Virus record (IMG/VR): IMGVR_UViG_3300045912_000069
Coordinates: 1 to 37,347 of that record
DNA length: 37,347 nucleotides
Strand: one strand, 5' to 3'
Origin: a virus
A model generated the notes under the pieces. The model was not told where the DNA came from. It was given only the letters and a program-made list of their open reading frames with translations, and searched no databases. Position numbers and translations under genes: made by a program. Position 1 is the stretch's first letter, and each line of letters opens with the position of its first letter. Positions 1 to 37,347 of this stretch are shown piece after piece.

Positions 1-3000
1 GGTATAGCACTAGACTTAACATACACAGGGTAGTAAGTCTTTAAGCTAGGGTTAAAATGATAACCATAATATACTGGTTTAGTAGGCTGTAATAGGATAT
101 TTAATTCTTCTTTGGAGAATTTAGCATCATCACCTGCCTTGTTTAATCTGTTTATAGAAGACTTGTATAATACGTCTGATATTTTACCTTCGTGGAATAG
201 GTTATATAGGTGCTCTTTTACAGTTATGAACTCTTGAGCATCTGCACCCTCTATATTAAAATAAGGGGCTGAATTTGGGTATTTAGAAGCAACGTAAGCA
301 GCTTTCTCTTTGTTGCCCATATTCTCTATCTCTTTAAGCTCTTTGTCGCTTAGATTCTTCTTATCTAGTATTTTTACAATATCCCTTATTGTTTTAGATG
401 TAGATACAGGGTCGTTAACCACTATTTGAGTGTAGTTTTTCCCTGTTAACCCTGCAATGTCTTTAGTTCTGTAGTTTGCTAAAGTTTCACCTGGGGCTAT
501 AAGACCTGCTAGCCTTTTACCTAAGTTTACAAGGGTTTCGTCATAATCTTTTTTATAAAAGTGAGCTATATCTCCTGCAAGAGCTTGAAATATGTTAAAG
601 TTTTGGATTATTTGGTTAACTTCATAGTCTAATGCGGAGTATGTTATAACAGACTTGCTTGAGTATTCAGTGGGGCCTATGTTAGGTATAGCTACATTTT
701 TAACATATTTAGAGTCAATAAACTTATAAGTAACATTACCCTCTTCATCCCTGTTAACTATCCCTAATTCTTCCCAATACTCTAGTTTGTTATCAACAAG
801 CTTAATAAGTTCTTGTTTAATTATGCCTTTTACATACTCCCTAACTGTAGCAAAGTTCTTTAAAGCGTATACATCATCTGTAATCTTATCCCATATATCT
901 AAGCTTTTATCGTTAAATATAGGGAACATAAAGAACATTTTAGAGCCTTCTTTGTATTCTGGAGTAGCCTCGTCTAAATTAAGCTTAGGTGTTATGGTAT
1001 CTTTCCACGTTTCTGTAATACGATAATATTCAGAATATACAACTTTTACAAGTTCATTTAGAGTGTCATTGTTTATATCAACTATTTTACCTTGTTTGTT
1101 TAAAGATGCTTTAGTTATATGCCCAAATAGGTTAAAGCCTAATAAGTTTTTCTTATCAGATGTTGTTAAACCTATATGTCTAATTTTCCTTAAGTTCTTT
1201 TTATTAAGCTTTTCATGTTTTATACCTTGGTTTTGGAACATAGCTATTCTTAACTTCTCTAGTTCTGCAGGGCTGAAGTCTTCAAGGTCTTTAAATTCTC
1301 TCTTACTTTTTTCTTTCTTTATTCCAGAAACATACCATACATCAAAATACTCCCTGAATAAGCTTTTGTAAGGTACCCCATTATCGTTATTAGTAAGGTA
1401 TTTTAATATATAAGAGTTTTCATTGAAAGGGAGCTTAAGCAATTCATTAACAAAGTTATTGTCAGATTTTAGCCTTTCTATTTGTTGTGTTGCGTATTTA
1501 TGAGGGGAGTATGACCATATAACATTCTTACCGTCATAGAAAGAGCTAGGTGTAGCAGTTTTATTTATTGTTGCGTAAAACTTAGCTAAAGCTCTAATCC
1601 CTAAATTGTCTACTAAAGGGTTATAGTTATCTAAACCTAGTTCATTTTTTTCAGAACTTAGCCTGTCAAATAAGCTTTTGAATATACCATTAGCAGAAGT
1701 AAAATGCTCTACTAATGATAGGTTTAAGTTTCTTCCAAATTCTTTAGAGAATACCCCTATATTCTTGCTATTAATAGCCTTTATTAAAGAGTTTACTTGT
1801 TTATCTTTAAAGTCTATACCAAAGTTATTAAGCCAAGCTTGTAACTTGGCAGGGTCTAGTTCTTCTTTTTCAACACTCTCTTTAAGCTCATTATAAGCCT
1901 TTTTAAGGCCTGCTACTTTATCAGGGTCTATAACTACCTCCCCGTTAACATCTTTCGTTATAGGGCTTTCTTTTAGGTTCTCCAGCCAGTTATTTATAAC
2001 AAAGGTTGTAGCACTAGAACGGTTACTTTCTATAGTACGGATATTGTAATCTCTGCCACCAAATTCATCTGTTTTGTAGTTCCATAATGTTAAGTATTTT
2101 TTAACAAAATGTTTATTAGCCCATTGTGTAAAGGCGTTTATAATTTGGTTTTCTGTAGCCTGAAACCTGTCAATATTCCTTTGTTGGTTTTGTTTTTGGC
2201 TTTCAGATACCTCAGCATTTTTTAAACTATTACCTTCAAGTAAATCTATTAGGTTATTTAACCAAGGGTATGCTGTAACATTGTCTAACATAGCCTGTTT
2301 CATAAGGTGAAAATCAGGGCCTACGTTAGCTAGTATAGACTGTAATACGGGTAAAGACTCCTCTAAAGGAAGATAGTTTGGTAAGCCTAACCAGTTTTTG
2401 TTAGTAGTATCTGCAATACGATAAAACATAGACTTAAGTAAAGGGGATATTTTATCGTTAGGGTTTTGTGTTAAAGCCCTATCTTCTCCGTATTTGTTAT
2501 CAGAACCCTCTTCATTGTCGTACTGGTATAAGTATTCAAAGTCTTTTGTTATCTTTTGATAGTTTTCAAACTCTTCAAGAACTGCTTTTTCAAACTTATC
2601 CCAAGCCTCTAAAACTTTAACAGCTTTACTATTACCTTTATTGGCATAAGCAGTAAAGTAGTCTTTCCAATTCTTTAAAGACTCTTCTTTTGTCAAAGCA
2701 TTAATCAGTACATCGTTTATCAACTCCCCAACAAGAAACCTTACAGTTTCATTTTGTTGTATTTCTGTTATTTTACCAGGGTTAAATAAGCCTAAATTAT
2801 TTAAATTTTCATTTGTTGCAGGCAAAAAGTCATTATAAAGGTCTATGTTTTTATCTTTAACAAATTCCTCAAACCCAGCTATATCCTTTTTGCCAGTACT
2901 TTCTCTGTACTCTGAATATAGTCTTTGAGCTAATTCTTTAGAAATTTTAGTTCCTTTTTGGTCTTTAGCAGTATTAATCTCAATATCATAATTAAAATCT

Positions 3001-6000
3001 CTTTTAAAATTCTCAAACTTTTCTAATACAGTATTACCTTCAAAATCTTTTAATATTTCTATTTGTTGTTTAGGAATACCTAAATCTTTTTGAATCTTAT
3101 TGTATAATACTTCTTTATCTTTTATTTGAGATTCCCATTTTTGTATTTGTTTAATATTAGATTCTATTTTATCTACTAACTGTAATTTGTAATCTATTTG
3201 CTCTTTACTAAAATCTTCATTATTTACAACTTGAGATTGTGCAAATTGTAAAGATTTTTCAGAAGCATCTTTTATAATAGATTCTAATGATTCTAATGCA
3301 ATATCATACGCTGAAGTATTTACCCCTAATAATTTTAAAATATTAGAAATAATTCTATCAAATAAAGAAACATTATTTAATTTTTTATTCTTTAGTTTCT
3401 TTACAAACTGTTCATTAGCAAGTTCAGCAAGTAATTCATCTACATTAGTTATCCCATATTCATTAGAAAATTCACTATCTTTTTGTAGTTCCTCTAATAA
3501 TATATTTAAATTTTTTACAGCTTGTATTTGTTCTTTTGATAAACTTTCATATTCTTCATTACTAACTTTTCTTTCTTGAACTTCTTGTACTATCTTAACA
3601 ACATATCTACTAACTCCATGTACTATTTCATGCACCGCTGTTTTAGTAAAACCTTCTGTAGCTATAAGATTTACATTAATAAATATTTTATTATCTTTAA
3701 GAAAAAATATTCCTTTTGCCGATTTTTCTACAAATTTTTGACTATTATCTGAAAATACAAATTTAACCCCTAATTTTTCAGCTACATTTTTAATAAGATT
3801 TAGTATAAATTTAGCTTGGTTAGATAATCCTAATGATTCTAATATTGAGGAAACCTCATTAATAGTATATTCTTTATTTACTTGAATATTATTATCTTGT
3901 ATTAATCTATCTACTTCTTTTTTATTATTCTCAACTTCTTCTTGTTTTTTACTTTTACTTAGATTGTCTTGCCTTAGTTGCTCTTCTGTAAGATTAATTA
4001 TATCATCTGTATGTTTTTCTATTAATTCTTTTATTTCAGAAAATAAATATTCACCTCCTTGGAGTAATTTTAAAATTTTTTTACCTTTTTCACTTTTAAC
4101 TTGAGAAGATATAGAATCATCTATTTGTTTAGAAACATCTTCCTTAACTTCACTAACAGTAGAAATTTTAGCTAATAAATTTTTAATTATTTGTTCTCTT
4201 GTTAGTTGAGTGTTTTTATTGTTTATAAATCTATAACCATTATCAATTTTTTCAGCTAATCCTTTTCTTACTAATTTTTCCCACAATTTAATAGCTGGTT
4301 TATCAGCTTCTGTTTTACCAAGTCTTCCTTCTTCTTCTAATTCTATAAGTAAGTCTATATTGTCAATTATTTTCTTTTTTTCTTCTTTTGATAATATTTT
4401 ACCGTCTAAAGTCCATTTTTCTGTTTTTGTATCTTTTAAAAATTCAACATCAGAATTAAGTTCTCCAAATCCTTGTTCTTGTAGTATTCTATTTATTTCA
4501 GTATAAACATCTTCACCAATACCTTGTTTTTGAAATTCTTTAAATACTTCTGCAATTTTAATATGTACTTTGCCATCTTTTATAGTTAATGTTACAAAAC
4601 CAACTAATTTTTCATCTTTAAAAATATCAGTTTCTATATCATTGTTATTATTAGTCGTTTTTACTTTTAACTGTAAATTCTTTTTATTAAATAAATCAGA
4701 TAAAGCTTTAGATATATTATTTACTACTACTTTGGAATTATTATTATTTATTTTATTTACATCAATTAACTCTTGTTGTTGTTTACTTAAACCTAATTCT
4801 GTAAGTATTTTTTCTAAAGACCAACCATTTTTTTCACCTTTTTCAAAAACTTCTTTTGCTTTTTCAGATTGAAGTATATTAATTATTTTTAATTCTTGAT
4901 TTACTTCATTATTAGAAAAACTTTTATTTACATAATTTTTAAATCCTTCTATATCTTTTCTACCAGTTTGTTCTACATAAGAAGAATAAGCTTCATAAAC
5001 ATTCTGAAGTTCTTTTAATCTCTCAGAACTAAATCCAATTTCACCAGTTTCTAAATCAATTCTTTGTAAAAATGCGTCAGTAAGTATTTGCGTTAGTTCT
5101 TGTTTTTGTAGTTTAGATAATGAATTAAATTTATCCAATATCCATTTTACAAATTTATTCCACCAATTCCAAGCTTCTCCTTTTTGCTTTACAGCTTGTT
5201 CACCAATAGACTGAACAAGAGCTTCTTCACTACCCCATTTTTTAATAGCTTCTTGTACAATAGGTGTATTTCTAAACCAAGCTATATAATGGTGAGCATA
5301 TTCATGAGGTAACGTATCTACTTTTTGATTTAAAGCGTCTATAAGAATAGTACCAGCTTTTATATTAGCTTGACCTATTATTCTGTTAAATTCATCCTTT
5401 TGTAATAATATATTTTCTAAATCTCTTGCTTGATTAATATTTAATTCATACCAACTATTATTATATTCATCAGTAATTTTTGGTACTATTTTATCAGTAT
5501 AATCTAATTTACCATCATTAAATCCTTCTGTTACAGAAATTTGTTCTGGTTTTTCAAACCATTGTATTTTATCTCTGTACTTTTCTATTTCAGAATTACT
5601 TTCAAAAGGTTTAACTCCTTTTGCTGTACTTAAAGTAATATGAGAATCTTTATTTTTTCCTTTAGGATTTTCTACTAAAAGTACATCTACTTTATCAGTA
5701 GTTAATCTACCTAATATTTTAATATTAGATTGTTTTCCTAATTCTATATTACTTAAATCTTTAGGTTTGAATTCTATTGTAGAATGATGGTAAAAATGAT
5801 TAGGATGTACAGGTTTAAATTTTTCTTTTAATTTATTTATATTATTTACAAACAAAGCATGATATACTGGATTATATGTAGCTATTGTTTCAATTTTTGT
5901 ATCTCCATAAATTTTATCAAGAATATTTTTAATAGTAGTTTCATAGAAATTAGCAATAGAAGATATTATTAATCTACCTGCTTTAGCATCTGCTATTTCT

Positions 6001-8195
6001 TTTTCTAATTGTTCAATTTGAATATTTACATTTTTAATCATTCTTTCTTGTTCTTCTATATATCTTTTATTGTTTTCTAATTCTTTTATTTCTTCTTTTA
6101 TATTATATTTCTTTTTAAAAGCATTTTTATAAGATTTTCTTATTTCTTTTCTTACTGTATTATAATCTCCTTGATTATTATAAATTCTTTGACCTAACCC
6201 TGCTAAAGTAACAGTATATGTATTTCTTTTCATTACTCCATCTACAGCAACTACTTTTCCATCAAGAGTTATTTTTCCATCTCTGCCTATTTCTACTACA
6301 AAAGAAGGTCTTTTAGGAACAGAATTAATTTTTTCATTAAGATTATTTATTACTTTTTTATAGTCTTCTATATTTATTTTATATCTCTCTATATTATGTT
6401 TTTTAATTTTAAGTTGACTTTCTTTATATCTAATAAATTCTTCAACAGTTTCATGTCCTTCAATTTTAGCAGCAGTATCTCCTGCAGGAAATAATACTTT
6501 TTCATATCCTTTTTTAGCACTATCTTGAATAATGGATTTAACAAAAAATGTAACCCAATTATTGTCTTTGTTTAAAAGTTGTAAGAATTTATCTTGCTTA
6601 AGTAGTTCTTCATCTCCATCCAATCTTCTTGATTCTTCATTTAATTTACTTATATCTCCCGCAAGCTCTTTTTTATCTCTACCTTTCTGAAATAAATCAG
6701 ATTGTACTTCAAGAATACGTCTTGTTTTAGTTTCTTTGCTATTTAAGAATTTAAAAGCTTCTTCTCTATTATTAAAAGAATCTATATCTCCTATTTCTGG
6801 TGCAGTCACTATCCACTCTCCATTTCTTTCTACTATATTTGTTCCAGATGAAACAGGATATTCAGAAATCATCTGCTCATCACTTCTAAACCAACCAATA
6901 CCATTATTAGTAGAAAATTGAGCATGACCTTTAATATTAGGTATAATAGCAGGTGTAGCTATTTCATTTTCTGTATAATTAGTACCTCCTAGAACTGTTA
7001 GATTTGAATAATAAGATGTATTTTTTCTACTATTCCATTTATCTTTAGCTTCTTGCTCTGTATTAAAAATTAAAGGAGACAAAGTACCATCATCAGATTG
7101 AAGTCTAAATTTACCATTTTCATCTTTTATTATATTTACTTTTTCCCCAAACCTACTAATTGCTCCTTCTTTAGCAGTATTAATTTCAATAGTATAACTA
7201 AAATTAGCTAATAAATCTGCAATTATTTGTTCTCTATTTAAAGATTTATTAGTAATTAATTCTTGTTGTTGTTTAGGTATACCTAATTCAGTAAGTATTT
7301 TTTCTAAAGACCAATTATTTTTTTCTCCTTTAGCAAATACTTGTTTAGCTTTATCAGATAAAAGAATATCTATAATTTTTAGTCTGTATTTTATTTGATT
7401 ATCATATTCTTCTTGATTTTTAACAATATTACTTGATTGTTCCCATATAGGATTATTAGTAATATTTAATTTAATTTCAGGATATAGTTTTTGAAGTTTT
7501 TCTTGTAGTTTTTGTTTTAAAATATTAGTATTAAAAAACTCTTTGAACCCTTCTATATCTTTTCTACCAGTTTGTTCTACATAAGTAGAATAAGCTTGTA
7601 GAGCTTGTTGTTCTTGTTGTGGAGTTATTTCTTTGCTTAATATTTCCTCTTTTTCTTTTTTAACTTTTTTATACAAATCAGAGGATTGAATAGATAAAAT
7701 ACTTTTAATAGCTCCTATTTTACTATTAAAAATTTCTTCTTCTGATAAATCTACAGGAATTTTACTTTCAGGCTTTCCTAATTTATCAGCAATTTTATTA
7801 AATTTAATAATAGAATGTTTTAAAGATTTACTTCTTTTAACCCCATTGATATTATAATCATTAGCTATAATTTCTAAAATATTAATGAATTTGTCTTTGG
7901 TAAATGAACTAACATTTGTATATCCAAAAGCTTTGTTTACTAAACTATTAATATAAGAATTTATAAAATCTAATGTTTTCTTAACTTCCTGATATTTTTT
8001 ACTTAATTCTGTAATAGGATTTCCAAATTGGTCAAACTTATATTGAGTATTTTTAAACCCTAAAGCTTCATAAACACTATTTCTAAGGTTTTCATCAGAA
8101 TTAAACAAGTCATTAATAGATACTTGTCTTTTAAGGTATTGAAGAAATTGTTCTTCAGGTATAGATTGATTTTTATATTTTATTACACAGCCCAT
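1..8195 (-). CDS. Virion RNA polymerase polypeptide with N-terminal zincin and GNAT-like domains (3' end outside window)
   Basis: One open frame of 2731 codons runs without a stop to the left edge, so the C-terminus is missing. The start is the ATG at 8195-8193; an in-frame stop lies two codons upstream. Domains seen: N-terminal repeat modules (about residues 198-341); a polyvalent-protein-like domain with EVQSDLFQ at 496 and a GDT segment at 572; a zincin HEYAHH at 964-969 followed by an Ala/Glu-rich EEALVQSIGEQ segment; a second repeat set (1066-1145); a GNAT-like QGIGED at 1224-1229; a second zincin HEIVHG at 1522-1527 followed by DELLAELANE; a third, degenerate repeat (1743-1778). From about 1780 onward it resembles crAss-like virion RNA polymerases of the two-barrel DFDID type, including GADAQEF near 2650 and a QPTKPVY segment. 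The catalytic DxDxD motif is not reached. By family knowledge it is packaged and co-injected to transcribe early genes. Role of the N-terminal enzymes is inference. Confidence 0.8.
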   Translation of the reverse strand, partial: MGCVIKYKNQSIPEEQFLQYLKRQVSINDLFNSDENLRNSVYEALGFKNTQYKFDQFGNPITELSKKYQEVKKTLDFINSYINSLVNKAFGYTNVSSFTKDKFINILEIIANDYNINGVKRSKSLKHSIIKFNKIADKLGKPESKIPVDLSEEEIFNSKIGAIKSILSIQSSDLYKKVKKEKEEILSKEITPQQEQQALQAYSTYVEQTGRKDIEGFKEFFNTNILKQKLQEKLQKLYPEIKLNITNNPIWEQSSNIVKNQEEYDNQIKYRLKIIDILLSDKAKQVFAKGEKNNWSLEKILTELGIPKQQQELITNKSLNREQIIADLLANFSYTIEINTAKEGAISRFGEKVNIIKDENGKFRLQSDDGTLSPLIFNTEQEAKDKWNSRKNTSYYSNLTVLGGTNYTENEIATPAIIPNIKGHAQFSTNNGIGWFRSDEQMISEYPVSSGTNIVERNGEWIVTAPEIGDIDSFNNREEAFKFLNSKETKTRRILEVQSDLFQKGRDKKELAGDISKLNEESRRLDGDEELLKQDKFLQLLNKDNNWVTFFVKSIIQDSAKKGYEKVLFPAGDTAAKIEGHETVEEFIRYKESQLKIKKHNIERYKINIEDYKKVINNLNEKINSVPKRPSFVVEIGRDGKITLDGKVVAVDGVMKRNTYTVTLAGLGQRIYNNQGDYNTVRKEIRKSYKNAFKKKYNIKEEIKELENNKRYIEEQERMIKNVNIQIEQLEKEIADAKAGRLIISSIANFYETTIKNILDKIYGDTKIETIATYNPVYHALFVNNINKLKEKFKPVHPNHFYHHSTIEFKPKDLSNIELGKQSNIKILGRLTTDKVDVLLVENPKGKNKDSHITLSTAKGVKPFESNSEIEKYRDKIQWFEKPEQISVTEGFNDGKLDYTDKIVPKITDEYNNSWYELNINQARDLENILLQKDEFNRIIGQANIKAGTILIDALNQKVDTLPHEYAHHYIAWFRNTPIVQEAIKKWGSEEALVQSIGEQAVKQKGEAWNWWNKFVKWILDKFNSLSKLQKQELTQILTDAFLQRIDLETGEIGFSSERLKELQNVYEAYSSYVEQTGRKDIEGFKNYVNKSFSNNEVNQELKIINILQSEKAKEVFEKGEKNGWSLEKILTELGLSKQQQELIDVNKINNNNSKVVVNNISKALSDLFNKKNLQLKVKTTNNNNDIETDIFKDEKLVGFVTLTIKDGKVHIKIAEVFKEFQKQGIGEDVYTEINRILQEQGFGELNSDVEFLKDTKTEKWTLDGKILSKEEKKKIIDNIDLLIELEEEGRLGKTEADKPAIKLWEKLVRKGLAEKIDNGYRFINNKNTQLTREQIIKNLLAKISTVSEVKEDVSKQIDDSISSQVKSEKGKKILKLLQGGEYLFSEIKELIEKHTDDIINLTEEQLRQDNLSKSKKQEEVENNKKEVDRLIQDNNIQVNKEYTINEVSSILESLGLSNQAKFILNLIKNVAEKLGVKFVFSDNSQKFVEKSAKGIFFLKDNKIFINVNLIATEGFTKTAVHEIVHGVSRYVVKIVQEVQERKVSNEEYESLSKEQIQAVKNLNILLEELQKDSEFSNEYGITNVDELLAELANEQFVKKLKNKKLNNVSLFDRIISNILKLLGVNTSAYDIALESLESIIKDASEKSLQFAQSQVVNNEDFSKEQIDYKLQLVDKIESNIKQIQKWESQIKDKEVLYNKIQKDLGIPKQQIEILKDFEGNTVLEKFENFKRDFNYDIEINTAKDQKGTKISKELAQRLYSEYRESTGKKDIAGFEEFVKDKNIDLYNDFLPATNENLNNLGLFNPGKITEIQQNETVRFLVGELINDVLINALTKEESLKNWKDYFTAYANKGNSKAVKVLEAWDKFEKAVLEEFENYQKITKDFEYLYQYDNEEGSDNKYGEDRALTQNPNDKISPLLKSMFYRIADTTNKNWLGLPNYLPLEESLPVLQSILANVGPDFHLMKQAMLDNVTAYPWLNNLIDLLEGNSLKNAEVSESQKQNQQRNIDRFQATENQIINAFTQWANKHFVKKYLTLWNYKTDEFGGRDYNIRTIESNRSSATTFVINNWLENLKESPITKDVNGEVVIDPDKVAGLKKAYNELKESVEKEELDPAKLQAWLNNFGIDFKDKQVNSLIKAINSKNIGVFSKEFGRNLNLSLVEHFTSANGIFKSLFDRLSSEKNELGLDNYNPLVDNLGIRALAKFYATINKTATPSSFYDGKNVIWSYSPHKYATQQIERLKSDNNFVNELLKLPFNENSYILKYLTNNDNGVPYKSLFREYFDVWYVSGIKKEKSKREFKDLEDFSPAELEKLRIAMFQNQGIKHEKLNKKNLRKIRHIGLTTSDKKNLLGFNLFGHITKASLNKQGKIVDINNDTLNELVKVVYSEYYRITETWKDTITPKLNLDEATPEYKEGSKMFFMFPIFNDKSLDIWDKITDDVYALKNFATVREYVKGIIKQELIKLVDNKLEYWEELGIVNRDEEGNVTYKFIDSKYVKNVAIPNIGPTEYSSKSVITYSALDYEVNQIIQNFNIFQALAGDIAHFYKKDYDETLVNLGKRLAGLIAPGETLANYRTKDIAGLTGKNYTQIVVNDPVSTSKTIRDIVKILDKKNLSDKELKEIENMGNKEKAAYVASKYPNSAPYFNIEGADAQEFITVKEHLYNLFHEGKISDVLYKSSINRLNKAGDDAKFSKEELNILLQPTKPVYYGYHFNPSLKTYYPVYVKSSAI
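4771..4840 (-). repeat. Direct repeat B, copy 2 (WSLEKILTELG module)
   Basis: This 70-base segment aligns without gaps to 7261-7330, with 63 of 70 positions identical. It encodes residues about 1119-1142 of the polymerase polypeptide, including the WSLEKILTELG and KQQQELI segments. The offset of 2490 bases is divisible by three. Confidence 0.9.
4945..4993 (-). repeat. Direct repeat A, copy 2 (YVEQTGRKDIEGF module)
   Basis: This 49-base segment matches 7549-7597 at 48 of 49 positions, with the first 37 identical. It encodes the module SYVEQTGRKDIEGF around residue 1078 of the polymerase polypeptide. The offset of 2604 bases is divisible by three. Confidence 0.95.
7261..7330 (-). repeat. Direct repeat B, copy 1 (WSLEKILTELG module)
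   Basis: This is the partner of 4771-4840 (63/70 identical). It encodes polymerase residues about 289-312, with W295. In this copy it lies about 85 residues after repeat A, against about 47 in the second copy, so the two modules have been spaced differently. Confidence 0.9.
7549..7597 (-). repeat. Direct repeat A, copy 1 (YVEQTGRKDIEGF module)
   Basis: This is the partner of 4945-4993 (48/49 identical), encoding TYVEQTGRKDIEGF around residue 210. A third, diverged protein-level copy (YRESTGKKDIAGF) lies near residue 1768, at about 2860-2930. Confidence 0.95.
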
Positions 8196-8797
8196 ATTTT
8201 ATTCATTTTAATTTTTTCAATAGTACCTACTGATACATTATATTTAGAAGCAATTTCTTTCATTTTTAATTTACCAAATAAGCATTTTATCTCATTTGCA
8301 ATATCTTGATTAAGTTTAGCGTTTGGGTGATTTTCACCTTTAAACTTTTGAGATATTTTTTCTTTAGTTTCGTTAGATAATGTTTTTCCTAAATGAGCTT
8401 TTCTAATACTATCTTTATATTCGTCAGATAATTTTCTACCTACTCTACTTGGATGATTTTTATTACTTTCAGATATTTTTTGTTTATGTTCTTCTGTAAG
8501 AACTAAACCTAAATTACTATTAACTTGTTTTCGTTTGTTGAAAGTTGGATTAAAAATATCTATAAAAAATTGTTCGAGTTTAAGTAAATATTCTTTTGGG
8601 CATTTTGCTAATATTTCAAATGTAAAATTATCCTTACCATATTTATTATAGGAACTTTGCAAATGTTTATTAGGATGCTTACACAAATTCATATTTGCAA
8701 AATGAGTTCTTTTTCTACTATTCAAGTTAACAGCAGAACCTATATAACTATCATTAGTTATAATATTTGTTATTTTATATATTCCGCTTATGAACAT
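8183..8797 (-). CDS. GIY-YIG homing endonuclease with NUMOD3-like repeats and C-terminal HTH
   Basis: The 204-residue product has the nuclease signature GIY at 5-7 and YIG at 18-20, an Arg-rich helix (R28-R30) and a Glu in LLKLEQFF (E75) suited to be the metal ligand. Residues about 96-158 hold about three NUMOD3-type DNA-binding repeats of the form G.xLS.E.K.KI. Residues about 160-204 form a helix-turn-helix (MKEIASKYNVSVGTIEKI) ending in IW, as in phage and group I intron nucleases. It overlaps the end of the upstream cargo gene by 10 bases and the start of the polymerase by 13, so it sits between two intact genes and is best read as free-standing. It is AT-rich like the polymerase N-terminus. 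It would cut an intron- or insert-less allele to spread itself and flanking DNA; the target is unknown. Confidence 0.9.
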   Translation of the reverse strand: MFISGIYKITNIITNDSYIGSAVNLNSRKRTHFANMNLCKHPNKHLQSSYNKYGKDNFTFEILAKCPKEYLLKLEQFFIDIFNPTFNKRKQVNSNLGLVLTEEHKQKISESNKNHPSRVGRKLSDEYKDSIRKAHLGKTLSNETKEKISQKFKGENHPNAKLNQDIANEIKCLFGKLKMKEIASKYNVSVGTIEKIKMNKIWAV

Positions 8798-11700
8798 TGC
8801 TTTTCAACTATTTTTTCTTTAATTAACAAAGATAACAAATTTTCAGCAGAAATGCCAGGATTAGTTAATAATTTTGAATACACTTGATTAGCTAATTCAG
8901 GATTAGATTCAAACAAATCATCAACTTCATTTGCAGAAGGTAACTCATCATTACTTTCATCATCATTAATTTCATAAGCCCCGTAAAGCCCACTTTTAGG
9001 AGGTATAGGAGTTTCATCAATTTCTTTATTGGCAGGCTCTGTTTTATTTTCAACACCCTGTTCTGTATCATAAGCTATAGTAAATACAGGGTTATCAAAA
9101 TAAGTCTCTACACTTTCGTTATTATTAGAAATTTCATTACTAGCAAGTGATGTATAAGTATTAGCTTTAACAAACTCTTGGTAATTGTCAAAGGTTTTAG
9201 TTGTAATATTCCCAGCTTCATCATACTCTTGAACAGTAAAAGGTTTATTACTATACTCTGTTAAGTTTCCTAAATCATAAGTTATAAACAAATTGTCTAT
9301 AACAGTCTTTAAATCTTTAACAAGGCTTTCATGTAAAGTAGGGAGGTTAGTGCTTATAGTCTTTATTTTACCACCAGACCAACCAAACTTAAGCTCATTA
9401 CCTTGCATACTTAAGTAGAATCTATCTTCCTCTTGTACAGCAAAGTATTCCCCCTGAGTTATATTATTCATGTTATTTTTAAGAAAAATATACTTACTTA
9501 AAAAGTTTCTTAAATCAGCCAAAGTACTTATTCCAAGCTCTTTTAAATGAGACTTTTGCGCTTCACTTTTGTTTTTATTGAAAAAAGATATAATAGTATC
9601 CTTAAGTATATTACCATAGTTAGTATCACTTACTTTTAAAGTTTTTAAAGGTACAGCAAGCTTCCTACCGTCATAAGTATCCATAACAGCATAAGGTACA
9701 CCCGGTATTACCTTAGTGTTTAATAAACCTGTTATAACACTATCTGTAGTATTGTTAAGGGTTCCTGTAGCTGTTGCTATCCCTATAGTAGAAAGTTTAG
9801 GGAAAGCTTCATTAGTAAGCCTGAATGTACTTCCAATAAACCTAGGTACTGAATGTGTTTCATTCTTTTGTACATTGTATTTAAGCCATCCGTTAGCAAC
9901 TTCCTCTATCTTAGAGGTAATTCCACCTTTTGCTAAAATTTCATCCCTTATATTTTTAAGCTTTAATCTTTCTTCGTCTATAACTTCACTTGGAGTATTA
10001 GACTCGTTTATGAAAGACATTGCGTGTAAGTACCCTAAAAGCTCTCCATTTGCATTATATATGCCTATAGGTACATACATATTGCCCAAGTCAGAAAGTG
10101 TCCTAAAATCAATCTGAGTGCCCTTTTTGAGGGTGGTTATAATATCACCATTCTCATTAATAAAATCTGTATCCCTTTCTAAGGTATAGGGTTTAAATTC
10201 TGCTGCGCTAATAGGCTTTAAAGCTACAGGGTCACCTGCTTTTAAATAACCAGGCCTTAGTACATTAGGGTTAGTAACTTCCCTAGATGCATCGTTGCTT
10301 ATAGTAGCTTTACCTTTTGCAGTTTGAATATAATCCCTAGAACGACCATAGGCAATAGCTACGCTAGGTGTTAATAGTTTAAATTCAGAGAACACTAATC
10401 TTTTACCTGAGTAAGCATCACCCTCTTTGTCACTATTACTAATATATTCTTGTAACTTATAAATTTCATAATTTTCATCAAAATGGTTATAGTTCTCCCC
10501 ATTTTCAGTAGGGGTAATATCAGACTCTTTAGGGCCAGCTGTTGTTTTTTCTTCTTCCCCTTCTTTTTCAGAAGTACCCTCTTCAGGCTCTTGGCTTTCA
10601 GGAGTTTCTTCTTGTGTGGTAGTTTCAGTACCTGAATCTGTCCCCTTATTGCTAATGCCTAAAGCTTTGTTAATTTCATCAGATTTGCTAACAGGTGCTG
10701 CCCCTATAGCTGCATAAGGGTCGAAGTTGTCATATTCTTCTTCCTCATAAACCTGTGGAGGTTGTTCCTCATTTTTAGGCTGTTCTTGTTGAGCTTGTTC
10801 TGGGTTAATTACAGTCTTAGCATCTTGTTTTGCAGCATCCTTAGCCGCCTCTTGAGCTTCCCCTGCTGTAGCAGCTTCTTCTGCTTTTTTAGTATGGTAT
10901 TCTTCAGCAGCCTCTTTTTTACTTCTTGCTTCAAAATCTGATTCTAATTTTTTTAAATATTCTTTGTCCGAATATTTCGTATACATTTCATTGTATAGTT
11001 TGTAAGCAGTTTCAACCTGCGCCTTTTTATTAACTAAAGAAAATACCTCAAATAATTCCTCAGAATTTAAAAGCTTTTGCTTTGTAGCTTCAAGAACTTC
11101 TTCCCCATTTTGGGCTTTAAGCTCAGCTATCTTAGCATTAAGTTCTCGTAGCTTAGGGTTTAACGTAGTAGATAGTTTCCTATTGTTTTTAGCAAAATCT
11201 TCTACATCTTGTAGTTCAGCCTCTAAAGCTAATAAGTTAATAGCTTGTAAGGTGTTAGGGTCCCTGTAAATTGCATAGTTATCAGCATTAAGCTTGTTAA
11301 CAGCAACATATAACTCATTGCTTACATTTAGTAAAGTTTCTTTAGATTGTTTAACTTTACGGTATGTGTCATATATGGCAGGTATAAGTTTAGCCCCTAT
11401 ATCTGTTGCCCCATACTTATTGTTAATTTTTATATAGTCTTTTTCAGCAACCTTAAGCTTTTCAAGCATTTTGTTTGCTTCTTCTTTGTAGTTTTCAGAA
11501 AAACCTTTTTCCTTAGCTTCTTCAGGTTTTAACTCCCTGATACTTTTTATTTCTTCTTCTAATATTTCAGTAGTCCCCAACATAAAGTTGTTAAGGAATG
11601 TTTCATCTAAACTTTCTTGTCTAAGTTTTTCATAGGTTATAATGTCCCCTGTTCTTAATGCTTTTTGTTTAGCCACTTCCCTTTCAGTAAAGTTTTTTAA

Positions 11701-12903
11701 AGCATCATGTAATGCAGCAGTATTCTTCCCTATTTGCTCCTCTTGTTTTGCCCTATACGCTTTATCGCTTTTTTGCACGAAACGCATAGCCCCTTTATTA
11801 ATGATGCCCCACTGTACAGGACCGCCAGCAAAACCAAGTGAAAAATTAAGTATAGCATCTTCTGTTTGAGCATATTCTAAAGCTCTTTTTAAATAACTAC
11901 TTTGGTCATCTTCTATTATGCCCGATTTTATTTTTGCAGAACGAGTACCCTCAGATTCAAAGAACCCTCCAGTAAACTCTTCAGTACCCTCTATGATACC
12001 TTCTTTACCAAACTCTTTTAACGCAGCTTTAATACCGCCTTCCCTAAAATTCCTGGTATAGTTCATACCTCTTAATTGAGCACGTAAACCTAACATGTTT
12101 AATAGTATGTTAGATTTATATGCTATAAGAACGTCTGCTGCACTTTCTGCAGCTATCTTAGGGTCAATACCTTGTTTTACTAAATCATCGTATAAAGCAA
12201 CTGAAACAGCTTTACCTTCAGCATGGTTCATTAAAAATGCAGATGTTGCTGATGTTGCTAAATCTAATCCTCTTTTCCCAAGTTTTGCAGCTCCTGAAAC
12301 CCTTAATATTTTAGAGGCGGCCCCAAATGTGCCTAAGCCCATTAGACCAAAACCTACAGCACTATCTATTAAGCCTTGTAGTTGAAATGCCCACCAATCT
12401 GGGTCTCCTAAATCTATAGTTTCTTCAGGGTTGTTTCTATGTATAGGAAATACCTCTTCTCTTAAGTAGTCTTTCCCTGAACGCATTGCATCAGAGAACC
12501 AGTTACTTCCGTCTTCATCCCCTGCTATACTTGTCCATTCTCCTACGTCTGCTAAATACCCGAAACCTTCTAATAAAGAAAGTACCCCCATTGATACACC
12601 ACCTGCAGTAGTATTGATTAAGCCTCCCCAAAAACCTTGTCTATCAGCTTTAGCAATTTCTTCTTTACGCCTTTTGTCTTCTAAACGAGCTAAGTTATAA
12701 GTTTCCCCTAAAGCAGGTTTAAACTCATCCCCTAGAGTAGTTTTCATAGAAAAAGGAAGTTCTTTAGAAGTGTGTATAGGAGCATTCTGAAGCTCACCTT
12801 CTCTTTTAGCCCTTAATAATTCTAGCTTTTCTTTATAAGAAATTGAGGGGTTATTACCATCAGTTTCAGGTAACCCTGTTATTGGATTTAAATTTTCAGG
12901 CAT
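8788..12903 (-). CDS. Large virion cargo (ejection) protein, 1371 residues
   Basis: This is the third of three consecutive large cargo genes and lies directly before the polymerase, the place of injected proteins in crAss-like phages. Visible parts: a charged N-terminus (1-90); two hydrophobic Gly/Ala-rich segments (about 91-118 and 173-197) that could be membrane-inserting helices; an alpha-helical region with long charged coiled-coil stretches (about 380-680); an acidic, Gln/Glu/Pro/Thr-rich linker (about 700-830); and a C-terminal region with more beta-like sequence. No enzyme motif was recognised. It starts 10 bases after the preceding stop. The last 60 or so codons are AT-richer and belong compositionally to the downstream block. 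The likely role, by position and build, is to leave the virion with the DNA and help form a channel across the host envelope. Family assignment is by context and general likeness, not a search. Confidence 0.75.
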   Translation of the reverse strand: MPENLNPITGLPETDGNNPSISYKEKLELLRAKREGELQNAPIHTSKELPFSMKTTLGDEFKPALGETYNLARLEDKRRKEEIAKADRQGFWGGLINTTAGGVSMGVLSLLEGFGYLADVGEWTSIAGDEDGSNWFSDAMRSGKDYLREEVFPIHRNNPEETIDLGDPDWWAFQLQGLIDSAVGFGLMGLGTFGAASKILRVSGAAKLGKRGLDLATSATSAFLMNHAEGKAVSVALYDDLVKQGIDPKIAAESAADVLIAYKSNILLNMLGLRAQLRGMNYTRNFREGGIKAALKEFGKEGIIEGTEEFTGGFFESEGTRSAKIKSGIIEDDQSSYLKRALEYAQTEDAILNFSLGFAGGPVQWGIINKGAMRFVQKSDKAYRAKQEEQIGKNTAALHDALKNFTEREVAKQKALRTGDIITYEKLRQESLDETFLNNFMLGTTEILEEEIKSIRELKPEEAKEKGFSENYKEEANKMLEKLKVAEKDYIKINNKYGATDIGAKLIPAIYDTYRKVKQSKETLLNVSNELYVAVNKLNADNYAIYRDPNTLQAINLLALEAELQDVEDFAKNNRKLSTTLNPKLRELNAKIAELKAQNGEEVLEATKQKLLNSEELFEVFSLVNKKAQVETAYKLYNEMYTKYSDKEYLKKLESDFEARSKKEAAEEYHTKKAEEAATAGEAQEAAKDAAKQDAKTVINPEQAQQEQPKNEEQPPQVYEEEEYDNFDPYAAIGAAPVSKSDEINKALGISNKGTDSGTETTTQEETPESQEPEEGTSEKEGEEEKTTAGPKESDITPTENGENYNHFDENYEIYKLQEYISNSDKEGDAYSGKRLVFSEFKLLTPSVAIAYGRSRDYIQTAKGKATISNDASREVTNPNVLRPGYLKAGDPVALKPISAAEFKPYTLERDTDFINENGDIITTLKKGTQIDFRTLSDLGNMYVPIGIYNANGELLGYLHAMSFINESNTPSEVIDEERLKLKNIRDEILAKGGITSKIEEVANGWLKYNVQKNETHSVPRFIGSTFRLTNEAFPKLSTIGIATATGTLNNTTDSVITGLLNTKVIPGVPYAVMDTYDGRKLAVPLKTLKVSDTNYGNILKDTIISFFNKNKSEAQKSHLKELGISTLADLRNFLSKYIFLKNNMNNITQGEYFAVQEEDRFYLSMQGNELKFGWSGGKIKTISTNLPTLHESLVKDLKTVIDNLFITYDLGNLTEYSNKPFTVQEYDEAGNITTKTFDNYQEFVKANTYTSLASNEISNNNESVETYFDNPVFTIAYDTEQGVENKTEPANKEIDETPIPPKSGLYGAYEINDDESNDELPSANEVDDLFESNPELANQVYSKLLTNPGISAENLLSLLIKEKIVEKQCS

Positions 12904-12913
12904 TTAAATACTA

Positions 12914-15235
12914 TTAATATTTATCTAATTGTTCTTCGTAAAACTCTCCAAGATTTTTGAAAACCTTATCTCCAGTTTTATTTATAACAGGTTGTCCTGT
13001 TGACAGGTCTATAATTTCCACAGTGTTCGCTTTGTTGGTTACAGCTTTGTACATTCTTTCCCCTGTAGCAAAGTTTAACTTAAATACAGCTTCTGCGTTA
13101 GTGTCTTTTGAAGACTTGTTTGAAAACTTTTTATCAATTACAGCTTCTGCATTTTTAAGTTCTTTATCGTTATCAAAAGCTAAAGTAAATTTATACTTCA
13201 TTCTTTGATTTACCTTTTCGTTTTTAGAAAATGTAAACTCATTTATAGCCTCTATAAGCAGATTTTTAACATAAGGGTCTACTATTTGCGAAGGTTCTAT
13301 AGAAAAGCTTTTAGAGTTTGCTTGTAGCTCTTTAGTTCTTTTAGCAATCAATGCTTTTTCGTATTCATTAAAGGTTTTGTTAAAAGGATTCAATAGTTGC
13401 TCTTCAGCCAGCTGTCTTATTGCAGCCCCTTTAGCTTCTGCTTCGTCCATTTTACCAATACCTTGTATAAGCATTTCTCCAAAAGAAAACTTCTGACCTA
13501 TGCCCAAAGCTATCTTCTCAATGTTTTTCCCAAAAGGTATAACAGCTCCTGTATTAACATCTGTAACTTTAAAGCCTTCCTGAGTTGTTTTAAGAGCATT
13601 TAACAAAGCTCTGCCTTGCGGTGTTACCTCTATATTAGTTATAGCAATATTAGTGCTAGTTTCATTTTTAGCATTTTGTAAAATAATTTTCTGAGCTTCG
13701 TTTTCAAACTTTTGTACTTTATACGATATAGGACTTGCTATTTTAATAACATCTTTAGGAAGAACTCCATATTTTTTATAGAATTTGTCTGTATTTGTCT
13801 CCTGATAAGGTCCTGACAAAGCACCTTCTAAATCGTCTAAGTCAACATTTTTACCGTTAAAAGTTATGCTGCCTTGACCCGTGTTTTGTCTTATATTATT
13901 AATTACAGTAGTTGCTAATTTTCCTACAACTTGTCTGTTAGGTCCTCCAATTTTACCACTATTTAACTCTTTATTTAAACTTTCTAAAGCTAATACATTA
14001 TCATAACCACCAAGCATAGTCATTAGGGCAACTTCTTTGCTATTTAGCTGTAAATCTTTCCCTATTTTGCTGTATACTTTATTGTAGTTATCTTCTATAT
14101 TCTGTTTCTTAATTAAGAACTCCCCATATTCTTTAGTAAACTGTAGTTTTTGTTCTTTAGTATATAGGTCTGGGTTAGCTTGCATAGCTGCTAAACGCTT
14201 CTCAAAACTAGCTTTATTAGCGTTAATTTCTTGCATAACTTTATCCCTGTTAGCATATCTGAAAGTATGACCAAGTGTTCGTCCTTCGCTACTTACAGTT
14301 CCAAATTCAGGTATGTATTTAGGCTCTTCTTTGTTTTTATAATATGCAGAATCCATAGATAAATCTTCTCCATATTCTTTTTGTCTGAACAATGTTATAG
14401 CCTCGTTTCTTAAATTTTTAAGATAAGAGTCTATAGCTTTGTCCGCATTCTCTGCTCCGTATCTTCTGGAGAAATCTTTGTGCATTAAATCTAAATAGTT
14501 TTGAAAGTCGTGGTTGCCAGCAACCCAAGCATCAAAACCTTTTCCTAACCTGTCATCTAATAAAGTTTTATTACGAGTCTTTTTTAAATAACCTGTTCCA
14601 TATTGTTTTTCTATATCACTAACAAAAGCTTTCATATGCCCCATAGCAGACTGCATTTCTTTTTGAGTGTCATAAGCTTTAGGTATAGTAACTTCTTTGT
14701 TTAAATTGTAAATATTACCGTTTCTTGCAGCTTTAACTAGTTCGTCAATTTGGTTGTTAAAATAGTAGCCAGTTTCTTTATTGGTGCCATACTCTGTGAA
14801 TTTATCACGTTGTTTGTCAAGTTCTTCGTAATCCCTACGAAGTTTATCCATATTCTCAAGTTCTTTAATGTAAGGTTTTAAACCTTGCATCATATTCTTG
14901 TATTCTCTTTGATATTGAGAACTGCCTTTATCCCCTTTTGCAATTTCCTCTGCAAAAGTAGTCATCTTACTTTGTATATGATTTTTTATGGCAGCCTCTT
15001 TTTGCTTCAATTCTTCTAATTGAAAACTTTGCTGGTCTAAGTTACGAACTTCATTTAGTCCTTTTAAATTGGCTATAGCTTGAAGTTGTAAAGCTTCATC
15101 CTGTTGCTGTTTATCATAACGAGCTTGTTGAGATGCCCCTGCTTTAGCTATTAAGTCCCAAGGCATTTCTGTGGGCACGTATTGAGATTCGTAAGGTACT
15201 GAATAACCTTGATAAAAACGATTTATGCTACTCAT
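12914..15235 (-). CDS. Large virion cargo (ejection) protein, 773 residues
   Basis: A mostly alpha-helical, highly charged protein with Lys/Glu/Gln-rich coiled-coil segments, especially about residues 50-160 and 350-410. There is no signal peptide, membrane segment or catalytic motif. The N-terminus (MSSINRFYQGYSVPYESQY) with an aromatic-rich start, followed by LIAKAGASQQARYDKQQ, resembles the N-termini of crAss-like cargo proteins and other podovirus internal proteins. It lies 16 bases after the 799-residue cargo gene and 10 bases before the 1371-residue one, which points to co-expression. A role as an internal virion protein packed near the portal and ejected at infection is inferred from neighbours. 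The exact counterpart in studied crAss-like phages is not certain. Confidence 0.7.
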   Translation of the reverse strand: MSSINRFYQGYSVPYESQYVPTEMPWDLIAKAGASQQARYDKQQQDEALQLQAIANLKGLNEVRNLDQQSFQLEELKQKEAAIKNHIQSKMTTFAEEIAKGDKGSSQYQREYKNMMQGLKPYIKELENMDKLRRDYEELDKQRDKFTEYGTNKETGYYFNNQIDELVKAARNGNIYNLNKEVTIPKAYDTQKEMQSAMGHMKAFVSDIEKQYGTGYLKKTRNKTLLDDRLGKGFDAWVAGNHDFQNYLDLMHKDFSRRYGAENADKAIDSYLKNLRNEAITLFRQKEYGEDLSMDSAYYKNKEEPKYIPEFGTVSSEGRTLGHTFRYANRDKVMQEINANKASFEKRLAAMQANPDLYTKEQKLQFTKEYGEFLIKKQNIEDNYNKVYSKIGKDLQLNSKEVALMTMLGGYDNVLALESLNKELNSGKIGGPNRQVVGKLATTVINNIRQNTGQGSITFNGKNVDLDDLEGALSGPYQETNTDKFYKKYGVLPKDVIKIASPISYKVQKFENEAQKIILQNAKNETSTNIAITNIEVTPQGRALLNALKTTQEGFKVTDVNTGAVIPFGKNIEKIALGIGQKFSFGEMLIQGIGKMDEAEAKGAAIRQLAEEQLLNPFNKTFNEYEKALIAKRTKELQANSKSFSIEPSQIVDPYVKNLLIEAINEFTFSKNEKVNQRMKYKFTLAFDNDKELKNAEAVIDKKFSNKSSKDTNAEAVFKLNFATGERMYKAVTNKANTVEIIDLSTGQPVINKTGDKVFKNLGEFYEEQLDKY

Positions 15236-15251
15236 TAGTCAATATTATTAT

Positions 15252-17651
15252 TTACCAGCTATAATCCCAACCAAATTCATTATTTAAAAGATACTGTGCG
15301 AATAAGTTTCTTAAAGAGTTATTAGCAGCATTATTGTATGCATTATTACTTGCATAAGCCCTATTGTCCCTAGCATTACCTTTAAAAGCACTTGTTCCAC
15401 TTACTATACCGTCTAACAATGCTTTTTGATAAGCCGCTTTATTCATTTCATTTGCAATGAACTCATCGTTAGCGGTTTTAGTGTTAAACATGTTAGCGTT
15501 GTTTAATATCTGATTGTTATAGTTTGCTTCATTTTGTACAGACTGACCTAGACCTTGGTTTAATGCTTGTGTGTTTAAAGCATTACCTGTAATCATTGCA
15601 GCTAAATAAGATGCAGGAGTCTGTGCTGTATTCCTTATATTTTGATTCACTGTAGCTCTGTTAGTGGCTGCATTTTGTTTTAGTAAATCCCGTTCAAGTT
15701 CTAAGTTAACAGTTTCAGGGTTAAGCCTTTGAAACTTTGTTTGAGCAGGCCCCTTTCTTGACATAAACATTTGTGTTGCAGCAGGTAAGTAAGAGGCGAA
15801 CTGCTCACCAAAGGTTAACTTATTGTTAAACATATCTCCATTGCCAGCCCCTTTTGCCCCCTTATAATTGCCGTATTGAGAAAAGTCATTAGGGCCCTTA
15901 ATAGCATTATTCATGCCTTTAATATCGGCTTCCGAAGCTTGTATCCCGCTTAAACCTCTTGGTGTTACTCTTTGAGGGTTAGCATAGGAATTTAAAAAAT
16001 CCATGTTATTATTTACAGCCTCTAAAGCTCTAAGACCTATGTCAGAAGTGCCTAAGCTATATTTAGTTTTATAAGGCTTTATGAACATACCCCCATTTTT
16101 ATACTTTACAGAGTAGGTATTCCCATCTTGAGGTATAAACTGTTTTATATGCTCTTGAGTCTGCATAAGGTTGTTTAATTCCCTTTCTTTTGCAGTATCA
16201 GAGTATTTATCATTAACTCTTTTTGAATATTTATTCTCTATTTTTTTAGAACGGTCTGCTATAGTTTGTTTACTATTAGGGTATAGAATAGAATCAGAGA
16301 ATACAAAGTCTTTGTAACGAGTTTCTCCATGTTCTACTTCTGCATTAGTATTACCTAATGGTATACCTCCATATTCGTGAGTATTACCTTTATAACGAGT
16401 TAAATCACCCCCTTGTTCAAAAGACTGTTTAGGGGCTGTAAAATTACTTTTATCCCTATGTTTTAAAAGCATATTTATAAACTGCTTAGTCATAGGGTCG
16501 TTATTAGGGTCGTACTTCCTATATTCAAAACCATCATCTTCATTCATCCCTGCATGTTTTATAAATTGCTGAGAGAAACCAGGTTTACTTTTTATAACAG
16601 GTTGTAAAGGACCTCCTGAATAAGGAGCTGCTTCTGGCATAGGCATACTCGGTAAGCCTCTTGGAGTAACCATGTTCAAAGGCTCTTGCGTCATTTGCTC
16701 TGCTACAGGTTGTTGTAAAGGTTCTTTTGTAGCATTAAAGTTTTTAGGCTTATTGTAGTATTCAGGATGAAACTTTCTGCGTTGAGCTTCTGTTTTCATA
16801 CTAAAAGGTATTAACGATTCTATGTCGTTATAACCTGGTATAAGTACCACTGCACCAGGGTCAGAGAAGCTGTTATAACTTTGGTAATAATTAGGCTTAA
16901 TTAAAGGGTCGTATAAAGCCCCTGGAGCTACTAAGTTTACACCCCCTTCATAATAATCTTTAATTTCTAAAGCTCTTCCTTTTTTAGGGTTAGTTTCTGG
17001 ACTATTTAAAACTTTTTTAAGTTGACTTAAATCTTTATCCAGGTAACCCATGCTCTTTAATACCTTGGGCCAATCTTTTTCAGGGTGTTGTGATAATTCG
17101 TATTTTATTTTATCCTTATGAGTTTTTAAATTAGCGTTAATCCATTCTGGGTCTAGCCTCTGTTTTGAAGTAACATGGGCATGGTCTGTATTTAACCTAG
17201 GACCTTTTCTATAATTTCTAGATTTGTCTGTATAAAAGTCTTGTAAAGCAAGCTGATTTTTATACAAAGCTAAGCTATCAGCAGCTGTAGGTGTATTGGT
17301 TGTGAAAGGATCTGGAAATATAGGTCCTCCTGCATCATAAGATAACCTTTGATTTTGTGCTATTGAAGCATTGGCACCTTGTCCAACCATAGACATTAAG
17401 TTGCCTGCCCCAGGTGCTACAGAGTTTAATGCCATAGTACCAGCAGCCCCTGCTATAGGAGCCATAAAATTGCTATAACTGTTGTATTTATCAGCGTAGT
17501 CCCCTTTATAAGAGTTTTCATTTATAACATCAGGCATTCCTAAAAGGGATAGGGCTAAGTCGCCTTGCAGTCTTAGGGTGTTACCTAAAGCTTGTCCAGT
17601 CTTTTTAAAGAAGCCTCCCTTATCATATTTTTGCTTTTTAGGTTTTTTCAT
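15252..17651 (-). CDS. Virion cargo protein with HExGGIP segment, 799 residues
   Basis: This is the first gene after the muzzle, the position of cargo protein C1 in PhiCrAss001. It has a Lys-rich N-terminus (MKKPKKQKYDKGG), a Gly/Ala-rich hydrophobic region at about 63-100, and near residues 423-432 the segment HEYGGIPLG followed by AEVEHGET and FVFSD. That segment is a hallmark of a protein family common next to tail genes of crAss-like and other Bacteroidota phages. The C-terminal third is Asn/Ala/Gln-rich (from about 600). No catalytic residues are evident. A short region with a palindrome and a possible promoter separates it from the muzzle gene, so it may begin its own transcript. Likely an internal protein ejected with the genome; what the conserved segment does is unknown. 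Confidence 0.78.
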   Translation of the reverse strand: MKKPKKQKYDKGGFFKKTGQALGNTLRLQGDLALSLLGMPDVINENSYKGDYADKYNSYSNFMAPIAGAAGTMALNSVAPGAGNLMSMVGQGANASIAQNQRLSYDAGGPIFPDPFTTNTPTAADSLALYKNQLALQDFYTDKSRNYRKGPRLNTDHAHVTSKQRLDPEWINANLKTHKDKIKYELSQHPEKDWPKVLKSMGYLDKDLSQLKKVLNSPETNPKKGRALEIKDYYEGGVNLVAPGALYDPLIKPNYYQSYNSFSDPGAVVLIPGYNDIESLIPFSMKTEAQRRKFHPEYYNKPKNFNATKEPLQQPVAEQMTQEPLNMVTPRGLPSMPMPEAAPYSGGPLQPVIKSKPGFSQQFIKHAGMNEDDGFEYRKYDPNNDPMTKQFINMLLKHRDKSNFTAPKQSFEQGGDLTRYKGNTHEYGGIPLGNTNAEVEHGETRYKDFVFSDSILYPNSKQTIADRSKKIENKYSKRVNDKYSDTAKERELNNLMQTQEHIKQFIPQDGNTYSVKYKNGGMFIKPYKTKYSLGTSDIGLRALEAVNNNMDFLNSYANPQRVTPRGLSGIQASEADIKGMNNAIKGPNDFSQYGNYKGAKGAGNGDMFNNKLTFGEQFASYLPAATQMFMSRKGPAQTKFQRLNPETVNLELERDLLKQNAATNRATVNQNIRNTAQTPASYLAAMITGNALNTQALNQGLGQSVQNEANYNNQILNNANMFNTKTANDEFIANEMNKAAYQKALLDGIVSGTSAFKGNARDNRAYASNNAYNNAANNSLRNLFAQYLLNNEFGWDYSW

Positions 17652-17658
17652 TATTTTG

Positions 17659-17690
17659 CAAATTTAAATTCTATTACGTTTTATTTCAAC
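17659..17690 (-). promoter_or_regulatory. Possible Bacteroidota-type promoter before the cargo genes
   Basis: On the minus strand GTTG, 20 bases, then TAAATTTG. This fits the Bacteroidota primary sigma pattern TTTG-N19-21-TAnnTTTG with one mismatch in the upstream box. The -7 box ends only 7 bases before the ATG at 17651, so the leader would be very short or absent, which lowers confidence. It would let the host polymerase transcribe the cargo and virion polymerase genes. Confidence 0.35.
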
Positions 17691-17713
17691 TGTATGTTAT
17701 TCTAATTTGTAAC

Positions 17714-17732
17714 ATGTTATATTATATAACAT
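17714..17732. repeat. AT-only near-perfect palindrome after the muzzle stop
   Basis: A 19-base inverted repeat with 9-base arms around a single central base, 5 bases beyond the muzzle stop codon. An AT-only stem with almost no loop is poor as an RNA terminator, so a protein-binding operator is as likely. It sits upstream of the possible promoter at 17659-17690. Confidence 0.6.
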
Positions 17733-17736
17733 ATCA

Positions 17737-20700
17737 CTACATAGGTATTAAAGTATAGTGAGTTAACATATCATGCAGTATAAACCTTTTGTTATTGTTG
17801 TTATCAAAAGTCAATTCTACAAAGGTATAAGTATTCCTAACCCTATCTTTTTCAATAGTATTGTTCCTAGGAGTTACTATATGCCAATTACGCATACGCC
17901 TACGAATGTTGTAAGTGTTTAATAGGTTAACTACATCAGTATCCTGATAGTCGTTATAAACCCTTATTTTTGAAAAAGTCTCATTAAACACGTCTTGATT
18001 ATTCAAGAATACCTGGCTTAAATACTCAAAATTATTAAAAATAGAAGGGAATGGGTTACCAGGGTTAACCAAATACTTTATACTTGAAGGGTAAGGTGTA
18101 CTGCCATAGTAACTACAGTACTCGCCCTCATTATGCATGTATAAGTCTTTCTCTTCTTCCCTATTAGGGCTAATAATTAAACCATTAAAGTTATGGTAAA
18201 TCTTAGGTGTGTAGTCATAGAAAGACTCAAAGCTGTCTGTAAATTCGTTAAAGCTTATAGTAAAATCTTTGCTGTATAAGTTTTTGTTAAACGAATCTTT
18301 TAAAGGTAACCACCTACTATCCAGTTCAGGGGCTAGTATAAGGTTATTGCCGTATACAATAGCTTCTTTAGCTTCGTAATAAGTATCTGTACCGCTATCG
18401 TAAGCAACTTCCCCCCTGCTGTATTTACGGTTAGGGCCTATCTCTTGTATAGACCTACCCCCTAAAAATGTAAATAAAACACGGTTATATCTTTGGTCAT
18501 ATACCCCATGTATTCCACTTGGGTTGTCTAAATTGTTTAAAGTTAAGTCTATGTTTACATAGTCTTTAACATTATTGTAAAAGAAAGCGTTTAACCCTTT
18601 AAGGTCAGATAAAGGCTGTGTAGATTGCCCTGTAAACTTAAACATTTTCTTTAAGTAAGAATCAAAGTGATATATTGCAGAACCTGTTTGTATTACCCCA
18701 AATTGATGATATGAGCCTGTTTCAGTGCTTATATAATCAAACCTTTGTATAACATCCCCTGTACCTAATATTAAATTAGAACCTGTATTGTCTTGTACTA
18801 CAGAAGTAGGGTTAATGCTAAGTTGTCCTATACCCCTACTTTGATAAAACATTACAAAGTTCCTAAAGTTTAATACTTTGTTTATAGGGCCGTATATACC
18901 TTCAACTTCTAAATAGTTTGCAGGTTTAAATATTCTCCAACTGTCTATAAGCTCGCCGTCTATCTTTTCTTCAGATGCCCAAACAGCATGGCTGTGTTCT
19001 TCTGTAAATGTGCTTAGAAAGTCTTTTGCATAATAAATTTGCTTTACATTATTGCTTTGACTGTAAATTTTATTGTATACAACATCTACATAATTGTTAA
19101 GGCTGTTATAATCTCTATCATGCTCCCATATAAAGCCATTCCTTAAACTAGTATTAATTACAGTTTCTGTAGGAATAGCCAAAGCAGCCCCGAATTTTGC
19201 ATTTTTAGGACTTAAGTATCTGTCATCTCCTAAATAAGGCTGTAAGTATTCAGAGCCCCAATAGTTAACGTAAACATCCCCACCAAATACTTTAAAGTTA
19301 TAAGTGTTCTGAGTTTCGTCTAAAATAGGTACAAAACCATTTGTAGTTATATATTGATTTTTAGAACGCTGAGAGTAAGTGTTTCCATTATACTGATTAG
19401 TTAAAAATCTTTCATAACCTATAAGTTTCCAGTACCAGTTAATGCTGCTGTTTGTACCTGCTGTAGGCCCAAAAGAAAGCTGCCCTGTAGGGTTATATGG
19501 GGTATCCCAAAATAAGCCTGTAGTATTGTCTATAGGGTTTTTAAAGTTAGAGGTAGATGCTGCGGTATCTAGTTCTAAAGCAAGCTTAATATCCCCTATA
19601 CCTAAAGGTCTTTCTTTAATAGCATTATTGTTAGATTCATTTCCGTTTTTTACCGCATAAGAAGCATTTATAGCCCTGCTCGGGGACAAACCAGGTAAAT
19701 CACTATTCTCTGCTATATCTCCTCTATTTAATATCTTAAAATGCTTTATTTTATACTTCTTGTCATTGTTAGTTAAATTAACAGGAAGGTAGCTTAATGC
19801 TTTTGAATATATACAGTTTGTAAATATCCCATCGCTACCAGGGTCTTCTTGGTAAGCAAGACTTACACGACTGTTAAAGTAACCATAGTCTTTTATAAAA
19901 TGGTCAGATGAGGGTGATAATAAAGATGCATTAGTATGCTGTACTATGGGACTTAAGAAGCAGCCTAGTTCTTTCCCATAAGTACTTGTGGAACCTACAT
20001 AACTGTTTTTAGGTCCGTCAGACACTGTATAAACATCTTCTGGAGCACTTGCATTGTCTATAACTATTTGGTCAGCTATAGTCCTGCTAGGGCTTTGTGA
20101 AGCTGCTAAAGCTACATAATTATATGCAGAGTTAGTATAACCACTTATGTTTTTGTCAAAAGGTAGCCATGTGCCTGTCCCTAATTTGGTCATGTTCTCA
20201 TAGTCCCTATTAACCCTAACTATTTCAAAGCCTGATATTTTATCAGCTATGCTGCTTATGTTATTAATTTGAAACTGTATCCCTAAATTCTTTAGTTTGC
20301 CGTTTGCAAGAAGAGAAAAGTTTGTGTCGTTATGACTAGGGAATTTAATATCCCCTATCCATTTAACAAAACTAGGGTTTCCTTTTTTAGAGTAGAATAC
20401 TACCCCAAACCTATACACTTCTCCCCTTGCATACCCTGTTAGTAAACCTGATAGTACAGGGCTTTTAAAGTTCTTAAACTGATTATCAACTTTATACTCT
20501 TCCCCAGGTACTAAAGTAATATTGTTGTTTAAAGCATACCTGCCTACGCTTAAAAAAGGTGCTGATATAACTGTACCTGCATTATCTGTATCCATGTCTA
20601 CAGTAGTAAAACTGTATTTTATATTCGGACCTTCTCCTCCTAAAGTAACCCCATCACTTTGATATTTATACTGGCTATTAATAAACCAGTTACCATTGTT

Positions 20701-22227
20701 TAATGCGTTATTATTATCTTCGTTGTTGAAAGGGTTTATTAAGTCTAAATCTTCTGTAACAGGCCATATTGGAGAAAATCCGTTAATGGAATTACTAGGA
20801 CTCCCATAGCTATCCCCAGATTCGTATAAATGAGCCTCCCTATTTGAATTAAACCTATAAGCTCTTGTGTCAAACTCTATGTCAAACTTCTCTGTAAATA
20901 TATTCCCTGCTAAAAGCCTGTTATCTTTCCATGTAATACTTTTACACTTATCAGGGCCTGTATTAAGGTCGTTAAACTCTAGTATAGACAACTCTATATA
21001 ATCTTCATTCCCGTTATGAGTTACTTCAATTTCCCTGTTGTCAGGAATAGGCTCCTCTTTAAATTTATAAATCAAAGGTATGTTAAAAGCCTTATATAGT
21101 ATAACTATATGCTCTATAACATTAAAAGATGCATCTAAATCTTTTACAGTGTATGTAACTGACCTAGAATTGCCTGCCCCTGATGGGGAACCCTGATACG
21201 TTGCATAGGCAGAAGAATTAGGGTCGTAATTAGTTAAATGAACTAAATTACTAACAGGAGATATAATACTCTGCGCACCGTTTGTATTAATAAGCCTATA
21301 AGCATATTGTACAGTAGAACCTGTAGGTATAGAACCTGTCCCTACTTTGTTTATAATAGGTTTAGTAAAACTAACATTATTTTTTATATCTAAGTCCTCT
21401 GGTAAAGTAACCATTAATTTAGGGTCATATACATTAGCCACACGCAGCCTGTTATAAAAATCAGTCCAGTATACACGCCCTGTATTAGTATTTTCATACC
21501 TACAAACTACTTCATCCCCTATCCTGTGATAAGTGCTGAAATTAAGTATGTTGTTGTATTTTAAATGTACATTAGGTCTAAGTTCCCCTGTTATATTATT
21601 AAGCTGCTCAACTGTTTTAGAGGTTAAATCGTATTTAATCTTCCATATTTGCCCTGCACTATTTGTAGGATTTTGACCTATCTCGCTTGTTGTAAAAAGT
21701 ATTATTTCATCACGTAAGTTCCCAGCCCCTATTAACTTTAAGTCAGTCTGCTGTGGTACAACTAATGCAGATAGAGCTCCCCCAAAGGTTACGTTTAAGT
21801 AATTAATAACTACGCTATACCCTACAATGTATATGAAATCAGCCCCTAATAATACAGCATAACGCCCTAAGTTAGTATCTGTTTGAACTTGTACATTGCT
21901 AAGTATTTCATTGTAAATATCCCCAATATTTGTGCTAGTAAAGGTAATGTTTAAAGTAACTATGTTACCATTGGGTAATGTATAGTTGAATGCTATGCCT
22001 CCAGGACCTGTATAACCTTTAGGTATTTTTAAGCTGTATATGGCTTGTAAAGTAGGAAATTTAAAAGAAAGCTTATTACCTTTTTCGTTCTCTAAAACAA
22101 AAGAGGATGAACCTTCATTAGTTAAAATCCTAAAGTTTTTTAAATCAAAGTAGTTTTCTTTCCCGTATTTAGTAGGAGCAATATCTTGATTTAAACCGTT
22201 TGAATATGTATTAGCGTGTAATGGCAT
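17737..22227 (-). CDS. Muzzle protein (tail nozzle), 1496 residues
   Basis: In PhiCrAss001 the gene after ring protein 1 encodes the muzzle, a huge beta-rich tail protein that closes the tail end and forms the exit channel. This gene has the same position and a fitting size. The protein is Asn/Ser/Thr/Tyr-rich, with long beta-like stretches throughout and few charged helices. It lacks signal peptide and membrane segments. It starts MPLHANTYSNGLNQDI, and the segment GLNQDI..TKYGKENYFDLKN.R at residues 12-34 is the typical start of this family, also seen in podovirus tail stabilisation proteins. It shares one base with the preceding ring gene (TAATG), which suggests coupled translation. It ends in two consecutive stops, TAG then TGA. 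Confidence 0.85.
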   Translation of the reverse strand: MPLHANTYSNGLNQDIAPTKYGKENYFDLKNFRILTNEGSSSFVLENEKGNKLSFKFPTLQAIYSLKIPKGYTGPGGIAFNYTLPNGNIVTLNITFTSTNIGDIYNEILSNVQVQTDTNLGRYAVLLGADFIYIVGYSVVINYLNVTFGGALSALVVPQQTDLKLIGAGNLRDEIILFTTSEIGQNPTNSAGQIWKIKYDLTSKTVEQLNNITGELRPNVHLKYNNILNFSTYHRIGDEVVCRYENTNTGRVYWTDFYNRLRVANVYDPKLMVTLPEDLDIKNNVSFTKPIINKVGTGSIPTGSTVQYAYRLINTNGAQSIISPVSNLVHLTNYDPNSSAYATYQGSPSGAGNSRSVTYTVKDLDASFNVIEHIVILYKAFNIPLIYKFKEEPIPDNREIEVTHNGNEDYIELSILEFNDLNTGPDKCKSITWKDNRLLAGNIFTEKFDIEFDTRAYRFNSNREAHLYESGDSYGSPSNSINGFSPIWPVTEDLDLINPFNNEDNNNALNNGNWFINSQYKYQSDGVTLGGEGPNIKYSFTTVDMDTDNAGTVISAPFLSVGRYALNNNITLVPGEEYKVDNQFKNFKSPVLSGLLTGYARGEVYRFGVVFYSKKGNPSFVKWIGDIKFPSHNDTNFSLLANGKLKNLGIQFQINNISSIADKISGFEIVRVNRDYENMTKLGTGTWLPFDKNISGYTNSAYNYVALAASQSPSRTIADQIVIDNASAPEDVYTVSDGPKNSYVGSTSTYGKELGCFLSPIVQHTNASLLSPSSDHFIKDYGYFNSRVSLAYQEDPGSDGIFTNCIYSKALSYLPVNLTNNDKKYKIKHFKILNRGDIAENSDLPGLSPSRAINASYAVKNGNESNNNAIKERPLGIGDIKLALELDTAASTSNFKNPIDNTTGLFWDTPYNPTGQLSFGPTAGTNSSINWYWKLIGYERFLTNQYNGNTYSQRSKNQYITTNGFVPILDETQNTYNFKVFGGDVYVNYWGSEYLQPYLGDDRYLSPKNAKFGAALAIPTETVINTSLRNGFIWEHDRDYNSLNNYVDVVYNKIYSQSNNVKQIYYAKDFLSTFTEEHSHAVWASEEKIDGELIDSWRIFKPANYLEVEGIYGPINKVLNFRNFVMFYQSRGIGQLSINPTSVVQDNTGSNLILGTGDVIQRFDYISTETGSYHQFGVIQTGSAIYHFDSYLKKMFKFTGQSTQPLSDLKGLNAFFYNNVKDYVNIDLTLNNLDNPSGIHGVYDQRYNRVLFTFLGGRSIQEIGPNRKYSRGEVAYDSGTDTYYEAKEAIVYGNNLILAPELDSRWLPLKDSFNKNLYSKDFTISFNEFTDSFESFYDYTPKIYHNFNGLIISPNREEEKDLYMHNEGEYCSYYGSTPYPSSIKYLVNPGNPFPSIFNNFEYLSQVFLNNQDVFNETFSKIRVYNDYQDTDVVNLLNTYNIRRRMRNWHIVTPRNNTIEKDRVRNTYTFVELTFDNNNNKRFILHDMLTHYTLIPM

Positions 22228-22946
22228 TATAAGCTGTTTTTATTTAAACGCCTTTCAGGGTTATTTAAGTTTGAAAAGTGATAATCGTGTTCTCTTATTC
22301 TAGGAATTAACCTTAACCATTGTTCCTTCAAAGACTCCATTCTGTCTATATTAGGCATGTTAGCTTGATTTTTAGCTTTGCCTACATACCATAACCATTC
22401 TGATTCACTTCTTTTAAAAACAGGGTCTGCAATCCTATTCTGTCTCCACAGCCTATAATCAATCATATATGTCAAATAAGCTTTAACAGCTTTTATATGA
22501 CTTACATTGTCAGGTATCATAGGGAACTCTTTGTCGTCAACAGGGAAAGTTAACATAGTCATTAGTATATCACCCTCTTCAAAAGAAGTTAATATGTAAT
22601 TGTCATTAAGCTTATAAGTATGAATACTATTACACTTATGGTCTTTACAGCTTGTACAATGAGTATGATGCAAAGAGCTTGAATCATATTTCATAGGAAG
22701 GGGATAAGATTCCCCTTTGTAAAGTACAGTCTTTATTTTATGCAAATTACAAGGCAACTTTGCTTTATAATCATTTACAGCTAAGCATACTGTTTCTTCA
22801 ACATACTGAGGAGCAGCCCCTATTAAAGCAATAGCTTCCCAAGTCCACTCAAGCATGTTTTCTAAGTCTACTTCGGTGTCATAACCGTTGTCCCTAAATA
22901 CACCATCTATAATGCTGTATAAGCTTATATATTTACCATTAACCAT
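22227..22946 (-). CDS. Ring protein 1, P22 gp4/T7 gp11-like tail connector
   Basis: This 239-residue gene lies immediately before the muzzle, the place of ring protein 1 (R1) in PhiCrAss001. The sequence fits the head-to-tail connector fold of P22 gp4: an N-terminal helical part (about 5-50, with LENMLEWTWEAIALIG), a central beta part (about 55-130), then long helices (about 145-215) with IKAVKAYLTYMIDYRLW. It would sit below the portal and bind the muzzle. A His/Cys cluster at residues 93-105 (H93, H94, H96, C97, C100, H103, C105) in the beta part could hold a metal ion. One-base TAATG overlaps link it to both neighbours. Confidence 0.8.
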   Translation of the reverse strand: MVNGKYISLYSIIDGVFRDNGYDTEVDLENMLEWTWEAIALIGAAPQYVEETVCLAVNDYKAKLPCNLHKIKTVLYKGESYPLPMKYDSSSLHHTHCTSCKDHKCNSIHTYKLNDNYILTSFEEGDILMTMLTFPVDDKEFPMIPDNVSHIKAVKAYLTYMIDYRLWRQNRIADPVFKRSESEWLWYVGKAKNQANMPNIDRMESLKEQWLRLIPRIREHDYHFSNLNNPERRLNKNSL

Positions 22947-23473
22947 TATTCGTAGTAGTCTATGTTTTTATTATTTTTTATTTCTGCACTAAGTCTTCTT
23001 TTATTAGCCCTACATGGTATAAAACAATAAGCAGCACTGCTTTTAACACGGCACCTGTATTTACTGTATAACCACCTGTATATATAACCGTCTGTATGAG
23101 AGTTTGTGTAATACACTATAGTCTTCTTTTCTTTGTCCACAGGACTGTTAGACCAAAGTTCTTTAGTCTTCTTCCAGTCTGGGTATACACGACTTTCCCA
23201 CCTTTTAAGGTTATTTTCTTTGTCAAAGTAAAGGCGTTGTTTACTTTTCTTAATACGTATAACCCCTAATTTATAAGGGATTATAAATTCATAAGATTGA
23301 GTAATTATAAGCTCTGATAAATTCTTATTGAAAGCTTTTATTATTTTAGAAAACTTTTTATAGTCAACTTCAAACTTAGCTTTATGCTTCCTGTTTTGAA
23401 TACTTTCAATGTAATATTCGTATATATCTTTTAGCTTATAATCAGCTGTATATTTGCCTTTACCTCTTTTCAT
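22946..23473 (-). CDS. Conserved crAss-like tail-module protein, 175 residues
   Basis: A very basic, small protein (many Lys/Arg/Tyr) beginning MKRGKGKYTADYKLKDIYEYY. Two N-terminal helices (about 14-55) are followed by beta strands containing FIIPYKLGVIRIKK (about 63-76), then a Trp/Lys-rich region with DWKKTKELW (about 98-106). The helix-helix-strand order recalls HU/IHF-like folds, and crAss-like genomes do carry IHF-like genes in the tail block, but the canonical HU DNA-binding arm is not recognisable. The position between another tail protein and ring protein 1, with one-base overlaps on both sides, argues for a tail-assembly or DNA-binding virion component. Function is not assigned. Confidence 0.6.
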   Translation of the reverse strand: MKRGKGKYTADYKLKDIYEYYIESIQNRKHKAKFEVDYKKFSKIIKAFNKNLSELIITQSYEFIIPYKLGVIRIKKSKQRLYFDKENNLKRWESRVYPDWKKTKELWSNSPVDKEKKTIVYYTNSHTDGYIYRWLYSKYRCRVKSSAAYCFIPCRANKRRLSAEIKNNKNIDYYE

Positions 23474-24168
23474 TATTTTTCTATTATTTGAGAGCCTGTA
23501 CTTTTGGCATCGTTAGTATTATCAACTGGTAATTGTAAAGTGTTTATGAATTTCTTAATGACTTCTGCTTCTATATAAGGAAGCATCCATTGATTTATAG
23601 GGTATTCGTCATCATCAGTGTAACATGGTTGATTATTACACGCTACAAATTCTGCTAATTCTGAAGGGTTTTCAAAAACACCCCTTATGTTTATTTTTTC
23701 TAAATAGTCTAGTTTAAAGCTTTTACTAACCAAGTATATATACCCATTTAATAAAAAGACATATACTATATTTTTGTTAAACTTGCCATTACCTACGTAA
23801 GGAGAACGGCTATAAGGTATTATAGAAAAGTTTATTTGAGAACGGTCTATGGAAGATACCCTTGTTATTGCAGGGCTATTGTGTAACTCTACAAAATTAG
23901 GTATTTTAACAACACTTCTCATAATATCACAGTCTATTGGAACATTGCAGCAGGAAGAATTATCGGTAGGTTCTATGTTAAGACATCCGATTTCCTGTAC
24001 AATATTATCATCAATAGTTCTATTCTTATTAAGCTCGTTCCTTACCCATAAAGCTCTTTGTTTATTGATTTCAGATTTAATCTCCCTTAAGTCTAAAAGC
24101 TCATCATCAGATATTTTAGGACGTATCTTATTAAATATTTCAAAAGCTATTTGGTTTAAACTAGGCAT
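23473..24168 (-). CDS. Conserved crAss-like tail/ring protein candidate, 231 residues
   Basis: The start MPSLNQIAFEIFNKIRPKIS, followed by LLDLREIKSEINKQRALWVRNE (about 24-45), is a pattern I recognise from a protein conserved in crAss-like tail modules, whose members contribute rings between portal and muzzle. Residues about 80-165 are beta-rich and contain YVFLLNGYIYLVS. The C-terminal part is helical (about 180-215, MLPYIEAEVIKKFI). Cysteines cluster at about 62-80. It is the first gene after the lysis cassette, separated by 84 bases, and shares one base with the next tail gene. Which ring or hub it forms cannot be told here. Confidence 0.65.
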   Translation of the reverse strand: MPSLNQIAFEIFNKIRPKISDDELLDLREIKSEINKQRALWVRNELNKNRTIDDNIVQEIGCLNIEPTDNSSCCNVPIDCDIMRSVVKIPNFVELHNSPAITRVSSIDRSQINFSIIPYSRSPYVGNGKFNKNIVYVFLLNGYIYLVSKSFKLDYLEKINIRGVFENPSELAEFVACNNQPCYTDDDEYPINQWMLPYIEAEVIKKFINTLQLPVDNTNDAKSTGSQIIEK

Positions 24169-24252
24169 ACTTTATATAAATTCTTGGTGTAAATTGTAAA
24201 ATTAATTTAATATTTTTAATTATGCAAACATTGTTCGTTTAAATACTTAACA

Positions 24253-24717
24253 TTAACTGTTATATTTTTTATAAACAGTTTTCCCATTTTCTTTAACAGC
24301 CTTTAAAACTTCTTTTTTAAGGTTATCTTTATTGTAGCTTACATGAATCCATTCAGGGTTAAGGTCGTTACCAAACTCCCATATAAGTTGAGAGAATACT
24401 AACTTATCTTTAATGTAGTTAAAAAGGTCTTTATTACTTATCCCTTTTGTTCCGCTAACTAAGTCAATAGCCATACCTAAACAATGTTCAGAAGTAGCAC
24501 TTCCTCCTATTGCTTTATTAAGTTCAGGACTTCTAAAGAAAGAGGTAATTACTATAGGGCCTCCAGAAAAAGCTCTAAGTGGTTCAAAAACCTTTTCTGC
24601 AACCGTTTTCATATTTTCCAACTGCTTTGCATCAGGGGTATTGTTAATGCCTTTTTGCTTTGCAGTATTGCTTACTGTTGCTTCTTTGAAGCTTATATGT
24701 TTGCTTATGTTTTCCAT
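24253..24717 (-). CDS. M15-family peptidase endolysin
   Basis: A 154-residue protein of the zinc-dependent peptidase M15 type (D-Ala-D-Ala carboxypeptidase/L-Ala-D-Glu peptidase), which cuts peptide cross-links in peptidoglycan. The signature is complete: FRSP at 61-64, SEHCLGMAIDL with zinc ligands H78 and D85, and PEWIHVSY with the likely catalytic Glu122 and third ligand H125. There is no signal peptide or separate wall-binding domain, so a holin is needed for it to reach the periplasm. Length is usual for single-domain phage endolysins. It shares one base with the spanin-like gene upstream and closes the lysis cassette. Confidence 0.93.
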   Translation of the reverse strand: MENISKHISFKEATVSNTAKQKGINNTPDAKQLENMKTVAEKVFEPLRAFSGGPIVITSFFRSPELNKAIGGSATSEHCLGMAIDLVSGTKGISNKDLFNYIKDKLVFSQLIWEFGNDLNPEWIHVSYNKDNLKKEVLKAVKENGKTVYKKYNS

Positions 24718-25133
24718 TATAGTAGTACTATTATTAATACAGCACTTAGTACTGTGGTTGTTGTTATAAATATTTTATTGGCTTGTCTAGAACGTCTAAG
24801 TTTTTTATCAAGCTTTTCATTCTTTTTTAAAAGGTCTTTATTTACGTTTTCTAGAAATTGTGAGTAAAGCCTACTCTCTGTAATAAAATCTTGGTCTGCT
24901 TTTATGATTAAGCCTTGTTTAGCTATTATAGTGTCTTTTAACGCTATTTCTTCTTTGGCTATGCTATAATCCCTTTTAAGTTTGTCATAATGCGCCAGAG
25001 TGTCTAAAATTGCCCTTTGTTGAGGTATTGTAAAACACCTAACAGAGTCTTTAGAACTGTATGCCCCACTTTGCCCATAAACTGTCAAGCTGCTTAGGAT
25101 TAGCGTTGCGTATAAAATTACTTTCTTTAACAT
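24717..25133 (-). CDS. Spanin-like lysis protein with signal peptide and C-terminal membrane segment
   Basis: The 138 residues show a clear signal peptide (1-20, LILSSLTVYG then QS), a charged coiled-coil-prone periplasmic region (about 45-115) and a C-terminal membrane helix (121-138). There is no lipobox Cys after the signal peptide; the only Cys is C33. The build therefore differs from a classical outer-membrane lipoprotein o-spanin and from a u-spanin. It overlaps the N-TM spanin-like gene upstream by 83 bases in another frame and adjoins the endolysin. A role in disrupting the outer membrane, with the 112-residue protein as partner, is inferred from topology and position. The signal peptide right at the ATG supports this start. 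Confidence 0.6.
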   Translation of the reverse strand: MLKKVILYATLILSSLTVYGQSGAYSSKDSVRCFTIPQQRAILDTLAHYDKLKRDYSIAKEEIALKDTIIAKQGLIIKADQDFITESRLYSQFLENVNKDLLKKNEKLDKKLRRSRQANKIFITTTTVLSAVLIIVLL

Positions 25134-25389
25134 AAATTATTTGACTTTTTTGTTTTTTACTTTCAAGCTTTATTAGTTCAGACTTAGTTTTTGCTAAGTC
25201 AAAGTTAAGCTGATTTATTATATTTTGATAATTATTGTAAATAACCTCATACTCTTTCTTTTTTATAAACAAGTTCTTTTCGTAAGAGTCTTTTAATTTA
25301 TAAAGCCTAAGACTTAGGAGAACATTTACAATCACTATACCCGCAATTGCTACAAGGTATATCTTGTCCTTTTTCGTAATATTTATCAT
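25051..25389 (-). CDS. i-spanin-like (Rz-type) protein
   Basis: This 112-residue protein has a short N-terminal tail, one membrane helix (about 10-27, YLVAIAGIVIVNVLLSL) and a long periplasmic coiled-coil region (about 35-85, rich in Lys/Glu/Gln), the usual layout of inner-membrane spanins. It lies between holin-like genes and the endolysin. The first 83 bases overlap the end of the 95-residue gene, and the last 83 overlap the start of the 138-residue gene. Because the membrane helix is encoded within the overlap, the start is well supported. The family is too variable for proof by sequence. Confidence 0.65.
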   Translation of the reverse strand: MINITKKDKIYLVAIAGIVIVNVLLSLRLYKLKDSYEKNLFIKKKEYEVIYNNYQNIINQLNFDLAKTKSELIKLESKKQKSQIIYVKESNFIRNANPKQLDSLWAKWGIQF

Positions 25390-25594
25390 AGTCTTCTTTA
25401 AAAAAGTTTGTTAAAAATTTACCAACTATAGCTAGAATCCAACAGGTTATAGCTACTGTTTTGTTATCATTCAAAGACTCAACTATAGCTACAGTACCAA
25501 AAGTACATAGTAATGAATCTCCTATTCTGCGCCATTTCCAAGGCACAGGCTGCTTATATCTATTATGCAGGCTTTCTATTGTTTTTTTGACCAT
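25307..25594 (-). CDS. Holin-like membrane protein with Cys-rich tail
   Basis: The 95 residues have a basic, aromatic N-terminus (KQPVPWKWRRIGD), two predicted membrane segments (about 24-40 and 46-64) joined by a short turn (LNDNK), and a hydrophilic tail. The tail has C81, C84, C89 and C91 (CxxCxxxxCxC), which resembles a small metal site. Size, two-helix hairpin and place in the lysis cassette suggest a holin or antiholin that permits endolysin release. It overlaps the genes on both sides: 19 bases with the 79-residue gene and 83 with the spanin-like gene. It ends in TAG. Confidence 0.6.
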   Translation of the reverse strand: MVKKTIESLHNRYKQPVPWKWRRIGDSLLCTFGTVAIVESLNDNKTVAITCWILAIVGKFLTNFFKEDYDKYYEKGQDIPCSNCGYSDCKCSPKS

Positions 25595-25815
25595 GCTTTC
25601 TTAAATTCTTTAATTAGTTGTACTAAATTTTTACCAGCGTTGTCTTTTTCTAAAACAACTTTTATGAATTTTGCTATGTTTAGAAATACTAAACTTGCAC
25701 CCACTACTATACCTACAATCTTTGTTATAGTGTCTAAGTTCATGCTTATCAATACAAAGAGCATTGACAATGCATTTAATCCAGGAATTTCAGAGTCTTC
25801 GATGTGATAAGCCAT
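25576..25815 (-). CDS. Small holin-like membrane protein, 79 residues
   Basis: I chose the ATG at 25815 (MAYHIED), one base after the upstream stop. A TTG three codons earlier (25824) is possible but would overlap the upstream gene. The protein has a hydrophobic region in two parts (about 13-27 and 30-52) and a Lys-rich C-terminus (FKKAWSKKQ), as in small phage holins. It begins the lysis cassette. Together with the next gene it could make a holin/antiholin pair; which is which cannot be told. It ends in TAG. Confidence 0.6.
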   Translation of the reverse strand: MAYHIEDSEIPGLNALSMLFVLISMNLDTITKIVGIVVGASLVFLNIAKFIKVVLEKDNAGKNLVQLIKEFKKAWSKKQ

Positions 25816-25816
25816 A

Positions 25817-26116
25817 TTATTCAAATAAAAAGTTTAAAATTCTTTTAAAAAAACCATCTTCACCTAATTCCACTTCCTGAGTGTTTTCAGCTATATGGTT
25901 TTCTACATAAGCTTCTATGTCAGCCCTACTTGGAGCTTCAGATATTTTACTAAAAGAGACGTCTTCAATTGTATAATTGTGAGCCCCTTTATCGTTTATT
26001 ACAGACAGTTCTATGGTGTATAAATTATTACCCCAATCATGTATCACACGTTTTATCTGTGTCTTTTCGGGTACTATTATATTCTCCCCGATTACCAATG
26101 CTTGTTTTTTTGCCAT
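25817..26116 (-). CDS. Small unknown protein, 99 residues
   Basis: I do not recognise it. The first 60 residues look like a compact beta domain (alternating hydrophobic pattern in QALVIGENIIV, LYTIELSVI and NYTIEDVSF). Then comes an acidic helix (SRADIEAYVENHIAENTQE) and a hydrophobic, amphipathic end (GFFKRILNFLFE) that might touch a membrane. It lies 2 bases after the polyglycine adhesin and 1 base before the first holin-like gene. It could be a fibre-assembly helper, a tail-associated protein or part of the lysis cassette. Confidence 0.5.
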   Translation of the reverse strand: MAKKQALVIGENIIVPEKTQIKRVIHDWGNNLYTIELSVINDKGAHNYTIEDVSFSKISEAPSRADIEAYVENHIAENTQEVELGEDGFFKRILNFLFE

Positions 26117-26118
26117 AT

Positions 26119-27474
26119 TTAAACTATTAAAAATTCATAAATTATTAAACAGCCTTGCGCACCGTTACCGCCCGCCCCTGATTGTGCCGTGCCATCTCTT
26201 GCAGCACCACCACCTCCCCCGCCTGCGCCATACAAACCACCGTTACCACCGTTACCGCCATTCGTTGTGCCGTTGTTAGCACTACCACCACCTACACCAC
26301 TTACACCTAATCCAATTGTATGTAGTCTTGTTGGATGTAAACCAATTTGTAAAGCGTAATTATCTATACCGTTATCACCGTTACCGCCACCTGCCGTTCC
26401 GCCCGCTCTCGCTGCTGATAGCGTATTGCTTTCATCGTATATCCTCGTTCTTGCTCCGCCTGCATTTTGCGTTCCGGGTGTTGCGTTGCTTATACCGCCT
26501 CCTCCCGAACCGCCAAAATAAACACCAAATGATGTATTTGTCATAACTAATCCACTTGTTCCCGCACCTGTTATTCCGCCTCCATAGCCGTTTGCGCCCA
26601 TTATATTTAATCCATTAGTATTTGGTGTTGATAAATTAAAAGCCACCGTTGCTCCTGCCGCTTGCCCGACTGCCCCTAATCCACCCTTTGCAATTACAAG
26701 TGAACCAAATGAAGTATCACCTCCATTTGCGCCATTATTTCCTGCTGTATTATTAGTTGTTACTGATGCCCCACCATTACCACCTGTGCCTATTGTTATT
26801 GTCTCTGTGCCACCTATCTCACTTGCTTGTAGTATTCTTCTTGCAACAGCACCGCAACCGCCACCGCCTCCACCATTAGAAATAGTGCCGTTTGGTCGCT
26901 TCTCTCCACTTGCTCCGCCTCCGCCTCCGCCAACTGCAAGCACGTGAGCAAACAATAAATTACTTGGTTTTGTGTACGTGTCATCCGCTGTATATTGTCT
27001 TACATTGATGCTTATTCTACCTCCATACACTGCCACTATTTGCGCTGCTAATAATTGCGCTACTAAATCAGAATTATCTAAAGCATTTATTTGCGTACAA
27101 GATAAATTTATATTCGGTAATTTATTTTCAGTAGCTCCGTTTGGTTGCGTCAATACAATATTCGGTGCTGTAAATGTTTCACCGCTTTTTATATTTTGCG
27201 TATAACTTGGTGTAGTCGAATCATTCCTATACACTGCATCGGGTGCTGTTATGTTGTCAACACTACAGCTTGGTATAAAAGTGGTGCTTATAGTGTTACT
27301 TGCACTGTCTTTTAATACAGCAACAGTGTCTATAAGCTCAAAAGGCGACTGAGCACAAGTTATAGTCTCTGTGTAGGAACCGTCTGAATTTTCTATATCT
27401 ATAGAACTACATCCGCCTCCTCCGCCAGTACCTCCTTTATTAAAGGCATATATTAAAGGAAACTTTTCAAACAT
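26119..27474 (-). CDS. Polyglycine-rich tail fibre adhesin
   Basis: The 451-residue protein has two parts. Residues 1-150 carry a domain with NSDGSYTETI, TITAPDAVYRNDSTTPSYT and SGETFTAPNIVL, of the type often found at the start of phage fibre tips. From about residue 165 there is a Gly/Asn-rich region with many G4-G6 runs (for example at about 183-188, 203-207 and 430-434), as in glycine-rich phage adhesins whose polyglycine II helices pack into a receptor-binding tip. It ends with a hydrophobic strand (GCLIIYEFLIV). The DNA is far more GC-rich than its surroundings (about 67% in one line near 26160). It shares one base with the gene before it. It likely helps choose the host surface receptor. 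Confidence 0.8.
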   Translation of the reverse strand: MFEKFPLIYAFNKGGTGGGGGCSSIDIENSDGSYTETITCAQSPFELIDTVAVLKDSASNTISTTFIPSCSVDNITAPDAVYRNDSTTPSYTQNIKSGETFTAPNIVLTQPNGATENKLPNINLSCTQINALDNSDLVAQLLAAQIVAVYGGRISINVRQYTADDTYTKPSNLLFAHVLAVGGGGGGASGEKRPNGTISNGGGGGGCGAVARRILQASEIGGTETITIGTGGNGGASVTTNNTAGNNGANGGDTSFGSLVIAKGGLGAVGQAAGATVAFNLSTPNTNGLNIMGANGYGGGITGAGTSGLVMTNTSFGVYFGGSGGGGISNATPGTQNAGGARTRIYDESNTLSAARAGGTAGGGNGDNGIDNYALQIGLHPTRLHTIGLGVSGVGGGSANNGTTNGGNGGNGGLYGAGGGGGGAARDGTAQSGAGGNGAQGCLIIYEFLIV

Positions 27475-27803
27475 TATTTAAAATAAGTTACTGTTAATTT
27501 ATGTACCCCTGCTTGAGCTTGTATTATTTTAAATTTATTTAGCTGTTCAGGTTCTTTAATAGTAAATACTGTTAAATGATTTAAAGGTAACCCTGCTGTA
27601 TTAGTAGGATTTAAACCATCCATCCTAAACCTTGCTACAATCTGTTCAGGGCTTGTAACATCAGACTCTACAGTACAAAGTGCGTAATGAGAGTTAGGCG
27701 GGACTGATAAGCTTTTAACACTATTGTCTATGGTTATTTCTTCAAAACCGCTTGTTACAAAGCTTTTGTTTAAAGTTTTCAATAAGTCTGTTATACTACT
27801 CAT
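27474..27803 (-). CDS. Small beta-sandwich virion protein, 109 residues
   Basis: Residues 42-109 match a small structural protein type widespread in phages, with the pattern ARFRMDGLNPT..AGLPL then a hydrophobic strand and a C-terminal FKIIQAQAG....TVTYF. The N-terminus is helical (DLLKTLNKSF). Such proteins are minor virion components. It lies between the Cys-tail protein and the polyglycine adhesin, with a one-base overlap with the latter, so a role at the fibre base or as a fibre adaptor is a guess from position. Confidence 0.6.
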   Translation of the reverse strand: MSSITDLLKTLNKSFVTSGFEEITIDNSVKSLSVPPNSHYALCTVESDVTSPEQIVARFRMDGLNPTNTAGLPLNHLTVFTIKEPEQLNKFKIIQAQAGVHKLTVTYFK

Positions 27804-27808
27804 ATATT

Positions 27809-28405
27809 TTAATTACAACCACAGTCTGCGGTATCTGTATTTTCTATTAGTTTATAAGCATCTTTTATCATATCATCTACTTCTTTTGTAAGTAGGCAGT
27901 TCCATAAATCTAAAAAAACATTTTGTTTCTCTTCTGTATCTAAAACTTCATAAGTCATAAAAGTGATTTCATTAGCACTTGTTAAAGTTACAGTCGAATT
28001 AAAACTATAATTACTGCTGTAAGAGTATATATACAAAGTATCATCTACTAATTCTGCATGCAAATTAGGTTGGTTATCTATTATGTCATTGTACATATAA
28101 TCTAGCATAGCGTGTATTGTAACAAATTCATCCCCTGTTATAAAGTTACCATCTATGTACAAAAGAACATTATCATTCATAGGGTCTATCTTTTGTAAGT
28201 TTATTTTAACAGCAAAGGTTAAAGGGGCTTGAAAAGGTATATAACACTGCAAAGCATTTAGATATGAGAATAAAAGCTTTGTATTTTGAGATATACATTC
28301 AGCATTAGATTTCCCATAGGCTAAAGCATTTGCCATAGCATTTACCATTATGCCGTATTTGCATTTTAGGTTTAATATGTGTTTGTCTAAACAGTCTTTG
28401 TACAT
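27809..28405 (-). CDS. Cys-tail structural protein, 198 residues
   Basis: I do not recognise a named family. The first 60 residues are helical with scattered Cys (C5, C15, C37, C53); the middle is beta-rich with NVLLYIDGNFIT and DDTLYIYSYSS; the end is helical and finishes with DCGCN. The CxCN end also occurs in the 185-residue neighbour. It has no signal peptide or membrane segment. Its place between fibre genes argues for a virion appendage component or its assembly factor. Confidence 0.5.
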   Translation of the reverse strand: MYKDCLDKHILNLKCKYGIMVNAMANALAYGKSNAECISQNTKLLFSYLNALQCYIPFQAPLTFAVKINLQKIDPMNDNVLLYIDGNFITGDEFVTIHAMLDYMYNDIIDNQPNLHAELVDDTLYIYSYSSNYSFNSTVTLTSANEITFMTYEVLDTEEKQNVFLDLWNCLLTKEVDDMIKDAYKLIENTDTADCGCN

Positions 28406-28409
28406 GACC

Positions 28410-29438
28410 TTATATTTCTAGTATTCTGTAAGTTGTGTAAATTTTTAAAACAGAGTTAGCACCACCACCAGTAGGGTTCCCTGTTTCTACTGTTAAATTA
28501 ACAGGAGAATTAGGCCTTAATTGCTGATTAGATGTAGAAGCTGTATTAAATTTAGCAAAATTTACTGTTCTTGTGTTTGTAGAATTAATAAGGAAGTTGC
28601 TTACAAACAATGGGTCTGTAGCAGTTTCTATAATAACCCTCACATTAACATTAGTTGCAAAGGCTGCGGAATCGTACAACATTCTTCCTGTAACTGAAAG
28701 CACCTCTATAATCCTGTTAGTACCTTGTGCAGGCACTAAATTAAAAGGATTGCTGTATAAGTTAAGTATGTCCGATTGTGTTAAGGTCACCTCTGAAGTA
28801 AGTATATTATTGTTTATTGAAAAAGCAAGTTTACTAGCTTGAATAGAGTTGTCCTGTATACTGGTAACACCTGTATTACTTATGCTAATAGGGCCTGTAA
28901 CAGGGACAGAGTTTAAATCAGTACCGTTACCTATTAGTATGTAACCGTTTTGTTTTGCATTTAAAGCCGTAGGCGCATCTGCGGGACCACCTACTATAAT
29001 ATTACCTCTTGCTATATTAGCTAATTTAGATAAAGTTACTGCATCATCTACTATTTTATTAGTAGTTACTGCATTGTCTTTAATTTTTGATGTGTCTATA
29101 AACGCATCTTGGCTAAAGTTAGGAAGTATATATAAAAAATAACCAGAACCAGATTGCCTAGCCATAGCTATAAACCTAGTTGTTAGTAAAGACTGCGGAA
29201 TGGTAGTTCCTGCAACTGTAAAGGTTCTCCCGTTTAAGTCTATATTCCCTCTGTATATAACAAAGAAAGTAGTATTGGCATCTTCTGGACCAGAACGTGT
29301 TATAGAAAAATTATCTCCCAAAGACACAGGGCCTGTAGTAAATAACTCATAAAAGCTATAAGGGTCTAAAGTATTAAAGTTTATAGTACCTCCAGCAGAA
29401 GTTATTTCTATTCTTTTTAATGGTAGTTGTGCTGACAT
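28410..29438 (-). CDS. Fibre protein with tandem AV/KI repeats
   Basis: The N-terminal 100 residues form a beta-rich domain (INFNTLDPYSFYELF...) that may be an attachment part. Residues about 108-145 contain repeats of the type DTSKIKDNAVTTNKIVDDAVTLSKL, typical of trimeric phage fibre shafts. They are followed by GNIIVGGPADAPTALN and NGYILIGNGTDLNSV segments (150-175) and another shaft repeat (QDNSIQASKL, near 200). The last 130 residues are a beta-rich tip domain. This looks like a head or tail fibre. It sits between two Cys-rich proteins with gaps of 2 and 4 bases. Confidence 0.7.
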   Translation of the reverse strand: MSAQLPLKRIEITSAGGTINFNTLDPYSFYELFTTGPVSLGDNFSITRSGPEDANTTFFVIYRGNIDLNGRTFTVAGTTIPQSLLTTRFIAMARQSGSGYFLYILPNFSQDAFIDTSKIKDNAVTTNKIVDDAVTLSKLANIARGNIIVGGPADAPTALNAKQNGYILIGNGTDLNSVPVTGPISISNTGVTSIQDNSIQASKLAFSINNNILTSEVTLTQSDILNLYSNPFNLVPAQGTNRIIEVLSVTGRMLYDSAAFATNVNVRVIIETATDPLFVSNFLINSTNTRTVNFAKFNTASTSNQQLRPNSPVNLTVETGNPTGGGANSVLKIYTTYRILEI

Positions 29439-29440
29439 AG

Positions 29441-30094
29441 TTATGGGATTCTGTTATATTCTATTTTATACTGTACTAAGCTAAGAGTATTGCCTACCCC
29501 TGTTATTCTGCCTATTACAGCCATAGTGTTTGTTAAACTTGTTAAGTTATTTGTAGATACTGTATCGTATATAAAGAACTTATCTTTGTTCCTATTACGA
29601 TTAGTAGGGTCAGATACTGTGAATTTTATATGACCGTTTAAAGTAGTTGCAGACAGTCTAGTTAATTCTACCTCTAATAAAGCATGAGTATCTGTTAAGC
29701 TTATAGGGTATTCTACTATATTAGAACCTTCTACTAGGTCAAAACCATTTACCCTGTAAATTATCCAAGCTTCCGTGTCTGTTGGTTTGATAAACAAACA
29801 AGTTACTTTTAAAGAATCTCCATCTTGCTGCAAAATGTTTGCAGGCAAGGTATAGGACGATAGCTGTACGTTACTATTAGAAGATGTGCTATACCTTGTA
29901 AAATCATTTAAAAGTATCCCAGAACAACAATCACCTTCTGCTGAAGGTAAAGGCCCTGCATTTATGGTATCCCCTGTAGTAAGTGTTATTATAAGATTAT
30001 TTTCTACGATTTGCACATTAGTGATGCCTACACCATCACTTCCGCTAGGTAGCATTATATTGTTACAATCGCAATTTGAAGAGCAGCTGCACAT
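29441..30094 (-). CDS. Cys-rich appendage protein, 217 residues
   Basis: It begins with a dense Cys cluster (C2, C4, C8, C10 in MCSCSSNCDCNN) followed by GSDGVGITNVQIVENNLIITLTTGD, a short beta segment common at the start of phage fibre proteins, and then a beta-rich domain (about 60-217). There is no membrane segment. It follows the 185-residue gene by one base. The Cys cluster could bind metal or cross-link subunits. A fibre base or minor tail component is likely from sequence style and position; no firm family. Confidence 0.5.
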   Translation of the reverse strand: MCSCSSNCDCNNIMLPSGSDGVGITNVQIVENNLIITLTTGDTINAGPLPSAEGDCCSGILLNDFTRYSTSSNSNVQLSSYTLPANILQQDGDSLKVTCLFIKPTDTEAWIIYRVNGFDLVEGSNIVEYPISLTDTHALLEVELTRLSATTLNGHIKFTVSDPTNRNRNKDKFFIYDTVSTNNLTSLTNTMAVIGRITGVGNTLSLVQYKIEYNRIP

Positions 30095-30095
30095 G

Positions 30096-30653
30096 TTAAT
30101 TACAATTACATTTGTTATTGTTGCATATTCTTTGCAACTTTGTTAATATTTTATTTATTTTAGTTTCGTTACCACAAACAGCATTAGCTTTAAGACCCTC
30201 TAATAAAACCATAGCGGTATAAACTTCATTAGTATATTCTTTTAAATCACAAGAACATTTAGAAGTAATTTTAGCTATCATTTTTTGTACACAGCATTCT
30301 ATCTTACAAAAGGCAAAAGCCTTAACAGTTTTAGTATATACATTGTTTAACGCATCTACAACTGTATAAGTGATTGTGTAAACACCGTCTTCATAATTAC
30401 CAGGAACTTGATTAAATTCTATTGGGCCCGTTACAGGGTTTGGTAAATTGGAAATTACACTGTTTGTAACTATAACGCCTGATGGGTGTTTTATGCTTAT
30501 GGTCATTGAAGACACTTTATCTGCTAGTAACGTAGATGCGTGCTCCCAACCGTTAGGGTTGTTTTTTGCATGGTAAACGCCTGTTGTATCAGTTACTATT
30601 AACTGAGTACACTTATTTCTGAAACATACTGATATTTTAGGTACAAAAGGCAT
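30096..30653 (-). CDS. Ig-like domain protein with Cys-rich helical tail, 185 residues
   Basis: Residues about 8-115 look like an immunoglobulin-like beta sandwich (MTISIKHPSGVIV, DGVYTITYTVVDALNNVYTK). The remaining 70 residues are helical with many Cys (FCKIECCVQKM, KCSCD) and end in CNCN. This pattern of beta domain plus Cys-rich helix is seen in small virion proteins of Bacteroidota phages, some near tail fibres. It is the first gene after the intrinsic terminator, so it must have its own promoter or depend on read-through; I see none in the short gap. Confidence 0.55.
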   Translation of the reverse strand: MPFVPKISVCFRNKCTQLIVTDTTGVYHAKNNPNGWEHASTLLADKVSSMTISIKHPSGVIVTNSVISNLPNPVTGPIEFNQVPGNYEDGVYTITYTVVDALNNVYTKTVKAFAFCKIECCVQKMIAKITSKCSCDLKEYTNEVYTAMVLLEGLKANAVCGNETKINKILTKLQRICNNNKCNCN

Positions 30654-30673
30654 TTTGAAGTTTTTTTATTTAT

Positions 30674-30707
30674 AAAATAAAGCTTGGAGGCGTTTAACCC
30701 CCAAGCC
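30674..30707 (-). terminator. Rho-independent terminator after the 431-residue virion gene
   Basis: On the minus strand, arms of 9 bases (30698-30706 and 30682-30690) pair as GCTTGGGGG with CCTCCAAGC, with one G-U wobble and a 7-base loop. They are followed by TTTATTTT. This is the only classic terminator seen in the window, 14 bases after the stop of the 431-residue gene. Confidence 0.85.
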
Positions 30708-30721
30708 TATTTCTTTAGTTA

Positions 30722-32017
30722 TTATTGTATAGAAGTTGCAAGTACAGTAGTACCAGAAGCTGCAGTTAAACAGTCTAGTATAGTGTTGGTAGTAGAGTTA
30801 CCTGCTCCTACTTGAGCTCCAAAAGTAGCTGTTCCTGCTACACCACCACGGTCTAATGCTATAATAACAGTAGCGGGAGATTTAACATTTGCACCTAAAC
30901 CTTCAGTGGTTTCTATTTCGTACTCAAGCACAAGAACTGCATAAGAAGTAGTATCTTTTACATCTTTTCTCATAATAGGTGCAGGAGAGTTAGCTTCACT
31001 TCTGTAAAGGTTACCTTCGTTACCTTGACAATGGCGTTCTAGTTCTGCAATTTGTTCCCAGTTACCTCTTCCAGGGTTAGAACCTTGAGCTTCAGTTACG
31101 GTAGTAGTACCAAAACTTTCTAACAAAGTTGTTTTGAAAGCAGCTTTACGGAAGGGGAAGGGTTTAGTTTCGTCAAACTGAAGTGGACGACCTGTAAGTT
31201 TAATACCCCAGTTAGCAGCGGCTGCTGAAGATGCGGCAACTACTTCGTGGTTAGCATTAGCAGAAGCTGTAAAAGAATCTCCTTGGTAAGGCAAGTCTAA
31301 AGTTACTACGTTGTTAACTGTATCAATAGCAGCTACTTTATAAACAGGGGTTACAGTAGTTGTACCACCAAGTCTTAAATAATCCCCTACTACTAAGTTA
31401 GAGGGGTCAGTACCTGTATAGGTAACGTATTTAGACCCTTTGGTGGCAGACCAAGCTGTAGGAGCCCCGGTAATTGCGGCACCTGCATCATTACACACCC
31501 TTTCAATAGCTATTGGCTTATCTGCATTTCTTTCAATGGTTTTTATACCAGCACTTACCAAACCGTCTACTATTTCAATTTGAGTAGCAGAAGAGTCTGA
31601 TTTGTAAGGAATGTCTAGAATGTCTTGACGTTTAAAGGTTAAAGAATCAATACCACGAAGTTCTAAACGAATCATATAAAGATTATCATTGATTGCGTTT
31701 ATAGAACCAGTTGTACCGTTATAACCGATATAATCAATTTGTTCTACATCATTAACCCAAGTATAACCAGCATATCTTTTTATAGCTTTGCGGTTAATAA
31801 CTGGAGATTTCAAAGGGGCTTTGCCTGCGCCACGTCCTTGATAAATTACTAATTTTTCAGCAGTGGCTGCGGTAGTACCTGTTAAAATGGTTCCACCAGG
31901 AGCAGCAATTACTACTTCCCCAGCTGCTAAAGTTGACAATGTTACGTTAGATGTTCTTGCAATGTTATCTGCAATGAACAAATGTGTAACTCTGTTTTCA
32001 CGATTTAAAGCACTCAT
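30722..32017 (-). CDS. Probable abundant virion structural protein, 431 residues
   Basis: A beta-rich, Ala/Thr/Gly-rich protein without membrane segments. Notable parts: IDYIGYNGTTGSINAINDNLY (about 95-115), a strand-rich middle with VGDYLRLGG and NNVVTLDLPYQ, and WEQIAELERHCQGNEGNLYR (about 315-334), which recalls repeated-subunit tail or capsid proteins. Its DNA is GC-richer than most of the window (about 45% in one line near 31020), and it ends at a strong terminator, both consistent with high expression. In this position an auxiliary capsid or decoration protein is plausible; a tail-tube-like subunit is an alternative. I cannot decide from sequence alone. Confidence 0.6.
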   Translation of the reverse strand: MSALNRENRVTHLFIADNIARTSNVTLSTLAAGEVVIAAPGGTILTGTTAATAEKLVIYQGRGAGKAPLKSPVINRKAIKRYAGYTWVNDVEQIDYIGYNGTTGSINAINDNLYMIRLELRGIDSLTFKRQDILDIPYKSDSSATQIEIVDGLVSAGIKTIERNADKPIAIERVCNDAGAAITGAPTAWSATKGSKYVTYTGTDPSNLVVGDYLRLGGTTTVTPVYKVAAIDTVNNVVTLDLPYQGDSFTASANANHEVVAASSAAAANWGIKLTGRPLQFDETKPFPFRKAAFKTTLLESFGTTTVTEAQGSNPGRGNWEQIAELERHCQGNEGNLYRSEANSPAPIMRKDVKDTTSYAVLVLEYEIETTEGLGANVKSPATVIIALDRGGVAGTATFGAQVGAGNSTTNTILDCLTAASGTTVLATSIQ

Positions 32018-32069
32018 GTTGCGTTTTGTTTAAATTTAACTTATATTTATTTGTTTACTCTATTTTTAA

Positions 32070-32957
32070 TTATAATGTAGTTTCTAAAGATTTGTAATAG
32101 AATATTGAAACTATTACATCCCCTGTAGCCACGTCCGCATTGTTAACATTTAAAGTTACAACAGGGTGGTCGTTTACGAAATCTGAAATAGTGGCAGGGT
32201 TTAAAAAAACAGCGGACCTTCTTCCTAAGTCAAAGCCTAATACAGCAGGCGATATGAATGTTTGAGTGTCGTTTTCTATAGTAGCCACTAAAGCAGTACC
32301 TTCATCAGCTGGACTTATTTCAGTACTATTGTAGATTTCTATTCCTAATATTTTGCTATGTAAAGGTATTGTAAAAATTTGACTTAAAGACGCATCCGCA
32401 TCAAAAGAATATGTACGAGACATTTTTTCTAGTACTATACCGCCATAACCGAAGTTAAAACCCTCTTGAAATTTTAATTGAGATACTATTTTAGCATTGC
32501 TGTTAAAATTTAAGTTGTTGTAAAAGTGGCTTGTAGTAGAACCATAAAAAGAGGACGGACCTTGTACAATAATTCCACCCTCTGCAGAAAGTGCTTTTTC
32601 TACAATTAAGGGAGACTCTTTTACTAAAACTGCACCATAAGAATCCGGATTGGATATAGAATTTCTTCCACCCTGTAAAACAAGATTAGTGCTATCTTCC
32701 CCTACAGTCCACTCGTTAGAATACCCTGAATCTTCGTATCCAGCACTTATTTTATTCCCTACTATTATAGCATGAAACCCGTCTTGGTTATTTGTGGTTT
32801 TAAATCTTTCAACAGTAAAGTCTTCTGCTGTAGAAGTATCTCCGTGTAAATTATTAATGTGGTCTATAATATTGTTTAGCTCATCTACATGAACAAGGGC
32901 GTTGTTATTAACACCTAGCCTAGATTTGCCTTTTGATATTTTTTGAAGTTTTGCCAT
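32070..32957 (-). CDS. Head/neck structural protein with beta-rich C-terminal domain, 295 residues
   Basis: The N-terminal 40 residues are basic then helical (HVDELNNIIDHINNLHG). Residues about 45-190 look like beta-rich repeats that decorate a shaft (ISAGYEDSGYSNEWTVGED, NLVLQGGRNSISNP, GGIIVQGPSSFYGS), as in phage fibres. The last 100 residues form a compact beta domain (LGIEIYNSTEI, ATIENDTQTF, VTLNVNNADVATGDVIVSIFY). It overlaps the upstream gene by one base. A head fibre or other capsid decoration is the best guess; no named family is certain. Confidence 0.55.
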   Translation of the reverse strand: MAKLQKISKGKSRLGVNNNALVHVDELNNIIDHINNLHGDTSTAEDFTVERFKTTNNQDGFHAIIVGNKISAGYEDSGYSNEWTVGEDSTNLVLQGGRNSISNPDSYGAVLVKESPLIVEKALSAEGGIIVQGPSSFYGSTTSHFYNNLNFNSNAKIVSQLKFQEGFNFGYGGIVLEKMSRTYSFDADASLSQIFTIPLHSKILGIEIYNSTEISPADEGTALVATIENDTQTFISPAVLGFDLGRRSAVFLNPATISDFVNDHPVVTLNVNNADVATGDVIVSIFYYKSLETTL

Positions 32958-33709
32958 TATTCTTTAGTTATTTCTTCGTTTAGTTTTATTTGATACTGTT
33001 GAGGGTCTGTAATGCCTGTAGCTATCCTTACTGCTATGTCTACTATCTCATCATGTACACCGCTGTCTAACTCACAATTTACCTGGTTAGCAGGGTTTAA
33101 GTAGTCTACAACTATTGTTTGAGGTTTCTTAACATAACGAATTAAATAATCATTAATGTTAAAGGTACCGTCTGTTATTATTTCATGCCTCTTGTTTACA
33201 GAGGTCGTGTTTTCTTTACTAAAATCTAATCTCCAAGCTAAGCCGTCTGTACCACTTACATAAGGCTTTCTGTTTGGATTTTTCTTATTTAATACATATT
33301 CGTCATGTGTTATAGGACGTATAGGTACTCTTAAGGGTTGCTGTGTTTTACAATTAGTTCTATTCGTTATAGCTTCTTCGTAAATAACATACCAACAATC
33401 TTCTGGTAAATCGAATAGTTTTCCAAATTCTACTACCCCATTTTGGTTACTGGAGGCTGAGGTAACTAAGTTACCAGAGTTATCCCTCGGCCCCCTAACC
33501 AATTCACTTAAATCTTTTCTACGCTTCTCTGTTTCTTCAAAACCATCTCTGTACTTATTACCTTTTGGGTTGTATACAGTTTTTATAAATCTTTCTTGAG
33601 CAATGTTTAACAAAATGCTTATTTCAGAATCTTCATAGCCTGGGGCTGCAAAGTTTGTAATCTTATCATATTTGATAAGGAAATTTAGACGCATTTCGTT
33701 AGCTGTCAT
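32957..33709 (-). CDS. Conserved crAss-like neck/ring protein candidate, 250 residues
   Basis: The N-terminus MTANEMRLNFLIKYDKIT, the segment EISILLNIAQERFIKTVYN (about 29-47) and FDLPEDCWYVIYEEA (about 99-113) form a pattern conserved in crAss-like genomes downstream of the MCP and resemble head-completion or ring proteins. The C-terminal part, with VDYLNPANQVNCELDSGVHDEIVDIAVRIAT (about 205-236), is similar in layout to podovirus connector proteins. One-base overlaps with both neighbours suggest coupled expression. The exact ring or neck position is not assigned. Confidence 0.6.
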   Translation of the reverse strand: MTANEMRLNFLIKYDKITNFAAPGYEDSEISILLNIAQERFIKTVYNPKGNKYRDGFEETEKRRKDLSELVRGPRDNSGNLVTSASSNQNGVVEFGKLFDLPEDCWYVIYEEAITNRTNCKTQQPLRVPIRPITHDEYVLNKKNPNRKPYVSGTDGLAWRLDFSKENTTSVNKRHEIITDGTFNINDYLIRYVKKPQTIVVDYLNPANQVNCELDSGVHDEIVDIAVRIATGITDPQQYQIKLNEEITKE

Positions 33710-34584
33710 TATTTACTTTTTTGTGCTTTTTCTATTAAACCTTTAATCTTAAGGAAGTTTTCAGAGTTAGCAGCAGACTCCAAATAAGAAACAAGTTCTT
33801 TCAAAGAGTTGAACTTAACATCTAAAACAGGTACTTCGTAAACAGTTTTGCTTAGCTGTATTATAACGCCACAATCTAAACCTTTGTATACTAATACTTT
33901 AGTTTCATAAGAATCGTCTTCTATAGTCTCTACAAACTTTTTAGTTTCGTCTGTAATAATATCAGCAACTTGTGATTGTAAAAACTCTAGTTTAGAATCA
34001 GCCCCAACTCTTAAGCCTTTGTATATTCTTAGGAAAGCTGCCAGCTTATCTCTGCTGTTTTTCATCTCTCCATAAGCTGTCCAAGCTTTTTGAGTAAAAT
34101 CTGCTTTATTTCTTTTTATAGAAAACTCTTCATCTTCCTCACTTAAATAAAATTTGTAAGAAGCTTTATTTAAACGCTCTGAATGTGATTTAGCTATTAC
34201 TTGAGTGTTCACCTTAAGAACTTTGTACTTAATGTAATCTAAAGGTTCATTTAAGTTTAAAATCAAACCATTCTTGTCAATGCTTACTCTAAAGGAATGC
34301 CAGAAATTATCTTTCTTTTTGTAGATAGATAAATCACCAGGATTTAAAGCTAAACCGCTGTAAGGACTTTCAAAGTACGCTCTCTCTTCGTTTGTAAGAG
34401 GGTCTACCAAAAGACCTGTAGAGTTTAAAGGTACATCTAAGGTTAACTTACATCCTGTAAACATTTGAGCACCGTCATGTCCTTTAGGTAGCCAACCACC
34501 GGCTCTGTCGGTGATTAGGACTACCTTAACTTTCTTATTTATCAAAGGACTTTTCACTTCTTTTTTTGTTGTTATTGCTTCCAT
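33709..34584 (-). CDS. Conserved structural protein following the MCP, 291 residues
   Basis: It follows the MCP by 24 bases and has the only clear Shine-Dalgarno sequence I found. Residues about 1-130 are beta-rich with conserved-looking VVLITDRAGGWLPKGHDGA (about 21-39) and SGLALNPGDLSIY. Residues about 150-210 are charged and helical (DFTQKAWTAYGEMKNSRDKL), with AAFLRIYKGLRVG next. A protein of this kind commonly follows the MCP in crAss-like phages. It is probably a virion or capsid-assembly component; its precise role is not known to me. Confidence 0.6.
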   Translation of the reverse strand: MEAITTKKEVKSPLINKKVKVVLITDRAGGWLPKGHDGAQMFTGCKLTLDVPLNSTGLLVDPLTNEERAYFESPYSGLALNPGDLSIYKKKDNFWHSFRVSIDKNGLILNLNEPLDYIKYKVLKVNTQVIAKSHSERLNKASYKFYLSEEDEEFSIKRNKADFTQKAWTAYGEMKNSRDKLAAFLRIYKGLRVGADSKLEFLQSQVADIITDETKKFVETIEDDSYETKVLVYKGLDCGVIIQLSKTVYEVPVLDVKFNSLKELVSYLESAANSENFLKIKGLIEKAQKSK

Positions 34585-34589
34585 TTTAC

Positions 34590-34597
34590 TTCTCCCT
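34590..34597 (-). promoter_or_regulatory. Shine-Dalgarno sequence of the gene after the MCP
   Basis: The minus strand reads AGGGAG followed by AAGTAAA and the ATG at 34584. The 7-base spacing is ideal. It stands out because nearly all other genes here have A-rich leaders without such a site. Confidence 0.65.
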
Positions 34598-34608
34598 ATT
34601 TGTTTTTA

Positions 34609-36072
34609 TTATATATTTAAAATTGAAGGTTTTAATGTTGCTGTACGAGTTGGGTCCATAACCATAGCTCCACATACAGTAGCTCTATGAACTTTGTAAC
34701 CATCTACGCTAGTAGACATTATGTTGTTTTTTAGAGTAGGACTAAAAGGGTCTCTTAAGCCAGGCTCATAACCCATTAGGTACTCACTACCTTTAACATA
34801 TACTTTTCTAATGTTAGGTTCTCCGTCTTGGTTGTTACCCATGTCAAGAATGTCATAAACATAAGATTCAGCAGTACCACCATTAGGGTGAAGTATTTTG
34901 TTACGCTCAGGATTGTCTTTCATAGGGTCATGCATTAAAGTAACTTTAATACCTTGAGGACCCATATACTCCATGAACTGACCTTTAAAGGTTAATGAAT
35001 TTCCTGATAAAGAAACTCTGTTTTGGTCTCGCAAAGGAGTGTACAAAGATGCATATTCAGAAAGAGCTTCATGGAATTGAACCATACCTCTTTCACCTGT
35101 ACGAAGTACAAACTCTCTTTCACCTTCTCCTAGTTTACCTACAGATAGGTCTAAAAGAACATTAGTAAGCCATTTGATGTCAAACTTGTTATAGAAAGCT
35201 ACGTTAGAAGTTTCCATTTGTTGTTTGATACCAGCACCTTGTTGAATATCATAACCTGATTTACCTTTTTGTTTGAAAGTACCGTCTGAAGCTTTGTTGT
35301 ATGTACCATACATCAAAAGTTTAGATTTCATCACACGGAACTGACGGTCAAATTCATAGTCAGAATATTGTAACCAGGTGTTATACACTTTTTTGCCATC
35401 TTCACTTTTCCAAGCAAATGCAACTGGTCTTGAAATCATGTTACCAGGTACAGTTTTTTCCATACGAATCATTGTGAAAATGTTACTCATTTGGAAAGGA
35501 GAAGTGTAGTGAGGTTGCCCACCTTTAGTAGACAATGTTTGCTCTACAGGGCTCCACTCTTTTGAAAAGCGTTTGCCTGCTTGTAGTTCTTCAAAAGGAA
35601 TGAACAAAGTTTCATCGCCTGTTAAAAGTTCACAAACATAACGGAAGTTACCACCTTCATTGATAGGTCCTTCTTTAATTAAAATAGAATAAAGCTCATT
35701 TTGCTCACCTACAATTACGTTAGTGTCAGAAAAATAAGCTTCTGGGAAAATAAGTTCAAACTCAGTAAAGTTCAAACCAGGACGGTCAGCAGCTGTTACA
35801 GCTACGCCATCAACTCTAGCTTCTACCAAAGGTATATTTTTGTCATTAGTACCTTGTAGAACCCATTTAAACTCATCATCTGTATCTAAGTATTTAGGAG
35901 AGAATTTGTCTAAATAGGTATCCAAATCCATACCAAAGTTAATGGCGTGGATTCTTTTAGCCAGTTTAGATGCCCACTGAGGCTCTATTTGATAAATACC
36001 GCCAAGGTGGTTTTTTGTTACTAGCCCTGAAAAATCTTGCGGGTAGTATTTTTGTAAAAATGATACTTTCAT
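34609..36072 (-). CDS. Major capsid protein, crAss-like HK97 fold
   Basis: The 487-residue protein has the size and start (MKVSFLQKYYPQDFSGLVTK...) of crAss-like MCPs. Landmarks are IYQIEPQWASKLAKRIHAINFGMDLD (about 27-52), RFSKEWSPVEQTLSTKGG, the GERGMVQFHEALSEYA segment (about 325-340) and VTLMHDPMKDNPERNKILHPNGG. In PhiCrAss001 the MCP forms the icosahedral shell. It follows the scaffold-like gene by 24 bases, with an A-rich leader and no Shine-Dalgarno. No N-terminal signal or obvious propeptide is seen, in keeping with scaffold action by the upstream gene. Confidence 0.92.
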   Translation of the reverse strand: MKVSFLQKYYPQDFSGLVTKNHLGGIYQIEPQWASKLAKRIHAINFGMDLDTYLDKFSPKYLDTDDEFKWVLQGTNDKNIPLVEARVDGVAVTAADRPGLNFTEFELIFPEAYFSDTNVIVGEQNELYSILIKEGPINEGGNFRYVCELLTGDETLFIPFEELQAGKRFSKEWSPVEQTLSTKGGQPHYTSPFQMSNIFTMIRMEKTVPGNMISRPVAFAWKSEDGKKVYNTWLQYSDYEFDRQFRVMKSKLLMYGTYNKASDGTFKQKGKSGYDIQQGAGIKQQMETSNVAFYNKFDIKWLTNVLLDLSVGKLGEGEREFVLRTGERGMVQFHEALSEYASLYTPLRDQNRVSLSGNSLTFKGQFMEYMGPQGIKVTLMHDPMKDNPERNKILHPNGGTAESYVYDILDMGNNQDGEPNIRKVYVKGSEYLMGYEPGLRDPFSPTLKNNIMSTSVDGYKVHRATVCGAMVMDPTRTATLKPSILNI

Positions 36073-36096
36073 TATTTATAGTTTTAGTTTTGCCTA

Positions 36097-37317
36097 TTAA
36101 TCGAACCTTATAGACTTGATGAGTTCATCTTCAAGGTCTGTAAGTCTTCGTTCTTTAGCAGAGTTGGTACCACCACTTGTTTTAAAGCCTGTATTTTTGT
36201 CAAGCTGTTCTTTCAATTTACGTACTGCACTGCTTTTTACATTACCTGTAATAGCAGAAAAGTCTTCAAAACCTTTCGTAAGTATAAACAAATAATGTAA
36301 TCTTTTTTCAAATTCTATGGGATTCTCCATCCTTTTAGCAACAACTGCATTTACTAATGCCCCAGTATTAGGGTCTTCGTAAACAGGGGTTGTCATAGAT
36401 TTGAATACTTTTTCTTGTATTGTTTTGTTAAGCTTAATACCAGGAATTATTTCAGTGGTATTTTCTATATTTTCTTTTAAACGCTTAACCATTTCTTCGT
36501 TGGCTTTTATAGCAGCTTCTTCTTTAGCCCTGTTTTCTTGAAGAGTTCTTTCTATAAAACTCTTATGGGCATTTTGAAGTTCAGGAAGTGCATCTGTAGC
36601 CTCTTCATAAAGTTCATCTAAAGCTTCTTTTTGGCTAACCAGTTTATCTATCTTTTCTTCACTAAACTTAGTAGTCATTTTTAGAAACTCTTTATAAACT
36701 TTCTTTTGTAAAGTAATATCTTCTTCTAAATCAGATTTAGTAATCTTAGTATATTCTAAGTTCTTGGTTTTAGACTCAATGAAATCTTTTTCAGGAATAC
36801 CGTTCTTTAAAGCTAACAGGTACTCTTTCTGATTGTCATTCAATTGGTTTAAAAATCTTAAACTTCTTTCTTCAAGCTCTGAATTAAGAGTTTCAAAAAG
36901 GGCTTCATATGCACCCTCTTCGTCATTCTCTTCCATAGCCTTTTCAAATTTTTCTTTGTCAAAGGAGGAAATAACACCCTTTTCATGCAGGGCAGAAGCA
37001 AAGCTAACTATGGGAGAAGTTGTGCTATCAGATTGGGTATTATTATTCGCTCCTCCTTTGTCCAAAGTTTCGTTACCCTCATCATCACTGGAGTCTTCTC
37101 CTTCCACGTTGTCAGCTGCTGTATTTATAGCTGTTATATCTATTAAATCTTCTTCTTTATCTTCGTTTTCTTTTTTAGTAGTTTCAGGCTCTTCTTCTTT
37201 CTTAGTATTAGCCTTTTCTCCCTTGTTAAGTAGATTCAAGTCTACTGCTGTTTCCTCTAGCTCTCCCAAACTATCGAAACTGAAGTTGTTAAACATTTCG
37301 TCTTTTTCTTCTGCCAT
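36097..37317 (-). CDS. Probable capsid scaffolding protein, 406 residues
   Basis: The N-terminal 110 residues are acidic and low-complexity (Glu/Asp/Lys/Asn/Thr). The rest is almost all helical with long coiled-coil-prone parts (about 120-290) and a Lys/Arg-rich end (SAVRKLKEQLDK, SAKERRLTDLEDELIKSIRF). This is the usual build of scaffolding proteins, and the gene lies just before the MCP, as scaffold genes do. No protease motif is seen. The upstream region continues outside the window. Confidence 0.68.
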   Translation of the reverse strand: MAEEKDEMFNNFSFDSLGELEETAVDLNLLNKGEKANTKKEEEPETTKKENEDKEEDLIDITAINTAADNVEGEDSSDDEGNETLDKGGANNNTQSDSTTSPIVSFASALHEKGVISSFDKEKFEKAMEENDEEGAYEALFETLNSELEERSLRFLNQLNDNQKEYLLALKNGIPEKDFIESKTKNLEYTKITKSDLEEDITLQKKVYKEFLKMTTKFSEEKIDKLVSQKEALDELYEEATDALPELQNAHKSFIERTLQENRAKEEAAIKANEEMVKRLKENIENTTEIIPGIKLNKTIQEKVFKSMTTPVYEDPNTGALVNAVVAKRMENPIEFEKRLHYLFILTKGFEDFSAITGNVKSSAVRKLKEQLDKNTGFKTSGGTNSAKERRLTDLEDELIKSIRFD

Positions 37318-37347
37318 TTTACTTTAATTTAATAAATTATACAAATA

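What the first reader, a model, noticed from the sequence alone, without database searches (positions are those of the whole stretch)
1..8195. Virion RNA polymerase polypeptide carries two different zincin domains plus other enzyme-like modules
One frame of at least 2731 codons has HEYAHH at 964-969 and HEIVHG at 1522-1527, each followed by an Ala/Glu-rich segment that could give the third zinc ligand, upstream of a crAss-like RNA polymerase region. Metalloprotease-like domains in large phage polyvalent proteins are known. Two of them in a single polymerase chain, either side of a GNAT-like domain, is unusual. They may cut the polypeptide to release the polymerase, or act on host proteins after injection.
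Basis: partly seen in the sequence, partly recalled or inferred. Interest (0 to 1): 0.75.

Follow-up and report, generated by a model that had tools for sequence, protein, structure and literature searches.

The report
Zincin-rich crAss-like virion RNA polymerase
A giant protein that a crAss-like phage probably injects with its DNA joins an RNA polymerase to two (on a continuing contig, three) metal-dependent protease-type domains, which is a richer version of a known arrangement and points to where the protein may cut itself.

Summary
One minus-strand frame (window 8195 to 3, 2731 aa, running off the contig) has HEYAHH at 964 and HEIVHG at 1522; shuffles of the same protein give 0.027 HExxH. 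Both sites sit in conserved domains with an invariant later Glu (E991, E1587). Z2 (1434-1642) is a confident zincin: AlphaFold pLDDT 88, profile E 1e-18 to phage internal virion proteins, weaker to the N4 virion RNA polymerase. Z1 (868-1062) is a conserved HExxH-x22-E domain whose predicted fold stayed uncertain. The C-terminal 740 aa match the crAss-like phi14:2 RNA polymerase (E 1e-23). The catalytic motif is off the window, but contig L077 overlaps the window end by exactly 127 bases and continues the frame: 4264 aa implied, GSDFDIDK at 3073 and a third zincin at 3880. "Unusual" needs toning down. Of 80 polymerase chains sampled without using zincins, 52 have an HExxH and 10 have two, mostly in two fixed places flanking the polymerase. 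Zincins fused to N4-type virion polymerases were described in 2017. Z1 looks mobile: 90% identical in a phage whose polymerase is barely alignable. Best guess: slot zincins process the polyprotein; Z1 is an exchangeable effector-type module. No activity was tested.

The parts
3..8195 (-). gene of the large chain P0001 (2731 aa, 3' end missing; implied full length 4264 aa with contig L077)
1..127 (.). exact 127-base overlap with the end of contig IMGVR_UViG_3300045912_000119 (L077), which continues the frame with GSDFDIDK (aa 3073) and a third zincin HELLHG (aa 3880)
5010..5594 (-). zincin-type domain Z1, aa 868-1062
   Evidence: 30-sequence alignment, own-profile match 5e-82, weak model
5289..5306 (-). 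HEYAHH, aa 964-969
5223..5225 (-). E991, invariant Glu 22 residues after the motif, candidate third zinc ligand of Z1
4416..4748 (-). GNAT-like acetyltransferase domain, aa 1150-1260
   Evidence: PF00583 above cut-off; a GNAT-like stretch also ends phi14:2 gp078
3270..3896 (-). zincin domain Z2, aa 1434-1642
   Evidence: AF2 pLDDT 88.2; PDB profile hits; viral fold hits
3615..3632 (-). HEIVHG, aa 1522-1527
3435..3437 (-). E1587, invariant Glu of the motif YGxTNxxE, candidate third zinc ligand of Z2
3..2396 (-). N-terminal part of the crAss-like RNA polymerase core, aa 1934-2731
   Evidence: 6vr4 residues 272-1037, E 1.2e-23
6276..7166 (-). conserved module of unknown function, aa 344-640, usually directly before Z1 in relatives
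   Evidence: no Pfam match above cut-off
7530..7595 (-). joint repeat A copy 1 (AYSTYVEQTGRKDIEGFK), aa 201-222
4926..4991 (-). joint repeat A copy 2, aa 1069-1090, just after Z1
2853..2921 (-). joint repeat A copy 3, aa 1759-1781, just before the polymerase
7245..7349 (-). joint repeat B copy 1, aa 283-317
4764..4877 (-). joint repeat B copy 2, aa 1107-1144
3036..3188 (-). joint repeat B copy 3, aa 1670-1720, just after Z2
7167..7238 (-). joint repeat C copy 1 (NREQIIADLLANFSYTIEINTAK), aa 320-343
4146..4208 (-). joint repeat C copy 2, aa 1330-1350
2961..3023 (-). joint repeat C copy 3, aa 1725-1745
15252..17651 (-). crassvirus cargo protein 1 homologue upstream in the same gene block
   Evidence: PF25725 above cut-off

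Best explanation
This is the virion RNA polymerase polyprotein of a crAss-like phage of the Fipvunavirus side (nearest named relative: FpV4 gp32, 4287 aa). Shown by sequence: an N-terminal modular arm with zincin Z1, a GNAT domain and zincin Z2, then the polymerase core; on the overlapping contig the catalytic DxDxD and a third zincin. Z2 and the third zincin lie at the two fixed distances from the active site (1551 aa before, 807 aa after) where zincins recur in other crAss-like polymerase chains. Inferred: the chain is packed in the head and ejected with the DNA; the two slot zincins process or trim the polyprotein around the polymerase core, while Z1, which moves between distantly related phages, is an exchangeable module that acts on something else, most simply a host protein, like the GNAT beside it.
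For: Motifs beyond chance (62 HExxH in 80 polymerase chains vs 2.4 in shuffles). Z2 fold and homology: AF2 pLDDT 88; profile matches to internal virion protein 9sfn 1e-18, ejection protein 8vb2 7e-12, lethal-factor zincin 2.5e-5, N4 virion polymerase 1.5e-4; viral fold hits include phi14:2 gp076 and a Vibrio virion RNA polymerase, both probability 1.00. Polymerase: 6vr4 E 1.2e-23; GSDFDIDK on L077 in frame after a 127-base exact overlap. Fixed slots: 28 HExxH at 1200-1700 aa before and 26 at 750-1300 aa after the active site, 8 elsewhere. Z1 mobility: 90% aa and 89% nt identity in L005, whose polymerase is 27% identical over 410 aa, while the nearest polymerases (L072, L073, 34-35%) lack Z1. 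Carrier proteins are virion components in relatives: crAss001 gp47, with a zincin at its C-terminal end, by mass spectrometry (PMC10172136); phi14:2 gp076 annotated as structural by MS/MS.
Against: No proteolysis is shown. N4 virion polymerase is packaged uncleaved although it has a zincin (stated in PMC5512222). 16 of 44 upstream-slot zincins have HExxE, so that slot may keep a non-proteolytic role. In crAss001 and phi14:2 the zincin is on a separate protein from the polymerase, so cutting is not needed to free it. The Z1 model is weak (pLDDT 59; no fold match). The L077 join is inferred from overlap, not from one contig.
Confidence: 0.45

Rival explanations
1. All zincins of the chain are injected effectors that cut host proteins (for example to blunt defence or host transcription); the polymerase is only their carrier.
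For: Z1 moves between distant phages at 90% identity, sits beside a GNAT domain, and polyvalent proteins in general carry effector modules (PMC5512222). Z2 relatives include the lethal-factor zincin clan, whose known member cuts host proteins.
Against: The slot zincins keep fixed distances to the polymerase active site across very divergent phages, which free effectors would not need.
Confidence: 0.25
2. The slot zincins are mainly structural: parts needed for packing the chain in the head, ejection or holding the polymerase, with catalysis optional or lost.
For: 16 of 44 upstream-slot zincins have HExxE. In N4 the zincin region is required for encapsidation while the chain stays uncut (PMC5512222), and it forms the C1 subdomain of the C-terminal domain that binds the polymerase (PMC12633501).
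Against: Both zincins of this window and the third on L077 keep HExxH and a candidate third Glu; the other 28 upstream-slot sites keep HExxH.
Confidence: 0.25
3. Z1 is not a metalloprotease-type domain; HEYAHH there is part of another conserved fold.
For: Low-confidence model and no fold match; only weak Pfam SprT-like matches, best 0.005.
Against: Invariant HEYAH plus invariant E991 across 30 sequences down to 27% identity; the model's better part has three strands, then the HExxH helix, then a helix with the Glu; profile comparison aligns its HExxH and preceding strand with those of Z2, E 1.3e-4, probability 54%.
Confidence: 0.12
4. The two motifs are chance HExxH occurrences.
For: None found.
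Against: Shuffles and conservation.
Confidence: 0.01

Closest known systems
FpV4 gp32 (Flavobacterium phage, Fipvunavirus), 4287 aa virion structural protein
   Same: Polymerase core homologous over aa 1777-2730 of the window chain; similar full length; DYDIDK at 3116 and a C-terminal zincin HEVIH at 4065, like the implied full chain.
   Different: No second HExxH and no recognisable Z1, Z2 or GNAT in its N-terminal half.
Virion RNA polymerase of crAss-like phage phi14:2 (PDB 6vr4) and its neighbours gp078 and gp076
   Same: Polymerase core homology; GNAT-like stretch in gp078 and Z2-type zincin in gp076 (1.6e-28).
   Different: The parts lie on three separate proteins, with one zincin only.
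N4-like virion RNA polymerase with zincin-like MPTase domain (Iyer 2017, PMC5512222; PMC12633501)
   Same: Giant packaged polymerase fused to a zincin of the Z2 clan (profile match to residues 2153-2268).
   Different: T7-like single-subunit polymerase with the zincin on its C-terminal side; here a crAss-type polymerase with zincins on both sides.
Zincin-like MPTase domains of phage polyvalent proteins (Iyer 2017)
   Same: HExxH plus later helix Glu, several copies per chain interspersed with GNAT and other modules.
   Different: Crass-type polymerase chains with two fixed zincin slots were not found described in the papers read.
crAss001 gp47 (cargo, RNA-polymerase-associated)
   Same: Zincin at its C-terminal end, HEAFH at 2157 of 2341.
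   Different: A different zincin type (Z3); polymerase gp50 is on a separate gene.

Membership tests
crAss-like virion RNA polymerase | sequence homology to the phi14:2 polymerase core | tested here: met
   profile of aa 1934-2731 plus relatives vs 6vr4, E 1.2e-23, residues 272-1037
crAss-like virion RNA polymerase | catalytic DxDxD | tested here: met
   absent from the window but GSDFDIDK at aa 3073 on contig L077, joined by a 127-base exact overlap; the join is an inference
crAss-like virion RNA polymerase | packaged in the virion and transcribing early genes | not testable with these tools
   FpV4 gp32 is annotated as virion structural protein
zincin-like MPTase of polyvalent proteins, Z2 | HExxH with Glu ligand on a later helix | tested here: met
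   invariant H1522, E1523, H1526, E1587 in 23 sequences
zincin-like MPTase of polyvalent proteins, Z2 | zincin fold | tested here: met
   pLDDT 88.2; PDB profile hits; best PDB fold hits are zincins but weak, E 0.35; viral fold hits to E 2e-7
zincin-like MPTase of polyvalent proteins, Z1 | HExxH with Glu ligand | tested here: met
   invariant HEYAH and E991 in 30 sequences
zincin-like MPTase of polyvalent proteins, Z1 | zincin fold | tested here: inconclusive
   pLDDT 59, no fold match; profile comparison with Z2 E 1.3e-4, probability 54%
zincin-like MPTase | zinc-dependent peptidase activity | not testable with these tools
   needs purified protein
N4-like virion RNA polymerase | T7-like single-subunit polymerase core | tested here: not met
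   the only significant solved match of the core is 6vr4
GNAT acetyltransferase | Pfam family score above curated cut-off | tested here: met
   PF00583 22.5 vs 20.7 bits on aa 1120-1280; below cut-off on the whole chain

The most novel reading that the evidence does not exclude
The full chain is a self-processing triple-zincin polymerase polyprotein: zincins placed at the two fixed slots on either side of the crAss-type polymerase cut at the repeated joints to excise the polymerase after ejection, and a third, horizontally exchanged zincin is released as a host-directed effector.
Probability: 0.25. Interest if true: 0.75.

Novelty: new variant of a known kind. Interest (0 to 1): 0.5.

Why it matters
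How crAss-like phages pass very large polymerase proteins through a tail channel under 50 angstroms wide and make them work is open. Two zincin slots at fixed distances from the active site, shared by many sampled crAss-like polymerase chains, give exact places to look for cuts and exact residues to change. The exchangeable Z1 module is a candidate injected effector.

Tried and rejected
Chance motif: rejected. N4-type polymerase: rejected, only 6vr4 matches. A gene split by the GIY-YIG endonuclease at 8183-8797: not supported; P0001 has its own ATG, no Rfam intron match exists in the window, and its length with L077 is close to that of FpV4 gp32. A whole-protein search of viral contigs found nothing, so domain alignments were used. 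Foldseek with the weak Z1 model gave only noise. Transthyretin and superoxide dismutase hits at E about 0.1-1 are noise. MT835645 is fragmented under table 11 and opens with TAG=Q, consistent with the recoding known in such phages (PMC7886860). HEVNHV in L025 lies inside the polymerase region and is probably not a zincin.

Full report
Observation. The frame is on the minus strand, from an ATG at 8195 to the contig end at 3, 2731 codons with no stop. HEYAHH is at aa 964 and HEIVHG at aa 1522. In 5000 shuffles of the protein 4878 have no HExxH and 2 have two. The window is a 37,347-base virus record.

Polymerase. A tblastn search linked aa 2118-2730 to gp32 of Flavobacterium phage FpV4 and relatives, 27% identity. 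FpV4 gp32 matches the solved crAss-like phi14:2 RNA polymerase, 6vr4, at 4e-20 and has DYDIDK at 3116. An alignment of aa 1934-2731 with relatives matches only 6vr4, E 1.2e-23, over 6vr4 residues 272-1037. The upstream gene 15252-17651 holds the Pfam crassvirus cargo protein 1 domain, and several virion genes match FpV4 genes in the same order. Yutin et al. 2021 (PMC7886860) report a gut genome grouping with the related Fpv3 beside the main crAss-like groups.

The missing end. The window has no DxDxD. Among polymerase loci found independently, L077 is the end of contig IMGVR_UViG_3300045912_000119. Its first 127 bases equal the reverse complement of window 1-127 exactly, end to end, and the frame continues. 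A 127-base end overlap is what an assembly with k = 127 leaves between neighbouring contigs; that reading is an inference. The implied chain is 4264 aa, close to the 4287 of FpV4 gp32, with GSDFDIDK at 3073 and a third zincin, HELLHG at 3880 (Z2 profile 2.8e-19). The next gene on L077 encodes 1199 aa before the coding strand changes, much as in FpV4.

Z2. In 23 aligned sequences H1522, E1523, H1526, Y1580, N1584, E1587 and F1597 are invariant. AlphaFold gives pLDDT 88.2, pTM 0.81. A profile of the family matches phage internal virion or ejection proteins in the PDB at 1e-18, 7e-12 and 2e-10, the lethal-factor zincin at 2.5e-5, and the N4 virion polymerase at 1.5e-4 to 7e-4, there over residues 2153-2268, the region that Iyer et al. 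2017 (PMC5512222) named a zincin-like MPTase. Against solved structures the model's best meaningful hits are zincins, but weak. Against viral models it matches crAss-like proteins to 2e-7, phi14:2 gp076 and a Vibrio virion RNA polymerase, each with probability 1.00.

Z1. In 30 sequences D-T-x-P-H-E-Y-A-H-x-Y and E991 are invariant, giving HExxH-x22-E. The model is poor overall, pLDDT 59, but its better half shows three strands, the HExxH helix and a helix carrying the Glu. Foldseek found nothing. A profile comparison aligns Z1 with Z2 at the motif, E 1.3e-4, probability 54%. I call Z1 a probable zincin.

How common is this? To avoid counting only zincin-containing chains, I sampled 80 loci by the polymerase motif alone. 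In their polymerase frames there are 62 HExxH against 2.4 in shuffles; 52 chains have at least one and 10 have two. Of the 62, 28 lie 1200-1700 aa before the active site and 26 lie 750-1300 aa after it. Five loci (L105, L127, L132, L144, L146), probably one related group, have two zincins before the polymerase, as here. The window chain fills both slots (1551 before, 807 after) and adds Z1 at 2109 before; no sampled chain has three. Counts are lower bounds because many contigs end inside a slot region, and the sample keeps the 80 loci nearest to one query.

Cultured relatives split the same parts over several virion proteins: crAss001 gp47 has a zincin at 2157 of 2341 aa, phi14:2 gp076 has a Z2-type zincin and gp078 a GNAT-like end. 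gp47 was found in virions by mass spectrometry (PMC10172136).

Catalytic variation. In 16 of 44 chains with a recognisable motif in the upstream slot it reads HExxE. This warns against assuming proteolysis everywhere.

Mobility. Z1 is 90% identical in protein and 89% in DNA to L005, whose polymerase is only 27% identical over 410 aa; the nearest polymerases, L072 and L073, have no Z1. A slower rate of change in Z1 could explain part of this, but not the absence in the nearest polymerases. The high-identity block ends at aa 1066, where a joint repeat begins. Three joint repeats (A, B, C) recur at module borders of the chain with 62-89% DNA identity. They may be recombination joints, and they are candidate cleavage sites; neither is shown.

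Mechanism. Shown: domain identities, fixed slots, uneven distribution of Z1. Established by others: crAss-like and N4 polymerases travel in the virion. Inferred: slot zincins process the polymerase chain; Z1 with GNAT is effector-like. Rivals are a purely effector role or a purely structural role, both still open.

Novelty. Zincins fused to giant virion polymerases, sometimes several per chain, with possible self-processing, are known for N4-like phages (PMC5512222). What I did not find in the papers read is the two-slot pattern around crAss-type polymerases, the HExxE variants, or a triple-zincin chain; the library lacks many subscription papers, so this is not proof of absence. I rate it a new variant of a known kind.

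Noticed in passing
L088, L089, L090, L100, L103, L106, L111, L116, L118, L119, L121, L123, L138, L139, L142, L150: Zincin-like domain just upstream of crAss-like RNA polymerase with HExxE in place of HExxH, the rest of the domain conserved: inactive, or a changed metal site.
   Followed up: partly
window 1-127 and L077 (IMGVR_UViG_3300045912_000119): Two public virus contigs overlap end to end by exactly 127 bases and seem to be parts of one phage genome.
   Followed up: partly
window 2853-7595, nine stretches (repeats A, B, C): Short repeats of 62-89% DNA identity recur at the borders of unrelated modules in one gene, and also appear in relatives at other places.
   Followed up: partly
window 8183-8797: GIY-YIG homing endonuclease gene wedged between two large genes of the virion-protein block, overlapping both by a few bases.
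   Followed up: partly
L006 (frame 5620-13716): One 2699-aa chain has HEYAHH, HEISHI and a degenerate Z2 copy with EEVIH.
   Followed up: no
L003 (MT835645): Unannotated human-gut crAss-like contig whose 5334-aa polymerase frame opens only with TAG read as an amino acid; a Z1 domain lies near the start of the next gene, followed by a nuclease-like stretch.
   Followed up: partly
window 6276-7166 (aa 344-640): Conserved module with ILEVQSDLFQ that travels with Z1 in many relatives and matches no Pfam family.
   Followed up: no
window 8788-12903: 1371-aa frame in the large virion-protein block with no match in Pfam or PHROGs.
   Followed up: no
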